Assembly (NCBI RefSeq): GCF_000828895.1
Contig: NZ_AP014568.1
Location: 347,699-411,698, forward strand
Length of the DNA: 64,000 bases
Direction of reading: 5' to 3'
From: Serpentinimonas raichei
Lineage (GTDB): Bacteria; Pseudomonadota; Gammaproteobacteria; Burkholderiales; Burkholderiaceae_C
Positions within the stretch are counted from its first letter, which is position 1. The number at the start of each line of letters is the position of its first letter. Shown piece after piece: positions 1 to 64,000 of the stretch. The translations under genes were made by a program, and so were the position numbers. The notes below the pieces were generated by a model. The model had not been told where the DNA came from. It ran no database searches and saw only the letters and a list, made by a program, of their open reading frames with translations.

Positions 1-1863
1 CAGCGTGAGCGGCAGCCGCACCTTGACGCTCATGCCAAAGCCCTCGGCCGAATCGAGCTCGACCGTGCCGCCCAGGGATGAGATGTTTTTCATCACCACG
101 TCCATGCCGACGCCGCGGCCCGAGACGTCGGTGACCACGTCGGCAGTGGAAAATCCGGGCGCGAAAATCAGCTGCCAGACTTCCTGGTCGCTCATGTCGT
201 CGGGGGCGTGGATGCCTTTGGCGCGCGCTTTTTCGATCAGCTTGGGGCGCGACAGGCCCTTGCCGTCGTCGCGCACCTCAATCAGGATCGAGCCGCCCTG
301 GTGCGCCGCGCTCAGGGTGATGGTGCCGGTTTCGGGCTTGCCACGCGCCACGCGATCGGCCGGCAGCTCGATGCCGTGGTCGCAACTGTTGCGAATGAGG
401 TGGGTGAGGGGGTCGGTGATTTTCTCGATCAGGCCCTTGTCGAGTTCGGTGGCTTCGCCTTGGGTGACGAGTTCGACCTTTTTGCCCAGCTTGCTGGCAA
501 GGTCACGCAACATGCGCGGGAAGCGGCTAAAGACGACCGACATCGGGATCATGCGGATCGACATGATCGATTCTTGCAAGTCGCGCGTGTTGCGTTCCAA
601 GTCGGCCAAGCCGGCCAGCAGCTGCTGGTTGAGCGTGGAGTCGAGGGCGCGGCTGTTTTGCGCCAGCATGGCTTGGGTGATGACGAGCTCGCCGACTTGG
701 TTGATGAGCTGGTCGATCTTGCTGACCGAGACGCGCAGCGTGGTGGCCTCGGGCTGGGCGGCGGCAGCGGCGGCAGCCACTGGGCGGGTGGATTTGGCCG
801 CTTCGGCAGGCTTGGAACCGGGTTCGGTGGCGGCAGCGCCGGTATTTGGCCCCTCGTGCAGCAGCTCCTGGGCGTGGCTTTGCGGCGTGACCCGGTTGCC
901 TAGGGCGCCGGCAAACAGGCCGTAGCCCTGCACCAGGTCGGGTTCGGGCACTACGGTTCCGCTGGCCGTGACGCTGCTGCCCGGCACCGGGCTGCCCGGT
1001 GCGCCGGCAAACAGGCCGTAGCCCTGCTCGATCACGTCGCTGGGGGTGTCGGGGGCGGCAGCGGCTGGGCTGGCGGCTTGCAGGCGGATGGCGTCTTTGG
1101 CGACGTGGAAGGCGAACAGGTCGAGCAGCTCGGCGTCGCTGCTGGTGGTGTGGATGTCGTAGATGCGGCAGCCGCCCTCGTCGCGCTCGGCGGTGATGTG
1201 GCCTAGGCCCACGATGTCGCGGAATAAATCTTTGATGGGGTCGGCTTGGGCGGTGTCGCTCAAGGGGCCGATGCGGGCTTGCAAGCTGCGCTCGACGCCG
1301 GCAGCCGAGGCAGCCGGCATGCCGCCGAAGGACGCCGGTGCGGGGGCTGGTGCAGGGGCTGGTGCGGGGGCTGGTGCGGGGGCTGGTGCGGGGGCTGGTG
1401 CGGGGGCTGGTGCGGGGGCTGGTGCGGGGGCTGGTGCAGGGGCTGCCGCAACCGGTGCCGCGCCGCTGGCCAGCACGCGGATGCGCTGCACCAAGCCAGC
1501 GGTTTCGGGTACCGCGGCGCTCGAGCCTTGATGCCGGGCCAGCAGGCCCTTGAGGGCGTCGGACGATTCCAGCAGCACATCGACCATGGGCGCTGTGGGC
1601 TTGAGCTCGTGGCGGCGCAATTTGTCGAGCAGGCCCTCCATTTGGTGCGTGAGCTCGGCCACGTCTTCGAAACCAAAGGTGGCGGCACCGCCCTTGATCG
1701 AGTGGGCGCAGCGAAAGATCGCATTGAGCTCTTCGTCATCGACCGTTTCAAGGTCGAGGTTGAGCAGTTGCTGCTCCATCTGTTCTAGGTTCTCACCGGC
1801 TTCTTCAAAGAAGATCTGGTAGAACTGGGTCAGGTCGAAGCCGTCGTTTTTCGCGTCTGCCAT
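1..1863 (-). CDS. cheA: Chemotaxis histidine kinase CheA (3' end outside window)
   Basis: CheA autophosphorylates and passes phosphate to CheY and CheB in the chemoreceptor array. The ATG is at 1861-1863 and the frame stays open to base 1, giving 621 visible residues. The N-terminal HPt domain carries the phospho-accepting His54 in a CAHSIKGGA motif. An Ala-Pro linker follows, encoded by a 12-bp tandem repeat, then a P2-like segment and two copies of a GYGLFAG motif. Next come the dimerisation domain and a kinase domain with the N box (RNSCDHGIE) and G boxes (DDGKGLS and GRGVGMDVV). The C-terminal CheW-like domain is beyond the edge. The gene lies upstream of no other visible gene on its strand; cheY and a cheZ-like gene precede it, so the three probably form one operon. 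Confidence 0.95.
   Translation of the reverse strand, partial: MADAKNDGFDLTQFYQIFFEEAGENLEQMEQQLLNLDLETVDDEELNAIFRCAHSIKGGAATFGFEDVAELTHQMEGLLDKLRRHELKPTAPMVDVLLESSDALKGLLARHQGSSAAVPETAGLVQRIRVLASGAAPVAAAPAPAPAPAPAPAPAPAPAPAPAPAPAPAPAPAPAPASFGGMPAASAAGVERSLQARIGPLSDTAQADPIKDLFRDIVGLGHITAERDEGGCRIYDIHTTSSDAELLDLFAFHVAKDAIRLQAASPAAAAPDTPSDVIEQGYGLFAGAPGSPVPGSSVTASGTVVPEPDLVQGYGLFAGALGNRVTPQSHAQELLHEGPNTGAAATEPGSKPAEAAKSTRPVAAAAAAAQPEATTLRVSVSKIDQLINQVGELVITQAMLAQNSRALDSTLNQQLLAGLADLERNTRDLQESIMSIRMIPMSVVFSRFPRMLRDLASKLGKKVELVTQGEATELDKGLIEKITDPLTHLIRNSCDHGIELPADRVARGKPETGTITLSAAHQGGSILIEVRDDGKGLSRPKLIEKARAKGIHAPDDMSDQEVWQLIFAPGFSTADVVTDVSGRGVGMDVVMKNISSLGGTVELDSAEGFGMSVKVRLPLTL
1342..1437 (-). 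repeat. 12-bp tandem repeat inside cheA (8 units)
   Basis: Eight back-to-back 12-bp units (gggggctggtgc, one unit starting with a) run from 1342 to 1437, followed by a degenerate ninth. On the coding strand they encode a pure Ala-Pro stretch between the HPt and P2-like parts of CheA. A 12-bp unit preserves frame, so copy-number change would only alter linker length. Confidence 0.9.
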
Positions 1864-1928
1864 GGTCGGTCGAGTCTCGTTCGGGGCGGAAAAAGTGGGG
1901 AAGGCGGTGCGAAGCCAGCGCGCAGGGG

Positions 1929-2291
1929 TCAGACGATCACTTTGCGGATGACCTCGATCAGGCGTGCCGGGTCAAAAGGTTTGACCAACCAGCCGGTGGC
2001 TCCGGCAGCGCGCCCAGCCTGCTTCATCTGGTCGCTCGATTCGGTGGTGAGGATGAGGATGGGGGTCTGCTTGAAATGGGGGTGCTCGCGCAGCTTGCGC
2101 GTCAGGCCGATGCCATCGAGGCGCGGCATGTTCTGGTCGGTGAGCACGAGGTCGAACGGTTGTTTTTCGGCTTTCTCGAACGCATCGACGCCGTCGACGG
2201 CCTCCACCACTTTGAAGCCGGCGCTGGCGAGCGTAAATGAAACCATCTTGCGCATAGAGGCCGAATCGTCGACGGCAAGGATCGAATGCAT
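1929..2291 (-). CDS. cheY: CheY-like single-domain response regulator
   Basis: A 120-residue stand-alone receiver domain. The acidic pocket is Asp8/Asp9 (VDDS), the phospho-acceptor is Asp52 in the motif LTDQNMP, and the conserved lysine is Lys104 (VKPF). There is no output domain, as expected for a CheY that binds the flagellar switch or serves as a phosphate sink. An AAGG sequence lies about ten bases before the ATG. It sits between the cheZ-like gene and cheA on the same strand, so CheA is the likely phosphodonor. The DDSASMRKMV style is typical of the cheA-linked CheY of betaproteobacteria. Whether it controls FliM directly or is an accessory CheY cannot be told from sequence. Confidence 0.9.
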   Translation of the reverse strand: MHSILAVDDSASMRKMVSFTLASAGFKVVEAVDGVDAFEKAEKQPFDLVLTDQNMPRLDGIGLTRKLREHPHFKQTPILILTTESSDQMKQAGRAAGATGWLVKPFDPARLIEVIRKVIV

Positions 2292-2342
2292 GGAGGTACC
2301 TTGTTAATTTTGGGGGGAGGGTGGCAGGGTGCGGCGCAGCGC

Positions 2343-2846
2343 CTAGAACAGTTCGATCGAGCCGGCGTCCATTTCGCTTTGCGTCACCGGGTTGGGGTTG
2401 CGGGGCATGTGCGTGACCACCATGCCGGCTTCGTTTTCGTCGGGCTCGAGCGCTTGGTCGGCCAAAATATAGGCGCAACCTTTGAGCATTTTGCCAATGT
2501 GCACCAGTAGCTGCGAGGACATGTCATGAAACTGCAGCTCGGTCACAGAGGCGTGCAGGCTGCTTTGCAACTCGGCCTTGAGGGCCCCCTCGGGCATTTG
2601 CTCGGCGCTCTGCAAGGCGGCATTGAAGCGGTCCAGCAGGTTGGCGGTGGCGTGGTCGAGCAGGCCTTCAAGGCGCTTGAGGTCGTTCATGGCCACCAGC
2701 AACGAGTCTTGCAAGTCGGCCACCACCGACACCGGGATCTCGACCAACGGTTCGTCGCTGGGGGCGCTGGGCAAGGCCTCGACCGTGGTGTATTCCTCGC
2801 GCGGCCAGCGGCGCTGTTCGTGCGAGGTGGGTGCGGGTGTGTGCAT
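2343..2846 (-). CDS. cheZ: Divergent CheZ-type CheY-P phosphatase
   Basis: A mostly helical 167-residue protein. The segment FHDMSSQLL (Asp108, Gln112) matches the CheZ active-site pattern in which an Asp and a Gln four residues apart act on CheY-P (Asp143/Gln147 in E. coli CheZ). The C-terminus ends in an acidic tail, EMDAGSIELF, resembling the CheY-binding tail of CheZ. The N-terminal third is variable and Pro-rich. I chose the ATG at 2846; a TTG at 2888 would add 14 residues, and neither start has a clear ribosome binding site. Location directly upstream of cheY and cheA supports the role. Overall similarity to enteric CheZ is low, so function rests on motif and context. Confidence 0.7.
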   Translation of the reverse strand: MHTPAPTSHEQRRWPREEYTTVEALPSAPSDEPLVEIPVSVVADLQDSLLVAMNDLKRLEGLLDHATANLLDRFNAALQSAEQMPEGALKAELQSSLHASVTELQFHDMSSQLLVHIGKMLKGCAYILADQALEPDENEAGMVVTHMPRNPNPVTQSEMDAGSIELF

Positions 2847-2964
2847 GATGGCGAGCAAAAGGGCAATGTACTCGTTGAAGTTTATCAATCTGGCGCATCT
2901 TAGCCTGAAAATTCCAGCTTTAGCGCCTGTGCAAGTTTAGACTCGGGTCTAGAGGCACCCTGTT

Positions 2965-4044
2965 TTGAACCCTTTGCATCTGCTCCACCTCGAGGACAAC
3001 CCCGCCGACCACGAATTGGTGCGGCGTTGCTTGGTGCGCGCCGAGTTCGAGGTGCGGCTGACCTTGGTCGAAACCATGGCCGACTTTGAGTCGGCGCTGC
3101 GGCAGGGCGAGGCGGACGCGGTGCTGGCCGATTACCATTTGGCCGGTTTTTGCGGCATGCAAGCGTGGGACTGGCTGCAGCAGCAAGGGCTGGAGCTGCC
3201 CTTCCTCATCGTCTCGGGGGCCATCGGCGAGGCCACGGTGGCCGATGCGCTGCTGCGCGGGGTGAGCGACTACGTCGATAAAAACCGGCTGGCGCGCCTG
3301 CCCACGGCCTTGCAGCGGGCACTGGAGCTGCACGCCAGCCGGCGCACGCAGGCGCAGGCGCAGGCCGAGCTGGCGGAATCGCGCCGCCGCTTGGTGGACT
3401 TGACCGAGCATTTGCAGCTTGGGCTGGAGCGCGAGCGCGCCGACATTGCGCGCGAAATCCACGACGACATCGGCGGCGCGCTGGCGGCGCTCAAGCTCGA
3501 TCTGGCGTGGCTGGGGCGGCATCTGCCGCAGCCCGAGGCCCAGGCGCATGTGCGCGCGGCGCTCGAAATGGCCGAGCATGCGCTGCTGGCCAGCCAGCGC
3601 CTGATGCGCAACTTGCGGCCGGCGGTGCTGGACCAGGGTTTGGAGCCGGCCTTGCAATGGCTGGTGCGCACCTTTGCCGAGCGCACCGGGTTGGCGCTGC
3701 GGCTCGAAGGTGGTTTGCGTTTGCCAGTCGAGCCGCAGCTGGCGATGGTGGTTTACCGCACCGCGCAAGAGGCGCTCACCAACGTGCTCAAGCACGCGCA
3801 GGCGCGCAGCGTGCGGCTGGAGTTGAGCGACCTCGAAGGCGTGCTCACGCTGGAGGTGAGCGACGACGGCTGCGGTGCCAGCGCCGCCGATCTGGCCAAG
3901 CTGCAATCCTTTGGCCTGCTGGGCTTGCGCGAGCGCGCCCAAGGGGCCGGCGGCTGGCTCGATGTGGCCACGGCACCGGGCCAGGGCATGACGCTGATCC
4001 TTTCCTTGCCCTTGAATGGGACCAAGGCCGCTGACTGGGAATAA
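2965..4044 (+). CDS. Soluble receiver-histidine kinase (NarL-type kinase core)
   Basis: A 359-residue protein without membrane segments. Residues 1-120 form a receiver domain (acidic Asp11, phospho-acceptor Asp56, Lys106). Residues 115-155 are a charged, probably coiled-coil, linker. A HisKA_3 dimerisation domain follows with His166 in the motif EIHDDIGG, then a HATPase domain (N box EALTNVLKHA, G box DDGCG, and GLLGLRERA). The start is a TTG preceded by AGAGG. The gene is divergent from the che genes, and its stop lies 5 bases before a NarL-type regulator, its obvious partner. With a receiver instead of a sensor domain, it is probably controlled by phosphorylation from another kinase. The signal is unknown. 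Confidence 0.85.
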   Translation: MNPLHLLHLEDNPADHELVRRCLVRAEFEVRLTLVETMADFESALRQGEADAVLADYHLAGFCGMQAWDWLQQQGLELPFLIVSGAIGEATVADALLRGVSDYVDKNRLARLPTALQRALELHASRRTQAQAQAELAESRRRLVDLTEHLQLGLERERADIAREIHDDIGGALAALKLDLAWLGRHLPQPEAQAHVRAALEMAEHALLASQRLMRNLRPAVLDQGLEPALQWLVRTFAERTGLALRLEGGLRLPVEPQLAMVVYRTAQEALTNVLKHAQARSVRLELSDLEGVLTLEVSDDGCGASAADLAKLQSFGLLGLRERAQGAGGWLDVATAPGQGMTLILSLPLNGTKAADWE

Positions 4045-4049
4045 ATGCC

Positions 4050-4679
4050 ATGATCAAAGTCATACTGTGCGATGACCACGCCATGTTGCGCCGCGGTGTG
4101 CGCGACACGCTGGCCGAGGCGACCGACATCCGCGTCATTGGCGAGGCCGACGGCTACGCCAGCCTGCGCGAGCTGCTGCGCCAACAGCGCCCGGATGTGC
4201 TGCTGCTCGACGTCGATCTGCCCGGGCGCAGCGGGCTGGAGATTTTGGCCGTGTTGCAGCAAGAAGAGGGGCCGCTGCGCACGCTCATGGTTTCCATGTA
4301 CCCCGAAGACCAGTACGCGCTGCGCTGCCTCAAGGCCGGGGCCATGGGCTACCTGAACAAGGGTGGCGACCCGGCGGCCTTGATCACCGCCGTGCGCACG
4401 GTGGCGCAGGGGCGCAAATACCTGCCGCCCGAGGTGGCCGAGCTGCTGGCCAAGCACTTGAGCGCGCCCGAATCGGCGCAGTTGCACGACAGCCTGTCAG
4501 AGCGCGAGTTGCAGACGCTGTGCAAAATCGCGACGGGCAAAAAGCTGGCGCAGATCGCCCAAGAGCTGATGATCAGCCCCAAAACCGTGAGCGTCTACCG
4601 GGCCCGGACGCTGGAAAAGCTGGGCTTGAGCAACAACGCCGAACTCACGGTGTACGCGATCCGCAACCAGTTGGTTTGA
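4050..4679 (+). CDS. NarL/FixJ-family response regulator
   Basis: A 209-residue two-domain transcription regulator. The receiver has Asp8/Asp9, phospho-acceptor Asp54 (LLLDVDLPG) and the conserved lysine in GYLNKGG. The C-terminal LuxR-type helix-turn-helix spans about residues 147-205 (LSERELQTLCKIATGKK, then SPKTVSVYRARTLEKL). It follows the receiver-kinase gene by 5 bases, so the two form a two-component pair. Adjacency to che and fli genes suggests control of motility, but no target site could be identified, so this is inference. Confidence 0.9.
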   Translation: MIKVILCDDHAMLRRGVRDTLAEATDIRVIGEADGYASLRELLRQQRPDVLLLDVDLPGRSGLEILAVLQQEEGPLRTLMVSMYPEDQYALRCLKAGAMGYLNKGGDPAALITAVRTVAQGRKYLPPEVAELLAKHLSAPESAQLHDSLSERELQTLCKIATGKKLAQIAQELMISPKTVSVYRARTLEKLGLSNNAELTVYAIRNQLV

Positions 4680-4696
4680 CCCCGCGCCGGCGGGGT
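4679..4696. terminator. Hairpin between convergent regulator and fliR
   Basis: A 7-bp perfect stem (ACCCCGC / GCGGGGT) with a 4-base loop overlaps the stop of the NarL-type regulator and lies 12 bases from the fliR stop. The T run is short. It could serve as a bidirectional terminator between the convergent genes. Confidence 0.5.
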
Positions 4697-4708
4697 TTGC
4701 TGCGCGGC

Positions 4709-5476
4709 TCAACCGGCCAAGAACAAGTCGGTAACGACGCGCATGAGTTGCAGCACCGGCTGATCGAGCAGCGGCAACGTAAAGGCGATGCCCACCAGAC
4801 CCACTGAGAGCGTGAGCGGAAAGCCGATGGCGAATACGTTCATTTGCGGCGCGATGCGCGTGATGATGCCCAGCACCACGTTGACGAACAGCAGCATGCC
4901 GATCATGGGCAGGGCGATCCACAGGCCGTAGTAAAAAATCAGCCCTCCCAGTTCGTGCAGGCGCATGGTCTGCACCACCGCCAGCATGTCGCCCCCCACC
5001 GGGAAGGTGTGAAAGCTCGCGGCCACCGCCATGATCAGCATCAGATGCCCGTTCATGACCACGAACAGCAGCATGGTGATGTTGCCAAAGTAGCGCCCGA
5101 CCGGGCTCGACTGCGCGTTGGTGGCCGGATCGAAAAAGCCGGCGAAATTGAGCCCCATCTGCAAGCCAATGATCTCGCCCGCCATTTCCACCGCGGCAAA
5201 GACGATGCGCACCGCCAGCCCGATCGAGACGCCGATGGCGATTTGCTGGATCACCGCGCCCAGCGCCTCGGGGCTGGTGAGCGAGAGCATGGGCGGTTCG
5301 GGCAGCGCCGGCTGGATGCAGACCGCGATCAGAAAGGCCAGCGCCACCTTGAGGCGCATGGGCACCGAACGCGAAGAAAAGATCGGGGCGCTGGCAAAGA
5401 CGCCGAGCACGCGCAGAAAAGGCCAGAAGATGGGCGCCACCCAGGCCATGATCTGGGCCTCGGTGAAAGTGATCAT
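4709..5476 (-). CDS. fliR: Flagellar export gate protein FliR
   Basis: An integral membrane component of the flagellar type III export gate, which works with FliP and FliQ. The 255-residue product has about six hydrophobic segments and the FliR hallmarks FWPFLRVLGVFASAPIF near the N-terminus and GLQMGLNFAGFFDP in the centre. I chose the ATG at 5476; a GTG at 5488 would add four residues. It is the last gene of the fliLMNOPQR run, 18-30 bases after fliQ. Confidence 0.93.
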   Translation of the reverse strand: MITFTEAQIMAWVAPIFWPFLRVLGVFASAPIFSSRSVPMRLKVALAFLIAVCIQPALPEPPMLSLTSPEALGAVIQQIAIGVSIGLAVRIVFAAVEMAGEIIGLQMGLNFAGFFDPATNAQSSPVGRYFGNITMLLFVVMNGHLMLIMAVAASFHTFPVGGDMLAVVQTMRLHELGGLIFYYGLWIALPMIGMLLFVNVVLGIITRIAPQMNVFAIGFPLTLSVGLVGIAFTLPLLDQPVLQLMRVVTDLFLAG

Positions 5477-5506
5477 GGGGGCGTCCACGTGCCGTTGCCC
5501 CGTGCC

Positions 5507-5776
5507 CTAGATTGCGTACTCGGGGATCGAGAGCAGGATGCGGCGCAAAAAATCGACCAGCGTGGTCAGCATCCACGGCCCCGAGATCGCAAACACCACC
5601 ACCGCCGCCACGATCTTGGGCACGAAAGAGAGCGTGGCCTCGTTGATCTGCGTCAGGGCCTGAAACAGGCTCACCACCAGCCCGACCACCAAAATCACCC
5701 CCAGCAGCGGCGCTGAGACGGCCAGCAGGATGAAGAGCGCGTTTTGACCGATGGTGAGTACGGCTTGGGCGTCCAT
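5507..5776 (-). CDS. fliQ: Flagellar export gate protein FliQ
   Basis: An 89-residue protein with two transmembrane helices, the usual length and topology of FliQ. Hallmarks are the N-terminal GQNALFILLAVSAPLLG and the central ALTQINEATLSFVPKI. FliQ packs around FliP in the export gate. It lies between fliP and fliR in the standard order, 31 bases downstream of fliP. Confidence 0.95.
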   Translation of the reverse strand: MDAQAVLTIGQNALFILLAVSAPLLGVILVVGLVVSLFQALTQINEATLSFVPKIVAAVVVFAISGPWMLTTLVDFLRRILLSIPEYAI

Positions 5777-5807
5777 GTTATTTTTATCAGATTTGACCGG
5801 ACGGGCG

Positions 5808-6605
5808 CTAGACCACGAAACTCGCCGCGAGCGAGCCGATCAGCAGGTTCCAGCCGTCGGCGAGCACGAACAGCATGAGCTTGAAGGGCAGCGCCACCAG
5901 CACCGGCGAGAGCATCATCATGCCCAGCGACATGAGTACGCTGGCCACGATCAGGTCGATCACCAGAAACGGGATAAAGATCAAGAAGCCGATCATGAAG
6001 GCGGTTTTGAGCTCGCTGATCACGAAGGCCGGCACCAGCACCCGAAAGGGGGCGGTTTGCACGGTCACGCTTTCGTCCAAGCCGGCCAGGTTGGCAAACA
6101 TGAGGAAGTCGGCTTGGCGGGTTTGCTTGGTCATGAACTCGCGCATCGGCGCTTCGGCGCGCTGCACCGCTTGCTCAAAGCTGATTTCGCCCCGGGTAAA
6201 GGGTTGGTAGGCTTCGGCGTGCACGCGGTCCAGCGTGGGGGCCATGACGAACAAGGTGAGAAACAGCGCCAGCCCGACCAGCACCTGGTTGGGGGGCGCC
6301 GCCTGCGTGCCCAGCGCCATGCGCAGCAGCGAGAGCACGATGATGATGCGGGTGAAGGCCGTCATCATGAGCAGCACCGCCGGCAAGAACGAGAGCGCGG
6401 TGAAGAACAGCAGGGTCTGGATGGGCACCGAAAAGCTGGTGCCGCCCGCGCCTTGGCCGATCAGAATCGGGAAGCTGCCCGGCGGTGCGGCGGCAGGTGG
6501 CACCGGGGCCCCTTGCGCCCACGCCAGAGCGCCGCCACCCAGCAGCAATCCCGCCAGCGCAGCCAAGCCCAGCGGCCGCCCCAGCCGGATCAGGGCAGCC
6601 TTCAT
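5808..6605 (-). CDS. fliP: Flagellar export gate protein FliP
   Basis: The core pore subunit of the flagellar export gate. The 265-residue product begins with a cleavable signal sequence (LAALAGLLLGGGALAWAQG), as is typical of FliP. Family motifs include TAFTRIIIVLSLLRMALG and the C-terminal SLGMMMLSPVLVALPFK. The frame extends further upstream, but the ATG at 6605 overlaps the fliO stop by 4 bases (ATGA) and is directly followed by the signal peptide, so it is the better start. Confidence 0.95.
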   Translation of the reverse strand: MKAALIRLGRPLGLAALAGLLLGGGALAWAQGAPVPPAAAPPGSFPILIGQGAGGTSFSVPIQTLLFFTALSFLPAVLLMMTAFTRIIIVLSLLRMALGTQAAPPNQVLVGLALFLTLFVMAPTLDRVHAEAYQPFTRGEISFEQAVQRAEAPMREFMTKQTRQADFLMFANLAGLDESVTVQTAPFRVLVPAFVISELKTAFMIGFLIFIPFLVIDLIVASVLMSLGMMMLSPVLVALPFKLMLFVLADGWNLLIGSLAASFVV

Positions 6606-7027
6606 GGGCGCGGCTCCGAGGCGGGCGGCGGCCCTGCGCCTAGAGATCGGGCCACCTTTTGGTACAGGGTTTCGGGGGCTGGCTGGGCCACCGAGGGCGT
6701 GGCGGGGGCGAAGGGGGCGGGGCCGGATGCGGATGACGCTGGTGCAGCGGCTGCGCCCACGAGGCGTTGCGTGTGCAGGGCACTGATGTGCTGCGGTGTC
6801 ACGCCCAGCGTGAGCTGCACCGGGCCGTCGGGGCCGTTGACTTCGACCACCACCACACGCTGCTGGGGCCCCACCATGAGCTGCGACACCAGACGCAAAT
6901 CGGCACCCAAGCCGCTGCCTGAGGGGGCGATGCGCTTGCGCATCCAATGCACGCCCCAGGCCAGCAGCACCATGACCAACAGCAGGCCGAGCGCCGGCAA
7001 CATGGCGGTGAAAATTGACTGGTTCAT
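6602..7027 (-). CDS. fliO: Flagellar biosynthesis protein FliO
   Basis: A 141-residue protein with one N-terminal transmembrane helix (about residues 8-28) and a cytoplasmic domain containing the FliO-like stretch VGPQQRVVVVEVNG. FliO helps assemble the FliP ring. The C-terminal third is Ala/Pro-rich and low-complexity. It sits between fliN and fliP and overlaps the fliP start by 4 bases. Confidence 0.88.
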   Translation of the reverse strand: MNQSIFTAMLPALGLLLVMVLLAWGVHWMRKRIAPSGSGLGADLRLVSQLMVGPQQRVVVVEVNGPDGPVQLTLGVTPQHISALHTQRLVGAAAAPASSASGPAPFAPATPSVAQPAPETLYQKVARSLGAGPPPASEPRP

Positions 7028-7067
7028 GGCCTGAAACGAGCGGGCGCAGTGATGGGGCGCTGCGGCA

Positions 7068-7472
7068 TCAGTTGCGGCTCAGGCGGCGCAGCCGCTCGGA
7101 GGGGGTGACGATGTCGGTCAGGCGGATGCCGAACTTTTCGTTCACCACCACCACCTCGCCTTGGGCGATCAGGTAGCCGTTGACGAGCACGTCCATGGGT
7201 TCGCCAGCCAGCGCGTCGAGTTCGACGATCGAGCCCTGCGCCAGTTGCAAAATGTATTTGATCGGCACCTTGGTGCGGCCCAGTTCGACCGAGAGCTGCA
7301 CCGGGATGTCGAGCACCATCGAGATGTCGTTCGGGCTGTTGACGGCGCTGCCGGGGCTGGCGTCAAAGTGCGGGGCACCGGCGCTGAGGTCGTCGTTCAC
7401 GCCCTTGCTGCTTTGCTCTTGCAAGGCCTGGGCCCAGTCGTCGGCCATGGATTCGGGGGTTTCGTCAGTCAT
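7068..7472 (-). CDS. fliN: Flagellar switch protein FliN
   Basis: A C-ring subunit that binds FliM and the export ATPase complex. The 134-residue product has a variable acidic N-terminus and a SpoA domain from about residue 50 (DIPVQLSVELGRTKVPI, then VNEKFGIRLTDIV). The ATG at 7472 overlaps the 3' end of fliM by 8 bases (ATGACTGA). An upstream in-frame extension would run into fliM and has no support. Confidence 0.95.
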   Translation of the reverse strand: MTDETPESMADDWAQALQEQSSKGVNDDLSAGAPHFDASPGSAVNSPNDISMVLDIPVQLSVELGRTKVPIKYILQLAQGSIVELDALAGEPMDVLVNGYLIAQGEVVVVNEKFGIRLTDIVTPSERLRRLSRN

Positions 7473-8466
7473 GCTTGTCTCCATGCCAGGTGCTGGCTTG
7501 TTCGCGCCGCAATTGCACCACTTTGAGGGCGTATTTGCCGTTGTGGGTGCCGTATTCGGCCTGCAACACCGGCACCCCATCGACGCGGGCATCGATCACG
7601 CGCTCGCGTTCCAGTTCGATGAAGTCGCCCACTTTCATGGCCAGCAGTTGCTCGACCGTGGTGCGGGTGCGCGCCAGTTCGGCGCAGAGTTCGATTTCGG
7701 CGGCCTGGATTTCTTGGCCCAGCAGCCGCACCCAGCGCCGATCCACCTCCATCGAGTCGCCTTGCGAGGTGGAGTAGAGCAGGTCGCGAATCGGCTCCAG
7801 CGTGGCGTAGGGGATGCACAGGTGCAGCGAGCCGGTGATGTCGCCGATTTCGAGCGAAAAACTGGTGCTGACCACGATCTCGCTCGGGGTGGCGATGTTG
7901 GCAAACTGGGGCTGCATCTCGGAGCGCTGATAGACCAGTTCGAGCGGATAGACGCCCTTCCAGGCTTTTTTGTACTCCTCCGACACCACCTCGACCAGCC
8001 GGTTGATGACGCGTTGCTCGGTGGGCGAAAAATCGCGCCCTTCGATGCGGGTGTGAAACTTGCCGTTGCCGCCAAACAGGCTGTCGATGACGCCAAACAG
8101 CAGCGTGGGCTCGCACACGATCATGCCCGAGCCGCGCAGCGGGCGCACCGCCATGATGTTGAAGTTGGCGGGCACCACCAGCTCGCGCAGGAACATGCTG
8201 TACTTTTGCACCTGCACCGTACCGACCGAGATTTCGGGGCTGCGCCGGATCAGGTTGAACAAGCCAACGCGCAGGTTGCGGGCAAAGCGCTCGTTGATCA
8301 CCTCCATGGTGGGCATGCGCCCACGCACGATGCGCTCTTGCTTGGACAGGTCGTAGCCGCGCACCGCGCCCGAGTCAATCTCGTCTTTGGCGAGTTTTTG
8401 GCTCTCGCCCGTGACACCCTCGAGCAGGGCGTCGATCTCGTCTTGGGACAGGAATGCGTCGCTCAT
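7465..8466 (-). CDS. fliM: Flagellar switch protein FliM
   Basis: The C-ring protein that receives CheY-P and switches rotation. The 333-residue product starts with the CheY-binding peptide (FLSQDEIDALLEG, residues 4-16). The central CheC-like domain carries the GGNGKF motif, and a C-terminal SpoA domain binds FliN. Length and domain order are standard. It follows fliL by 31 bases and overlaps fliN. Confidence 0.97.
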   Translation of the reverse strand: MSDAFLSQDEIDALLEGVTGESQKLAKDEIDSGAVRGYDLSKQERIVRGRMPTMEVINERFARNLRVGLFNLIRRSPEISVGTVQVQKYSMFLRELVVPANFNIMAVRPLRGSGMIVCEPTLLFGVIDSLFGGNGKFHTRIEGRDFSPTEQRVINRLVEVVSEEYKKAWKGVYPLELVYQRSEMQPQFANIATPSEIVVSTSFSLEIGDITGSLHLCIPYATLEPIRDLLYSTSQGDSMEVDRRWVRLLGQEIQAAEIELCAELARTRTTVEQLLAMKVGDFIELERERVIDARVDGVPVLQAEYGTHNGKYALKVVQLRREQASTWHGDKHD

Positions 8467-8497
8467 GGTGCGGCTTAAATTCGGTCGAGCCGGCGGC

Positions 8498-9031
8498 TTA
8501 CTGGACGATCAGGCTGGTGAACAACACCGCCTGCACCGGGCTGGGGGTGGTGCCTTGGTCGGGCAAGCCGGTGGTCTGGCGGATCATGCCCAGCATGTCG
8601 GCGGCCAGCGCGTCTTTGCCCGCCGGCGTCAGCAGCTCGGCAGCGGTGCGCTGCGAGGCCAGACGCAGCATGCCGTTGCGGATCGCGGGCATGAAGGCCG
8701 TGAGCCGGTCGGCGGTGGCCGAGTCGGCCAACTGCACCGAGATGCCGATTTGGGCAAAGCGCATGGCTCCCGGATCGGCCAGGTTGACCACCATGTTTTC
8801 CAATGGCATGAAGGTGGGTGGGGCGGCCGGGGCAGCGAGTTGCACCACCGGCTGGCCATCGGCGTCAAGTTCTTCTGCGGCCGGCTGAAACATCATCAGA
8901 GCCACCAAAATGGCAACCCCCACCAGCACGACGGCCACCACGGCAGCCAGGATGATGAGGAGCAGCTTCTTGCTCTTGGGTTTGGCGGGTGCAGCGTCGG
9001 GGGCAGCGGGTGCCGGAGGTTTTGCGGCCAT
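8498..9031 (-). CDS. fliL: Flagellar basal body-associated protein FliL
   Basis: A 177-residue single-pass inner-membrane protein: a cytoplasmic Ala/Pro/Lys N-terminus, one transmembrane helix at about residues 23-46, and a periplasmic FliL domain (FMPLENMVVNLADPG). FliL supports the stator around the MS ring. It is the first gene of fliLMNOPQR, with a 107-base gap to the terminator behind fliK that contains an inverted repeat. Confidence 0.93.
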   Translation of the reverse strand: MAAKPPAPAAPDAAPAKPKSKKLLLIILAAVVAVVLVGVAILVALMMFQPAAEELDADGQPVVQLAAPAAPPTFMPLENMVVNLADPGAMRFAQIGISVQLADSATADRLTAFMPAIRNGMLRLASQRTAAELLTPAGKDALAADMLGMIRQTTGLPDQGTTPSPVQAVLFTSLIVQ

Positions 9032-9101
9032 GGTTTTGCCTTCTGTTCAAATACATCTGCCTAGGCAGTGCCGACCGATTCGGACGGCTGTATTGTGTCA
9101 T

Positions 9102-9123
9102 GCCGATTGTGTGAGCAATCGGC
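9102..9123. promoter_or_regulatory. Inverted repeat upstream of fliL
   Basis: An 8-bp perfect inverted repeat, GCCGATTG / CAATCGGC, with a 6-base spacer lies about 70 bases upstream of the fliL ATG and just beyond the fliK terminator. It could be an operator for the fliL operon or part of a second hairpin. I found no convincing sigma-28 promoter beside it. Confidence 0.4.
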
Positions 9124-9138
9124 GCCGGCTTGAGTCAG

Positions 9139-9164
9139 AAAAGCAGGCGTGGAGGCCTGCTTTT
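9139..9164 (-). terminator. Rho-independent terminator after fliK
   Basis: A 10-bp perfect stem (AAAAGCAGGC / GCCTGCTTTT) with a 6-base loop, 43 bases past the fliK stop. The stem ends supply T runs on both strands. It closes the fliFGHIJK operon and separates it from fliL. Confidence 0.85.
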
Positions 9165-9206
9165 TGGATTTTTAAGGGGCTTGCGCGGTGCCGCCGGTGT
9201 CGGCTG

Positions 9207-10457
9207 TTAGGCGTAGACGCTCAAGCCGGCGCGACCGCTGGCCGGCTGCAGCACCAGCGACGGCGGCTCGGCGGCAGGGGTTTCGGTGACTTCGGCGCGC
9301 GCGCTGCTCGCCTGAGGGCGCTGCGCCGTGGAGCGGTCGGATTGGCCCGAGGCGCGTGAACCAATCGAAAGACCGGCCAGTTCGAGTCCGTTTTGGCCCA
9401 ACATCTCGGACAAGGCCTCTTGGGCTTGGCTGCGCAGGCTCTCGCGCAGTTGTTCGTCGTTGGTGAGAAAGTCGAGTTGGGCTTGTTGGCCATCGAGCTT
9501 GATCTCGATTTCCAGGGTTTGATGCAGGCCCTCGTGCAGCAACAGGTTGGCCCGTTTGACCTGCCCCGCCAACCAGAAGCTGATTTGTTGCCCCAGCGGT
9601 TCCCAAACGGCATCCAGCCCTTGGGCCGTGGCCTGCTCGAGCAGGTGGCTGAAGTCTGCGTCGGCCTTGGCCGCTTCGGTGCCGGTGCCCGAGGCGGTCG
9701 GGCTTTCCACCAAGGTGCGGGCTGCATCGCCGCCACGCGCTCCTTGCCCCGAGCCTTCGCGCGCACTCGACTCTCCGCGTGCGCCGGCGGTGAGGGCGGC
9801 AAGCAAAGCGCCGGCGTCGGATTCGTCCGCGATGCCCTGGGCGGCAGCCGAGGCCGAGCCAGCCGCTGCGCCGGCTCCGGCTGCGTAAGGGTTCGGCGCC
9901 AATGCGGCTGCCGGGCGCGGGTAGAGGCTGGCTTGGCCCGCTGGGCCGGGTGCCAGCTCGGCGGCGGCTGGTGAAGCAGCCAAGTGGGTGGGTTTGGCGC
10001 GCGCCTTGGCGACGGTGGAAACCCAAGGGCTTGTGGTCTGTGGCTGCGCCGCAGCGGGGGCGGCTTTGCTGCTTGCTGCGTCTGCTGTGCCGATGCCGTT
10101 AGGGGTTGATGGCTCGGCGGGGCTGTTACTGGGTGTGCCATGGCTGGGTGTGGCCACGGCATTGGCCTCAAAGCGGGGTGGGGGCGAGGTGGAACTGGGT
10201 GGCTGGGGAGTTGTTGGCCCCAATGGGAAGGTTGGGGTGGGGGCGTCGCAGGCGGCGGAGGTGTGCTCAGCAGCGGGGTGGGTGATGTTTTGAGGCAAAG
10301 GGTTGCGCGCTTGGCTGTCGTCGGCAGCGAGCAACAAGGCGGCAAAGAAGTCGGCAGGGGCGGTGGTTGGTGCGTGCGCGGCTGCGGCGCCTGCAGCGGG
10401 CAGGCGGCGCGGGTTGGGCTCAGGTGCGCGTGGGGCTGCCGGGGCGTCGGTTCTCAT
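9207..10457 (-). CDS. fliK: Flagellar hook-length control protein FliK
   Basis: A secreted molecular ruler that sets hook length and switches export specificity. The 416-residue product has a long Ala/Pro/Thr/Ser-rich N-terminal two thirds, as is normal for FliK, and a compact C-terminal Flg_hook domain at about residues 275-365 (LHQTLEIEIKLDGQQAQL, then LRESLRSQAQEALSEML). The ATG at 10457 overlaps the fliJ stop by 4 bases, so the longer in-frame extension is rejected. Confidence 0.85.
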   Translation of the reverse strand: MRTDAPAAPRAPEPNPRRLPAAGAAAAHAPTTAPADFFAALLLAADDSQARNPLPQNITHPAAEHTSAACDAPTPTFPLGPTTPQPPSSTSPPPRFEANAVATPSHGTPSNSPAEPSTPNGIGTADAASSKAAPAAAQPQTTSPWVSTVAKARAKPTHLAASPAAAELAPGPAGQASLYPRPAAALAPNPYAAGAGAAAGSASAAAQGIADESDAGALLAALTAGARGESSAREGSGQGARGGDAARTLVESPTASGTGTEAAKADADFSHLLEQATAQGLDAVWEPLGQQISFWLAGQVKRANLLLHEGLHQTLEIEIKLDGQQAQLDFLTNDEQLRESLRSQAQEALSEMLGQNGLELAGLSIGSRASGQSDRSTAQRPQASSARAEVTETPAAEPPSLVLQPASGRAGLSVYA

Positions 10458-10924
10458 GGGTTCGATCTCCAAGGGTGCAAATCGGCGTGCAAGCGGTGTT
10501 GCACGGCGGCCATTTCGTCGTTGGATTTTTGCTCTTGGCGCTGCTGTTGCAGCAGCCATGCTTGGTGGCGGCGCTGCTGAAACTTGCGCAGGCTGGCCAG
10601 TTCGCGCTCAGCTTGCATGACGTGTTGCTGGCACTGCTGCAGCCGCTGCGCAATCTGTTGCAACACCTCTTGTTGAAAGGCTTGGGCGTGGTCGAGCCGG
10701 CCCATGAACACCCGGTGGGTGTGCAGTTGCACACCATCGAAGCCCTGTGCGGAGCGCTCGCTCCAGCGCAAGCCGGTTTCGGCGCTGTAGCCTTGCAACT
10801 GGTTGAACTGCAGCAGCGCCTGGCGTTGTTCTTGTTGCAGTTGTGCCAGTGCCTGCAAAGCCAGGTCGCGCTTGCGCTGCGCGACGTCGATCACCAGCGA
10901 CAAATCGTGGGCGGGGGCTTTCAT
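10454..10924 (-). CDS. fliJ: Flagellar export chaperone FliJ
   Basis: A 156-residue, almost wholly helical and coiled-coil protein rich in Gln, Leu and Arg. This is the expected character of FliJ, the stalk-like partner of the FliI ATPase. Its start overlaps the fliI stop and its stop overlaps the fliK start, each by ATGA. Sequence conservation of FliJ is low, so position in the operon is the main evidence. Confidence 0.85.
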
Positions 10925-12381
10925 GGCTGCGTTGGGTGGAGGTGGCTGGCCCGCGTGGCGTGGGCTTCGCCGATGGCCTCGGCCAGTTGCTGCACGCTGG
11001 CCTCGAACGGGGCTTGTTCGCGCATGTCCTGCATCAGAAAATGCTGCAGGGCGGGAAAGAGGGCGATGGCGCGGTCGGTCTCGGGGTCGCTGCCTGCGGC
11101 GTAGGCACCGAGCTGGATCAGGTCGCGGCTTTTTTGGTAGCGCGCATAGAGCTGGCGGTAGCGCCGCGCCCACTGCTGGTGCGTGGCGCTGGTGACGTTG
11201 TGCATCACGCGCGAGGCCGAGGCTTCGATGTCGATGGCCGGGTAGATGCCCGACTCGGCCATGCTGCGCGAGAGCACGATGTGGCCGTCCAGTATGGCGC
11301 GGGCGGCGTCGGCGATCGGGTCTTGCTGGTCGTCGCCCTCCGAGAGCACGGTGTAAAACGCGGTGATGGAGCCCTTGCCCTGCGCCGCGTTGCCGCTGCG
11401 CTCGACCAGTTGCGGCATTTTGGCAAAGCAGCTCGGGGGGTAGCCCTTGGTGGCGGGCGGCTCGCCGATGGCCAAGGCGATTTCGCGCTGCGCCATGGCG
11501 TAGCGGCTGAGCGAGTCCATCAGCAGCAGCACGTCGAGCCCGTCGTCGCGAAAGCGCTCGGCGATGGCCGTGGCGTAGTGCGCGCCCTGCAGGCGCAGCA
11601 GCGGCGGCAGGTCGGCCGGGGCGGCCACCACCACCGAGCGCGCCAGTCCATCAGCCCCGAGGATGTCTTCGATGAATTCTTTCACCTCGCGGCCGCGCTC
11701 GCCGATCAGGCCAACCACGATCACGTCGGCGCGGGTGAAGCGCGCCATCATGCCCAGCAGCACGCTTTTGCCGACACCGGAGCCGGCAAAGAGCCCGATG
11801 CGCTGGCCACGCCCGACGGTGAGCAAGGCGTTGATGGCGCGCACCCCGGTGTCGAGCGGCTGGCGCACCGGGGCGCGCTCCATGGCGTTGATGGGGCTGC
11901 GCTCCAGCGGCTCGACCACGACCGCGCGCAAGGGCCCCTGGTGATCGAGCGGATGCCCGTGCGAATCGACCACCCGGCCCAGCAGCCCGCCCCCAAGCGG
12001 CAGCCGCAGCACGCCGCGGTCGTTGGGCGGCAGGGGCTTGAAAGGGTCGCCCAAGCGCAGTTGCGGCCGGTAGGGAGGCAATTGGCGCACCCGTGCGCCG
12101 CTGGCCAGCCCCTGCACGTCGCCGGCCGGCATCAGGTAGGCGCGGTCAGCGTTGAAGCCCACCACCTCGGCCAGCACCGCGCTGTCGGGCTCGCCGGGGG
12201 TGTCGATCACGCATTGCGAGCCCACGGGCGCACGCACGCCCTGGGCTTCGAGCACCAAACCGGCTAGGCGCACCAGCCGGCCGCTGGTTTCGAGCGCGGT
12301 GTGCTGGGTGGCCGCCTGGTGCGCCAGTGCCATGAAGGCTTGCCAGCGCGGCGGTAGGTCTGGGGCTTGGGGCTCAGACAT
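10921..12381 (-). CDS. fliI: Flagellum-specific ATPase FliI
   Basis: A 486-residue ATPase related to F1 beta that energises substrate unloading for flagellar export. The Walker A motif is [11 protein letters not shown], the Walker B region is LLLMDSLSR, and the family stretch [16 protein letters not shown] precedes the P-loop. The ATG at 12381 overlaps the fliH stop by 8 bases. Length matches the family. Confidence 0.97.
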
Positions 12382-13081
12382 CGGCTTGCCCGCCGGGTTG
12401 CCAGGGCGGCTCCAGCCCCAAGTTGGCCACCGCGCGCTGCCAGCGTTGTTCCAGCCGCGCATCGACGCCGCCATGGGCGCATTCCACCACGCAGTCGCCC
12501 GGGCTCAGGGTGGGGTCGGGCTGCACCTGCACTGGCCTGCCGTGCGCCTCCAGCGCCGCATGCTCAGCCAGCAGGGCGGCATCCAGCGGGTGCAGGCGCA
12601 GAGTGGCCGGGCGGCCGTCGTCGATCAGCAAAGCCAGCGCTTCTTGGGCCACGCTGCGCAAGGGCGGCAGCGGGGTGCTGAGCTCACGCCGCACCACCTG
12701 GCGCGCCAATTCACAGGCCAATTGCAACACCTGTTCGGCCAGCGCCTGTTCGAGCCGATCAAAACCCGCTTGTGCCTGATGCAGCAGGGTTGCCACCCGT
12801 TCCGCCTGTTCGCGTTGCGTCAGCAGGGTTTGCTCCTGCAATTCGAGCCGCGTTTGTGCGGCGCCTTTAAGCTGGCCAGCCTCGAAGCCCGCGTCCCACG
12901 CCTGTTGGCGCAAGGCCTGCTCTTGCTGTGTCTGGTGCAGATCTTCTTGCGCCTGTGCCTCGGGGGTGGGGTGGCGCTGGGCTTGTCCGTCGATGGGGCC
13001 AAACTGCACCGCTGCCACCTCGAGCACTTCCTCGCGTGGGATGAAGCGCTGATAGTGCGAGGCGCGGCTAGACGAAGGCAT
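12374..13081 (-). CDS. fliH: Flagellar assembly protein FliH
   Basis: A 235-residue regulator of FliI. The N-terminus is variable; a Gln/Glu-rich helical middle carries the conserved [10 protein letters not shown] element, and the C-terminal domain resembles V/F-type ATPase stator subunits ([13 protein letters not shown]). The ATG at 13081 overlaps fliG by 14 bases; a TTG at 13099 is the alternative. Confidence 0.9.
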
Positions 13082-14069
13082 CGTCGCCTCCGCCGCCAAT
13101 CGAAATCTGGCCCTCGTCAGACAAGCGGCGCACCACCTTGAGGATTTCTTTTTGCTGCGCCTCGACTTCGGACAGCCGCACCGGCCCGCGCGATTCCAGG
13201 TCTTCTTTGAGCGCTTCGGCGGCGCGGCTCGACATATTGCCGAGGATTTTCTCTTTCAGCTCGCTGCTGGCGCCTTTGAGGGCGATCACCAGCGCGTCGG
13301 ATGACACCTCTTTGAGCACCATCTGCATGGCCTTGTTGTCGAGCTTGTTCACGTCCTCGAAGGTGAACATCTTGTCCATGATTTTTTGTGCCAGATCGGG
13401 GTCGGACTCGCGGATCGAGTCAACCACGGTGGTCTCTAGGCTGGTGCCGAGCAGGTTGATGATCTCGGCCGCCGCCTTGACGCCGCCCAGTGAGCTCTTG
13501 CGGATTTTGTCGCCGCCCGCCAGCACCTGGTAGAGCGCTTCGTTGAGGTCTTTGAGGGCCATCGGCTGGATGCCCTCCATGGTGGCGATGCGCAGCATGA
13601 CGTCATTGCGGGTGCGCTCGGTGAAATACTTGAGCACGCTGGCGGCGTGGTCTTGGTCGAGGTGCACCAAAATGGCGGCCAGAATTTGCGGGTGCTCGTT
13701 GCGCAGCAGCTCGGCCACCGAACTGGGGTCCATCCATTTCAGGCTCTCGATGCCCGAGACATCGCCCCCTTGCAGGATGCGGTCGATCAGCAACGAGGCC
13801 TTGTCGTCGCCCAGCGCGCGCCTGAGCACGGCGCGCACGTAGTTGTCGGTGTCCGAGACCAGCAGGCTTTGCGAGGCCGCCTCAGCGGTGAACTTGTCGA
13901 CCACGCCATCGACCTTGTCTTTGCTGACGGCGCGCATGCGCGCAATCGTCTCGCCCAGGCGTTGTACCTCTTTGGGAGAGAAATGCTTGAACACCTCGGC
14001 CGCTTCCTCTTCGCCGAGCGACATGAGGAAGATGGCCGCGTCCTGCAGTCCGTCGTCGCTGTCAGCCAT
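13068..14069 (-). CDS. fliG: Flagellar motor switch protein FliG
   Basis: The torque-generating rotor subunit linking the FliF MS ring to FliM. The 333-residue product shows the N-terminal FliF-binding domain (AAIFLMSLGEEEAAEVFKH), the middle domain with the EHPQ motif (LRNEHPQILA), and a C-terminal charged torque helix region (NMSSRAAEALKEDLESRG). Length and domain order are standard. It lies 63 bases after fliF. Confidence 0.97.
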   Translation of the reverse strand: MADSDDGLQDAAIFLMSLGEEEAAEVFKHFSPKEVQRLGETIARMRAVSKDKVDGVVDKFTAEAASQSLLVSDTDNYVRAVLRRALGDDKASLLIDRILQGGDVSGIESLKWMDPSSVAELLRNEHPQILAAILVHLDQDHAASVLKYFTERTRNDVMLRIATMEGIQPMALKDLNEALYQVLAGGDKIRKSSLGGVKAAAEIINLLGTSLETTVVDSIRESDPDLAQKIMDKMFTFEDVNKLDNKAMQMVLKEVSSDALVIALKGASSELKEKILGNMSSRAAEALKEDLESRGPVRLSEVEAQQKEILKVVRRLSDEGQISIGGGGDDAFV

Positions 14070-14132
14070 TGCGCGTTACCTTTGGGCTTGTCAAGGGCCC
14101 GATTGTCGCCCGATTGTCGCCATATGGGCCCC

Positions 14133-15860
14133 TCAGGTGGTGGTGGCCGGCGTCGCCGCTTCGCCGCTCATCCAGCCGCGCACGATGTTGGCCACGGCCA
14201 TCGGGTTTTCGCGTGCCAGCCGTCGCGCATCCTCCAGCCGCAACTGCTCGGCCGTGGGTTCATTGGATGCGGGTGCGGGCAAGCCTGGACGCTGGGGTTG
14301 GTCGTCCACCAGCGCGTTGAGCTGGCCGCCCGGTGCAGCGCTGCCATCGGCGCCTTCTGAGGCTTGGGCCGCCATCAGCTTGAGCGAGGGCCGCACCATG
14401 CCCAAGAACACGATCAGGCCCAGCAGCAACAGGCCCAGTGGCCAAGCCAGGCTGCGGATCAGGTCTTGCAGCCACGGCTGCTGCCACAGCGGCAGCTCGA
14501 TGGTTTCCACCGCGGTGCGGTTAAAGGCGGCGTTCATGACGTTGACGGTGTCGCCGCGCGGTTCGCTAAAGCCGATCGCTTCGCGCACCAAGGCATTGAT
14601 CTGCGCCATCAGCTCGGGCGACAAGGGGGTGCTGGTGGGCTCGCCGCGGCGGTCGGTGCCTTCGGCATGGTTGAGCACCACGGCCGCGCTCAACCGGCGG
14701 ATGTTGCCGGTGGCGCCGCGCGTGACGGCCACGGTGCGGTCGACCTCGAAGTTGGTGACTTGCTCGCGTCGGCGGTTGGCTTCGGCCGTACCGCCACCCA
14801 CGTTTTGTCCCGGCACCACGCCCAAGGGAGCGGCATCGGGGGCGTTGATGGGGGCGGCAGCGGCCCCCGGCGGCAAGTTGGCCACCGCACCCGGCACGCC
14901 GGCGGGGGTTTGGTCGGTCTGGCTGCCGCTCTCGAGCAGTTGAGCGCTGCGCACGGCGGCTTCGTTGGGGGTTTGGTTGGGGCGGAATTGCTCGCTGGTC
15001 TGGTCGGTGACCGAAAAATCGACGTCGGCCGTGACCTGGGCGCGCACGTTTTGGCGCCCCACCAAGGGTTCGAGCAGATCCAAGATGCGCTGTGCATACA
15101 TCTGCTCGACCATGCGCCGGTATTCGAGCTGGCGCGAATCGATGCCATTTTGTGCGCCGTCGGCGCTTTGCGACAACAGATTGCCCTGCTGGTCCACCAC
15201 GCTCACGGCGGCGGGGCGCATTTCGGGCACGCTGCTGGCCACCAGATGCACGATGCCGGCCACTTGGGCGCGGTCCAGCGTGCGGCCGCCGTGCAGGGTC
15301 AGCAATACGCTGGCCGAGGGCTTTTGCTGCTCCCTGAAAAACCCGGTCTGGTTCGGTAGTGCCAGGTGCACGCGCGCTTCGGCCACGGCATTGAGCGAGG
15401 AAATCGAGCGCACCAGTTCGCCTTCGAGGCCGCGCTGGAAATTCAGGCGTTCTTGGAATTGCGTCATCCCCAAGCGGGCGCTGTCCATCAGCTCAAAGCC
15501 GACCACGCTGCCACGCGGCAGCCCTTGCGCCGCCAGTTGCAGCCGCACGTCGTGTACCCGGTCGGCCGGCACCAAGATCGCGGTGCCGCCCTCAGAGTGT
15601 TGGTAGGGCACACCGAGTTGCGACAACTGCTCGATCACGGCGCCGCCGTCTTGCGGCGACAGATTGGCGTACAAGACCCGAAACTCGGGCCGGCCGGCCA
15701 TTAGGACGGCTGCCACCAGCAGGGCCAGCAGGCCTGCGGCGCCTAGGGCGAGCATGAGCTTGCGCCCGCTGTCCAAGCGCGCAAAGCCTTGCACCAGGCG
15801 GTTGGGACGGCCCGCAGCCTGGGCGAAGGGGGCATCAACGGTGGCAACGGCGGTGTTCAT
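14133..15860 (-). CDS. fliF: Flagellar MS-ring protein FliF
   Basis: A 575-residue protein that forms the inner-membrane ring on which the motor assembles. One transmembrane helix lies near residues 34-52 and a second near residues 470-490 (LAWPLGLLLLGLIVFLGMV). The large periplasmic part contains ring-building motifs (VLYANLSPQDGGAVIEQL). The C-terminal tail should bind FliG. It is the first gene of the fliFGHIJK operon and is divergent from fliE. Confidence 0.97.
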   Translation of the reverse strand: MNTAVATVDAPFAQAAGRPNRLVQGFARLDSGRKLMLALGAAGLLALLVAAVLMAGRPEFRVLYANLSPQDGGAVIEQLSQLGVPYQHSEGGTAILVPADRVHDVRLQLAAQGLPRGSVVGFELMDSARLGMTQFQERLNFQRGLEGELVRSISSLNAVAEARVHLALPNQTGFFREQQKPSASVLLTLHGGRTLDRAQVAGIVHLVASSVPEMRPAAVSVVDQQGNLLSQSADGAQNGIDSRQLEYRRMVEQMYAQRILDLLEPLVGRQNVRAQVTADVDFSVTDQTSEQFRPNQTPNEAAVRSAQLLESGSQTDQTPAGVPGAVANLPPGAAAAPINAPDAAPLGVVPGQNVGGGTAEANRRREQVTNFEVDRTVAVTRGATGNIRRLSAAVVLNHAEGTDRRGEPTSTPLSPELMAQINALVREAIGFSEPRGDTVNVMNAAFNRTAVETIELPLWQQPWLQDLIRSLAWPLGLLLLGLIVFLGMVRPSLKLMAAQASEGADGSAAPGGQLNALVDDQPQRPGLPAPASNEPTAEQLRLEDARRLARENPMAVANIVRGWMSGEAATPATTT

Positions 15861-16051
15861 GCGTGGCGGTGGGGTTCAAGCGCCGTGAAAGGGCGGGAGG
15901 GCGGGCGGTTTGAGGCAATTATGAAAGCCCATCCCGGAATCTAAAGCAGGAAAAGCCCCTTGGATGGGTGTCTTATCGGGCTCAAGCTGGGCCGCGCCGA
16001 GCCGTAGCATCGGTTGCGTCGGATTGAACCCCGTACTGCAAGGATACTGCC
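15861..16051. promoter_or_regulatory. Divergent promoter region between fliF and fliE
   Basis: These 191 bases must hold promoters for both fliF and fliE. I see A/T-rich patches near 15935-15975 but no convincing sigma-28, sigma-54 or sigma-70 element, and no clear repeat. Confidence 0.5.
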
Positions 16052-16381
16052 ATGGAATTGCGCCTTACCCCCCCCACGACCGTCACTGCGGGCGCAGTGC
16101 GCGCGCCAACGCGTCCACCCTCCCTCGAGGCCGGGGGCGCGGCTGAGGTTGCCGGTGCCAGTGGTTTTGGGCAGGCCTTCAAAACCGCGCTGCACAACGT
16201 CAGCGCGGCACAAAACCGGGCCACGCAGTTGCAGACCGAGTTCCAGATCGGCAACCCCAATGTCAGCCTAGAGCAAACCATGTTGGCCATGCAAAAGGCC
16301 CAAATCGGCTTTCAGGCCGCGCTGCATGTGCGCAACCGCATGATGCAGGCTTACACCGATGTGATGAATATGCAGGTTTGA
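16052..16381 (+). CDS. fliE: Flagellar hook-basal body protein FliE
   Basis: A 109-residue export substrate that joins the MS ring to the rod. The C-terminal half carries the FliE signature (NPNVSLEQTMLAMQKAQIGFQ is the conserved region, residues about 69-90) and ends in RNRMMQAYTDVMNMQV. The ATG follows an AAGGA element. It is divergent from fliF and convergent with fliT. Confidence 0.95.
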   Translation: MELRLTPPTTVTAGAVRAPTRPPSLEAGGAAEVAGASGFGQAFKTALHNVSAAQNRATQLQTEFQIGNPNVSLEQTMLAMQKAQIGFQAALHVRNRMMQAYTDVMNMQV

Positions 16382-16383
16382 GA

Positions 16384-16686
16384 CTAGTGCAGCAGCCGCG
16401 ACTGCGGCGGGTGCAAGACGGTGCCCAACTCATCCACCCAAGGTTCCACCAATTCTCGGATTTGCGCATCGTGGCGCAGCAGGGTGAGCATGATGCGCTG
16501 CTTGCGCGCGCGCTCTTCGGGTGTCAGGGGGGTCTCGCTGCCGAGTTCGCGCAAGCGCGCGATCAACACGGCGCAGGCGCTTTCGAGGCGCACCATCTCG
16601 TCCCAGTCTTGCGTCTGTGCCGCATCGAGCATCGCTTGGCTGGTTCTTTCGATCGCCTGATAGTAGTCGAGCAGGTGGATGGCCAT
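16384..16686 (-). CDS. fliT: FliT-like flagellar chaperone
   Basis: A 100-residue helical protein resembling FliT, the export chaperone of the filament cap FliD and, in enterics, an anti-FlhDC factor. Supporting features are the size, the N-terminal YYQAIERTSQAMLDAA and a C-terminal helix with LLRHDAQIRELVEPW. It is convergent with fliE, 2 bases between stops. Its usual partners fliD and fliS are not in the window. The family is poorly conserved, so the call is moderate. Confidence 0.7.
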   Translation of the reverse strand: MAIHLLDYYQAIERTSQAMLDAAQTQDWDEMVRLESACAVLIARLRELGSETPLTPEERARKQRIMLTLLRHDAQIRELVEPWVDELGTVLHPPQSRLLH

Positions 16687-16799
16687 GGTGGGTGGGTGGG
16701 TCGAAGGGGTGGATGCAAATTTTGGCGATCCGCGGGTCATGCCTTTTATATCGTTGGATTGGGCGCCGACTTGAGGAAATACTGGAGGGCTTGTGCCGG

Positions 16800-17225
16800 T
16801 CAGTTGTGGGCTTTGGGTGCGGGGCCGGGTGAGTGCGCCGGCTCCAGCGGGCGTGGCACCATGGGCTGCCACTGGATGGGGGTGGGCGGGGGTTCTTGGC
16901 CCAAGCGCCTGCCGTTGACGGTCAAGCCGTTGGCCGACAGGCGGGTCGCGGTGGCGGGGCCCACGCCGCGCACCCGGTTCGAAAAATCGCTCCAGTTGGC
17001 AAAGGGACGCTGTTGGCGCGCCGACACGATGCGCTCGACCATCACCGGGCCTATGCCCTTGATGGCATCGAGGTCGGCGGGTGAAGCCTGATTGGCCTCG
17101 ACCGCTTGGGCCTGAGCCGAGGCCAGCGCCAACGCAGCGGCGCACAAAGCCGCCAAGACCCACTGGTGGGATGACTTGCCGAATCGGGCTTTCCACGATG
17201 CGCCCGCTGCCCATGCGCCATCCAT
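16800..17225 (-). CDS. Exported helix-hairpin-helix protein (ComEA-like)
   Basis: A 141-residue protein with an N-terminal signal sequence (hydrophobic core about residues 22-36, cleavage near AQAQA). A ComEA-type helix-hairpin-helix domain follows: ANQASPADLDAIKGIGP and a second hairpin VRGVGPATATRLSANGL. This fold binds double-stranded DNA in competence proteins. The C-terminus is a Pro-rich tail. No ComEC or other competence gene is nearby, so a role in DNA uptake is only possible. The ATG at 17225 directly precedes the signal peptide. Confidence 0.75.
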   Translation of the reverse strand: MDGAWAAGASWKARFGKSSHQWVLAALCAAALALASAQAQAVEANQASPADLDAIKGIGPVMVERIVSARQQRPFANWSDFSNRVRGVGPATATRLSANGLTVNGRRLGQEPPPTPIQWQPMVPRPLEPAHSPGPAPKAHN

Positions 17226-17330
17226 GCCGCCTCCTGTGTGTTGCGCTTCCAACCCCTGCACAATAGCGCTTATCTTAACTTCAAGGCGGGTGTGTGTGGT
17301 GCGGCATGCGCGGCAGCCGCCCGGCCAGCT

Positions 17331-17990
17331 ATGTTTGATCCCACCCAAGTGCCCGTGCTCGGCACCGACAGCCACCTGCCCGCCGTGGCGCTGGCGCAGT
17401 GCCAGCCCATGGCGCTGCGCCAGCGCTTTGCGGCCCCTCCGGTCTGGCAGCCCGAGTTGCACCACGAGCCCCGCTTCATCGACCGCGTGCCGAGCCCGGC
17501 GGCGGTGTTGATGGCGGTGCGCACCGGGCCGCAGCCCACGCTCTTGCTCACCGAGCGCAGCCTTGCCTTGCCCGATCACCCCGGCCAGATCGCGTTCCCG
17601 GGCGGCAAGATCGACGCCACCGATGCCGATGCGCAAGCCGCCGCCTTGCGCGAGGCGGAAGAAGAAATCGGGCTGCCGCACCAGGCGGTCGAGGTGCTGG
17701 GTCAATTGCCCATCTACACCACCGGCAGCGGCTTCATCGTCACGCCGGTGCTGGCGCTGGTGCCCGCTTGGCAGCGTTTGCAACCCAATCCGCGCGAGGT
17801 GGCGGCGGTGTTTGAGGTGCCGCTGGCCTATTTGATGAACCCCGCGCACCACCGCCGCCACGAGTTGCTTTGGCAAGGCAGCCACCGGCAATGGTTTTCC
17901 ATGCCTTGGCACGACGGCACGCGGGAGTGCTACATCTGGGGCGCCACGGCGGCCATGCTGCGCAACCTGTACCGGCTGTTGAGTGCCTGA
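17331..17990 (+). CDS. CoA-type Nudix pyrophosphatase (NudL-like)
   Basis: A 219-residue Nudix hydrolase. The subfamily signature LLLTERS...HPGQIAFPGGKID precedes the Nudix box, whose core AALREAEEEIGL carries the metal-binding glutamates. This pairing marks the NudL/CoA pyrophosphatase group, which cleaves CoA to 4'-phosphopantetheine and 3',5'-ADP. The ATG at 17331 is chosen over an upstream in-frame ATG at 17238, because the earlier start would overlap the divergent promoter region. Substrate is inferred from the signature alone. Confidence 0.88.
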   Translation: MFDPTQVPVLGTDSHLPAVALAQCQPMALRQRFAAPPVWQPELHHEPRFIDRVPSPAAVLMAVRTGPQPTLLLTERSLALPDHPGQIAFPGGKIDATDADAQAAALREAEEEIGLPHQAVEVLGQLPIYTTGSGFIVTPVLALVPAWQRLQPNPREVAAVFEVPLAYLMNPAHHRRHELLWQGSHRQWFSMPWHDGTRECYIWGATAAMLRNLYRLLSA

Positions 17991-18091
17991 GCCGGCCCCG
18001 GCGCTCCGGCGGCGGGTGCGTTCTAGGACAGGCGCAGGACAGCCTGCACAGGGCTGGCCGAAAGCGGTTGCACTGGTTATGATGCCAACCC

Positions 18092-19033
18092 ATGACCTTG
18101 TTCGCCCTCATTTTGGCTTTGGTGCTCGAACAGGCGCGCCCCTTGCCCGACGACAACCCGGCCCACGCTGCGCTGCGCGCTTGGGCGGCCGCTGCGCGCC
18201 GCTGGCTCGATGCCGGGCAGTGGCAGCATGGCTGGCTGGCTTGGGCGCTGGCGGTGCTGCTGCCCACCGTGCTCGCGCTGTTGATCTACGGCTTGCTCAA
18301 CTGGGTGCACGGTCTGCTCGGTTTTGCGTGGGCGGCGCTGGTGCTCTACCTCACGCTGGGCTTTAGGCAGTTCAGCCACCACTTCACCTCCATCCGGGTG
18401 GCGCTGGAGTCGGGCGATGAGGCGGCGGCGCGGGCCGAGCTGGCGCGCTGGCAAGGGGTGGAGGTAGCCGAGTTGCCGCAGCAGGAGTTGCTGCGCCATG
18501 TGATCGAACACTCGGTGCTGGCCGCGCACCGCCATGTGTTTGGGGTGATGGTGGCGTTTGTGGTGTTTGCAGCGATGGGCCTAGGGCCGGCCGGGGCGGT
18601 CTTGTATCGCATGGCCTTGCATGTGGCGCGCCATTGGTCGGTGCGCACGGCGGTTGAAGTCGAGGACACCTCTGCCAGCGCAGCGCGGCGCGGCTGGCGC
18701 GTGGTCGATTACGTGCCGGTGCGCGCCACCGCGCTGGCGTTTGCTGTGGTGGGCAATTTCGAGGAAGCGCTGGCCAATTGGCGCCAGGAAGGCAGCCTGA
18801 CCAAGGGCAACGACGGCTTGTTGTTGGCTGCCAGTGCGGGGGCCATGAACGTGCGCCTGGGCAGCGGCCCGCCCTTGGGTGAGCCCCTGTATTCACCCGA
18901 GTTGGGCTGGAGTGAATCGGATGCGCGCGTGCCCCAATTGGCGCATCTGGCCACCATGGTCGGGCTGGTTTGGCGCGGCGTGTTGCTGTGGCTGCTGCTG
19001 CTGGCGCTGGCGCTGCTGGCGCGCGCTTGGTGA
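18092..19033 (+). CDS. CobD/CbiB-like membrane protein
   Basis: A 313-residue integral membrane protein with hydrophobic segments near residues 1-15, 50-85, 150-175 and a C-terminal helix (about 290-310). The N-terminus LFALILALVLEQARPLP and the centre (RGWRVVDYVPVRATALAFAVVGN) resemble the CobD/CbiB/AmpE superfamily. No cobalamin gene is nearby, and this small version is widespread in Burkholderiales without known function. A role in cobinamide synthesis should not be assumed. Confidence 0.75.
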   Translation: MTLFALILALVLEQARPLPDDNPAHAALRAWAAAARRWLDAGQWQHGWLAWALAVLLPTVLALLIYGLLNWVHGLLGFAWAALVLYLTLGFRQFSHHFTSIRVALESGDEAAARAELARWQGVEVAELPQQELLRHVIEHSVLAAHRHVFGVMVAFVVFAAMGLGPAGAVLYRMALHVARHWSVRTAVEVEDTSASAARRGWRVVDYVPVRATALAFAVVGNFEEALANWRQEGSLTKGNDGLLLAASAGAMNVRLGSGPPLGEPLYSPELGWSESDARVPQLAHLATMVGLVWRGVLLWLLLLALALLARAW

Positions 19034-19052
19034 GGTTTCCGCGGCGCCTTTC

Positions 19053-20021
19053 CTAATAGCGCGCCGCCACGCTGAGTTCGCGGTGCAGATCGACGTAGAG
19101 CCGGTAGCGCTGCTCGTTGATGCCCGCACCCACGGCGGCCCGCACCGCGCAACCCGGTTCGTGCAGATGGGTGCAGTTGTAGAAGCGGCACTGTCCGCAG
19201 TGCGCGTCGAGGTCGGGCATCAGGTGCGCCAGTTGCGGTGGCTCGAGGTGGCGCAAGCCAAACTCCTGAAAACCGGGCGAGTCGATCAGCGCCGAGCGGC
19301 GCTGTGCATCGAGCCAGTACCAGGTGCTGCTGGTGGTGGTGTGACGGCCCGAATTGAGCGCGCGCGAGACCGTTCCGGTGGCGGCCATGGCCGTGGGCAC
19401 GAGCCGGTTGACTAGGGTGCTTTTGCCGGTGCCCGAAGGGCCCAGCACCAGCGTCGCGCGCCCTTCTAGGTGCTGGCGCAGGGCCTCGAGGCCGCCGTCG
19501 TCGTCAAGGCTTGCGGGCGCACCCGCTGCGCCGCCCGGCGCGTTCAGGCACAGCGGCAGCACGGTTTGCCCAAAGGCGCGATAGGGGGCTAGGCGCTCCC
19601 AGGCGCTGTCGAAAGCCGGGCCCAGGTCTTGTTTGTTGAGCACCACCAGCGCCTCGATGCCGGCGGCGCGGGCGGCCACCAGGGCGCGGTTGAGCTGGCT
19701 TTCGGAGAACACCGGATCGGCGGCCAGCAGCACCAGCAGCAAGTCGAGGTTGGCGGCAAAGGACTTGGTGCGCAGTTCGTCTTGGCGGTAGAACAGATTG
19801 CGCCGCTCCAGCGTGCGCATGATCGTGCCACCGTCGCCGCTGGGTTGCCAGCAGACCCGGTCGCCCACCAAGGGGGCGTCTTTTTTGCCACGCGGGTGGC
19901 ACAGCAGGCGCTGGCCGTCGTCGGTCTCGACCCAGCAGTGGCGGCCGTGGGTGCCGACCACCAAACCCAGGCGCTCAGCCAGCCCCGAACCAGTGGCATC
20001 GGGGCACTGGGTAGGCATCAT
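19053..20021 (-). CDS. rsgA: Ribosome small-subunit GTPase RsgA
   Basis: A 322-residue circularly permuted GTPase that matures the 30S subunit. The N-terminal OB-fold domain is followed by G4 (LNKQDL), G1 (GPSGTGKSTLVNRL) and G3 (DSPGFQEFGL) in permuted order. The C-terminal zinc finger is CGQCRFYNCTHLHEPGC. The ATG overlaps the stop of the upstream M48 protease by 4 bases. Confidence 0.95.
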   Translation of the reverse strand: MMPTQCPDATGSGLAERLGLVVGTHGRHCWVETDDGQRLLCHPRGKKDAPLVGDRVCWQPSGDGGTIMRTLERRNLFYRQDELRTKSFAANLDLLLVLLAADPVFSESQLNRALVAARAAGIEALVVLNKQDLGPAFDSAWERLAPYRAFGQTVLPLCLNAPGGAAGAPASLDDDGGLEALRQHLEGRATLVLGPSGTGKSTLVNRLVPTAMAATGTVSRALNSGRHTTTSSTWYWLDAQRRSALIDSPGFQEFGLRHLEPPQLAHLMPDLDAHCGQCRFYNCTHLHEPGCAVRAAVGAGINEQRYRLYVDLHRELSVAARY

Positions 20022-21289
20022 GCGCCCAAGCGCGCCAAGCGCTCGCCGGCGGGCGGGTGCGAGTAGTAAAAGCGCACGTACAGCGGGTCGGGCGTGAGGG
20101 TGCTGGCGTTGTCTTTATAGAGCTTGAGCAGGGCGCTGGCGAGGTCGCGCGGGTCGGCGTGCGCAACCGCAAAGGCGTCGGCCTCGAACTCTTGCCGGCG
20201 CGACAGCGCGCTCATCCACGGCGAAGCAAAAAAGCCGACCAGCGGGGTTACCAGCAAAAACAGGATCAGGGCCAGGGCCCCGTTGGGCTGCATCAGGTTG
20301 GGGGTCACGCCCAAGCCGGTGTAGAACCAGACTTGCTGCACCAGCCAGCCCAGCAGCGCCAAAGCGCCCAAGCTCAGCAGCGCCATCAGCGCGATGCGCT
20401 TGAGGATGTGGCGGCGCTTGAAGTGCCCCAGCTCGTGCGCCAACACGGCGTCGAGCTCGCCTGGCGCCAGCTGCTGCAACAAGGTGTCGAAGAACACCAC
20501 CCGCTTAGCCGGCCCAAAGCCGGTGAAATAGGCGTTGGCGTGCGCGCTGCGCTTGCTGCCGTCCATCACGAACAAGCCCTTGGCCTGAAAGCCGCAGCGC
20601 GCCAACAGGGCTTCGATGCGCGTTTTCAGGGCCGGGTCTTGCAGCGGCTCGAAGCGGTTGAACAGCGGCGCGATCAGGCTTGGGTACAACACCAGCAGCA
20701 GCAGGTTGAAGGCCATCCACAGCCCCCACGCCCACAACCACCACAGGGGGCCGGCGGCCTGCATCAGCCACAGCAGCAAGGCCACCACGGGCAACCCGAT
20801 CACAGCCCCCACGGCGGCGCCCTTGAGGCCGTCGCTGAGCCACAGGCGCGGGGTCATGCGGTTGAAGCCGTGCCTTTGTTCGAGCACGAAGGTGCGGTAC
20901 CACGACAGCGGCAGCTCCAGCAGCGCCCCCAGCGCGGTAAAGGCCGCCAGCAGCGCCACCTGTTGCAGCAAGCCCGGCCCGAACCACGCCAGCAAGCCCT
21001 GGTTGAGGGCATTCAGGCCCCCCAGCAGCGTCCAGCCCACCAGCAGCGCCGCCCCGAAGCTGGTTTCGATCAGCCCCAAGCGGGTTTTGGCGATGGTGTA
21101 GTCGGCCGCTTTCTGGTGCGCCGCCAGCCCGATGCGCTCGGCAAAGGGTGCCGGCACGGCGGCGCGGTGTTGCGCCACGTGGCGCATCTGGCGCCCGGCC
21201 AGCCAGAGCCGGGTCAGCAAGCCAGCGGCCAGCAGCAGGCAAAACACGGCCGTCCACAAGGCCGGGGCAAAAACAGCAAAATCATTCAT
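20018..21289 (-). CDS. M48-family (Ste24-like) membrane metallopeptidase
   Basis: A 423-residue multi-pass protease. The zinc motif is HELGH (LAHELGHFKRRH) and the third ligand lies in EFEADAFA. Several hydrophobic segments span the N-terminal half and the region after the HELGH. The architecture matches Ste24/CAAX-protease-type M48 enzymes rather than short HtpX. The ATG at 21289 gives a proper first membrane helix. It is coupled to rsgA by ATGA overlap and is divergent from orn. Confidence 0.92.
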   Translation of the reverse strand: MNDFAVFAPALWTAVFCLLLAAGLLTRLWLAGRQMRHVAQHRAAVPAPFAERIGLAAHQKAADYTIAKTRLGLIETSFGAALLVGWTLLGGLNALNQGLLAWFGPGLLQQVALLAAFTALGALLELPLSWYRTFVLEQRHGFNRMTPRLWLSDGLKGAAVGAVIGLPVVALLLWLMQAAGPLWWLWAWGLWMAFNLLLLVLYPSLIAPLFNRFEPLQDPALKTRIEALLARCGFQAKGLFVMDGSKRSAHANAYFTGFGPAKRVVFFDTLLQQLAPGELDAVLAHELGHFKRRHILKRIALMALLSLGALALLGWLVQQVWFYTGLGVTPNLMQPNGALALILFLLVTPLVGFFASPWMSALSRRQEFEADAFAVAHADPRDLASALLKLYKDNASTLTPDPLYVRFYYSHPPAGERLARLGA

Positions 21290-21360
21290 AGCCCGCAAGT
21301 ATAGGAGCCGCCGCCCTATGCTGCAGGGACTGGGGCGAATCGGCGCACGAATCGGCGAGA

Positions 21361-21951
21361 ATGCAGCCCATGCAAAACCCCGCCCCACCCTTGGCCGCCG
21401 CGGCCGAACTGCACCACAGCGACCAAAACCTGGTCTGGATCGACTGCGAGATGAGCGGGCTCGACCCGGACAAAGAGCGCCTGCTCGAGATCGCCGTGGT
21501 TGTCACCGGGCCGCATTTGAGCCCGCGCATCGACGGCCCGGTGCTGGTGCTGCAGCAAAGCGAGGCGCTGCTGGCGGCGATGGACAACTGGAACAAGGGC
21601 ACGCACGGCAAGAGCGGTCTGCTCGACAAGGTGCGCGCCAGCCGCCTGAGCGAGGCCGAGGCCGAGGCCGAGCTGCTGGCCTTCTTGCGCCGCTACGTGC
21701 CCAAGGGCGGCTCGCCCATGTGCGGCAACAGCATCGGCCAAGACCGGCGCTTTTTGCTCAAGTACATGCCCAAGCTGGAAGACTACTTCCACTACCGCAA
21801 CCTCGACGTGAGCACGCTCAAGGAGCTGGCCAAGCGCTGGCGGCCCGAGGTCTATGCCGCCTTCAAAAAGCAGCAGCGCCACACCGCGCTGGCCGACGTG
21901 CACGAGTCCATCGACGAGCTGGAGCACTACCGGCAGCATCTGCTGCGCTAA
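21361..21951 (+). CDS. orn: Oligoribonuclease
   Basis: A 196-residue DEDDh exonuclease that degrades 2- to 5-mer RNA, including pGpG from c-di-GMP turnover. Catalytic residues are visible: Asp and Glu in [10 protein letters not shown], Asp in [10 protein letters not shown], and His/Asp in [14 protein letters not shown]. The start may instead be the second ATG at 21370. It is divergent from the M48 protease gene. Confidence 0.96.
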
Positions 21952-21997
21952 AGGGCCAGTAGGGCTGCGGGGTCGCCTTGAATTGGTGTTGCGATGA

Positions 21998-22015
21998 TGT
22001 AGTTTTTAGACTACA
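21998..22015. promoter_or_regulatory. Inverted repeat before TA pair 1
   Basis: TGTAG / CTACA arms separated by 8 bases end 8 bases before the toxin ATG. Such a site fits an operator bound by the antitoxin or TA complex; this is inferred from position. Confidence 0.45.
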
Positions 22016-22023
22016 CTCCAAAC

Positions 22024-22320
22024 ATGTTTGAGTTGCTGCAAACCGAAGCCTTTCGCAAGTGGCGTTCTAGGCTCAAGGATGGGCGCGCTCGCACCGCCAT
22101 TGCAGCGCGGCTCGATCGCTTGGCCTTTGGTCATGTGGGCGACGCCGAGCCAGTGGGTAAGGGTGTGAGCGAACTGCGCATCCACTATGGTCCGGGGTAC
22201 CGGGTGTATTTTCAGCGGCGCGGCAATCAGATCATCGTTTTGTTGTGCGGCGGTGACAAAGCCTCGCAGGTGCGGGACATTGCTACCGCGCTGCGCCTGG
22301 CAGAGCAATGGAGTGAATGA
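22024..22320 (+). CDS. RelE/ParE-superfamily toxin of a toxin-first TA pair
   Basis: A 98-residue small basic protein. The core LRIHYGPGYRVYFQRRGNQIIVLLCGG is the hallmark region of the HigB-like 'addiction module killer' group, whose better known members cleave ribosome-bound mRNA. The gene is toxin-first and its stop overlaps the antitoxin start (ATGA), as in higBA-type modules. The module lies alone between housekeeping genes orn and the DEAD-box helicase. Activity is inferred from family. Confidence 0.85.
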   Translation: MFELLQTEAFRKWRSRLKDGRARTAIAARLDRLAFGHVGDAEPVGKGVSELRIHYGPGYRVYFQRRGNQIIVLLCGGDKASQVRDIATALRLAEQWSE

Positions 22321-22616
22321 GCATGAGCGAAAAACTGAGCCCCTACGATCCGGCCGAGGATTTGAGTTCCGACCAGGCCATTGCTGACTTCATGGCTGCG
22401 GCGCTCCAGACCCAGGATACGGCCTACATCTCGCATGCGCTGGGCGTCGTTGCCCGGGCCAAGGGCATGGCGCAGATTGCCAACCAGACCGGCCTGTCGC
22501 GCGAACAGCTCTACCGCTCCTTCAGCGCCCATGGCAACCCGACGCTGCGCTCCACGCTGGCTGTTATGAAGGCGCTAGGGATCGAGCTATCCGCAAAGCC
22601 GGTTGCGGGTCACTAA
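22317..22616 (+). CDS. HigA-like antitoxin (addiction module antidote)
   Basis: A 99-residue protein with a helix-turn-helix: MAQIANQTGLSREQLYRSF, followed by NPTLRSTLAVMKALGIEL. This pattern is typical of the antidote partner of the preceding toxin family. The ATG at 22317 overlaps the toxin stop; a second ATG two codons on is possible. It is expected to neutralise the toxin and to repress the pair. Confidence 0.85.
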   Translation: MSMSEKLSPYDPAEDLSSDQAIADFMAAALQTQDTAYISHALGVVARAKGMAQIANQTGLSREQLYRSFSAHGNPTLRSTLAVMKALGIELSAKPVAGH

Positions 22617-22625
22617 AAAATAAAT

Positions 22626-22654
22626 TTGCACGCCGCGCGTAAATGCGCCATAAT
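22626..22654 (+). promoter_or_regulatory. Sigma-70-type promoter of the DEAD-box helicase gene
   Basis: A -35 TTGCAC (22626-22631) and a -10 CATAAT (22649-22654) are separated by exactly 17 bases. This is the best promoter match in the window. Transcription would start near 22661, about 280 bases before the helicase ATG. Confidence 0.75.
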
Positions 22655-22660
22655 CGGGGG

Positions 22661-22681
22661 CTTCGCTGAAATACAGCGAAG
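22661..22681 (+). other. 5' hairpin at start of helicase leader
   Basis: CTTCGCTG and CAGCGAAG form a perfect 8-bp stem around a 5-base AAATA loop, right at the predicted transcript 5' end. Such a hairpin could protect the mRNA or form part of a regulatory leader. Confidence 0.6.
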
Positions 22682-22940
22682 ACATTTGCATCTGCCTCAC
22701 GCTTTTTTGGGGGTGGTTTCATGGGGCGCAGTCGGGCTTAAAGAGCAGCGGCACCGCCACCCCATCCAACCCCAGCCTGGTTGCACTGCCCCTTAGGGGG
22801 AAGCATAGCGCCCAGGTCGATTTGTTTGTGGTCGATGTGTTTTTTCACCACGAACGAATCGGGCGTACCCGCACGGCCAGCACGGCTGCGCGGCCTTCCG
22901 TTTTGTTCCTTTGCGCCTACAGTGCGCATGGACGAACGAC
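22682..22940 (+). promoter_or_regulatory. Long untranslated leader before the DEAD-box helicase
   Basis: About 260 bases between the 5' hairpin and the helicase ATG hold no plausible gene; only a 6-codon open frame starts at 22721. Long leaders are common in cold-shock and helicase mRNAs, where they mediate temperature-dependent or autoregulatory control. No known riboswitch was recognised. Confidence 0.5.
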
Positions 22941-24686
22941 ATGACAGACATTGCTTACACCCCTGAGGCTGCCGACGCAGCCACCCCTGCCGCCGCCACG
23001 CCCGTGGTTGCGGCCACCCCCGTGGCCACCCCCACCGCCCCCTCGGCTTTTGCCGCCCTGGGCCTGGCCCAGCCGCTGCTCAACGCTGTGGCCGACCTTG
23101 GCTTCACCCAGCCCACGCTGGTGCAGCAAGCCGTGATCCCCAAAGCCATGCAGGCCGAAGGCACGGGCCGCTCCGGCGCGCAGGCTTTCACTGACCTGAT
23201 GGTGTCGAGCCAGACCGGCAGCGGCAAAACGGCGGCGTTCCTGCTGCCGGTGCTGCACACCTTGCTGGTCCAGATGGAGCAGCAAGAAGCCGCCGAGCGC
23301 GCCGATTGGGAACGCCAACAAGCTGAAGCCGCTGCCGCTGGCCAGCCGGTTCCCAAACGAGCCAAGCGCCAAAACCCGTTGCTGGCGCGCCACTTCAAGC
23401 CCACCGTGCCCGGTGCGCTGGTGTTGTGCCCGACGCGCGAACTGGCGCAGCAAGTCGCCAACGACGCCATCGACCTGGTGCAACACTGCCGCGGCCTGCG
23501 CATCGCCAACGTGGTCGGCGGCATGCCGTACCAGATGCAAATTGCCAAGCTGCAAAACGCCAACCTGGTGGTGGCCACGCCGGGCCGCCTGCTGGACTTG
23601 CAGCGCAGCGGCCAACTGGTGCTCGACCAGGTGCAGTTTTTGGTGGTCGATGAGGCCGACCGCATGCTCGACCTCGGCTTTGCCGACGACCTGGCCGAAG
23701 TCAACCGCCTCACTGCGGCGCGGCGCCAGACCATGATGTTCAGCGCCACCTTTGCGCCGCGCATCCAGTCGCTGGCCACGCGCGTCATGCGCGAGCCGCA
23801 GCGGGTGCAGATCGACACCCCGCAAGACCGGCACGTCAACATCGAGCAGCGCCTGTACTGGTGCGACAGCCCGGAGCACAAGCGCCAGCTGCTGGACCAC
23901 TGGCTGCGCGACGCCTCCATCGGGCAGGCGATCGTTTTTTCCAGCACCCAGATCGAGTGCGACGCCTTGGCGGCCGATTTGCAGCAGGCCGGTTTTGCCG
24001 CCGTGGCGCTGCACGGGGCGCTCAGCCAGGGCTTGCGCAACCGGCGCCTGATGGCGCTGCGCAGCGGCCAGGTGCAGATTCTGGTGGCCACCGACGTGGC
24101 CGCGCGCGGCATCGACGTGCCCAGCATCACGCACGTATTCAACTACGGGCTGCCGATGAAGGCCGAGGACTACACGCACCGCATCGGCCGCACCGGCCGC
24201 GCCGGGCGCCAAGGGATGGCGGTGACGATGGCCGAAATGCGCGACCGGCGCAAGATTGGCGATATCGAAGCCTTTAGCCAGCAAGTGATCGACACCCACA
24301 CCATTGTCGGCATGGAGCCGCGCAAGCAACTCTACGAGAGCCGCAGCGAGCCCCGTCGTGGCCCGGGTGGTCGCCCACCGGCTGGGCGCGGTGCCCGCCC
24401 CGGCGGCTCTTTCAGCGGCCCGCGCGAAGGCGGTTTCGGTGCCCGGCCGACGCAGCACCAGCCGCACCACCCACCGCGCACCCCCGGCGAAGGGCCGCGC
24501 CACGGCTTTGGCAAACCTGCCGCCCCGGCACGCCACAGTCACGGGGATCGTCCGGCCTTCGGCGACCGCCCTGCGTATGGCGATCGTCCGGCCTTCGGCG
24601 GCGACCGCCCGGCCTGGGGTGACAAGCGCGAGCGCCCCCAAGGCGGCCCCAAGCCTTTTGCCGGCAAAGGCCGCACCAGCCGCTAA
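22941..24686 (+). CDS. rhlE: DEAD-box RNA helicase (RhlE-like)
   Basis: A 581-residue ATP-dependent RNA helicase for RNA remodelling, such as ribosome assembly or cold adaptation. Visible motifs are Q-motif region (FTQPTLVQQAVIP), I (SQTGSGKT), Ia (PTRELAQQ), II (VDEADRML), III (FSATF), V (ATDVAARGID) and VI (HRIGRTGRAG). About 45 extra residues rich in Glu/Gln/Arg are inserted after motif I. The C-terminal 110 residues are a Gly/Arg/Pro-rich tail with four GDRPA-type repeats. The ATG at 22941 is favoured over an upstream in-frame one. A long leader suggests post-transcriptional control. Confidence 0.93.
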   Translation: MTDIAYTPEAADAATPAAATPVVAATPVATPTAPSAFAALGLAQPLLNAVADLGFTQPTLVQQAVIPKAMQAEGTGRSGAQAFTDLMVSSQTGSGKTAAFLLPVLHTLLVQMEQQEAAERADWERQQAEAAAAGQPVPKRAKRQNPLLARHFKPTVPGALVLCPTRELAQQVANDAIDLVQHCRGLRIANVVGGMPYQMQIAKLQNANLVVATPGRLLDLQRSGQLVLDQVQFLVVDEADRMLDLGFADDLAEVNRLTAARRQTMMFSATFAPRIQSLATRVMREPQRVQIDTPQDRHVNIEQRLYWCDSPEHKRQLLDHWLRDASIGQAIVFSSTQIECDALAADLQQAGFAAVALHGALSQGLRNRRLMALRSGQVQILVATDVAARGIDVPSITHVFNYGLPMKAEDYTHRIGRTGRAGRQGMAVTMAEMRDRRKIGDIEAFSQQVIDTHTIVGMEPRKQLYESRSEPRRGPGGRPPAGRGARPGGSFSGPREGGFGARPTQHQPHHPPRTPGEGPRHGFGKPAAPARHSHGDRPAFGDRPAYGDRPAFGGDRPAWGDKRERPQGGPKPFAGKGRTSR

Positions 24687-24832
24687 GCGGGTAATCCTGC
24701 TCATCCTCCCTCGCACGGCCATGCGCGCCGTAGGGGGGCGGGTGAGTGGCAAGGCGGGTTGCGGCGGCGGCCGTCGATGCGGCACAATTGCGTCACAGGG
24801 CGGCGCGCATGCGCCGCCAGGAGCCCTACCAG

Positions 24833-25702
24833 ATGAATCCCTCCACCCTGATCGGGATGGTGGCCAGCGTGCTGTTGCTGGTCGTCGTCATGATTTTTGC
24901 GGCCGAAGACCCGCTGCTGTTCATCGACTTGCCGGGCTTGGGGATCGTGCTCTTTGGCACCCTGGCCGCTACCTTCATGAGCTACCCGCTGCGCGAGGTG
25001 CTGCGGGTGTTTCAGCTCTTTGGCACCGTGATCCGAAACGAGCGGCTCTACACCCAGAGCGCCATCGACGAGCTGGTCGATGTCTCGCGGCTGTGGATGC
25101 GCGACGACCTGGCAGCGGTCGAGCGGGCCCTGAAAAACGTCAACAACCCCTTCCTGCGCACCGGGGTGCAACTGGTGATCGAGCGCACCCCCGAGGCCGA
25201 CATTCTGGACTTGATGCAGTGGCGCATCTCGCGCCTGCGCGCCAAGGAAACCGCCGAGGCGCAGTTGTTTCGCGTCATGGCCAGCTACGCGCCGGCCTTT
25301 GGCATGATCGGCACCTTGGTCGGGTTGGTCAATATGATGGACATACTGGGCACCGGCGACATGCTGGTGATCGGCGGCCATCTGGCGGTGGCCCTGATGA
25401 CCACCTTCTACGGCATTTTGCTCGCCAACCTGATCTTCAAGCCGGTGGCGGTCAAGCTCGAGCGCCGCACCGAGCAGCGCGTGGTGCTGATGAACATGGT
25501 GATGCAGGGCATCGCCATGATGACGGCGCGGCGCAGCCCCTCGCTGATGCGCGAAACGCTCAAGTCCTTTGCGGCGCACCACGAAGACGAGATTTTTGAC
25601 GGGCCGCAGGCAACGCCTAAATCGGGCGGCTGGTGGGGCTTGGGCCGGCGCAAAGCCAATCCGTCCAGCAAAGCCGGACCCAACCCCGCCGGGCGTCCAT
25701 GA
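24833..25702 (+). CDS. motA: MotA/PomA-like flagellar stator protein
   Basis: A 289-residue stator subunit with four hydrophobic segments: two near the N-terminus and two after residue 150. The last pair contains the proline-bearing motif PAFGMIGTLVGLVNMM. The short cytoplasmic loop and overall style are closer to PomA/MotC than to enteric MotA. The start at 24833 puts the first helix at residues 8-24. It is translationally coupled to motB (ATGA). Coupling ion (H+ or Na+) cannot be read from sequence. Confidence 0.88.
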   Translation: MNPSTLIGMVASVLLLVVVMIFAAEDPLLFIDLPGLGIVLFGTLAATFMSYPLREVLRVFQLFGTVIRNERLYTQSAIDELVDVSRLWMRDDLAAVERALKNVNNPFLRTGVQLVIERTPEADILDLMQWRISRLRAKETAEAQLFRVMASYAPAFGMIGTLVGLVNMMDILGTGDMLVIGGHLAVALMTTFYGILLANLIFKPVAVKLERRTEQRVVLMNMVMQGIAMMTARRSPSLMRETLKSFAAHHEDEIFDGPQATPKSGGWWGLGRRKANPSSKAGPNPAGRP

Positions 25703-26583
25703 GCCCGACGCTGCTCGAGAGCATGCTGGCCCGCATGCCCCCCGGGCCCGGCTCGGCGGCGAACGCGTCCAGCCACCAGGCGGCGGCCACCGATGACAGC
25801 ATGGGCCCCAACCGCTCCATCAGCGCGCTGCACAGCGGCCGTTTCGAGCGCTGGCACGTGGACCCGGTGCCGGTGCAAGAGGAGGAGGCCTGGCTGATCA
25901 CCTACCTCGACATGATGACGCTGCTGCTGGCGATGCTGGTCGTGATGCTGGCTTTTTCCGAGCCGGTGAGCGAGGCCTTTCGCGGCGAGCGGCGCGAGAT
26001 CGCGCTCGACCGGCTGTACCCGCGCGAGCAAGCCGCGGCTGATGCGGGCACCACCATCTTGCCGCCGGTGCCGCTGCCGCACCCAGCCACGGCGCCGGCG
26101 CGTCTGGAGGGCGACCCGGTCGACATCCGCGCCGCCCCGGTGCCGCCCGCGCCGCCCGCGCTCAACGTGGGCGATCTGGGCCAAAACGTCGATGTCGTCA
26201 CCGACGCCAAGGGCGTGACGCGCTTTCGCATCAGCAGCGAGTTGCTGTTTGCGCCCGGCCAGGCCGCACTGACCCCGGCGGGGCAGCGCGTGATGGACGA
26301 GCTGCTGCCGGTGCTCAACCAGGCCATTGGCCACACCATCGTGGTCGAGGGGCACACCGACAACGTGCCCATCGCCACCGCGCGCTTTCCTTCCAACTGG
26401 GAGCTGGCGGCGGGCCGCGCCGGTGCGGTGGTGCGTCACTTGGAGACGCGCGGCGTGAATCCGATGCGGCTGCGCGCCACCGGCGTGGCCGACACGCAGC
26501 CGCTGGCCGACAACGCCACCGCGCCCGGGCGGGCGCAGAACCGGCGCGTGGAAATCGTGCTCGAAGCGCCGCCGGTGCAGTAA
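25699..26583 (+). CDS. motB: MotB/PomB-like flagellar stator protein
   Basis: A 294-residue stator subunit. One transmembrane helix at about residues 66-86 carries the essential ion-binding Asp in WLITYLDMMTLLLAML. A Pro-rich plug/linker follows, then a C-terminal OmpA-like peptidoglycan-binding domain (VEGHTDNVPI...[13 protein letters not shown]...NRRVEIVL). The N-terminal cytoplasmic part is unusually long, about 65 residues. It overlaps motA by 4 bases. Confidence 0.9.
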   Translation: MSPTLLESMLARMPPGPGSAANASSHQAAATDDSMGPNRSISALHSGRFERWHVDPVPVQEEEAWLITYLDMMTLLLAMLVVMLAFSEPVSEAFRGERREIALDRLYPREQAAADAGTTILPPVPLPHPATAPARLEGDPVDIRAAPVPPAPPALNVGDLGQNVDVVTDAKGVTRFRISSELLFAPGQAALTPAGQRVMDELLPVLNQAIGHTIVVEGHTDNVPIATARFPSNWELAAGRAGAVVRHLETRGVNPMRLRATGVADTQPLADNATAPGRAQNRRVEIVLEAPPVQ

Positions 26584-26615
26584 ACGCAGGCGGACGCAGG
26601 CGGGCGCGTGGGCCA

Positions 26616-26628
26616 GCCGATAATCGGC
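26616..26628. promoter_or_regulatory. Small palindrome before uvrD
   Basis: GCCGAT-A-ATCGGC, a perfect 6-bp inverted repeat, ends two bases before the uvrD ATG. It could occlude the ribosome binding site or be a protein site. No LexA-type box was seen here. Confidence 0.35.
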
Positions 26629-26630
26629 CC

Positions 26631-29039
26631 ATGATCCACCGTTTCGCGCCCGAATCCGCCCCCAGCCCGGCCTACACCCCCAGCCCCACCTCAGCCCTAG
26701 ACCAGCCGTCGCCGCTGCTGCAAAGCCTCAACCCCGAGCAGCTCGCTGCCGTCACGCTGGGGCCCGAACCGGCGCTGATTTTGGCCGGTGCCGGTTCCGG
26801 CAAAACGCGCGTGCTCACCACCCGCATCGCTTGGCTGCTGAGCACCGGGCAAGTCGGCCCGGCCGGGGTGCTGGCCGTGACCTTCACCAACAAGGCCGCC
26901 AAAGAGATGCTCACGCGGCTGGCGGCGCTGCTGCCGCTGAACGTGCGCGGGATGTGGATCGGCACCTTTCATGGCCTGTGCCACCGCATGTTGCGCGCCC
27001 ACTGCAAGCTGCTCAATCTGCCCGCCACGTTCCAGATTCTGGACATGCAAGACCAGCTCAGCGCCATCAAGCGGCTGCACAAGCAGCTCGCCCTCGATGA
27101 GGAGCGCTTCAAGCCCAAGGAATTGCAGTGGTTCATCAACGCCTGCAAAGAGGAGGGCCAGCGTGCACACCAGGTGCCCGCGCGCGATGCCGAGCAGCGC
27201 CACAAAATCGAGTTTTACCGCCTGTACGAGGAGCAGTGCCAGCGCGAAGGCGTGCTCGACTTTGGCGAGCTGCTGCTGCGCAGTTTCGAGCTGCTGCGCG
27301 ACCACGACCCGGTGCGCGAGCACTACCAGCGCCGCTTCCGGCACATACTGGTCGATGAGTTCCAAGACACCAACCGCCTGCAATACGCCTGGCTCAAGCT
27401 GCTGGCCGGGCGCATGGAGGGCAACCAGTTTGTGCCGGCCGGCAACGCCGTGCTGGCGGTGGGCGACGACGACCAGAGCATCTACGCCTTTCGCGGCGCG
27501 CGCGTGGGCAATATGGCCGATTTCGTGCGCGAGTTTGGCGTGCGCCAGCAAATCAAGCTGGAGCAAAACTACCGCAGCCAGGCGCACATACTGGAAGCCG
27601 CGAACCGGCTGATCGAGCACAACCAGGGCCGCTTGGGCAAAAACCTGCGCACCGACCAGGGCACGGGCGAGCCACTGCGCGTCTATGAAGCGCCGAGCGA
27701 CTACGCCGAGGCCAACTGGATCGTGGATGAGGTGCGCCAGCTCACCGGCCGCGATGGCCTGCCGGCGCACCAGGTGGCGCTGCTGTACCGCAGCAACGCG
27801 CAAAGCCGGGTGCTGGAGACGGCGCTGTTCAACGCCGGGCTGCCGTACCGGGTCTATGGCGGGCTGCGCTTTTTCGAGCGCGCCGAGATCAAGCACGCGC
27901 TGGCCTACCTGCGCCTGCTCGACAACCCCGCCGACGACACCAGCCTGCTGCGCGTGCTCAATTTTCCGCCACGCGGCATCGGGGCGCGCAGCGTGGAGGC
28001 CTTGCAAGCGGCGGCGCAGGCGGCCGGCTGCTCCCTGCACGATGCGGCCAGCGCGGTGCCGGGCCGGGCCGGGGCCAGCCTGGGCGCCTTCGTGGCCTTG
28101 CTCGATGCCTTGCGCGAGCGCTGCCAAGGCTTGGCGCTGCGCCAGATCGTGGAGCAGGTGTTGCAGCACAGCGGCCTGCTGGCGCACTACCGCGCCGAGC
28201 GCGACGCCAGCGAGCGCGTAGAAAACCTAGAGGAACTGCTCAACGCCGCCGAGAGCTTTGTGATGCAAGAAGGCTTTGGCCGCGACGCGGTGGCGCTGCC
28301 GCTGGACGAGACGGCGGCGGCCGAGGCAGGGGCAGCGGCCAATGCAGGCAACCCACCCGATGAGGAGCCGCCCAGCGGCGAAACCCTGAGCCCGCTGCAA
28401 GCCTTCCTGAGCCACGCCGCGCTGGAAGCGGGCGACAACCAAGCCCAGAGCGGGCAAGACGCGGTGCAGCTCATGACCGTGCACGCCGCCAAGGGGCTGG
28501 AATTCGACGCCGTGTTCATCACCGGGCTCGAAGAAGGCCTGTTCCCGCACGACAACGCCAGCAGCAGCGCGCAGGCGCTGGAGGAGGAGCGGCGGCTGAT
28601 GTACGTGGCCATCACGCGCGCGCGCCAGCGCCTGTATTTGAGCCACGCCCAGACGCGCATGTTGCACGGCCAAACGCGCTACCACCCGCGCAGCCGCTTT
28701 CTGGACGAGCTGCCACCGCAGTGCCTGCAGTGGCTCAGCCCCAAACCGGGTGCAGTGGCCGGGCTGGCCCGTGGGTCGACTGGGCTGCAACCGGCTTGGG
28801 GCCGCAGCGCCTTGGTGCCTGAAGTGCCGGGGGTGCCCGGTCTGCCCAGCCGCAGCGCCCCAGCCACAGCCGACACGCACGGCATCCGCAGCGGCATGGC
28901 GGTGTTTCACCAAAAATTTGGCCAAGGCAAGGTGCTGGCCGTCGAGGGGCGCGGCGACGATGCGCGCGCCCACGTGAACTTTACGCGCCACGGCAGCAAA
29001 TGGCTGGCGCTGGCGGTGGCCAAGCTCACGCCGCTGTAG
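26631..29039 (+). CDS. uvrD: UvrD-type superfamily 1 DNA helicase
   Basis: An 802-residue 3'-5' helicase for excision and mismatch repair. Motifs in order: Walker A (GAGSGKTRVLTTR), Ia (TFTNKAAKEM), II (VDEFQDTN), III (GDDDQSIYAFRGA), IV (QNYRS), V (VHAAKGLEFDAVFITGLEEG) and VI (MYVAITRAR). The C-terminal Tudor-like part ends in GMAVFHQKFGQGKVL, as in UvrD/PcrA. About 35 N-terminal residues before the helicase core are Pro/Ser-rich. It follows motB by 47 bases. Confidence 0.95.
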   Translation: MIHRFAPESAPSPAYTPSPTSALDQPSPLLQSLNPEQLAAVTLGPEPALILAGAGSGKTRVLTTRIAWLLSTGQVGPAGVLAVTFTNKAAKEMLTRLAALLPLNVRGMWIGTFHGLCHRMLRAHCKLLNLPATFQILDMQDQLSAIKRLHKQLALDEERFKPKELQWFINACKEEGQRAHQVPARDAEQRHKIEFYRLYEEQCQREGVLDFGELLLRSFELLRDHDPVREHYQRRFRHILVDEFQDTNRLQYAWLKLLAGRMEGNQFVPAGNAVLAVGDDDQSIYAFRGARVGNMADFVREFGVRQQIKLEQNYRSQAHILEAANRLIEHNQGRLGKNLRTDQGTGEPLRVYEAPSDYAEANWIVDEVRQLTGRDGLPAHQVALLYRSNAQSRVLETALFNAGLPYRVYGGLRFFERAEIKHALAYLRLLDNPADDTSLLRVLNFPPRGIGARSVEALQAAAQAAGCSLHDAASAVPGRAGASLGAFVALLDALRERCQGLALRQIVEQVLQHSGLLAHYRAERDASERVENLEELLNAAESFVMQEGFGRDAVALPLDETAAAEAGAAANAGNPPDEEPPSGETLSPLQAFLSHAALEAGDNQAQSGQDAVQLMTVHAAKGLEFDAVFITGLEEGLFPHDNASSSAQALEEERRLMYVAITRARQRLYLSHAQTRMLHGQTRYHPRSRFLDELPPQCLQWLSPKPGAVAGLARGSTGLQPAWGRSALVPEVPGVPGLPSRSAPATADTHGIRSGMAVFHQKFGQGKVLAVEGRGDDARAHVNFTRHGSKWLALAVAKLTPL

Positions 29040-29054
29040 CGCAGCGGGGCCGCG

Positions 29055-29858
29055 TCAGGCCGGTGGCTGCCCTTCGTCGGTCTCGAAGCTGTCGCGGAAG
29101 GTGAAGTAGAGCGAGGTAAAAAAGATCGCGCTCATCAGCATCGCCACCGGGAACAGCAGCATGCCGATGAACTGCGGCCCACCCACCAAGCCGCCCAGCA
29201 GCACCAGCAGCAGCGAGACGCCAAAGAACACCACGCCCCAGCCAAGGAAATAGACCAGCAGCGCGGCCTTGTTGGTCCAGCACGCCAGCGCGCTAAAAAA
29301 CAGGCTCTTGAGCGGCGACACCCCGTGCCAGTGCACCAGCGCTGGGGCGTGCCAAAACAGCAGCCCGAGCGGGATGTGCAGCAGCACGCCGATCATCATG
29401 CGGTTGATGGCCTCGGGGTTGAGCACCAGGTCTTCGGGGCTGGGGGCGGTGCCCGGAGCGGGCACGCTGGCTGGATCAACCAAGGGCGTGGGCGCGCCGC
29501 CGGTGAGCAGCAGCGTCAGGCCCATGATCAGCAGCGAACCCGCGGCGTAGATCATTCCCAGCACCAGCATGGCGCGTGCGCGCTCGCGCCCGGCCTGGAA
29601 GGCGCTGGCCAACACCGCGGGCATGGGGAACTGCCCGGCGGCGGCGATGCGTGTGGCCGCCATCAGACCCAGCGTGGCCGCAGGCAGCAGCGCCAGCGCC
29701 AGCGCCTGCCCCAGCAGCGGCACCATCGAGAGCACCGTGACCAGCAGCATGAACATGAAAAACAGCCCGGCCAGCGCCAGCGGCTGCTTGAAAAAAGTGC
29801 GCAAGCCCAGTTTGACCCACAGCCAGCCGGTGCGCGCCGGTACGCGGTGCAGCCTCAT
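29055..29858 (-). CDS. BPSS1780-family membrane protein
   Basis: A 267-residue membrane protein with about six hydrophobic segments. The N-terminus (VPARTGWLWVKLGLRTFFK) and gene context match the BPSS1780 family found next to thrB in Burkholderiales. Function is unknown. The ATG at 29858 overlaps the thrB stop by 4 bases; a longer open frame upstream lies inside thrB. Confidence 0.8.
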   Translation of the reverse strand: MRLHRVPARTGWLWVKLGLRTFFKQPLALAGLFFMFMLLVTVLSMVPLLGQALALALLPAATLGLMAATRIAAAGQFPMPAVLASAFQAGRERARAMLVLGMIYAAGSLLIMGLTLLLTGGAPTPLVDPASVPAPGTAPSPEDLVLNPEAINRMMIGVLLHIPLGLLFWHAPALVHWHGVSPLKSLFFSALACWTNKAALLVYFLGWGVVFFGVSLLLVLLGGLVGGPQFIGMLLFPVAMLMSAIFFTSLYFTFRDSFETDEGQPPA

Positions 29859-30811
29859 GCGTGGGCCACCCGGGCGCGCAGCACGCGCTCGAAGTGGGTC
29901 GGGTCGTGCGGTTGCAGCAGCGCAGCCGAGCGCGGCAAATACCAATCCCACAGGCGCGAGAGCCAAAAGCGCAGCGCCGCAGCGCGCATCAGCATGGGCA
30001 GCAGAGTTTGTTCGGCCGCTGTGAAGGGGCGCACGCGCTGGTAGGCGTCGAGCAGGGCGTGGCTGCGCGCCGCGTCGGGCTGGCCGCTGGCGAGGTCGAT
30101 GCACCAGTCGTTGAGGCACACCCCGAGGTCGAACAACCAGGTGTCGCAGCCGGCAAAGTAGAAATCGAACACGCCGGTAAGCTCACCGCCCTCGAACATC
30201 GCGTTGTCGCGAAACAGGTCGGCGTGCACCGGGCCGCGCGGCAGGGCCTGGTAGCCAGCCTGCTGCACCAGCGCGTTTTGCAGCGCCAGTTCGCTGCGCA
30301 GCAAATCGGCCTGCTCCGGGGCCAGGTGTGGCAGCACCAGCGGCGCGGTTTCGTTCCACCACGCCAGGCCGCGCAGATTGGGTTGCTGGCGCGGGTAGTC
30401 CAGCGCCGCCAGGTGCATGCGCGCCAGCAGGGTGCCCAGTTGCGCGCAGTGGCCGGGCTGGGGGCTGAGTTCGCTGTGGCCGCGCAGTTTGTTGACCACC
30501 GCCGCCGGTTTGCCCTGCAGCCGGTGCAGGATGTGGCCGCTGGCGTCGGGGGCCGGGTTGGGCACCGGGATGCCCTTGGCCGCCAGATGCTGCATCAGAT
30601 ACAGGTAAAAGGGCAGTTGCTCAAAGCCTAGGCGCTCGAACAGCGTGAGCACGTATTCGTGGCGCTCGCCGCTGGGTGCGCGCACCGAGGCAAAGTAGTT
30701 GGTGTTTTCGATTCCGCCCGGGCAGCCGCGCAGCTCGATCAGTTCGCCCAAGCCCAGCGGGCGCAGCAGCGCCGCAGCCTGGGAGGGCGTGACTTCGGTG
30801 AATACCGCCAT
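29855..30811 (-). CDS. thrB: Homoserine kinase (APH-fold type)
   Basis: A 318-residue homoserine kinase for threonine synthesis, of the aminoglycoside-phosphotransferase-fold type rather than the GHMP type. The ATP-anchoring start AVFTEVTPSQAAALL is typical, the Brenner motif is VHADLFRDNAMF, and the metal-binding region is GVFDFYFAG. The ATG at 30811 is preferred to a TTG two codons upstream. It is divergent from polA and coupled to the BPSS1780-like gene. Confidence 0.93.
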   Translation of the reverse strand: MAVFTEVTPSQAAALLRPLGLGELIELRGCPGGIENTNYFASVRAPSGERHEYVLTLFERLGFEQLPFYLYLMQHLAAKGIPVPNPAPDASGHILHRLQGKPAAVVNKLRGHSELSPQPGHCAQLGTLLARMHLAALDYPRQQPNLRGLAWWNETAPLVLPHLAPEQADLLRSELALQNALVQQAGYQALPRGPVHADLFRDNAMFEGGELTGVFDFYFAGCDTWLFDLGVCLNDWCIDLASGQPDAARSHALLDAYQRVRPFTAAEQTLLPMLMRAAALRFWLSRLWDWYLPRSAALLQPHDPTHFERVLRARVAHA

Positions 30812-30892
30812 GGTCAAGGGTTTCGGGGCGCGCCGCCGGCGCTAGAAAGGGTGGCTTGCATAGGCTGCGATTGTAGGCGGCACAATGCGGGC

Positions 30893-33772
30893 ATGACCCA
30901 AGCCACACTCCCAAGCGCAGACCACCCCGCCACGGCCCCCACCCTGCTGCTGGTCGATGGCTCCAGCTACCTGTACCGGGCCTACCACGCCATGCCCGAT
31001 CTGCGCGCCGTACCCGGCGACCCCGGCAGCCCGGCCACCGGCGCGCTGCGCGGTCTCATCAACATGGCGCAGGCGCTGCTGCGCGAGCACCCGGCCCAGA
31101 GCGCGGCCTTCGTGTTCGACGCGCCCGGCCCCACCTTTCGCGATGCGCTCTACCCCGCCTACAAGGCGCAGCGCAGCCCCATGCCCGACGATTTGCGCGC
31201 CCAGATCGAGCCCATCCACACGGTGCTGCGCCTGCTCGGCTGGCCGGTGCTGTGCGTGCCCGGTGTGGAGGCCGACGACGTGCTCGGCACCCTGGCGCAG
31301 CAAGCCGCCGCAGCCGGGATGCAGGTGCTCATTTCCAGCGGCGACAAAGACCTGAGCCAACTGGTGCAGCCGCGCATCACGGTCATCGACACGCTAAGTG
31401 GTAAGCGGCGCGACGTGGCCGGGGTGCAGGCCGAATTCGGCGTGCCACCGCAGCAGATGGTGGACTACCAGTGCCTGGTGGGCGACGCGGTGGACAATGT
31501 GCCCGGGGTGGAGAAGGTGGGGCCCAAAACCGCCGTCAAGTGGCTGCTCGAATACGGCTCGCTCGACGCCATCGTGGCGCGAGCCGCGCAGATGCCCGGT
31601 GCCGTGGGCGAAAAGCTGCGCCAGGCGCTGGATTGGCTGCCCACGGCGCGCCAGTTGCTTAGCATCAAGACCGATTGCGATTTGAGCGCGCACCTAGACC
31701 CTGCCGCGCCCTTGCAGCAAGCGCTGCGCCTGCAAGCGCCGGATCAGGCGGCGCTGCGCGATTTTTACCAGCGCTACGGCTTCAAGACGCTGGTGCGATC
31801 GCTGGAAGCGGTTCCGGGCCGGGCCGGGGTCGCACAGTCCGGGGCCGATCAGCTTGGTGGGATGGGGCTTGATGCACCAGGCGCTGCTGTGGCCGCCTTC
31901 GGGCTGGCTGAGGCGGCGCAGGCAGGGCAGGGGGCCGCGGAGGGCGCCGATACCGCACCCACCGCGCCACCTTGCCAGTACGAGACCGTGCTCACCTGGG
32001 AGGCGCTGCACGCCTGGCTGGAGCGCCTGCAAGCGGCCCCGCTGGTGGCGCTGGACAGCGAAACCACCGGGCTCGACCCCCTGCGCGCCGAAATCGTCGG
32101 CCTTTCGTGGAGCATCGAACCGGGCCAAGCGGCCTATCTGCCGCTGGCGCACGACTACCCCGGCGCGCCGCCGCAACTGCCGCGCGAGCAGGCGCTGGAG
32201 TGCCTGCGCCCCTGGCTGGAAAACGCGGCCGCGCCCAAGCTCGGCCAGCACATCAAATACGAGCGCCACGTGTTCGCCAACCACGGCATAGCCCTGCGCG
32301 GGCTGGACCATGACACGCTGCTGCAAAGCTACGTGCTCGAAGCCCACCTGCCGCACAGCCTGGAGAGCCTGGCCGAGCGCCATCTAGGCCTGCGCGGCAC
32401 CAGCTACGCCGAGCTGTGCGGCAAGGGCGCGCAGCAAATACCGTTTGCACAAGTGGACATCGAACGCGCCAGCAGCTACGCCTGCGAAGACAGCGATTTC
32501 ACGCTGCAGGTGCACCAGCGCCTGTGGCCGCGGCTGCAGGCCGATGCCAAACTGGGCGCGGTGTATGCGCTCGAAATCGATTGCTCCGAGGTGCTGTACC
32601 GCATCGAGCGCCACGGCGTGCTGATCGACGCCGCCACGCTGGCGCGCCAGAGCCACGAGCTGGGCCAGCGCATCGTGGCGCTGGAGGCGCAGGCCCACGC
32701 CAGCGCCGGCCAGCCCTTCAACCTCAGCAGCCCCAAGCAGTTGGGCGAGATTTTGTACGACCGCCTCGGCCTGCCGGTGCTCAAGAAAACCGCCACCGGC
32801 GCGCGCAGCACCGACGAAGAGGTGCTGGAAAAATTGGCCGAAGACTACCCGCTGCCGGCCCAAATCTTGCAGCACCGCTCGCTCTCCAAACTCAAAAACA
32901 CCTACACCGACAAGCTCGCCGCGCTGGCGCACCCGCGCAGCGGGCGCGTGCACACCCACTACGCGCAGGCCGTGGCCGTGACCGGGCGCTTGTCGAGCAA
33001 CGAGCCCAATCTGCAAAACATCCCCATCCGCACCCCCGAGGGCCGGCGCGTGCGCGAAGCCTTCGTGGCCGCGCCCGGGCACCTGATCGCCAGCGCCGAC
33101 TATTCGCAGATCGAGCTGCGCATCATGGCGCACCTGAGCGACGACCCGGCCCTGCTGCGCGCCTTCCACACCGGGCAGGACGTGCACCGCGCCACCGCCG
33201 CCGAGGTTTTTGGACTGGTGCCCGAGCAGGTGAGCAGCGAACAGCGCCGCGCCGCCAAGGCGATCAACTTTGGCCTGATCTACGGCATGGGCAGCTTTGG
33301 CCTGGCCAAGGCGCTGGGGATAGACAACACGGCGGCGCGCAACTACATCGAGCGCTACTTCGAGCGCTTTGCCGGTGTGCGCCGCTACATGGACGCCACC
33401 CGCGCCCAAGCCAAGGCCTGCGGCTACGTGGAGACGGTGCTGGGCCGGCGCCTGTATCTGCCAGAGATCAACTCACCCAACGGCCCGCGCCGCGCCGCCG
33501 CCGAGCGCGCCGCCATCAACGCCCCGATGCAGGGCACCGCCGCCGACCTGATCAAGCTCAGCATGGTGGCGGTGCAGCATGCGCTCGACGCCCAAGGCCG
33601 CGCCAGCCGCATGATCATGCAGGTGCACGACGAACTGGTATTCGAGCTGCCCGCCGCTGAACTAGACTGGCTGCGCAGCGAAGTGCCGCGACTGATGGCC
33701 TCGGTGGCGCAGCTCAAGGTGCCGCTGCTGGCCGAAGTGGGCGTGGGCGCCAACTGGGAGCAGGCGCATTGA
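30893..33772 (+). CDS. polA: DNA polymerase I
   Basis: A 959-residue enzyme for Okazaki fragment processing and repair. The N-terminal 5'-3' exonuclease (LLVDGSSYLYRAYHAM; VEADDVLGTLA) covers about residues 1-300. A 3'-5' exonuclease domain contains VALDSETTGLDPL, so it looks catalytically intact. The polymerase domain shows motif A (ASADYSQIELRIMAHLS), the O helix (RRAAKAINFGLIYGMG) and motif C (MQVHDELVFE). An Ala/Gly-rich linker separates the exonuclease domains. Length is normal for betaproteobacteria. Confidence 0.97.
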   Translation: MTQATLPSADHPATAPTLLLVDGSSYLYRAYHAMPDLRAVPGDPGSPATGALRGLINMAQALLREHPAQSAAFVFDAPGPTFRDALYPAYKAQRSPMPDDLRAQIEPIHTVLRLLGWPVLCVPGVEADDVLGTLAQQAAAAGMQVLISSGDKDLSQLVQPRITVIDTLSGKRRDVAGVQAEFGVPPQQMVDYQCLVGDAVDNVPGVEKVGPKTAVKWLLEYGSLDAIVARAAQMPGAVGEKLRQALDWLPTARQLLSIKTDCDLSAHLDPAAPLQQALRLQAPDQAALRDFYQRYGFKTLVRSLEAVPGRAGVAQSGADQLGGMGLDAPGAAVAAFGLAEAAQAGQGAAEGADTAPTAPPCQYETVLTWEALHAWLERLQAAPLVALDSETTGLDPLRAEIVGLSWSIEPGQAAYLPLAHDYPGAPPQLPREQALECLRPWLENAAAPKLGQHIKYERHVFANHGIALRGLDHDTLLQSYVLEAHLPHSLESLAERHLGLRGTSYAELCGKGAQQIPFAQVDIERASSYACEDSDFTLQVHQRLWPRLQADAKLGAVYALEIDCSEVLYRIERHGVLIDAATLARQSHELGQRIVALEAQAHASAGQPFNLSSPKQLGEILYDRLGLPVLKKTATGARSTDEEVLEKLAEDYPLPAQILQHRSLSKLKNTYTDKLAALAHPRSGRVHTHYAQAVAVTGRLSSNEPNLQNIPIRTPEGRRVREAFVAAPGHLIASADYSQIELRIMAHLSDDPALLRAFHTGQDVHRATAAEVFGLVPEQVSSEQRRAAKAINFGLIYGMGSFGLAKALGIDNTAARNYIERYFERFAGVRRYMDATRAQAKACGYVETVLGRRLYLPEINSPNGPRRAAAERAAINAPMQGTAADLIKLSMVAVQHALDAQGRASRMIMQVHDELVFELPAAELDWLRSEVPRLMASVAQLKVPLLAEVGVGANWEQAH

Positions 33773-33777
33773 GGGGG

Positions 33778-34071
33778 CTATCTGCGTCCTGCGCCGTGCT
33801 CGGGGTCGCGGCTTTGGTGGCGCACAACCAGAATGCGCAGTTCAAGGCCCTCGTGGCGGTAGATGAGCGAGTAAGGGAAGTCTGATAGGGGGTGGGCTCG
33901 GCGGCCATCAGCAGTCGGCGTGCCAAGGCCCGGATGCTGCTCCAGCAGCTGGGCAACCCGCTCAAACTCGTTTAAAAACCGGCGTGCCAACCCGGCCCCG
34001 GCCTCGTTTTGGTAGAAGCGCACGGCTTGTGCAAGGTCTTCGGCGGCCAGGCGGTGGATGGAACGGGTCAT
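33778..34071 (-). CDS. RelE/ParE-family toxin (TA pair 2)
   Basis: A 97-residue ParE/RelE-type protein. The typical core is visible: AVRFYQNEAGAGLARRFLNEF at the N-terminal helices, then HPLSDFPYSLIYRHEG and LVVRHQSRDP at the C-terminal strands. It overlaps the antitoxin stop by 4 bases (antitoxin-first order) and is convergent with polA, 5 bases apart. Confidence 0.88.
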   Translation of the reverse strand: MTRSIHRLAAEDLAQAVRFYQNEAGAGLARRFLNEFERVAQLLEQHPGLGTPTADGRRAHPLSDFPYSLIYRHEGLELRILVVRHQSRDPEHGAGRR

Positions 34072-34292
34072 TGCACTGCGGCGCGCAGCTTGCCAAGCAC
34101 GTCGTCCAGCGCGAGCAGCGCCGACGGATCGCTGTCGGCTTGAGCGTCTCGCTGCGCCGCTACGGCGTCCCAAGCCGAATCGCGCGCTGCATCGGCATCT
34201 AGGCTGGAAACAATCTGGTCCAGCAGACGAATGCGCTCTGCCTTGGGCAACTGCAACAGTTCGGATGCGAGGACTTCTACTGGCATTCCCAT
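34068..34292 (-). CDS. Addiction-module antitoxin (TA pair 2)
   Basis: A 74-residue acidic protein of the putative addiction module component type that pairs with RelE/ParE toxins. The family opening (VEVLASELLQLPKAERIRLLDQIVSSL, residues 5-31) is clear. It is antitoxin-first and coupled to the toxin by ATGA. It is the first recognisable unit of the TA-rich islet. Confidence 0.85.
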   Translation of the reverse strand: MGMPVEVLASELLQLPKAERIRLLDQIVSSLDADAARDSAWDAVAAQRDAQADSDPSALLALDDVLGKLRAAVQ

Positions 34293-34374
34293 GAAATGGC
34301 TCCGGTTGTGATGTCCAGTAGCTTGCCACAAACGGCGGATGGCTGGATGGGTGGCAGAGCAAAATCTGCCGGCT

Positions 34375-35064
34375 TTAGCGCGCCACAGTCGAAGTGGCCA
34401 GCCCCATGGCCAGCGTCTGCTGCGCGCCGATGCGGGTCGGGCCGTTGCAGTCGGCGGCCATAATCTGGCGCAGCACGTTGCTGGAACCGGGCTCGGGCAG
34501 CATGGCGTTGAGGTAGCGCGCCAGCGTGAGTTTTTGTGCGGCGTTGGGCTGGCTGTGGCAGGTGCGCGGGCCAAAGTCGAGGTCGGGCGGCAGCGGCGTG
34601 AAAGCCAGCAAGGCGGGCTGTGGCAGCAGCGGCAGCACCCGCTGCGTGCCGGCGGCAAACACCAGCAGGCAGGGCGTGTCGCAGGTGCGGCCCGGCTGCA
34701 CTTGGGTGTCGAACTGGCGGTTGCGCAGCATCGAGCCGATGGTGATGGCGCTGCCCAGCTTACCCGCCGTGGCCTCCAGCAACAGGCGCCGGCTGCTGCA
34801 GCGCGCACCCTGCAACTGCTGCAAACCCGTGTGCAGGCGCCGCACCGTGCCTTCGTGTATCTCGCCCTGCAAGGTGATGCTGCACGCGGCGCTGCGGGTG
34901 TCGAGCAGCAGACGGCCGCCCTCGAAGGGCAGTGTGCTTAGGCCGGGTGCGGCCGCAGCGGCCGGTGCTGGGCTCGGGGTGGGTGCAGCAGGCGGTGGGG
35001 TGGGTGTGGCGCAGCCGACCACCAGCAGGGCCAGAGCGGCCAACCCAAAAATTCGCGCAAGCAT
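34375..35064 (-). CDS. Lipoprotein with degenerate ClpP/crotonase-like fold
   Basis: A 229-residue predicted lipoprotein: signal peptide with lipobox LVVGC (Cys about 18) and a Pro/Ala linker. The body follows the pattern of periplasmic ClpP-like proteins (COG3904 style): GEIHEGTVRRLHTGL, LEATAGKLGSAITIGSML in place of LNSPGG-type glycine loop, and CDTPCLLVFAAGTQRVL where active relatives usually have a Ser in a CxSAC context. The Ser nucleophile appears replaced, so it may be a non-catalytic binder. This assignment is by pattern only. Family and function are otherwise unknown. Confidence 0.6.
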   Translation of the reverse strand: MLARIFGLAALALLVVGCATPTPPPAAPTPSPAPAAAAAPGLSTLPFEGGRLLLDTRSAACSITLQGEIHEGTVRRLHTGLQQLQGARCSSRRLLLEATAGKLGSAITIGSMLRNRQFDTQVQPGRTCDTPCLLVFAAGTQRVLPLLPQPALLAFTPLPPDLDFGPRTCHSQPNAAQKLTLARYLNAMLPEPGSSNVLRQIMAADCNGPTRIGAQQTLAMGLATSTVAR

Positions 35065-35203
35065 GTGTACAAGGACCAAGTCAAGTGGGGCAAGGGTATG
35101 GGCGCAGTCTGCGCTGGGCCAGCCAAGCGCAACGCCGACCACCACGCCAACCCTACCGACGGCCAAGCAGGGATGGATCGATTTTAGGTATTCTCGCCGA
35201 TAG

Positions 35204-35232
35204 TTGGCGGGCTTATCATTGGCAGGATTAAT
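35204..35232 (+). promoter_or_regulatory. Candidate promoter for the sugar nucleotidyltransferase gene
   Basis: TTGGCG (35204-35209) and ATTAAT (35227-35232) are spaced by 17 bases, 54 bases before the ATG. The -10 is weak. The rest of the 220-base gap from 35065 shows no other clear element. Confidence 0.35.
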
Positions 35233-35285
35233 CTCAACCCAAGCGCAGCCGCGCCCACCCGCCGGCCGCCACACGAAACCACGAT

Positions 35286-36389
35286 ATGGCCAAAGGCATG
35301 ATCCTCGCCGCCGGGCAGGGCACGCGCGTGCGCCCGCTCACCAAAGACCTGCCCAAACCCATGGTGCCCATACTGGGCAAGCCGGTGATGGAGTACCTGA
35401 TCGAGCACCTGGCGCGCCACGGCGTGCGCCAGATCATGGTCAACGTGGCCTACAACCACCGCAAGATCGAGGACTACTTTCGCGACGGGCACCGCTGGGG
35501 CGTCGAGCTCGGCTACTCCTACGAAGGCGTGTATGACCACGGCGACATCCTGCCGCGCCCGCTGGGCTCCGCGGGCGGCATGCGCCACATCCAAGACCAG
35601 AGCGGCTTTTTTGACGACACCACGCTGGTGCTGTGCGGCGACGCGCTGATCGACCTCGACTTTGGCGCTGCGCTGGAGCAGCACCAGCGCCAGGGCGCAC
35701 TGGCCAGTGTGGTGACGCTGGACGTGCCGCGCGAGCAAGTGGGCAACTACGGCATCGTGGTCGCCGGGCCCGACGGCCGGGTGCAATCCTTCCAGGAAAA
35801 GCCGCAGCCGCACGAGGCCAAATCCACCCACGCCAGCACCGGCATCTACATTTTCGAGCCCGCCGCGCTGGAGCTCGTCCCCAGCGGCCAGGTGTTCGAC
35901 ATCGGCAGCCAACTGTTCCCCTTGCTGGTCGAGCGCGACCTGCCTTTTTACGCCCAAGAGCGCAGCTTCAACTGGATCGACATCGGGCGCGTGAGCGATT
36001 ACTGGTCGGTGCTGCAGCGCGTGCTGCGCGGCGAGCTGGCCGATATGCGCATGCCCGGCACCGAGGTGCGCCCCGGCGTGTGGGCGGGGCTCAACACCCG
36101 CATCGACTGGAACGCGGTGCACATCCAAGGCCCGGTGTATCTGGGTTCGAGCGTGCGGCTCGACCCCGGCAGCTCGGTCATCGGCCCGGCCTGGATCGGC
36201 CACGGAAGCCACGTGCGCGCCGGTGCGCGGGTCGAGCGCAGCGTGCTGTTCGAGTACACCCGCATCGGCGCCGGCATGTTGTTCCAAGACATGATCGTCT
36301 CGCCCAGCTACTGCGTGGACCGCCACGGCCACGCCACCTACGTGGGCGACGACCGCTTTCCGCTGCGCTGGGGCGATGCGCGGGCTTGA
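35286..36389 (+). CDS. Sugar-phosphate nucleotidyltransferase with left-handed beta-helix
   Basis: A 367-residue NDP-sugar pyrophosphorylase. The N-terminal nucleotidyltransferase domain begins MILAAGQGTRVRPLTKDLPKPMVPI (metal and phosphate binding signature at residues 5-29) and has the metal Asp in LCGDALIDLD. The C-terminal 100 residues hold hexapeptide-type repeats (VYLGSSVRL, VIGPAWIGHGS). This arrangement is seen in mannose-1-phosphate guanylyltransferases and glucose-1-phosphate thymidylyltransferase relatives. The sugar is not evident. It precedes an acyltransferase gene by 27 bases, suggesting an envelope role. Confidence 0.85.
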   Translation: MAKGMILAAGQGTRVRPLTKDLPKPMVPILGKPVMEYLIEHLARHGVRQIMVNVAYNHRKIEDYFRDGHRWGVELGYSYEGVYDHGDILPRPLGSAGGMRHIQDQSGFFDDTTLVLCGDALIDLDFGAALEQHQRQGALASVVTLDVPREQVGNYGIVVAGPDGRVQSFQEKPQPHEAKSTHASTGIYIFEPAALELVPSGQVFDIGSQLFPLLVERDLPFYAQERSFNWIDIGRVSDYWSVLQRVLRGELADMRMPGTEVRPGVWAGLNTRIDWNAVHIQGPVYLGSSVRLDPGSSVIGPAWIGHGSHVRAGARVERSVLFEYTRIGAGMLFQDMIVSPSYCVDRHGHATYVGDDRFPLRWGDARA

Positions 36390-36416
36390 GGGGCGCTTCG
36401 GCGATACTCAGGGCCC

Positions 36417-37016
36417 ATGCACCGCACCATCTTCACCACGCCAGTCGTCAACACCTTGCTGCGCGGCGGCTCGCTGGCTTTTTTGCGCCTCACGGGCTGG
36501 AAGGTGGAAGGCAGCCTGCCACCCGAGGCGGCCAAGAGCGTGTTGATCGCCGCCCCCCACACCAGCAACTGGGACTTGCCCTACACGCTGATGGTCTCCT
36601 TTGCCCTGCGCCTGACCCCCTACTGGATGGGCAAGCACAGCCTGTTCAAGTCCCCCTTTGGGCCCCTGATGCGCTGGCTGGGCGGCATTTCGGTCAGCCG
36701 GGAGCAGTCGGGCAACCTGGTGGAGGCATCGGCCCGTGCCATTGCCGAGGCCGACGCCCCGCTGCAGCTCATCGTGTCGCCCGAGGGCACGCGCGCCAAA
36801 ACGCGCTACTGGAAAACCGGCTTTTACTACATCGCGCAGGGTGCCCAAGTGCCCATCGTCATGGCCTATATGGACTACACCCGCAAGCGCAGCGGCCTAG
36901 GGCCATTGTTCGTGCCCAGCGGCAACCTCGAGGCCGACATGGCCGCCATCAAGGCCTTTTACGCGCCCTTCCAAGGCAAGAACGCGGCCCAGTTCGAGGC
37001 CAAGCCGCCGCATTGA
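36417..37016 (+). CDS. PlsC-like acyltransferase
   Basis: A 199-residue acyltransferase of the lysophosphatidic-acid acyltransferase superfamily. The catalytic HX4D motif is HTSNWD, and the acceptor-binding motif is SPEGTRAKT. One hydrophobic stretch lies near the N-terminus. It is much shorter than classical PlsC. Position after the sugar nucleotidyltransferase suggests lipid or glycolipid modification, which is inference. Confidence 0.85.
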   Translation: MHRTIFTTPVVNTLLRGGSLAFLRLTGWKVEGSLPPEAAKSVLIAAPHTSNWDLPYTLMVSFALRLTPYWMGKHSLFKSPFGPLMRWLGGISVSREQSGNLVEASARAIAEADAPLQLIVSPEGTRAKTRYWKTGFYYIAQGAQVPIVMAYMDYTRKRSGLGPLFVPSGNLEADMAAIKAFYAPFQGKNAAQFEAKPPH

Positions 37017-37077
37017 GCAGGCGGCTTGGGCGCGACAGCCCGCCCGCACGGCAAATTCCAAGCCATCGAAGCCGTTT

Positions 37078-37368
37078 CTATGCGTGAAGCGCCGAGAGCG
37101 CATCAGGGTTGGCTTCGACGATCTTTAGCAAGGCGCGCGCAGGTCCTGCTGGACGCACGCGATGTTGCTCCCAGTTCTGCAGGGTCTTGGGCTTGACGCC
37201 GATCAGGTGGGCGAAACGACTCTGCGACAGACCGGTGCGCTCACGGATCGCCTTGACATCGGGCTCAGGAAACGCCTGCACGCGAACGCCCAGCAGCTTC
37301 TCGCCGCGCATATGGCGCCCCATGTCGCGCACGCTGTCGAGCAACTCGTCGAACTGTTGGTCATTCAT
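37078..37368 (-). CDS. XRE-family antitoxin (HigA/NadS-like, TA pair 3)
   Basis: A 96-residue helix-turn-helix protein. The recognition region is RERTGLSQSRFAHLIGVKPK followed by TLQNWEQHRVRPAGPA, the typical form of NadS/HigA-2 antitoxins. It starts inside the 3' end of the toxin gene (8-base overlap), so the pair is toxin-first. It probably represses through the palindrome at the toxin start. Confidence 0.9.
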   Translation of the reverse strand: MNDQQFDELLDSVRDMGRHMRGEKLLGVRVQAFPEPDVKAIRERTGLSQSRFAHLIGVKPKTLQNWEQHRVRPAGPARALLKIVEANPDALSALHA

Positions 37369-37693
37369 CTGGTATCTCCGCTTGCATGATCTCGGCCAAC
37401 CGCCGCAGTTGAACGGGTGTCAGATTGGTGCTGACATTTTTCGCATAGGCATAGATCAAGTAGCACTGCTCCTTGCTCACCCAGTGGTAGTAGATGACCC
37501 GTGCCCCACTGCGCTTGCCCCTGCCAGGCAACGGAACACGCAACTTGCGCAGCCCCCTGCCGCCGGGAATCAAGTCGCCAGCGGCGGGATTTTCCAGCAA
37601 GGTGTTCTGCAGCGCGGCGATATCCTCATCCGCGAACAGTTCGGCTGCACAGCGGATGAAGATCGGAAGTTCCACAAAAACCATGACTTCCAT
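37361..37693 (-). CDS. RelE/HigB-like toxin (TA pair 3)
   Basis: A 110-residue RelE-superfamily toxin. The family core is LRKLRVPLPGRGKRSGARVIYY followed by YLIYAYAKN (residues about 48-88). The partner XRE antitoxin overlaps its end. The start is at 37693 or three codons later; the upstream palindrome touches the first start codon. mRNA cleavage is expected from family but not proven. Confidence 0.88.
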   Translation of the reverse strand: MEVMVFVELPIFIRCAAELFADEDIAALQNTLLENPAAGDLIPGGRGLRKLRVPLPGRGKRSGARVIYYHWVSKEQCYLIYAYAKNVSTNLTPVQLRRLAEIMQAEIPDE

Positions 37694-37713
37694 TATCCGC
37701 TAGAAGCGGATAA
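37693..37713. promoter_or_regulatory. Operator palindrome of TA pair 3
   Basis: TTATCCGC / GCGGATAA, a perfect 8-bp inverted repeat with a 5-base spacer, lies at the toxin start. A further half-site, TTATCCG, occurs at 37731-37737. Iterated half-sites fit cooperative binding of the XRE antitoxin. Confidence 0.7.
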
Positions 37714-37821
37714 CGGTGCAAGCCCAAGCCTTATCCGACGATGTATGAGCCTACACGCAAAACGTGGCCGGACCCCATTGTCGTTGCGCTATCATCCCCC
37801 AAGCCTTTCAACCACCGCACG

Positions 37822-38046
37822 ATGCGCCTTTCCGCCTTTGAACGCCAAACCCTGAAGCAGGCCGCTCTGAGCAGCTTTGGGCCCGGCGTCGTGTTGCGCC
37901 TGTTTGGCTCGCGGGTGGCCGACGGGCAGCGCGGTGGGGATATCGATCTGCTGGTTGAGACCCAACTGCTCGATCCGGCGCAAATCGCTCAGGCGCACAC
38001 CCGCTTCCTGGCGCGGGTGTATAGCCATTTGGGTGAGCAGATGTAG
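37822..38046 (+). pseudogene. MNT-type nucleotidyltransferase fragment
   Basis: A 74-codon frame from the ATG at 37822. It has the minimal nucleotidyltransferase signature LFGSRVADGQRGGDIDLLV, with the catalytic GS and DxD. The frame ends right after [12 protein letters not shown], where homologues normally continue with about 25-30 residues starting KxDVLxDY. The missing tail contains the third metal-binding Asp, so this copy should be inactive. It would have been a MntA-like antitoxin, but no HEPN toxin is present. An in-frame ATG at 37741 seems too early. Confidence 0.65.
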
Positions 38047-38174
38047 CCGCTGCGCGGATGGAACAGGGCAATCTCTCCAATGTGGAGTGGTTCCGGGGCA
38101 TTGGTGAGTACAAGATCGACTGGGGGCCGGGTTACCGCATCTACTTGGCCAAGGACGATGGCACTGACCCGTGA
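38037..38174 (+). pseudogene. RelE/HigB-like toxin remnant
   Basis: A short open stretch (ATG at 38058, stop at 38172-38174) encodes [12 protein letters not shown] and [16 protein letters not shown], the central core of RelE-type killer proteins. The N-terminal helices and the last 25 or so residues are missing. It abuts the truncated nucleotidyltransferase gene upstream and runs into the antitoxin start downstream. It is an internal fragment left by deletions on both sides, and no active toxin is expected. Confidence 0.65.
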
Positions 38175-38478
38175 TTTCAAAAAAACCGTGGCTGCCCGCG
38201 TGCAGAGCGATCCGGCGTTTGCCCAGGCCCTGCTGGACGAGGCGATCACCCTGCTCATCGACGGCGAGCCCGATAGCGCCAAACTCATCCTGCGCGATCT
38301 GGTGAACGCGACGGTAGGGTTCGAGTCGCTGGCCGAGGAAATTCACAAGCCGGCAAAAAGCCTGCACCGGATGCTGTCGGCCTCGGGCAATCCGACCATG
38401 AGCAACATTTCCGCGATCTTCGCCGCCATCAAGCGCGCGCTGAAGGTTGAGGTTCGCACCACCGTCGTGCTGGCATAG
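38158..38478 (+). CDS. Antitoxin-type DNA-binding protein (orphan)
   Basis: A 106-residue protein starting [11 protein letters not shown], the classic opening of antitoxins paired with HigB-like killer proteins. A degenerate helix-turn-helix follows ([17 protein letters not shown], then [17 protein letters not shown]). It looks complete. Its toxin upstream is reduced to a fragment that overlaps the ATG, so this is an antitoxin without a working cognate toxin. It could still act on related toxins nearby. Confidence 0.8.
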
Positions 38479-38504
38479 CTGCCACCACGCCACATCTGAA
38501 AAAA

Positions 38505-38540
38505 CCCCGCCCCTCTTGCGAAGGACGGGGCTTAAATTTT
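38505..38540 (+). terminator. Terminator after the orphan antitoxin
   Basis: CCCCG (38505-38509) pairs with CGGGG (38526-38530), with partial pairing inside, preceded by six A and followed by TTAAATTTT. It is a plausible rho-independent terminator 27 bases past the antitoxin stop. Confidence 0.6.
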
Positions 38541-38622
38541 ATCAAGCACCTACCCGAAGGCAGGGGCTTGGGGCAGAAGAAAACCGTGGTCTGACCGCGA
38601 TTTCCCCCTCCCCTTTGTGATT

Positions 38623-39654
38623 TCAGCGCCGAATCAAGAGCATTACGTCTTGTTGCATCCCGCCGCCCTCACTGGCGTGATAAAGGATAAAAAACATCCT
38701 TTGCCCGTCTATAACGAGTTCGTAGATTTGAGCCCGGTCTACTGTATTTTCGGCAGGCAACAAGCTAAGTCCAGCCGGGCTCAGCATGGCGTCCACCTGA
38801 ACCCTAGTGAGTGCGTCTGCTGGAATAGGCTGGAGGGCGTCGGCATCATTGCCAGAAACCGTCGATCCGTCGTTGTTGAAGCGGATCCATCCTGTGTGCC
38901 CGCCAACTCCGGCAATTTCACTATGGAAGCAATCGATCGCATCAAAAGTTTGGCCTGCAATGTTGTTGGGGCCATCAAGGGCTTCAGTCAGAGTGACCCG
39001 GCGCAGGTTGTGCGACAGCAAAACCACTGTACTTTGTGAAGTTGTTGGACCGGGAAGGCAGGCCACGGCTACATTGCCCGTGTCGTCGAGTAACACGGAG
39101 ACGGGGGTGTTGTTTACTGTGGCGCGGGTTTGCCAAGTGTTGGTGCCAATCCCGGTGACGTTAACTACCACGTTACTGCCTAGGAAGTTGGATAGGCCAA
39201 AAGCCACTTGAGCTTGGGTTGTGGTTGCCGCCACGTTGGTCTGCACGGTTTCGGTTTGGCCATCATGACGTATCACGCTAACTGCCATGTTACCGCTGGT
39301 GGCAATGCTCGGTGTGGATCCTGCTGGTGCTGCAGGCAGGGCCCAGTTGAATTGCCCAGTTAGTTCCGCAGGCGTGGTGGGTGCTGTGGCGGCGATAGGG
39401 GGGCTGGTAGGAGGCGTGGCAGGAGGCGTGGTAGGAGGCGTGGTAGGAGGCGTGGTAGGAGGCGTGGCAGGAGGCGTGGCAGGAGGCGTGGCAGGAGGCG
39501 TGGTAGGAGGCGTGGTAGGAGGCGTGGTAGGAGGCGTGGTAGGAGGCGTGGTAGGAGGCAGCGTGCCCGTTGCAACCACGTCATCGCCGCCACCCAAGCA
39601 GCCCGCAAGCGAAGCCGCTGCGGCTGCGATGGCCAGAAATTTTAGAACTCTCAT
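38623..39654 (-). CDS. Lipoprotein with Thr-Pro repeat, unknown function
   Basis: A 343-residue predicted lipoprotein. The signal peptide ends in the lipobox SLAGC, followed by LGGGDD. Residues about 33-86 are repeats of TPPT/TPPA encoded by a 12-bp tandem repeat, a likely wall- or envelope-spanning stalk. The remaining 250 residues are Thr/Asn/Val-rich, probably beta-structured, with two cysteines (VACLPG and IDCFHS) and no recognised domain. The ATG at 39654 directly precedes the signal peptide. Base composition is lower in GC than in neighbouring genes, which suggests acquisition. Function unknown. Confidence 0.75.
   Translation of the reverse strand: MRVLKFLAIAAAAASLAGCLGGGDDVVATGTLPPTTPPTTPPTTPPTTPPTTPPATPPATPPATPPTTPPTTPPTTPPATPPTSPPIAATAPTTPAELTGQFNWALPAAPAGSTPSIATSGNMAVSVIRHDGQTETVQTNVAATTTQAQVAFGLSNFLGSNVVVNVTGIGTNTWQTRATVNNTPVSVLLDDTGNVAVACLPGPTTSQSTVVLLSHNLRRVTLTEALDGPNNIAGQTFDAIDCFHSEIAGVGGHTGWIRFNNDGSTVSGNDADALQPIPADALTRVQVDAMLSPAGLSLLPAENTVDRAQIYELVIDGQRMFFILYHASEGGGMQQDVMLLIRR
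39410..39553 (-). repeat. 12-bp tandem repeat, 12 units, in the lipoprotein gene
   Basis: Twelve perfect-length units of ggaggcgtggta or ggaggcgtggca cover 144 bases without interruption. Only the eleventh base varies, switching the encoded Thr to Ala. Units keep frame, so slippage would change stalk length without breaking the protein. Confidence 0.95.
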
Positions 39655-40025
39655 GCAAAATACCCCTGTTGAAGTGGAATAAGACCGGGTTGCTTGGCTC
39701 AGTTCGCTGGCGCGCACACGCACTGGCACGCAGTGCATGAGCCGCACAGACAAAAAGCCGTCGTGTGAAGTTGCAAAAAAGGTGGATCGCAGGCACCGAT
39801 CAGGCGCGGCCGGGTTTCCTCCCCCTAACTCTCATGAATCCTGCGCGACACCCCGGACGATGGAAGACACTGAGGGGGTGTGCGGGCGAGCTTGGGTAGA
39901 GGTCGGTCAAACCTTTGATGGCACATTGACCGCGATTCCTAACTTGACCCGCCGCCGACCACTCGTACCCTGGATTGCCTGCGGGCGCTGCCCTGACCCA
40001 GTCGGATCAGTGCATGCCTGACAGC
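39655..40025. other. Intergenic stretch upstream of lipoprotein and IS element
   Basis: No supported gene. It must hold the lipoprotein promoter; near the ATG a CAGGGG element could serve as ribosome binding site. A small inverted repeat, GCACTG / CAGTGC, lies near 39720-39735. The right part appears to be noncoding target DNA of the IS110-family insertion. A 94-codon plus-strand frame (39737-40021) has no recognisable features. Confidence 0.5.
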
Positions 40026-41451
40026 CCACATTAAATGGAGCCGCCGGGCTTGCCCGGCAGGCCGTTGGTCTGCGGCACCCATGCTTGCCCTGCACGCTTG
40101 TGATTATCGTTCAAGCTGCTAGGAGAGATGCAATGGATTTGACCCCGATGCACAAGCGCGTGCTCGCGCTCGATGTTCACCAAGCCAAGATCACCGCGTG
40201 TGCCGTCGTCGAGCACGATGACGGCCGCGTGCAGGTGACCAAGCGCGACTTTGGTGCCTTCAAGCGTGATCGGCGCGCCTTGGCGCAGTGGGCGCTGCAA
40301 ATCGCACCCGAGGTAGTGGTCATGGAGAGCACGGGCGTGTACTGGAAGAGCCCGTTTGCGGCACTGGAGGCGGTGGGCATCATCGCTTGGGTGGTCAACG
40401 CAAGGCACGTCAAGGCCGTGCCCGGTCGCAAGACCGACATGGCCGATGCGCAGTGGCTGGCCACGCTGGCGCGTGCGGGGCTGCTGCGCGCCTCGTTCAT
40501 CCCTCCCCAGCTCATGCGCCAACTGCGCTTGGTTGCACGCCAGCGGCAAAAGCTGGTGGGCATGTGCAGCGCCGAGAAGAACCGGCTGCACAAGGTGCTG
40601 GTGGATGCGGGCATTCGCCTCAACGTGCTGGTCTCCGACATCCACGGCAGCAGTGCGCGTGCGATGATCAAGGCGCTGATTGTCGGCCAGCCCATGCACG
40701 AGGTGCTCGATCACAAGGGGCGGCTGCGTGCCAGCCGAGACGAGTTGTTCGAGGCCCTATGCACCGAGCAGTTCAGCGCCGCGCACCGCTTCGTAGCCGA
40801 TGAGATCATGCAGCACATCGAGTCTCTGGAGCGGCGCATAGCGGGCTTTGATCGGTACTTGCTCGAAGGTCTGCGGCCCTGGCGGGCGCAACTGACGCTG
40901 CTGCAAACCATTCCCGGCATCGACGAGCAGGGCGCGGCCATGCTGCTGGTAGAGATTGGCGCAGACATGAGCGTCTTTGGCAGCGCTGAGCGCCTGGCTA
41001 GCTGGGTCGGCATTTGCCCGGGCAACAACGAGAGCGCGGGCAAGCGCAAGTGCGGGCGCATCCGCAAGGGCAACGCTTGGGTGCGAAGGCTGTTGTGCGA
41101 GTTTTCCCAAGCTGCGGCTCGAACGCGCTGTGCGCTCAAGGCCAAGTTCGATGCGCTGACTATCCGCAAGGGGCGCAAGAAGTCCATCATCGCGCTGGCG
41201 CACAAGATGCTGCGCACCATCTACGCCATGCTCACCCATGGCACCCACTACCGGGACAAGGAGGTTGATTATGAGGCGCTCAACGTCGAGCGCAACGCCC
41301 CACGCTGGATGAAGATGCTGCTCAAACACGGCTTCATCACCAATCCCGCAGCCGCAGCCGCCTGAGGCTGACCTACCCGCTGATCTCGCGGCCCCGGCCA
41401 GCCTGAGGTCAGGATGAGTCTCGGCTGCTGGTGGGGTGTCTTCCACATTAA
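40026..41451 (+). mobile_element. IS110-family insertion sequence (approximate ends)
   Basis: The element contains one DEDD transposase gene and noncoding ends. The 9-bp sequence CCACATTAA occurs at 40026-40034 and again at 41443-41451, which I use as provisional boundaries (about 1.42 kb). The left end has a GC-rich inverted repeat (GCCGGGC / GCCCGGC, 40043-40058). The right end has CTGACCT / AGGTCAG arms (41368-41374 and 41406-41412). IS110 elements lack classical terminal repeats, so true ends need comparison with other copies. Structured ends may encode a bridge RNA. Confidence 0.6.
40133..41365 (+). CDS. IS110-family DEDD transposase
   Basis: A 410-residue recombinase that appears intact. 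The N-terminal RuvC-like DEDD domain shows Asp14 in LALDVHQAKI, Glu in VVMESTGVYW, and the paired Asp in GRKTDMADAQWL. The C-terminal Tnp domain shows LLQTIPGIDEQGAAMLLVEIG-type helix-hairpin-helix (residues about 261-281) and the conserved serine region NNESAGKRKCGRIRKG. An AGGAGAG ribosome binding site precedes the ATG at 40133. It probably needs a guide (bridge) RNA encoded in a noncoding end, as shown for IS621. Confidence 0.93.
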   Translation: MDLTPMHKRVLALDVHQAKITACAVVEHDDGRVQVTKRDFGAFKRDRRALAQWALQIAPEVVVMESTGVYWKSPFAALEAVGIIAWVVNARHVKAVPGRKTDMADAQWLATLARAGLLRASFIPPQLMRQLRLVARQRQKLVGMCSAEKNRLHKVLVDAGIRLNVLVSDIHGSSARAMIKALIVGQPMHEVLDHKGRLRASRDELFEALCTEQFSAAHRFVADEIMQHIESLERRIAGFDRYLLEGLRPWRAQLTLLQTIPGIDEQGAAMLLVEIGADMSVFGSAERLASWVGICPGNNESAGKRKCGRIRKGNAWVRRLLCEFSQAAARTRCALKAKFDALTIRKGRKKSIIALAHKMLRTIYAMLTHGTHYRDKEVDYEALNVERNAPRWMKMLLKHGFITNPAAAAA

Positions 41452-41575
41452 GCTCGGTCATCGCCCTGTTATTGTAACGGGAATTTTCTGGCTTGAAGCC
41501 GCCTTGCGCTTTTTTTTGAGGAAAATGGTGTCAGGCCACGGTTTCGGCATACAAACTTTTCCCAAGCGGCATCGA
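41366..41575. other. Noncoding stretch right of the transposase
   Basis: The first 80 bases probably belong to the IS right end and contain a 7-bp stem with a long GC-rich interior. The rest is A/T-richer sequence with a run of eight T at about 41511-41518, possibly a leftover terminator. No gene is seen. Confidence 0.4.
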
Positions 41576-41908
41576 TCAGAGGGAGGCCACCCGGGCTGTC
41601 ATGGGTTTGTGAGCAGGGCGGTCGTAGCGCGGGATGTGGGGCAGCACATCGGCTAGGCGCTCGCGCACCACTTGCGCATCGTAGTGCGCCTGCAAGGCCA
41701 GCCAGCCCTCGGCATCGACGCCAAAGAAAGCACCCAGCCGTGCAGCGGTATCCGCGCTGATGGCCCGGTGGCCTTGCACGATTTCATTGATGCGCCGACG
41801 CGGCACATCAATCGCCTTGGCCAACGCGTACTGGCTAATCCCCAAGGGTTCGAGCCAGTCTTTGAGCAGGATTTCACCCGGATGGATGAGGGGTACTTCG
41901 CGTGTCAT
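41576..41908 (-). CDS. higA: HigA-family antitoxin (XRE type)
   Basis: A 110-residue antitoxin. The family opening is LIHPGEILLKDWLEPLGIS, then the helix-turn-helix (QYALAKAIDVPRRRINEIV) and AARLGAFFGVDAEGWLALQ. A GGAGGA ribosome binding site precedes the ATG at 41908, so the upstream in-frame ATG at 41923 is less likely. The cognate HigB gene directly upstream is truncated, so HigA appears to be an orphan. Confidence 0.9.
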   Translation of the reverse strand: MTREVPLIHPGEILLKDWLEPLGISQYALAKAIDVPRRRINEIVQGHRAISADTAARLGAFFGVDAEGWLALQAHYDAQVVRERLADVLPHIPRYDRPAHKPMTARVASL

Positions 41909-41922
41909 GGTGTGTTCCTCCA

Positions 41923-42060
41923 TCAGTGGTAATCCACGATTTCAACCTGCCTAGCATGCCCTGCATCCCACACAAAGCACACCCGCCACTGGTCATTGAT
42001 GCGGATGCTGTGTTGCCCCGCCCGATCTCCCGAAAGCGCTTCCTTCGCGGCGTGTGAGCC
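41923..42060 (-). pseudogene. higB: HigB toxin C-terminal remnant
   Basis: The 45 codons before the higA start read GDRAGQHSIRINDQWRVC and end VEIVDYH, the standard C-terminal half of HigB. Upstream the frame meets a TGA at 42061-42063 with no start codon, and the N-terminal half (normally about 45 residues) is gone. The break lies close to the repeated gspE 3' segment, so the insertion or deletion that produced the repeat probably removed it. Confidence 0.75.
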
Positions 42061-42094
42061 TCAGCGCTTGGACGCGGCAGGGTGGGTGTTCCCG

Positions 42095-42161
42095 CCCCCC
42101 TCACTCCCGCGTCACGCGCAGCAGTTCTTCGGGGCTGGTGAGGCCCTGGGCGAGCAGGCGG
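42095..42161. repeat. Direct repeat copy A (gspE 3'-end duplicate)
   Basis: These 67 bases match 42767-42833 with a single mismatch (42152 g versus 42824 c). Read on the minus strand they encode [18 protein letters not shown] plus stop, identical to the C-terminus of GspE. The sequence inward of copy A keeps only weak protein-level similarity to GspE (about to 42195, KGLRSLSSAFR). Confidence 0.92.
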
Positions 42162-42221
42162 AATGCGCTCGATAGCGATCTGAGGCCCTTGCTCTTGGCC
42201 CTGGCGACCGACCAGCCGCCG

Positions 42222-42500
42222 TCATGGGCGGCGCTGGTACACCTCGCGCCTGTTACCGATACGAATGACCAAAATTCGCAGGGCATCGTCTTCGATCAGG
42301 CTTATGACTCGATAGTCGCCGACGCGGTATTTCCAAAACGCACCCAAGCTCGAGCCTTTGAGCGGTTCTCCGATGCTGCGGGGATCATCCAGCAGCGCCA
42401 CGCGCTCACGCAAAAATGCGGTGATGCGTCTGGCAACTGGTTTGTCGAGCTTGGACAAGTCATTTTCAGCGGCACCATCAATCTTAATCAGATAGGCCAA
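42222..42500 (-). CDS. relE: RelE-family toxin (relBE-type pair)
   Basis: A 92-residue RelE toxin: IKIDGAAENDLSKLDKPVARRI helix region (residues 5-26), then GEPLKGSSLGAFWKYRVGDYR and ILVIRIGNRREVY. These are the RelE core elements including conserved Arg and Tyr positions. It overlaps the antitoxin gene by 17 bases. The pair is bracketed by the two gspE-end repeats. Confidence 0.92.
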   Translation of the reverse strand: MAYLIKIDGAAENDLSKLDKPVARRITAFLRERVALLDDPRSIGEPLKGSSLGAFWKYRVGDYRVISLIEDDALRILVIRIGNRREVYQRRP

Positions 42501-42708
42501 GGCGGCGCTCCACTTCTTCGATTGAGTGCGCCTCGCTGCGTCCGGCGCGGGCCTGTAGCAGCCTGTGCTCAGCCAAGTACAAATCCTCTAGATCGTCCAA
42601 GTGCTCGATGATCGCCTCACGTGCATAGTAGGTCTTGGTCCGTCCGGTGGCGTGCGCTAGCGCGCTCAGCCGGCTTTCGATTTGCTCGGGTAGTCGTATG
42701 GCAAGCAT
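42484..42708 (-). CDS. relB: RelB-family ribbon-helix-helix antitoxin
   Basis: A 74-residue antitoxin with an N-terminal ribbon-helix-helix (MLAIRLPEQIESRLSALA, then GRTKTYYAREAIIEHLDDL) and a C-terminal toxin-binding part ending VERRLGLSD. It is antitoxin-first and overlaps relE. A palindromic A/T-rich site containing a TATAAT -10 lies upstream, fitting autoregulation. Confidence 0.9.
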   Translation of the reverse strand: MLAIRLPEQIESRLSALAHATGRTKTYYAREAIIEHLDDLEDLYLAEHRLLQARAGRSEAHSIEEVERRLGLSD

Positions 42709-42735
42709 GGCAGTCCTTTGGGCGTTGACTGCCTT

Positions 42736-42752
42736 GATTATACGTGTATATC
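42736..42752 (-). promoter_or_regulatory. relBE promoter/operator
   Basis: The imperfect palindrome GATATACACGTATAATC (minus strand) contains a perfect TATAAT. It lies 28 bases upstream of the relB ATG and just inside repeat copy B. It is the probable RelB operator. The -35 is weak. Confidence 0.6.
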
Positions 42753-42766
42753 AAAGATCCCGTACC

Positions 42767-42833
42767 CCCCCCTCACTCCCGCGTCACGCGCAGCAGTTCT
42801 TCGGGGCTGGTGAGGCCCTGGGCCAGCAGGCGG
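42767..42833. repeat. Direct repeat copy B (true gspE 3' end)
   Basis: The partner of the repeat at 42095-42161, 672 bases away. This copy forms the genuine 3' end of the intact gspE gene and includes its stop codon and six bases beyond. Confidence 0.92.
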
Positions 42834-44218
42834 GCGCCGTCGTCGCGCAGCAGGGTCATGCCTTGGGCTTGGGCGGCGGCGCGCAGTGCGGCTTCGGGGG
42901 CGCGCTGGTGCACCAGCGATCGCAGGGCGTCGTCGGCCAGCAGCAGCTCGAAAATGCCGCTGCGCCCGGCGTAGCCGGTGTGGCCGCAGTGGCTGCAGCC
43001 CACGGGGTGCAGGTGGCCGTCAGGGCCGGGCTGGCGGCAGTGGGGGCAGAGTTTGCGCAGCAGCCGCTGCGCCAGCACGCCCAGCAGCGAGCTGCTGAGC
43101 AAAAAGGGCTCGACACCCATGTCGGTCAGGCGTGTGACGGCGCTGGCGGCGTCGTTGGTGTGCAGGGTGGCCAGCACCAGGTGGCCGGTGAGCGAGGCCT
43201 GGATGGCGATTTGCGCGGTCTCGAAGTCGCGGATTTCGCCGATCATGATCACGTCCGGGTCTTGGCGCAAGATGGCGCGCAGGGCGCGGGCGAAGCTGAG
43301 CTCGATTTTGGGGTTGACCTGGGTTTGCCCGATGCCGCTGAGCTCGTACTCGATCGGGTCTTCCACGGTCATGATGTTGAGCCGCAGCGCGTCCAGCCGC
43401 TGCAAGGCGGCGTAGAGGGTGGTGGTCTTGCCGCTGCCGGTGGGGCCGGTGACGAGCACCAGGCCGTGCGGTTGCGCGATCAGGTGCTCGAAGCGCTCAA
43501 GCGTGCTGCCCTGCATCCCGACGGCGGGCAGGGTGAGCTTTTGGCCCGATTTGTCGAGCAGGCGCAGCACGGCGCGCTCGCCCTGGGCGCTGGGCAGGGT
43601 GGAGACGCGCACGTCGATGGCGCGCTGCCCCAGCCGCAGGCTGATGCGGCCGTCTTGGGGCAGGCGTTTTTCGGCGATGTCGAGCTCGGCCATGATTTTT
43701 AGGCGCGAGATCAGGGCGGCGTGCAGGGCGCGGTTGGGTTGCACCACTTCGCGCAAGATGCCGTCGATGCGAAAGCGCACGCTGGAGTGGCGCTCGTAGG
43801 GCTCGATGTGGATGTCGCTGGCGCCATCGCGGGCGGCTTGCGTGAGCAGCGCGTTGAGCAGGCGGATGATGGGGGCGTCGTCGGCGGCTTCGAGCAGGTC
43901 TTCGATGGCGGGCAGCTCTTGCATCAGGCGCCCGAGGTCGGCTTCGCTCTCGACTTCGCTGACCACGGCGGCGGCGCTGTCGGCGTCGCGCTCGGCGTAG
44001 GCGGCGCTGATGTGCGCGCTCAAAGCGCTGGCTTCGCTGGCCTGCCAGGCGCAGGGGCCGTGGCGGCGCAGCACCTCGTTGATGGCTTGCAGTTGGGCGC
44101 GGGCGGCTGCGGGCTCGGTGCAGTGGCCGATGAGCAGCGTCTGCTGGCCCGATTCGTCGAGCAGCAGCAGCTTGTGCTGGCGCGCAAAGGCGTAGGGCAG
44201 CGGGTGGCGGCGGCTCAT
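42773..44218 (-). CDS. gspE: Type II secretion ATPase GspE
   Basis: A 481-residue assembly ATPase for the pseudopilus. Motifs: Walker [16 protein letters not shown], Asp box (TVEDPIEY), Walker B region ([14 protein letters not shown]), His box ([12 protein letters not shown]), and a tetracysteine zinc site (CPHC...CSHC). The N-terminal domain is shorter than average, as in many Burkholderiales. The ATG overlaps the gspD stop by 4 bases. Its 3' end is duplicated downstream around a relBE module. Confidence 0.96.
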
Positions 44219-46452
44219 GGGGTGGATTGCGGGGCGGGTGCCGTGGGGGTGGGTTGGGGCAGCAAGCGCAAGGGCAGTTGCGGCTGGCTCAAGTCGAGCG
44301 CTGGCAGCGCCGGGGCCTGGTTGATGGAATGCACCGCGCTGGGGGTGGGCTGCTGCTGCTGTTGGGCGGCGCGGATCAGGTCGTAGCGGTCTTGTGACAG
44401 CGCGTCGCTGGCGCGTTGGTCGCGCAAAATCACGGGTCGCAAAAACACCATCAGGTTGGTTTTGTTGCGGTTGCGCCGTTCGCTGCGAAACAGGCTGCCC
44501 AACAGCGGCAGCTGGCTCAGGCCGGGGACTTGGTCTTGGGCGGCGCCGTATTCGTCTTGCAGCAGGCCGCCGAGCACGATCACGGCCCCGTCATCGACCA
44601 GCACGTTGGACTCGATCGAGCGCGTGTTGGTGATGGGGCCGGTGGGCGAACCGATGGAGGCCGGCACCACCGAACTCACTTCTTGGAAGATCGACAGCCG
44701 CACGGTGCCGTTTTCGCTGATCTGCGGCCGCACCCGCAGCGTGAGGCCCACATCGCGCCGCTCGATGGTCTGAAAGGGGTTGACGGCGCCACCTTGGCCG
44801 CCGACGTTGGTGAAGCTGCCGGTGATGAAGGGCACGTTTTGCCCGATCACGATGCGCGCTTCCTCGTTGTCGAGCGTGAGCAGGTTGGGGGTGGACAAGA
44901 TATTGGCCTGCCCGCTTTGCTCCAGCAGCCGCACCAAGGCCGAGAGCACGTAGCTGCCGTTGATGCGCTGCGCTAGCCCCAAGTTGAGGCCGGTGGAGGG
45001 CATTTGTTGAGCACCCGTGGCCAGGTTGAGCAGATTGGCTCCCCGTTCACCGAAGTTGGTGCCCAAAAAGCCGATGGTGCCAGCGCCCGAGCGGCCGATC
45101 AACTGCTGCCACTGGATGCCGAATTCGCTCGCTTGGTCGGCGCTGACTTCGGCGATCACGCTCTCGACGAAGACCTGCGCACGCCGGGTGTCGAGCCGCT
45201 CGATGAGGGCGCGCAACTGCCGAAACACCGGCTCGGGGGCGCTGATGATGAGCGAGTTGGTGGCGGCATCGGCCTGGATTTGGCCGCCGGTGCTGCTGGG
45301 GGCAGGGGCTGCTCCAGCGCCCGCTGCGCCGCCGCTGGCACCCACGGCGGCCCCGGCAGCGGTGCGACGCAGCGCTCCCAAGGCCCCTGCGGGTGCGCCA
45401 GCCGCCGGGGCGGTGGCTGCGCCGGTGGCGGGGCTGGTGTCGCCGCCTAGGCCGGAGTCGGCAGCCAGTGCGGCGCGCAGCGTGGTGGCGAGCTCGACGG
45501 CGTTGGCGTTGCGCAAGTGCACCACGTGGATGTTGCCTTGTGCGCCGCCGCTGGGGGCGCGGTCCAGTTGCGCCACCAGCGAGCGCACCAGCGCCACCCG
45601 GGCCGGGTTGGCGGCGCGCACGATGATCGAGTTGCTGCGCGGCTCGGGCAGCAGCACGGTGCGAAAACCCGCAGCAGCGGTGGCGGGCTGGCCAGCGGCG
45701 GCGGGAGCGGCGGCATCGCCATCGAGCAGGCGCTGCAGCACCGGAATCAGCTCACCCGCCAGCGCGTGCTGGAGCCCAATCACCTCGACCCCGGTGGCGT
45801 TGGCCACATCAAAGGCGGCAATGATTTGGGCGATGCGGCGCAGGTTGTCGGCGTAGTCGGTGATGATCAGGCTGTTTTGGCCCGCATTGACGTTGATCGG
45901 GTTGTGCGCGCTCACCAGCGGGCGCAGGATGGGCACCAGGTGGTTGGCGTTTTCGTGCGTGAGGCTGAAGATCTGCGTCACGATCTGCTGCCCACGCGGC
46001 ATTTGGGCTTCATCGAGCACCGCGCCGCTTTGCAGCCGGGCGTCGGCCTCGGGCAGCACCTTGAGCAGGCCTTGGCTTTCCACGATGGCAAAGCCGCGCA
46101 GGCGCAGCGCCGAACTGAACAGTTGCAGCGCCTGCGCCGGCGTCACGGGGCGCTCGGTTTGCAGGTTGAGCGTGCCGCTGATGCGCGGGTCCACCACCAC
46201 GTGGCGCCCGACCAGCACCCCCATGGCGCGCGCCACGGCGTCGATTTCGGCCTGCACGAAGTTGAGCGTGATGGGCGCACCGGGGCGCACGGCGGGCGTG
46301 AGCGCTAGGGTGGGTGTGCTGGCTGCCGTGGCTGGGGCAGGGGCCGGGTTGTTGGCCAAGGCAGCGCCGGTTGTGGCGGCCAACAGGGCCGCGCCACTCA
46401 GGTGGAGCCAGGTGCGGAGCAGGGTGCGGGGCAAGTGGGGCATGGGGGTCAT
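44215..46452 (-). CDS. gspD: Type II secretion outer-membrane secretin GspD
   Basis: A 745-residue secretin that forms the outer-membrane pore. A signal peptide ([18 protein letters not shown]) is followed by N0-N3 domains ([31 protein letters not shown]) and an Ala/Gly-rich insert. The secretin core then shows [35 protein letters not shown] and [18 protein letters not shown]. The C-terminal tail is Pro/Gln-rich. The ATG at 46452 overlaps the gspN stop. No pilotin is nearby. Confidence 0.96.
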
Positions 46453-47339
46453 CCGATTCTGATGTGGGCGCGCAGGCGGCCGTCGCGCTGGCCCAGCATG
46501 TTGAGCAGGTTCGACAGGGCGCCCAGATGGGCTTCGTCGGACTCGGCCAGCCCACGAAAATGCACGCGGCCACTGACGATCTGCCCTTGGCCGCTGAGCT
46601 GAAATGGCCCGGCCAGGGTGCTGAGGCGGATTTGGGTGGGCTGCTCGGAAGGGGCGGAGGCAGCGAGCGGGCTGCCCTCGATGTGCAACTGGTAGCTGCC
46701 CAGCGGGCGCAGGGTGGAGAGCGCGGTGGCCAGCCCGTGCGCTTGCAGCACCAGGCTGCCGTGCAGTTGGGCGCGGCCCAGGTGCAGGTGCAAGCGCAGC
46801 CCTTCGCTGTGTAGGCCGATCTGGCCTTGCAGATGGAGCGAATTCCAGGGGCTGCCTAGGCCGCTGAGCAATTCGGCCGGCCAGGCGCTTTGGTGTGCGT
46901 CGAGGTGCAGGGTGGCGCTTTGCCAGCCTAGGCTCAAGACCCCGGCCAGCGGCTGCGGGGTGCAGCAAGGCGCGCGGATTTGCCAAGCCAGCGCCGGCCC
47001 GCCCTGCCAGTGCGGCCGCAGCCGCCACTGCAGCCCTTGCGCCAAGGCCGTGCGGTCGTGGCTGCCGGCACCGGCGCTCAGCAGCAGGTCGGAGCGGCCA
47101 TTCCAGACGCTGCCCTGTGCATTGGGCAGGTTGATGCGCCCGGCGCTGGCGCTGCTCACGGCCTGCGCCAGCCACTGCGCCGGGGCAAACAGCGCCAGGC
47201 CCAGCAGGAGGCCCAGCAGCAGCCCTATGAGCGCCGCCAGTGCGGCCCAAGTGCCGGCCCCCTTGCCTTGGGCGTGCTTGGGGGGCGCTTTAAACGCCGC
47301 CGCCAGCCGTGGCAGGGTTGCGGATGGGTTGGGCTTCAT
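46449..47339 (-). CDS. gspN: Type II secretion protein GspN
   Basis: A 296-residue single-pass protein: a cytoplasmic N-terminus, a transmembrane helix (LAALIGLLLGLLLGLALF) and a periplasmic domain with GspN features (NAQGSVWNGRSDLLL). GspN is an accessory inner-membrane component. It overlaps gspM and gspD by 4 bases each. Confidence 0.88.
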   Translation of the reverse strand: MKPNPSATLPRLAAAFKAPPKHAQGKGAGTWAALAALIGLLLGLLLGLALFAPAQWLAQAVSSASAGRINLPNAQGSVWNGRSDLLLSAGAGSHDRTALAQGLQWRLRPHWQGGPALAWQIRAPCCTPQPLAGVLSLGWQSATLHLDAHQSAWPAELLSGLGSPWNSLHLQGQIGLHSEGLRLHLHLGRAQLHGSLVLQAHGLATALSTLRPLGSYQLHIEGSPLAASAPSEQPTQIRLSTLAGPFQLSGQGQIVSGRVHFRGLAESDEAHLGALSNLLNMLGQRDGRLRAHIRIG

Positions 47340-47872
47340 GGTGCCGCCAGCCCAGCGCCGCCAAACCACACGGTGCCGCTCCACTGCGCCGCAGGGGAGG
47401 CTCCGGCGGGGGTGGCGGGGGCGGCATCGGCGCGCTGCAAATCGGCGCGCAGTGGCAGCAAGCGGGTGTTGAGGCGCACCGCTTGCAGCCAATCGGCCAG
47501 CGCCTGTGGACTGGCTTGGCTAAAGGCGACCGCCAGCGCATCGGGCTGCGCGCTGATGCTCGCCTGTGGCCCGAGGTGGCTCAGGCTCAGGGCTTGCAGC
47601 GCTTGCAAGGTGGCTTGGCGGCTGGGCGCGGCCCCGGGCGGGGCTTGCTGCAAGGCCTGTGCCTGCGCTGCCAGTGCCTGCATCTGTTGCCACTGCGCCA
47701 GTGCAGCGGCGCGCTGCTCGGGCGCCTGTTGCAAGGTGCGCAGCGCCGGATGGATGGCCCACTGCCACAACACAAAAGCCAGCAGCACGGCCGCACCCAA
47801 GATGGCGGCGCGGCGCTCGCGCTGGGCCAAGGCGCGCCAGCGGGCTTGCAGCACGGCCAGGGCGGCCTTCAT
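47336..47872 (-). CDS. gspM: Type II secretion protein GspM
   Basis: A 178-residue inner-membrane platform protein with one N-terminal helix (AILGAAVLLAFVLWQWAIHP) and an Ala/Gln-rich periplasmic coiled region. It partners GspL. Conservation is low, and the call relies on topology and position between gspL and gspN, with ATGA overlaps on both sides. Confidence 0.85.
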   Translation of the reverse strand: MKAALAVLQARWRALAQRERRAAILGAAVLLAFVLWQWAIHPALRTLQQAPEQRAAALAQWQQMQALAAQAQALQQAPPGAAPSRQATLQALQALSLSHLGPQASISAQPDALAVAFSQASPQALADWLQAVRLNTRLLPLRADLQRADAAPATPAGASPAAQWSGTVWFGGAGLAAP

Positions 47873-49101
47873 CGGGCGCTGGCCCAGCGCAGGGTGCTGC
47901 GCTCGGAGTTTTGGGGCTGAAATTGCCAGCCGCTGGGGGCCAGCGCCGCGCCCAGCTCCTGCTGCGCCGCCGCGCTCAAGGGGGCGTGAGCGAGTTCGGC
48001 GCTGCCGCCTTCAAAACGCAACTGGCGCAACTCCAAGGGGCTGCGGGAATGGGCGCGCCCCATTTGCTCCAGCAGCGGCTCCAGGTCGCTAGGGCTGAGT
48101 TCGCTGCGCGCTTGGCGCAGGCGGTCGAGCTCGCGCTGCATTTGCAGCGGCGCATCGAGCACCAGTTGCACCTGGGGGAAACTTTGCTGCAAGGTGGCAT
48201 GGCTGAGCTGGCGCAACTGCACGATTTCTTGGCGCGCCTGCCAGGCGTTCAGGTTCAGGCCCAGCAACTGCAGCGCCACCAAGGCCCCCAAGCCCCAGCG
48301 CAGCGGCCGCCAAGCTGGGCTGCCCCAGTGCTGGCGCACCTGCTCCAGTGCCAACCGCCAGCGCGCGCTGCGTGCTTGCAAGTGCAAATCGAACTGCGCC
48401 AAATCCCAGCCGCTGGCCAGCGCCTGCTGCCAAGGGTGGGCACCGCTGCGGGTTTGCCAAGCCAGCTCGGGCAAGTGCTGCTCGGCCAGGCCAACCAGCG
48501 CCGGGCTGGCCCAGGCCGTGCTGCCGGCCTCGAGTGCGCCCACGGCTTGCAAGCTGCTGTGCAGCAAGGCGCGGTCGGCGGCGCTGGCTTGGGGCTGCAG
48601 CGGCCAGCACAGCGCACCGTGGGCCGCACTGGCCAGCAGCTCAGGGGCCTCGCTGCTGCCGCAAACCCAGACCCAAGGCGGGTGCTGCGGCGCGCAAGCG
48701 GGCAGCACCGCAGCCAGCGGGTGCTCAATCGACTGCAAATAGGCCACGGCCCGATGCAGCGGCTCGCGCTGGCAGCAAGCCACCCAAGTGTCGGCGGCGC
48801 GGCCGGGCTGAAAACCTGGGGTCAGGGCGTAGTGCAAATCGGGCAAATCGCTCAGCAGCCGCTCTTCGAGCAGGCCATCGAGCAAGGCGCGCAACTTGTG
48901 CGCAGGTGCCTTGGGCAGGCTCAATTGCAACCAGCTCAAAGCCTGCGCCGGCCACACCAGTACCGTGGCGGGCTGGCGCGCAATCGCCTCGGCGCTGTCG
49001 CAGCCCTGCCCGGTGAGGGTTGCGCCCTGCAGCGTCACCCAGTCCCACAGCGCAGTGGGCGAGTCGCAAGCTAGGGGTTGGCGGGGTGAGATCAGCAGCA
49101 C
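47869..49101 (-). CDS. gspL: Type II secretion protein GspL
   Basis: A 410-residue platform protein: a cytoplasmic actin-like domain that binds GspE (LPKAPAHKLRALLDGLLEERL; the region AWPAQALSWLQLSLP is typical), a single transmembrane helix (WGLGALVALQLLGLNLNAW) and a ferredoxin-like periplasmic domain. No ATG is available; the GTG at 49101 is chosen and a TTG some 37 bases upstream is possible. It overlaps gspM by 4 bases. Confidence 0.88.
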   Translation of the reverse strand: MLLISPRQPLACDSPTALWDWVTLQGATLTGQGCDSAEAIARQPATVLVWPAQALSWLQLSLPKAPAHKLRALLDGLLEERLLSDLPDLHYALTPGFQPGRAADTWVACCQREPLHRAVAYLQSIEHPLAAVLPACAPQHPPWVWVCGSSEAPELLASAAHGALCWPLQPQASAADRALLHSSLQAVGALEAGSTAWASPALVGLAEQHLPELAWQTRSGAHPWQQALASGWDLAQFDLHLQARSARWRLALEQVRQHWGSPAWRPLRWGLGALVALQLLGLNLNAWQARQEIVQLRQLSHATLQQSFPQVQLVLDAPLQMQRELDRLRQARSELSPSDLEPLLEQMGRAHSRSPLELRQLRFEGGSAELAHAPLSAAAQQELGAALAPSGWQFQPQNSERSTLRWASAR

Positions 49102-49151
49102 GGTAGGGGGGGTGGGCGCAAGCGGTAAAAAAAGCAATCGATGATGATACT

Positions 49152-50174
49152 TCAGGCTCGTGGCGCAACCGGCGCGCCGCCGCGTTGGCGCCAGATGGTG
49201 CGCACGTTGATGCCCTCGCGCAACACCAGCGAGCGCTCTTGCACCGTCAACTCGTCGAGCCGCAACTGCCCGTGCAGCAGAAAATAGCGGCTGCTCAAGG
49301 TGAAGCGTTCGGCGTTGATGTGCGTGCGGGCGCTGCCGAAAGCAGGGGCGGCTTGCTCCAGGCTGGTGAAGTGGGAGCGCTCGCGCTGCTGCACCAGGCG
49401 CTGCGCCTGTGCCCGATCCAGCCCCGGCACGCTGGCGTAGAGCGCCAGTTCGCTGCTGGTGTTGAGGTTGAGCGCGGTGCGCTCGGGCAGCCAGGTGGCG
49501 TGGTCGGCCATGCGCTGCAAGGTGGCGGGCGAGAGCCCGAGCCACTGCAATTGTTCAAAATGCTGCGGCAACAAGGCGGCACCCTGGCCGGCTTGCAGCG
49601 TGCGCAGCAGGCGCTCGGAAAACTGCAGCAGATCTTCCTGCGGCAGGCCGAGGGCCTGAAACAGTTTGGCAAAGCTGGCCATGCCGGTGCCAGAGAGCCG
49701 CAGGTTCTGGCCGCTGCCCTCGACCAGGTTGCGCAGGTTCATCCGCGCCTGCATGTCGTGGATGCGGCCCGATAAAAAAGACTCGGTCAGCAGGGCTTCG
49801 GGGTTTTGCTCTTGCGCGGCCAAAAAGGTGTTGAGGCGCGACTCTTGCAGCGGCACCGACCAAGGCTCGGCCAGATGATCGATCTGGCTGGCGCGGGCGT
49901 CTTCGCGCAAGATCAGGCGCGCCCAGTCCAGCGCCCCGGTGAGCAGCCAGGCCGATTGCACGCGCTGGCGCTCGCTTTGCTCGATCTGCCAGGCTTGCCA
50001 CTGCTGCCAGTAGCCCGATGCGCTCAGGGTGGCGGCCAAGGCCGCCGTGAGCAGCGCCAGCAGCAGGGCGGCGCCGCGCTGCTTGTGCGGACCGCTGGGT
50101 GGGGTGCGGCTGCCGTGGCGGCTGGTGAGTGGGCTGTGGCCAGTGCCCGTGCCGGGGTCCAAGAGGGGCTTCAT
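49152..50174 (-). CDS. gspK: Type II secretion minor pseudopilin GspK
   Basis: A 340-residue pseudopilin tip protein. The prepilin leader ends RG-AALLLALLTAALAATL, with the hydrophobic helix at about residues 34-52. The large C-terminal domain has the GspK-type helical inserts (LNLNTSSELALYASVPGL). GspK caps the pseudopilus with I and J. The ATG at 50174 overlaps the gspJ stop. Confidence 0.92.
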   Translation of the reverse strand: MKPLLDPGTGTGHSPLTSRHGSRTPPSGPHKQRGAALLLALLTAALAATLSASGYWQQWQAWQIEQSERQRVQSAWLLTGALDWARLILREDARASQIDHLAEPWSVPLQESRLNTFLAAQEQNPEALLTESFLSGRIHDMQARMNLRNLVEGSGQNLRLSGTGMASFAKLFQALGLPQEDLLQFSERLLRTLQAGQGAALLPQHFEQLQWLGLSPATLQRMADHATWLPERTALNLNTSSELALYASVPGLDRAQAQRLVQQRERSHFTSLEQAAPAFGSARTHINAERFTLSSRYFLLHGQLRLDELTVQERSLVLREGINVRTIWRQRGGAPVAPRA

Positions 50175-50902
50175 CCGCTTTTGCCTCCGCCCACGCGCGG
50201 GTGGATCCAATCGTGGGTGATGGGGCCGCCCGGCACCGCTTGCCCCTCAAGCGGTGTGAGCAGCAGGCGCACGCCCTCGGGTGCGCGCAGGGCTGCCGGG
50301 TCGGTCGGGGCGGCTTGGTTGGGTGCGGTTTGTGCGGGTGTGGTCGCAGGCTGCCACTGGCCGCCTTGGTTGAGCAGCACCTGCCACGAGCGCAGCGGCA
50401 GCAGCGCCAGCGCCTGCTGTGGCAGGTCTGCATTGGGCTCGCGCTGCCACAGTTGGGCCGCCTGCCAGGCGCGCAGCAAATCGTGCTGCTGCGTCACGGG
50501 CGGCGAAACCCAGCGCGACCAGTGCGCTGGGGCCTCGGCGCTGGCAGGGCTCAAGGCCCAGGCCACCACCACCAGTCCCGGCTCTTGGTCCGGCGGCGGG
50601 TGCGGGTCGGTGCGCACCAGGCGCAGCAGTTGGCCGTCGAAGCTCAGCGCGGGCACCACGGCGTTTTCGTGCAGGTGGTTGAGGTCGGTCGACCACTGCG
50701 CCAGCGCGGTTTGCCACTGCAGCCAGCCTTGGGTGTGGCTGCGGGTGTGCGACTCGGTGCGGCTCATGCCGTCGAGGCCGCGCCAGCTAAACAGCGCCAG
50801 CGCCGACATGATGGTGAGCGCGACCAGCAGCTCGATCAGCGTTAGGCCGCGAGTGCGCGGACGCGGCCATGGCTTGGGGGCGAGAGCGCGCAGCGGCTGC
50901 AT
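50171..50902 (-). CDS. gspJ: Type II secretion minor pseudopilin GspJ
   Basis: A 243-residue pseudopilin with prepilin motif RG-LTLIELLVALTIMSAL at about residues 18-35, including the conserved Glu at +5. The body (SWRGLDGMSRTE) is typical of GspJ. Its start directly abuts the gspI stop. Confidence 0.93.
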   Translation of the reverse strand: MQPLRALAPKPWPRPRTRGLTLIELLVALTIMSALALFSWRGLDGMSRTESHTRSHTQGWLQWQTALAQWSTDLNHLHENAVVPALSFDGQLLRLVRTDPHPPPDQEPGLVVVAWALSPASAEAPAHWSRWVSPPVTQQHDLLRAWQAAQLWQREPNADLPQQALALLPLRSWQVLLNQGGQWQPATTPAQTAPNQAAPTDPAALRAPEGVRLLLTPLEGQAVPGGPITHDWIHPRVGGGKSG

Positions 50903-51391
50903 TCAGTGCCGCCCGATCACGGTCAACAAGGAGAGCAACTGCACCGGCGCGGCTTCGGGCGTGCTGCTGGGGCCCTGCACCTCGGCGCGCACGCGCCTGA
51001 AGCTCGGGTTCAGGGTGGGGCTGACGTCGAGCGTGACCTCAAACACGCGACCGCCTTGCTCGCAAGTCTGGCTGCTGCGCCCCACGGCGGGGAACTGGGG
51101 TTGCAGGCGCAGGTTCACGAGCGCGTTGTCGGCGCACAACTGGGCCAACCACTGCTGCGACTGGCGCTCGGCCAGCCGGGTCAGGGCGGCGCTGGCTTGC
51201 AGGCCAGCCGTCAGGCTGATGGCCACGATGGCGAGTGCTACCAGCACCTCGATCAGCGTGAGGCCAAGCTGGCGTGGGGCTGGGCGCGGGCATCGGCCGT
51301 GGCGACTTGGTTTATCCCGAAAAGCGGCAACCGCAGGCGCAGGCGCTTGGGCTGTTGGGTGTGCTGGGGCAGGCATCGGGCCAATCCTCAA
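50903..51391 (-). CDS. gspI: Type II secretion minor pseudopilin GspI
   Basis: A 162-residue pseudopilin with prepilin motif LG-LTLIEVLVALAIVAISL. The leader is unusually long (about 43 residues) and Pro/Ala-rich. The TTG at 51391 overlaps the gspH stop (TTGA), matching the coupling seen across the operon; the ATG at 51376 is the alternative. Confidence 0.9.
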   Translation of the reverse strand: MRIGPMPAPAHPTAQAPAPAVAAFRDKPSRHGRCPRPAPRQLGLTLIEVLVALAIVAISLTAGLQASAALTRLAERQSQQWLAQLCADNALVNLRLQPQFPAVGRSSQTCEQGGRVFEVTLDVSPTLNPSFRRVRAEVQGPSSTPEAAPVQLLSLLTVIGRH

Positions 51392-51918
51392 GGTTGACCT
51401 TGGCCGGAGGGCAGGATGGCAAAGGGCAGCGCGCCATTGCTGCCGATGCGGATTTCGTGCTCGCCCAAGCGCAAGCTCAGGGTTTGGGCGGCGATGATGG
51501 GCTCCGGCCCCAGCCGCAGCACCTGGGCTTGCGCGGGCCGCAGCACCTGGGCCTGCACGCCGGGGTGGAGCCAGTTTTTGGGGCCTGCCAAGGAAGCACC
51601 CTGAGCGATTTGGCCCCTCTGCACCGCTGGCGCACCGGCTGTAGCCGCGCCAACAAACTCAAAGCCGCTGGCCGTGCTTTGCCAGTGCAGCGCGCTGCCG
51701 CTGGCGCGCGACAGGGCGCGCCCGGCCTCTAGCCAAGCCACCAGGCGCTGCGCCTCGCGTTCGAGCTGCTGGCTCGGGCCGTCGCGCAAGGACACGCTCA
51801 CGGCCCCCGCAGCCAGTGCGACGATGAACAGCACCACCAGCAGCTCCAGCAGGGTGAAGCCGCGCGGGCTGAAGGGGCGAGGGCGGTGAGGCACAAGGCG
51901 GGCTCTGACGCTGTGCAA
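51388..51918 (-). CDS. gspH: Type II secretion minor pseudopilin GspH
   Basis: A 176-residue pseudopilin with prepilin motif RG-FTLLELLVVLFIVALAAG at about residues 19-37. The C-terminal half is variable and partly repetitive (AQVLRPAQAQVLR). It lies between gspG and gspI. Confidence 0.92.
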   Translation of the reverse strand: MHSVRARLVPHRPRPFSPRGFTLLELLVVLFIVALAAGAVSVSLRDGPSQQLEREAQRLVAWLEAGRALSRASGSALHWQSTASGFEFVGAATAGAPAVQRGQIAQGASLAGPKNWLHPGVQAQVLRPAQAQVLRLGPEPIIAAQTLSLRLGEHEIRIGSNGALPFAILPSGQGQP

Positions 51919-51954
51919 CGGGGCGGGCCGCTGGGTGGCTGGGGTGGGCAGGCG

Positions 51955-52425
51955 CTACTGCCAGCTGCCGATGTCGGCGTTGATGCCTTCGCCACCGGGC
52001 TGGCCGTCGGCCCCGAGCGAGAGCACGTCCACCGGCCCATGCACGCCCGGGTTGAGGTAGCGGTAGGGGCGGCCCCAGGGGTCGGTGGGCAAGCGCTCGA
52101 TGTAGGGGCGCCAGTTGGGCGGGGCGGGGGCTGTGGTGGGGCGTTGCACCAGCGCCTCCAGGCCCTGCTCGGTGCTGGGAAAGGCTTGGTTATCGAGCCG
52201 GTACAGGCGCAGGGCTTGCATCAGGTTGTTGACGTCGGTGCGGGCGGCGGTGACGCGCGCGTCGTCGGCCCGATCGAGCACGTTGGGCACGATCAGCGCC
52301 GCCAGCACGCCGATGATGACCAAAATCACCATCAGCTCGATCAAAGTAAAGCCACGGCTGCGGTGCGAACGCCGGTGGGCGCTGGCGCGTGCGTGCAGAT
52401 CAGTCAGGCGCAGTGAGGTGTGCAA
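51955..52425 (-). CDS. gspG: Type II secretion major pseudopilin GspG
   Basis: A 156-residue major pseudopilin. The prepilin motif is RG-FTLIELMVILVIIGVLAAL; the C-terminal half has the calcium-site region (PTDPWGRPYRYLNPG). I chose the TTG at 52425 because a GGGAG ribosome binding site precedes it by 7 bases and the leader is then about 24 residues. ATGs at 52458 and 52479 would crowd the divergent gspC start. Confidence 0.93.
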   Translation of the reverse strand: MHTSLRLTDLHARASAHRRSHRSRGFTLIELMVILVIIGVLAALIVPNVLDRADDARVTAARTDVNNLMQALRLYRLDNQAFPSTEQGLEALVQRPTTAPAPPNWRPYIERLPTDPWGRPYRYLNPGVHGPVDVLSLGADGQPGGEGINADIGSWQ

Positions 52426-52477
52426 TCGAAGGCTCCCAAAGCTCGAGGTCAAGATCATGGCATCATAATCGGTGCCC
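52426..52477. promoter_or_regulatory. Divergent gspG/gspC promoter region
   Basis: CATAAT (52464-52469, plus strand) and TATGAT (52462-52467, minus strand) are overlapping -10-like hexamers facing opposite ways. No strong -35 is seen for either. The overlap implies the two promoters compete. Confidence 0.45.
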
Positions 52478-53017
52478 ATGAAACCATTGCTGCGCACGCC
52501 CAACCTAAGTCTGCCCTCGGGTACGCCCGCCGTTGCAGCCCTAGGGCGGGGCGGGCGTGTGGGACGCCGGGTGCAGGGTGGGCGCGTCCAGCTCGGGCCG
52601 GTGCTGGCCGCGCTGCTGGTGTGGGCGCTGGTGGGATTGTCGCTGGCCTTTTGGGCCAGGCCGTGGTGGCAGCCCAACCCGGTGCCGCTGCCACCGGCTG
52701 CCCCCCCCGCAGTGCAAGTGCAGGCCGAGCAGGTGGCGCGCGCTTTGGGTGCGCAAGCGGCTGCGCCCAACCTTGCCGGGCAAGGTGAGCCCCTGTCGGC
52801 GGCCACGGTGCTGCAATTGCTGGGCGTGGTCAGCGACGGCCACGGGCACGGGGTGGCTTTGCTGGCCGAAGCCGGGCAGCCAGCCCGGGCGCTGCGCGTA
52901 GGCCAAGCGCTGCCCGATGGTTGGGTGCTGCATTCGCTCAGCGCCACCGAGGTGGTGCTGGCGGCCCCGGCTGGCCAAAGCGGTGAGCGCCGGCTGGCGC
53001 TGCCGCAGACCGAATAA
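52478..53017 (+). CDS. gspC: Type II secretion protein GspC
   Basis: A 179-residue inner-membrane protein with one transmembrane helix (PVLAALLVWALVGLSLAFW, about residues 42-60) and a periplasmic homology-region domain (LQLLGVVSDGHGHGVALL; ALRVGQALPDGWVLHSL) that contacts the secretin. There is no C-terminal PDZ domain. It is inverted relative to the rest of the cluster and lies between gspF and gspG, as in other Burkholderiales. The ATG at 52478 is preferred over one two codons upstream. Confidence 0.88.
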   Translation: MKPLLRTPNLSLPSGTPAVAALGRGGRVGRRVQGGRVQLGPVLAALLVWALVGLSLAFWARPWWQPNPVPLPPAAPPAVQVQAEQVARALGAQAAAPNLAGQGEPLSAATVLQLLGVVSDGHGHGVALLAEAGQPARALRVGQALPDGWVLHSLSATEVVLAAPAGQSGERRLALPQTE

Positions 53018-53055
53018 ACCGCAACCCTCTGGGGCATCCAGCAGCAGCCCTGTAG

Positions 53056-54276
53056 CTATTGCACCAACTGGTTGAGTTCGATGATGGGCAGCATCACCGC
53101 CAGCACGATCAGCAACACCACCATCCCCATGCCGATGATGAGCAGCGGCTCCAGCACCGTGGCCATGCGGGTGGCGCGGCGCTGCACCTCGCTGCCCAGT
53201 TGGTCGGCCGCACGCTGCAGCATGGTGGGCAATTGGCCGGTTTGCTCGCCCAAGCGGGCAAAGAGCGGCAGCAACCCAGGAAAGCGCTGCTTGGCGGCCA
53301 GTGCGTTGGCCAGCGGCGCCCCTTCGCGCACCAGCACCAGCGCGGCCAAGGCGTCGGCGCGCAAGGCCTGGTTGTGCAAGGTGTCGGCGGCGGTGTGCAG
53401 GGCGCGCAGGATGGGCACCCCGGCACCGGCCAGCATGGCCAGGGTGGCAGCAAAGCGGGCCGCGTTGTAACCCTGCGCCAGCGGCCCCAGCAGGGGCAGG
53501 CGCAACCAAGCCGCATCCAACCGCAGGCGCAGAGCCGGCTGCTTGCGCGCCCACGCCAAGGCCATGCCGGCACTGGCCAGCAGCAGCGCCAGCAGCCAGC
53601 CCCACTGGCGCAGCAAGTCGCTGGCGGCCAGCATCAGCACGGTTAAGGTCGGCAGGCTGCGTTGCCCGCCCGCAAAGGCTTGCGCCACCTGGGGCACCAC
53701 GTAGCTCATCAGAAAAACCACGATCGCCAGTGCAAAAACGGTGACGATGGCCGGGTACAGCGCCGCCGCCAGCACGCGCTGGCGCAACTGCTCGCGCTGC
53801 TGCATGTCGTCGGCCAAGCGCTGCAGCACCAAGCCCAGTTGCCCGCCCTGCTCGCCAGCGGCGACCACGGCCAAAAAGCTGGCATCAAACTCACGCGGGT
53901 AGTGGCCCAGCGCACGCGCCAAGCTGGAGCCGGCGTTGACTTCGGCGCGCAAGCCAAACAGCAGGCTGCGCTGCGCGGCGTGCTCGGCTTCATCGGCCAG
54001 CACCGCCAACACCCGTTCGAGCGGCAAACCGGCCCCCAGCAAGGCCGCCAACTGCTGGGTAAACAGCAGCAGCGCGGTGTGGCCGAGCACACGCCGCTGC
54101 CACAGGGTGGGGTTCCAGCCGCTGCCCTCTTGGGTTTGGGCGGCGGGCTTGAGTTCCAGTGGCACCAGGCTGCGCGCGCGCAGCAAGCCACGCGCCAGCC
54201 GCGCCGATTCGGCCTCGATCAGGCCACGGTGAGCGCGCCCTTGGGCGTCGAGGGCTTGATAGCTGTAGGCGGGCAT
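53056..54276 (-). CDS. gspF: Type II secretion inner-membrane protein GspF
   Basis: A 406-residue polytopic platform protein with two T2SSF domains (FTQQLAALLGAGLPLERVL; FAATLAMLAGAGVPILRAL) and three transmembrane segments. The N-terminus (AYSYQALDAQGRAHRGLIEAE is residues 3-23) is typical. It is separated from D and E, which are at the other end of the cluster, and is convergent with gspC. Confidence 0.95.
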   Translation of the reverse strand: MPAYSYQALDAQGRAHRGLIEAESARLARGLLRARSLVPLELKPAAQTQEGSGWNPTLWQRRVLGHTALLLFTQQLAALLGAGLPLERVLAVLADEAEHAAQRSLLFGLRAEVNAGSSLARALGHYPREFDASFLAVVAAGEQGGQLGLVLQRLADDMQQREQLRQRVLAAALYPAIVTVFALAIVVFLMSYVVPQVAQAFAGGQRSLPTLTVLMLAASDLLRQWGWLLALLLASAGMALAWARKQPALRLRLDAAWLRLPLLGPLAQGYNAARFAATLAMLAGAGVPILRALHTAADTLHNQALRADALAALVLVREGAPLANALAAKQRFPGLLPLFARLGEQTGQLPTMLQRAADQLGSEVQRRATRMATVLEPLLIIGMGMVVLLIVLAVMLPIIELNQLVQ

Positions 54277-54519
54277 GGGCTCATTTTAGGGGCGGACCGA
54301 GGTGGACGGATCGGATTGCATCAGCAGAAAAGCTAGCAATTGGGCCGCTGAAAGCAAGAAATGGCGGTTATGCAACCCCCTATGCAAGCTCCAAAGCCGC
54401 AGACTTGGTTTGCAGCAGGTCGCGGCAGCGTCACGAAAATGGTGTAGAAAGTGGGGCGCGCCTGTTTGGCGTGCCATGGCCGGTTCTCAATTTTCACCAC
54501 AACCCTCCGGAGCCCCCGC

Positions 54520-56220
54520 ATGCAGCAAGCCTCTCGACGCGATTTCGTCATCCGCCTGGCCTCGGTGGCCGCTGTAGCCGGTGCCGGCACCGCCCTCACC
54601 GGTTGCTTGGGCGACGGTGGTGACTCGGTGCCACCCCAATTCTCCTTTGGAGTGGCCAGTGGCGATCCGCTGGTCGACCGCGTGATGCTCTGGACGCACG
54701 CACAATTCCCCGACTCCAGCGTCGATGTGGCCCTGACTTGGGAAGTGGCCAGCGACGCCGCCTTCACGGCCATGGTCTCCAGCGGCAGCGCTGTGGCTGC
54801 AGCCGCTACCGGTCATACCGTGAAAGCCGATGCCGGCGGGCTGGCACCGGGGCGCGAATATTTTTACCGCTTCCGCTTTGGCGTGCACAGCTCCCCAGTC
54901 GGGCGCACCCGCACCCTGCCCGCCGCCGGGGCAAGCCAAGTCAGCATGGCGGTGATGAGTTGCTCCAACTTCCCCGCGGGTTTTTTCCATGCCTACTCAG
55001 AAGTCACGCGCTCCGGGGCGCAGTTTGCGCTGCACCTAGGCGACTACATTTACGAATACCCCACCGGGGTTTTTACCGGCCTCAACGCGCCCGCCGAGCG
55101 CTTGCAGGCCAACCCAGCCACCGAACTCATCACCCTGTCGGACTACCGGCGCCGCTACGCGCAGTACCGTTCCGACCCCGACAGCAAAGTGATGCACGCG
55201 GCGCTGCCCCTGATCGCCATTTGGGACGACCACGAGCTGGCCAATAACTCTTGGGTAGCTGGTGCCCAGGAACACGACCCCTCCACCGAAGGAGCCTTCA
55301 ACGCCCGCCGCGACGCCGCCATACAAGCCTGGCACGAGTGGTTGCCGGTGCGCTCACCCAACCCGGCCAATCTGCGCTCCATCAACCGCAGCTTTGATTT
55401 TGGCGGGCTGCTGGCGCTGCATCTGCTGGAAACGCGCCTGCTGGCGCGCGACCGGCCGCTGGAAGTGCAAGAATTGGTCAATCCAGCCACCGCTGCAGCC
55501 GCGCGCGCCACCCTGGCATCCGCCACCCGCACCATGATGGGCCGGGAGCAACTGCAGTGGTTGCAAGGCCGCATGGCCGCCTCGCGCGCCACCTGGGAGG
55601 TGCTTGGCCAGCCGGTGCTGATGGCGCGCATGACATTCCCAGTCAGCGTGTTGCAGCACCTCAACCCGGCCAACACCTCGCCCGCAGCCGTGGCGGCCGG
55701 CCAACAGGCTGTGACCGAATACCTGACGGCGCTGGCGACGCAGGCGCAAGCCCCGGCGAGTTTGACCGCCGCGCAGCGCGCCTTGCTGGACCCGGTCCAG
55801 AACCCGCAGTTGGGCTACAACCTCGACGCCTGGGACGGCTACCCGGTCGAGCGCGAAATGCTGCTGGGCATGGCGCGCCAGTTGAACAAGCGGCTGGTGG
55901 TGCTGGCGGGCGACACCCACAACGCCTGGGCCAGCCGCCTGACGCTGATGGACGGAACCGTGGTCGGCAACGAATTCGCCACCCAGAGCATCAGCTCGCC
56001 CGGTCTGGAGGAATACCTGATCGGCCTGACGCCCGTCCAGACGCAGCAGATTTTCCGCGGCGTGGTGGGCGATCTGCGATTTGCCGACACCGGCCGGCGC
56101 GGCTTTTTGCTGATGGAGTTCACGCCCCAGCATGCGCGCGGCACCTGGCACTTCGTCAGCAGCGTCAAAACCCGCACGTACACGCTGGACACCAGTCAGT
56201 CGTTGAGCGTGAGTGCCTGA
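54520..56220 (+). CDS. phoD: PhoD-like alkaline phosphatase/phosphodiesterase
   Basis: A 566-residue PhoD-family metallophosphoesterase. The N-terminus has a twin-arginine leader (SRRDFVIRLASVAAVAG) and a lipobox-like LTGC. An Ig-like N-terminal domain (FGVASGDPLVDRVMLWT) precedes the metal-binding motifs: SCSNFPAGFF, LHLGDYIYEY, WDDHELANN and AGDTHNAW. It should hydrolyse phosphate esters in the periplasm. The ATG at 54520 starts directly at the leader. No clear Pho box was seen in the 240 bases upstream, where no gene is present. Confidence 0.9.
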   Translation: MQQASRRDFVIRLASVAAVAGAGTALTGCLGDGGDSVPPQFSFGVASGDPLVDRVMLWTHAQFPDSSVDVALTWEVASDAAFTAMVSSGSAVAAAATGHTVKADAGGLAPGREYFYRFRFGVHSSPVGRTRTLPAAGASQVSMAVMSCSNFPAGFFHAYSEVTRSGAQFALHLGDYIYEYPTGVFTGLNAPAERLQANPATELITLSDYRRRYAQYRSDPDSKVMHAALPLIAIWDDHELANNSWVAGAQEHDPSTEGAFNARRDAAIQAWHEWLPVRSPNPANLRSINRSFDFGGLLALHLLETRLLARDRPLEVQELVNPATAAAARATLASATRTMMGREQLQWLQGRMAASRATWEVLGQPVLMARMTFPVSVLQHLNPANTSPAAVAAGQQAVTEYLTALATQAQAPASLTAAQRALLDPVQNPQLGYNLDAWDGYPVEREMLLGMARQLNKRLVVLAGDTHNAWASRLTLMDGTVVGNEFATQSISSPGLEEYLIGLTPVQTQQIFRGVVGDLRFADTGRRGFLLMEFTPQHARGTWHFVSSVKTRTYTLDTSQSLSVSA

Positions 56221-56274
56221 GGGTGCGCATAGGGGGCATCGAGGGGCTGTGACCGCAGCTTGTCGGGTCGGCGC

Positions 56275-57435
56275 TCAGGCAGCATTCACATGCGCCCCCA
56301 TGCGCGAGCGGTACCACTCGTGAAAGTGCTGCATCCCGTCTTCCATCGGGCTTTGGTAGGGGCCGACTTCGCTGGTGCCGCGCGCCAGCAGGGCTTTGCG
56401 GCCAGCGTCCATGCGCTCGCCGATTTCGTCGTCTTCGAGGCAGGTTTCCATATAGGCGGCGCGCTGGGCGGCCACGAACTCGGGCTCGAAGGCGGCGATA
56501 TCTTCGGGGTAGTAGAACTCGACCCGGTTCAGCGTCTGGCCGGGGCTGATCGGGTGTACGGTCGAGACCGTGAGCACGTGCGGGTACCACTCCACCATCA
56601 GGTGTGGGTAGTAGGTGAGCCAGACCGCGCCGCGTTCGGGCAACTGGCCGTTGCGGTAGCGCAGCAGCACCTCCTGCCAGTGCTTGTAAACCGGGCTGCC
56701 GCCGCCTTGCTGCAGGTTTTGCACCCCCACCGTTTGCACCGAATACTCGGGCTTGAAGCTCCAGCGCAGGTCGTCGCAGGTGACGAAGCGGCCCAATCCG
56801 GGGTGGAAGGGCACCACGTGGTAGTCCTCTAGGTAAACCTCGATGAAGGTTTTCCAGTTGTAGTGGCACTGATGCAGCTCCACGTGGCCCAGCACCATGC
56901 CCTCGAAGTTGAGCTCGGGCAGGCGCTCCAAGCCGGCCAAGTCGGCGGCGATGTCGCGCCCGTTGTCTTCGAACAGCAGGCCGTTCCACTCACGCAGCGG
57001 GAAGCGCTGCAGGTTCAGGCAGGGGTCGTGGGCAAAGTGTGGCGCGCCGATCAGCTCGCCCAGCCGGCCGCTGTGTTCGGTGCCGCCGCCGGCGTAAGTC
57101 CAGCGGTGCAGCGGGCAGACGATGTGGCCGCCGCCGTGCCCGCTTTGTTGTTGTTGCAGGTTGCCGCGGCCCTTGAGCATCACGGCCTGGCGGTGCCGGC
57201 AGACGTTGCTCACCAGCTCCACGCCTTGCGCGGTGCGCACCAGCGCCCGCCCTTCGCCTTCGTGTGGCAAGGCATAGTAATCACCCAGTTCGGGCACCGA
57301 ATTCACATGCCCCACGTAGCGGGGCCCACGCTGAAAGATCAGCTCCAACTCGCGCTGCAACAGCGCCTCGTCAAAATAGCTGGAAACGGGCAATTGGCTT
57401 TCGGCCTGCTGCAATGGAAGACTCAAATCAGACAT
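56275..57435 (-). CDS. Rieske oxygenase alpha-subunit-like protein
   Basis: A 386-residue ring-hydroxylating-oxygenase-type protein. The Rieske [2Fe-2S] ligands are Cys79/His81 (CRHR) and Cys107/His110 (CPLH). The mononuclear iron site is NWKTFIEVYLEDYHVVPFH with His206 and His211 and bridging Asp204; a third acidic ligand should lie near the C-terminus (CLEDDEIGERMD). No beta subunit, ferredoxin or reductase is adjacent, so electron donor and substrate are unknown. It stands alone, divergent from xseB. Confidence 0.88.
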   Translation of the reverse strand: MSDLSLPLQQAESQLPVSSYFDEALLQRELELIFQRGPRYVGHVNSVPELGDYYALPHEGEGRALVRTAQGVELVSNVCRHRQAVMLKGRGNLQQQQSGHGGGHIVCPLHRWTYAGGGTEHSGRLGELIGAPHFAHDPCLNLQRFPLREWNGLLFEDNGRDIAADLAGLERLPELNFEGMVLGHVELHQCHYNWKTFIEVYLEDYHVVPFHPGLGRFVTCDDLRWSFKPEYSVQTVGVQNLQQGGGSPVYKHWQEVLLRYRNGQLPERGAVWLTYYPHLMVEWYPHVLTVSTVHPISPGQTLNRVEFYYPEDIAAFEPEFVAAQRAAYMETCLEDDEIGERMDAGRKALLARGTSEVGPYQSPMEDGMQHFHEWYRSRMGAHVNAA

Positions 57436-57678
57436 GATGGTCCTGACCTCGAGAGACTCCCCCTATTAAGGGGCAGGGAAGCGCGTGACGGTGCGAAGCA
57501 ACGGATCGGCGCGGACTAAGGGTGAAACAACTCCTTCGAGTTGAAAACAAGGGAGCGCGATTGTACCCCCGGGGTTCCCGGGGTCGGGTCACAGCTGCAC
57601 ACGCAAAGGGCGCGAGCGCCTAAAATCCAGCCTTTCTGCCGCAGCCCGATGCGCGGCCTTGGTTTTTTTGCCACTCCC
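57436..57678. promoter_or_regulatory. Divergent region between Rieske gene and xseB
   Basis: These 243 bases contain a CAACTC / GAGTTG hairpin near 57528-57543 and a GC-rich hairpin at 57565-57584 (ACCCC... / ...GGGGT). TAAAAT at 57621-57626 may be the -10 for xseB. No gene is seen. Confidence 0.4.
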
Positions 57679-57924
57679 ATGCCCAAATCCAAAGCCAGCC
57701 CCGCTGCTGCCCCCACCCCAGCCACCTTCGAGGCAGCGACGCAGGAGCTTGACGCCCTGCTGACGCGGCTCGATGCCGGCCAGTTGCCCTTGGACGAGCT
57801 GCTGACGCAGTACCAACGCGGCAACGAGTTGCTGGCCTACTGCCGCGCCCGCCTCGACGCGCTGGAGCAGCAGCTCACGGTGCTGGAAAACGGCAGCGAG
57901 CGCCCTTGGACGGCCACCCCATGA
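57679..57924 (+). CDS. xseB: Exodeoxyribonuclease VII small subunit
   Basis: An 81-residue helical protein matching XseB: TFEAATQELDALLTRLDAG followed by LPLDELLTQYQRGNELLAYC and a C-terminal helix. XseB joins XseA to degrade single-stranded DNA. The ATG at 57679 gives normal length. The stop overlaps the ispA start (ATGA), the common xseB-ispA-dxs order. Confidence 0.93.
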   Translation: MPKSKASPAAAPTPATFEAATQELDALLTRLDAGQLPLDELLTQYQRGNELLAYCRARLDALEQQLTVLENGSERPWTATP

Positions 57925-58874
57925 GCGCCCCTGCACCAGCCCAGGCAACGCCCCTCGTCTCGCCCGCGCTGGGCGTTTTTGCTGCGTGGAGCACCGCGCG
58001 CTTGACCGAGGTGGAAGCGGCGCTGGAGGCGGCGCTGCCGCAGCAGGCCCCGGCTGAGTTGGGCGCTGCCATGCGCTACGCCGTGCTCGACGGCGGCAAG
58101 CGCCTGCGCCCGCTGCTGGTTTGGGCGGCGGCGGAGGCGGTTGCCGGTGCCTCCCTGGGCCCGGCCAGCCACGAAGCAGCCCGGCGCTGCGCCTGCGCGG
58201 TGGAGCTGATCCACGCCTACTCGCTGGTGCACGACGACCTGCCTTGCATGGACAACGACGTGCTGCGCCGGGGCAAGCCCACCGCGCACGTGCGCTTTGG
58301 TGAGGCCACCGCGCTGTTGGCGGGCGACGCGCTGCAGGCGCTGGCCTTTGAGCAGGTGCTGGGTTTGGCCCAGGCCACCGAAACGGCGGCCCTGGCGGCA
58401 CGGCTCGGCCTGTGCTTGGCGCAAGCCAGCGGCCACCAAGGCATGGCGGGCGGGCAGGCGATCGACTTGGCGGCCGTGGGGCGGCAGCTGAACCTGGCCG
58501 AGCTCGAAGACATGCACCGGCGCAAGACCGGCGCCCTGCTGCGGGCCAGCGTGCAGATGGGGGCGCTGGCTGGTGGGGCCGATGCCGCTGCGCTGGCGGC
58601 CCTGACGCGCTACGGCGCGGCGCTCGGGCTGGCGTTTCAGGTCATCGACGACGTGCTCGACGTGGTGGCCGACTCCGCCACCTTGGGCAAGACCGCCGGC
58701 AAAGACGCCGCCGCCGACAAACCCACTTTCGTTTCGCTGCTGGGGCTCGACGGCGCGCGCGCCTACGCCCTCGCGCTGCAGCAGCAGGCCCAAGCCGCCC
58801 TGCACGAAGGCGCGCTGCCCGCGCCGCAAACCCTGCACGCGCTGGCCGACTGGGTGCTGCAGCGCTCAAACTGA
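57921..58874 (+). CDS. ispA: Farnesyl diphosphate synthase
   Basis: A 317-residue polyprenyl synthase making farnesyl diphosphate. Signatures: GGKRLRPLL, first aspartate-rich motif DDLPCMDND, second motif DDVLD (FQVIDDVLDVV). The ATG at 57921 is coupled to xseB. It is immediately followed by dxs, so precursor and product enzymes share an operon. Confidence 0.95.
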   Translation: MSAPAPAQATPLVSPALGVFAAWSTARLTEVEAALEAALPQQAPAELGAAMRYAVLDGGKRLRPLLVWAAAEAVAGASLGPASHEAARRCACAVELIHAYSLVHDDLPCMDNDVLRRGKPTAHVRFGEATALLAGDALQALAFEQVLGLAQATETAALAARLGLCLAQASGHQGMAGGQAIDLAAVGRQLNLAELEDMHRRKTGALLRASVQMGALAGGADAAALAALTRYGAALGLAFQVIDDVLDVVADSATLGKTAGKDAAADKPTFVSLLGLDGARAYALALQQQAQAALHEGALPAPQTLHALADWVLQRSN

Positions 58875-60770
58875 ATGATGAATCCCACCCCCATGACTGG
58901 CTTGCTCGAAACCATCCACTCCCCGGCCGATTTGCGCCGCCTGCCGCGCGCCCAGTTGCGCCCCTTGGCCGACGAACTGCGCCAGTTTTTGCTGCACAGC
59001 GTAGCCCAGACCGGTGGCCACCTGAGCTCCAACCTCGGCACGGTCGAGCTCACGGTGGCGCTGCATTACGTATTCAACACCCCGCACGACCGGCTGGTGT
59101 GGGACGTGGGGCACCAGACCTATCCACACAAAATCCTTACTGGCCGGCGCGAGCGCATGCACACCCTGCGCCAGTGGGGCGGGGTGAGCGGCTTTCCGGT
59201 GCGCACCGAGAGCGAATACGACACCTTTGGCACCGCGCACTCATCCACCAGCATTTCGGCCGCGCTGGGCATGGCGGTGGCGGCGCAGCAGCAGGGCACC
59301 GACCGGCACGCGGTGGCCGTGATCGGTGACGGCGCCATGACCGCCGGCATGGCCTTCGAGGCGCTCAACAACGCCGGCGTGCTGGAGCAGGCCAAGCTGT
59401 TGGTGATCCTCAACGACAACGACATGTCGATCAGCCCGCCGGTGGGGGCGCTGAACCGCTACCTGGGGCAGCTCCTGAGCGGGCGCTTTTACTCGGCCGC
59501 CAAACAGGTGGGCAAGCAGGTGCTGGGCGTGGCGCCGCCGCTGCTGGAGCTGGCGCGGCGGCTCGAAGAAGGGGCCAAGGGCCTGGTGCTGCCGATCACC
59601 CTGTTCGAAAAATTTGGCTTCAACTACATCGGACCGATCGACGGCCACGACCTCGACGCCCTGATCCCGATGCTGGAGAACATCCGGCGCCTGCCGGGGC
59701 CGCAGTTCCTGCACGTGGTGACCAAAAAAGGCCAAGGCTACAAGCTGGCCGAAGCCGACCCGATTGCTTACCACGGGCCGGGCAAGTTCGACCCCGCAGT
59801 CGGGCTGCAAAGCCCGGCGCAAGCGCCCCGTCTCACTTTCAGCCAGGTGTTTGGGCGCTGGCTGTGCGACATGGCGGCGCACGACGAGCGCCTGGTGGGC
59901 ATCACCCCGGCCATGCGCGAAGGCTCGGGCATGGTGGAGTTTCATCAGCGCTTCCCCGAGCGCTACCACGATGTGGGCATTGCCGAGCAGCACGCCGTCA
60001 CCTTCGCCGCCGGGCTGGCTTGCGAGGGGCTGAAGCCGGTGGTGGCGATCTACTCCACTTTTTTGCAGCGCGCCTACGACCAGTTGATACACGATGTGGC
60101 CTTGCAAAAGCTGCCGGTGCTGTTTGCGCTGGACCGCGCTGGCATCGTCGGGGCCGACGGCCCGACCCACGCCGGGGCTTACGACATCCCCTTCTTGCGC
60201 TGCATCCCCAATGTGTCGATCGCCTGCCCGGCCGACGAGGCCGAGTGCTACCAGTTGCTCTGCACCGCCTACCAGCAAGCGCACCCGGTGGCGGTGCGCT
60301 ACCCGCGCGGCAGCGGGGCCGGTACGCCATTGCCGAGCGATTTGCAAGGCCTGCCCTTTGCCCAAGGCGAAGTGCGCCGCCGTGGCCAGCGCGTAGCCCT
60401 GCTGGCTTTTGGCACCTTGCTCTACCCGGCGCTGCAAGCGGCCGAGCGGCTAAACGCCACGGTGGCCAATATGCGCTGGGCCAAGCCGCTGGACCGTGCG
60501 TTGCTGCGCGAGCTGGCGCAGCAGCACGACTGCCTAGTCACGCTGGAAGAGGGCGCCTTGGCCGGCGGGGCGGGATCGGCGGTGCTGGAAGCCCTGCAAG
60601 AGGAGGGCCTGCTGCGCCCCGTGCTGCGGCTGGGGCTGCCAGACCGCTTCATCGAGCACGGCGACCCGCACAAGCTGATGACGCTGCTGGGGCTGGATGC
60701 GGCCGGCATCGAGGCCAGCGTGCACGCTTGGCCGGCCTTTGCAGAATTGCCTGCCGCATCGGATGCGTGA
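58875..60770 (+). CDS. dxs: 1-Deoxy-D-xylulose-5-phosphate synthase
   Basis: A 631-residue thiamine-diphosphate enzyme that starts the MEP isoprenoid pathway from pyruvate and glyceraldehyde 3-phosphate. Motifs: [12 protein letters not shown], the TPP-binding [18 protein letters not shown] and NDNDMS, and the transketolase central domain ([18 protein letters not shown]). Length is normal. It begins right at the ispA stop. Confidence 0.97.
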
Positions 60771-60939
60771 ATCCGGGTGCTTAGAGTTTGATATTTTTTC
60801 AACCGATTGCATCGCGACCTAGGGTTTACGTGGCCGTTTGAACCCTTATGCGCAACCTACAATCTTTGGCAGTCGCCTGCTTTCTGAAGCAGTGAAGCCT
60901 GCGGCATTTACCCCAAAACTACTCAATCGGAGTCACTCA

Positions 60940-62082
60940 ATGGATCGTCGCTCAATCATCGCCGGCACTGGCGCAGTTGGTGTAGCTGGCTTGCTGGCCG
61001 CTTGTGGCCCACGCGAACAGGCTGCAGCACCGGCCGCAGCCCCCGCAGCCCCGGCCGTCATCACCGGCGAGACCGTGCGCTGGCGCTTGGCCTCGACCTT
61101 CCCGCGTGCGCTCGACACCATTTGGGGCGCGGCCGAAGTGTTCGCCAAGGCCGTCTCCGACGCCACCGGTGGCAAGTTCCAGGTCAGCACGCACCCAGCC
61201 GGTGAAATCGTGCCTGCCATGGGCGTGTTTGACGCTGCCCAAACGGGTGCCATCGAAGCCGCCCACACCGCCACTTACTTCTTCTTCGGCAAAGACGACG
61301 CCTTGGCTCTTGCCAACGGCGGCATTTCCTTTGGCCTCAACGGACGCCAGATGACCTCTTGGTTCTTTGAAGGCGGCGGGCTGGCCTTGAGCCGCGAACT
61401 GCTCGACACCTTCAATCTGGTCAACTTCGCCTGCGGCAACACCGGAGTGCAAATGGGCGGCTGGTTCCGCCGCGAAATCCGCACTCCAGCCGACCTGCAG
61501 GGCTTGCGTTTCCGTGCCGGTGGCTTTGCTGGGCGGGTGCTGGAGCGCATTGGCATGGTGCCACTGGCCATGCCGGCGGGCGAGATCTACCAGGCGCTGG
61601 AGCGCGGCACGGTAGACGGTGCCGAGTTCGTCGGCCCCTACGACGACGAGAAACTCGGCTTTCACCGTGTGGCCCCGTTCTACTACTACCCAGGCTTTTG
61701 GGAAGCCGGCACCCAGCTCGACCTGCTGGTCAACAAGACCGCTTTCAACGCCCTGTCGCCCGAGTACAAGGCGATCGTCAACCAAGCGGCCACACTGGCC
61801 CACACCACCATGCTGGCGCGCTACGATGCCCTCAACCCGGCCGCCCTCAAGCGCCTGGTGGCCGGCGGCACGCGCCTGATGCCCTTCCCGCGCGCGGTCA
61901 TGGATACAGCGTTTCGCGCCGCACACACGCTGTACGAAGAACTCAACGCCACCAACCCGCGCTGGAAGAAGCTCTACGACCATCAAATCGCCTTCCGCCG
62001 CGACCAGGTGCTGTGGCACGGCTTGGCCGAAGCCAGCTTCGACAGCTACATGCAGCTTCAGGGCCGCAACAACCGCCTGTGA
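60940..62082 (+). CDS. TRAP transporter substrate-binding protein (DctP type)
   Basis: A 380-residue periplasmic binding protein. The N-terminus has twin arginines (MDRRSIIAG) and a lipobox-like LLAAC, followed by an Ala/Pro linker. The DctP fold shows RWRLASTFPRALDTIWG, the conserved RxxGxxxxxxxx helix region (LRFRAGGFAGRVLERIG) and GTVDGAEFVGPYDD. This sub-group often binds mannitol- or 2-oxo-acid-type anions; the ligand is unknown. GGAG precedes the ATG at 60940, so an upstream in-frame ATG at 60838 is rejected. A weak -10 (TACAAT, 60858) is upstream. Confidence 0.9.
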   Translation: MDRRSIIAGTGAVGVAGLLAACGPREQAAAPAAAPAAPAVITGETVRWRLASTFPRALDTIWGAAEVFAKAVSDATGGKFQVSTHPAGEIVPAMGVFDAAQTGAIEAAHTATYFFFGKDDALALANGGISFGLNGRQMTSWFFEGGGLALSRELLDTFNLVNFACGNTGVQMGGWFRREIRTPADLQGLRFRAGGFAGRVLERIGMVPLAMPAGEIYQALERGTVDGAEFVGPYDDEKLGFHRVAPFYYYPGFWEAGTQLDLLVNKTAFNALSPEYKAIVNQAATLAHTTMLARYDALNPAALKRLVAGGTRLMPFPRAVMDTAFRAAHTLYEELNATNPRWKKLYDHQIAFRRDQVLWHGLAEASFDSYMQLQGRNNRL

Positions 62083-62114
62083 TGTGGCGGCGGGCGCACC
62101 GCCCGCCCCGTTTC

Positions 62115-62146
62115 AACGCCCCGCCGCTGTTTGGCGGGGCGTTTTT
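62115..62146 (+). terminator. Strong terminator after the TRAP binding-protein gene
   Basis: AACGCCCCGCC (62115-62125) and GGCGGGGCGTT (62133-62143) form an 11-bp perfect stem around a 7-base loop, followed by a T run. It lies 32 bases past the binding-protein stop and 67 before the small permease. Confidence 0.9.
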
Positions 62147-62212
62147 GTATCCAATGGAACGCTGGTTGTCATAAAAAATCACAGTGTCATGCCATTGTGA
62201 AGGTTAGCTTGT

Positions 62213-62848
62213 ATGAAATACCTCCTCCTTTTTTCGCGCGCCATCGACGCCCTCAACACAGCCGTCGGCAAGGTGGCGATGTGGCTGATTTTGCTGATCG
62301 TCTTGATCAGCACCGCCAACGCCATCAGCCGCTACGCCCTGCACATCAGCTCCAACGCCTGGCTGGAAATCCAGTGGTACCTGTTCGGTGCCGTGTTCCT
62401 GCTTGGGGCCGGGTTTGTCTTTTTGCGCAACGCCCATGTGCGCATCGATGTGGTCTCCAGCCGCCTGACGGCGCGCACGCGCAACTGGATCGATGTGGTC
62501 GGCATCTTGGTCTTTTTGCTGCCCCTGTGCTACCTGATGATCATTTTGGGTTGGCCGGTGTTCGAGCGCTCTTGGGTGACGGGCGAAATGTCGCCCAACG
62601 CCGGCGGCCTGATCCGCTGGCCGGCTTACCTGATGATCCCGGCCGGCTTTGCCTTGCTGGCGCTGCAGGCCATTTCTGAGCTCATCAAACGCTTCCATTT
62701 CCTCTACGGTGGCGGCCCCGATGCGCTGGCCCAAGGGGCTTCCAGCGACGTCGAGCAACTGGCGCGTGAAATCGCCTTGGCCGAGCACGACCGCATCGAA
62801 AGCGCTGCGGCTGCGGCTGTGCTGGCTGATGGAGGACGCAAATCATGA
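62213..62848 (+). CDS. TRAP transporter small permease (DctQ type)
   Basis: A 211-residue four-helix membrane protein. Features of the family are visible: WLILLIVLISTANAISRY and EIQWYLFGAVFLLGAGF. The C-terminal tail is a charged Ala-rich extension of about 40 residues. It overlaps the large permease start by 4 bases. It acts with the binding protein upstream despite the terminator in between. Confidence 0.9.
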   Translation: MKYLLLFSRAIDALNTAVGKVAMWLILLIVLISTANAISRYALHISSNAWLEIQWYLFGAVFLLGAGFVFLRNAHVRIDVVSSRLTARTRNWIDVVGILVFLLPLCYLMIILGWPVFERSWVTGEMSPNAGGLIRWPAYLMIPAGFALLALQAISELIKRFHFLYGGGPDALAQGASSDVEQLAREIALAEHDRIESAAAAAVLADGGRKS

Positions 62849-64000
62849 TCGAATTTCTCATCAGCATCTTCGTGCCCCTGATGTTTCTGGGGCTGATATT
62901 TTTCCTGCTCACCGGCTTTCCGGTTGGTTTTGCGCTCTCGGCCGTGGGCTTGCTGTTTGGCTTGCTGGGCATGGAGCTGGGTCTGTTTCCGGCCACCCTG
63001 TTTCAGGCGCTGCCCTTGCGCGTGTTTGGCATCATGCAGAACGAAATTCTGCTGGCCATCCCATTCTTCACCCTGATGGGCATCATCCTCGAGCGCAGCG
63101 GCATGGCCGAGGACTTGCTGGAAACCGTGGGCCAGGTCTTTGGCCCCTTGCACGGCGGCCTGGCGGTGGCGGTGGTGCTGGTTGGTGCCCTCATGGCGGC
63201 GACCACCGGCGTGGTGGCGGCGGCGGTGATTTCCATGGGCCTGATCTCGCTGCCCATCATGCTGCGCTACGGCTACAACCGCCCCATCGCAACCGGAGTC
63301 ATTACCGCTTCGGGCACGCTGGCGCAGATTTTGCCGCCTTCGCTGGTGCTGATCGTGCTGGCCGACCAGCTCGGCGTCTCGGTGGGCGATATGTACGCCG
63401 GTGCCATGCTGCCGGCCCTGATGCTGATCGGCCTGTACCTGGCGTTCGTGATTGGCATTGCCGTCGTCAAGCCGCAGTGGATGCCGCCGCTGCCACCCGA
63501 TGCGCGCATCTACAACGAGCCCACCGGCTCCAGCGGGCACCGCTCGCTGATCGTGCTGATGGCGCTGGCCACCTTGGCCGGCTATGCCTGGGCGCAGGTG
63601 CACAACCAGATGATGCACCGCTGGTTCGAGCGCATTGCCGACGCCCCGGCCGACGAGACCTTCATCATGTCGATGCTCGCCGGTGCCTTGGTGGCCTTGG
63701 TGCTGGCCTTGGCCAACAAGGGGCTGCGCCTGGGGCTGATCTCCAAGCTGGCCGAGCGCGTCACCTTCGTGCTGATTCCGCCGCTGGTGCTGATCTTTCT
63801 GGTGCTGGGCACGATCTTCTTGGGCATTGCCACCCCGACCGAGGGCGGTGCCATGGGGGCCGTGGGGGCCTTGATCATGTCGCTGGCGCGCAGGCGCCTG
63901 AGCTATAAGCTGCTCAAGCAGGCGCTGGAAAACAGCGCCCGGCTGGCCATCTTCGTGATGTTCATCCTGATCGGCGCGACCGTGTTCGGCTTTACCTTCA
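62845..64000 (+). CDS. TRAP transporter large permease (DctM type), 3' end outside window
   Basis: The ATG at 62845 overlaps the small-permease stop, and the frame is open to the right edge (385 residues visible). Multiple hydrophobic segments and family motifs (MGIILERSGMAEDLL; ITASGTLAQILPPSLVLI; GIATPTEGGAMGAVGA) identify DctM. It is the sodium-coupled transport channel of the system. Confidence 0.92.
   Translation, partial: MIEFLISIFVPLMFLGLIFFLLTGFPVGFALSAVGLLFGLLGMELGLFPATLFQALPLRVFGIMQNEILLAIPFFTLMGIILERSGMAEDLLETVGQVFGPLHGGLAVAVVLVGALMAATTGVVAAAVISMGLISLPIMLRYGYNRPIATGVITASGTLAQILPPSLVLIVLADQLGVSVGDMYAGAMLPALMLIGLYLAFVIGIAVVKPQWMPPLPPDARIYNEPTGSSGHRSLIVLMALATLAGYAWAQVHNQMMHRWFERIADAPADETFIMSMLAGALVALVLALANKGLRLGLISKLAERVTFVLIPPLVLIFLVLGTIFLGIATPTEGGAMGAVGALIMSLARRRLSYKLLKQALENSARLAIFVMFILIGATVFGFTF

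Follow-up and report, generated by a model that had tools for sequence, protein, structure and literature searches.

How a toxin–antitoxin (TA) operon with only short flanks came to lie between two copies of the end of a secretion gene is the question raised by a locus of Serpentinimonas raichei, which we analysed within a window of 64,000 nucleotides (the whole stretch of DNA under study). An earlier note on this DNA had described two 67-bp copies of the gspE 3' end that differ at one position, one being the true C-terminus of gspE and the other a detached duplicate that still codes, and an intact relBE-type pair with its operator as the sole content of the interval. Alignment of the copies (66/67 bases identical), reading of the gspE frame and the 605-bp content of the interval agreed with this description. 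The features of the bracketed unit are the following.

42095..42161, minus strand: repeat copy A, a detached duplicate of the gspE 3' end, 66/67 identical to copy B
42162..42766, minus strand: putatively inserted cargo of 605 bp, composed of relB and relE together with about 58 bp of upstream and 60 bp of downstream sequence
42222..42500, minus strand: relE toxin gene, 92 aa, RelE/ParE family (PF05016, 57.7 bits; TIGR02385, 28.4 bits with a cut-off of 27.9)
42484..42708, minus strand: relB antitoxin gene, 74 aa (NF048017 RelB, 109 bits with a cut-off of 50; TraY and DUF6290 in Pfam)
42734..42754, no strand assigned: imperfect palindrome, read from the sequence, on the upstream side of relB; a candidate operator
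42767..42833, minus strand: repeat copy B, the gspE 3' end (last 61 bases with the stop codon) and 6 bases downstream
42773..44218, minus strand: gspE, type II secretion ATPase, 481 aa, the last operon gene here

The two copies are spaced by 672 bases, and each comprises the last 61 bases of gspE including the stop codon together with 6 bases of the G run past it. Copy A still reads 22 residues of a GspE-type C-terminus, and the sole mismatch (42152 in copy A, 42824 in copy B) is a leucine codon, CTC in A and CTG in B, which is synonymous in the gspE frame. A whole-genome search (E up to 0.001) found the repeat in only two places in the 2,574,013-bp genome, and the other GspE matches listed (2 of 10) were 48% and 53% identical and located elsewhere, both of which speak against the earlier suggestion of a second gspE-like gene as the source of copy A. 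Viral contigs contained no sequence identical to a 37-base segment of the repeat; phages gave two weak partial matches, covering at most 37% of the repeat, and plasmids gave one partial match, in an Aeromonas record, covering 64% of it.

The cargo has the composition of a type II TA system, with a RelE/ParE toxin, a RelB-type antitoxin, overlapping genes and the antitoxin first, and the palindrome at 42734-42754 fits a candidate operator. No sigma-70-like promoter was found in 42040-42900. The cargo contained no integrase ORF, no exact inverted repeat of at least 8 bp was found within 80 bp of its ends, and its borders did not carry the IS ends that mark IS-borne or composite transposon cargo. 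Four Phage_integrase matches were detected in the genome, at 0.62, 1.43, 2.12 and 2.17 Mb, far from the repeat locus at 0.39 Mb. Among the plasmid hits, the most similar annotated pair was the RelBE-type pair of Acidithiobacillus caldus plasmid pTC-F14, whose proteins are 73-74% identical; it is plasmid-borne, with a repA-type helicase gene on one side and traI on the other, and unlike the window it has no gspE copy.

We consider that the locus probably arose by insertion with long target duplication at the gspE 3' end, with the TA pair as cargo. A minimal 605-bp relBE operon would have entered gspE at its 3' end, the final 67 bp of this target would have been duplicated in the insertion, and gspE would have kept an intact end (copy B) with the old end displaced as copy A. 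This event may have been of the same kind as in the other bracketed pairs described below, and it would have needed no dedicated recombinase, proceeding by staggered-break repair or by crossover of a small circle or fragment with the same stretch. Break repair or homology-driven entry, and not one integrase, is suggested by the bare cargo, the repeats of 45 to 214 bp, the unrelated targets, the lack of common cargo ends by eye and the lack of a recombinase nearby. Once in place, the pair would persist, since a cell that recombined the repeats would lose the antitoxin gene and suffer from the toxin, which is the longer-lived of the two products; this suggests that such duplications could last, the loss of the insert costing the cell its antitoxin. 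Against the addiction part of the explanation stands a 2009 review (PMC2654758), according to which deletions were not prevented by the two chromosomal TA systems that had been put to the test. What we observed was the geometry, the minimal cargo, the lack of a third copy in the genome, comparable pairs elsewhere and one single-copy empty site, so that insertion at gspE itself appears partly supported and has parallels in other genomes, one of which offers an empty site.

The type II secretion operon is read leftward and ends with gspE; gspF lies upstream of this gene, at about 53.1-54.3 kb, and apart from D, E and F the gene letters were assigned by eye. By eye, a gspC-like ORF at 52472-53017 lies on the strand opposite to the other secretion operon genes. 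To the downstream side of the operon belong three further features.

41923..42043, minus strand: higB remnant, about the last 39 codons and the stop codon
41576..41923, minus strand: higA antitoxin gene (TIGR02607)
39825..41452, plus strand: IS110-family element, ends approximate, outside the bracketed unit

Read on the minus strand, the order is gspE with copy B, palindrome, relB, relE, 60 bp, copy A, 51 bp, higB remnant, higA and IS110. Homology of the higB remnant to other higBA loci ends near 42043, and 51 bp of no assigned origin (42044-42094) separate it from copy A. From its sequence, the downstream side of copy A is rearranged too, as seen in the 51-bp stretch and the truncated higB. 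The genome carries six near-identical copies of the IS110-family element, and the one here ends about 640 bp from copy A. Beside it, a lipoprotein-like ORF (38623-39753) carries a long Pro/Thr/Ala repeat tract.

The congeners G001 and G002 (about 2.6 and 2.5 Mb) both lack, at this place, the surrounding 19-kb block (37022-56288), which carries the TA pairs, IS110, the type II secretion operon and a PhoD-like gene (identified by eye). In G001, almost nothing separates the nucleotidyltransferase gene that ends near 36387 from the gene at 56292, and in G002 about 1.8 kb, with a gene resembling a chemotaxis receptor, replaces the block. At other places in the congeners there are weaker matches to parts of the block's left half, for example a 68% relBE-like match in G001. 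Neither congener has an orthologous gspE, the best matches being 52% and 48% identical, and with the block also missing here neither offers an empty site for comparison at gspE itself.

Further gspE loci were compared as a set of 112 gspE-family rows, three of them from the window; one of the rows (L073) had no usable downstream sequence and four (L029-L032) were distant family members. A second copy of the gene's own tail was found in none of the 109 rows other than the window's own, over downstream stretches of up to 5 kb and often of at most 1.5 kb, and the best forward match to a gspE tail among them was 35/61 bases. A full gspE-like gene at the position of copy A was not seen in the relatives either, none of the close ones compared having this gspE. 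No relBE was found at the gspE loci scanned except the window's own, and among the matches listed no relBE match stood side by side with a gspE-tail match. The gspE end is variable among relatives: gspF follows within 200 bp in 74/112 rows, lies beyond a gap of more than 400 bp in 6, and is missing from the downstream stretch in 32/112, the three window rows included. By eye, the six gspE-gspF gaps hold an AbrB-like/Doc-like pair, outer-membrane-like ORFs, a Uma2-like ORF and others, and given this varied content we rejected the gspE end as a hotspot for TA pairs only. The AbrB-like antitoxin and Doc-like toxin lie between gspE and gspF in Curvibacter lanceolatus (L041, 6442-7064).

For a wider comparison, toxin loci were gathered by PF05016, RelE and DNA searches in up to 399 genomes of the family, and one uniform script scored a locus as bracketed when a direct repeat of at least 40 bp and at least 88% identity, with copies within 1.6 kb, lay around the toxin. 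The samples were top-scoring matches and not random ones. The toxin was located in 151 of 179 distinct loci; the other 28, in which our home-made profile missed the toxin, were left out. Bracketing was found in 9/151 ParE/RelE loci (8/150 without the window), compared with 1/110 acetyltransferase (GNAT) loci and 0/208 chromosome chunks of gspE loci. Without the window, one-sided Fisher tests gave 0.051 against GNAT, 0.0008 against the chunks and 0.0006 against the pooled controls, so that the excess over the matched accessory-gene control (GNAT) alone is borderline. Since none of the 208 control chunks had a repeat of at least 40 bp bracketing its middle, chance is an implausible source of the repeat at gspE. 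At lower thresholds the excess was weak, with 6/76 TA loci against 8/212 chunks at 28 bp, and 15/174 TA loci against 9/208 chunks and 3/90 GNAT loci at 24 bp; the 40-bp threshold was chosen after these looks. The results are indications, not proof, that short repeats are common background and that the long ones alone stand out.

Several loci stood at the margin of the survey. The GNAT locus counted as bracketed (L343) has a series of repeats of about 107-117 bp that is probably a cassette array, and at another GNAT locus (L374) the gene does not lie between the copies of a 254-bp repeat. Left uncounted among the toxin loci were L267, whose 80-bp repeats do not surround the toxin, L199 (25 bp), and L275 and L285, whose repeats of 41-42 bp lie more than 1.6 kb apart. 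L153 and L196 are one locus, a tandem TA duplication with repeated, partly decayed copies of the pair. L217, in which the profile did not locate the toxin, stands outside the 151 and was added from a first look as the tenth case. Apart from the window, the bracketed TA loci are the following.

L217, 1144-1832: RelBE-type pair, cargo 547 bp, with an entire tRNA-Leu(CAA) on one side and a 71-bp duplicate of the tRNA's 3' part on the other, 97%
L279: parDE flanked by two 214-bp copies, 97% identical, of a TauC-like permease gene's 3' end
L305: ankyrin-like protein (by eye), 60 bp, 90%
L287: tyrosine recombinase C-terminus, 89% identical
L288: 110 bp, 94%, including the last codons of a DsbG-like gene
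L169: parE C-terminus, 47 bp, 91%
L320: 187 bp, 99%, from the 5' end of a regulator gene
L228: 214 bp, 99.5%, beside mqsA and an apparent mqsR remnant
L427: 45 bp, identical, intergenic

In 7 of these 10 cases (nine from the survey and L217) the repeat is or includes a gene 3' end, namely that of gspE, tRNA-Leu, the permease, the ankyrin-like protein, the recombinase, the DsbG-like gene and parE. At L305 the copy behind the pair still ends in nearly the same residues, and the bracketed toxin is the second toxin of the stretch, not the one for which the stretch was fetched. L169 may be an old tandem TA array. The mqsA gene and apparent mqsR remnant by the repeat of L228 resemble the higA gene and higB remnant by copy A. 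The repeat length was 67 bp at gspE and 45 to 214 bp in the nine other loci; long direct repeats of variable length around the cargo, the hallmark of insertion with long target duplication, were found. When seven bracketed pairs were compared, with repeats of 67 to 214 bp and unrelated targets, no inverted repeat of at least 8 bp was detected near the cargo ends and no common ends were seen by eye. Neither an integrase in the element nor an att core common to several copies, by which an integrative element or CIME is recognised, was found, and the L217 cargo likewise had no integrase.

An empty site was sought for L279 in seven genomes of its genus, its own (G397) included. In G276 we obtained two matches overlapping by about 211 bases, one covering the left flank and the repeat and the other the repeat and the right flank; positions 970-1642 and 2454-3063 of L279 align to 1406-2121 and 1911-2523 of L361 from this genome. 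The left flank, one repeat copy and the right flank are continuous in G276, and the cargo has no match, so that a relative with a single-copy empty site and both flanks exists for L279. G416 has one copy at the gene end, with the left flank not conserved and the cargo without match, G415 matched the left side only, and 3/7 genomes gave no match. The two copies of L279 are 97% alike, compared with 77 and 79% to G276 and 86 and 87% to G416; being more alike than either is to these relatives, both descend from the resident gene. A relative that had lost the pair by exact recombination between the repeats would show such an empty site as well.

The earlier note had proposed that DNA entered at the 3' end of gspE and duplicated its coding end, in the manner of a mini-element using att sites. 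The geometry of that proposal held, with the 109 single-tail gspE rows and the single-copy empty site of L279 in a congener in its favour; the att/integrase part was not supported, no integrase nearby, inverted ends or common cargo ends having been found. A remnant of a site-specific integrative element, in which the 67-bp repeats would be attL and attR and the integrase would have been lost or supplied in trans by a foreign element, is in our estimation unlikely. Gene 3' ends are classical att targets, and the RelBE-type pair at tRNA-Leu(CAA) in L217 shows the pattern that an integrase leaves. The definition of CIMEs, which have lost their integration and transfer genes and kept attL and attR, also counts in its favour as worded in PMC5704250. 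However, no integrase was found in the cargo or near it, repeat lengths and targets vary among the pairs, the cargo ends are unlike by eye, the repeat of L320 duplicates a 5' end, and the viral and phage searches described above gave nothing beyond partial matches.

One-sided homologous recombination (homology-facilitated illegitimate recombination) with a strain carrying relBE behind gspE seems slightly less probable again. The donor DNA would have crossed over within gspE and joined illegitimately in the recipient's tail, so that the recipient's own final 67 bp would survive as copy A. Such recombination is known from transformation studies (references in PMC3784515), and it would account for a repeat that ends just past the stop codon and has an arbitrary inner end, as well as for a synonymous mismatch of the sort expected between two working alleles. 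Yet it requires a donor that already had the pair there, which shifts the first insertion without explaining it, and the surveyed gspE loci and listed matches supplied no such arrangement. Tandem duplication of a unit of gspE tail and relBE, followed by loss of one relBE copy, is very improbable: the L153/L196 locus shows that tandem TA duplication occurs in the family, but no relBE remnant was seen beyond copy A, where there are only the 51 bp of other sequence and the higB fragment. Insertion with long target duplication thus remains our preferred reading at gspE. The wider proposition, that type II TA pairs are mobile as bare operons by long target duplication and survive preferentially at gene 3' ends, and that their addiction blocks recombination between the repeats, is put forward only tentatively and is more doubtful than the insertion at gspE.

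If that proposition were true, bare-operon insertion would be a general route of TA pairs into chromosomes, and the scars suggest one way in which the pairs enter while sparing the target gene. A 2020 review calls the integration mechanism of TA systems unelucidated (PMC7167474), and a recognisable scar, consisting of a bare TA operon, long copies of a gene end and a one-copy empty site, makes TA integration testable by genome comparison. In plants, transposed genes flanked by target repeats have been ascribed to circle excision and insertion (PMC2869330). Cis-mobilizable and tRNA-targeting integrative elements duplicate a gene 3' end around their cargo, as was seen here, and L217 uses tRNA-Leu; the cargo of the window differs in being about 0.6 kb, without an integrase, and no constant att core was found between cases. 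The element at icd in Escherichia coli, which we take to be the e14 prophage, integrates site-specifically, whereas at gspE only relBE lies between the copies. At icd the duplicated gene end remains as a pseudogene fragment, the 163-bp icd' (PMC6379469), which is like copy A.

The closest likeness is to certain restriction-modification genes, which are described as inserting with long, variable target duplications of about 100 bp (PMC3874152, also PMC1643837, PMC3031569). Insertion with long target duplication as reported there (Nobusato et al. 2000) likewise involves an addictive cargo and variable repeats of about 100 bp, and the repeat is single in a related genome, as at L279. The cargo is restriction-modification in that case and a type II TA pair here, and the hosts are Helicobacter there and relatives of Serpentinimonas here; with RelBE and not restriction-modification genes as cargo, the gspE locus is classed as a variant of that insertion type. 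The literature within reach of our search, which took in few subscription papers, contained no account of TA pairs as the cargo of an insertion with long target duplication. It is the TA cargo that is new, insertion of this type being already known for restriction-modification genes, and the scar ties TA pairs to restriction-modification genes of the same pattern.
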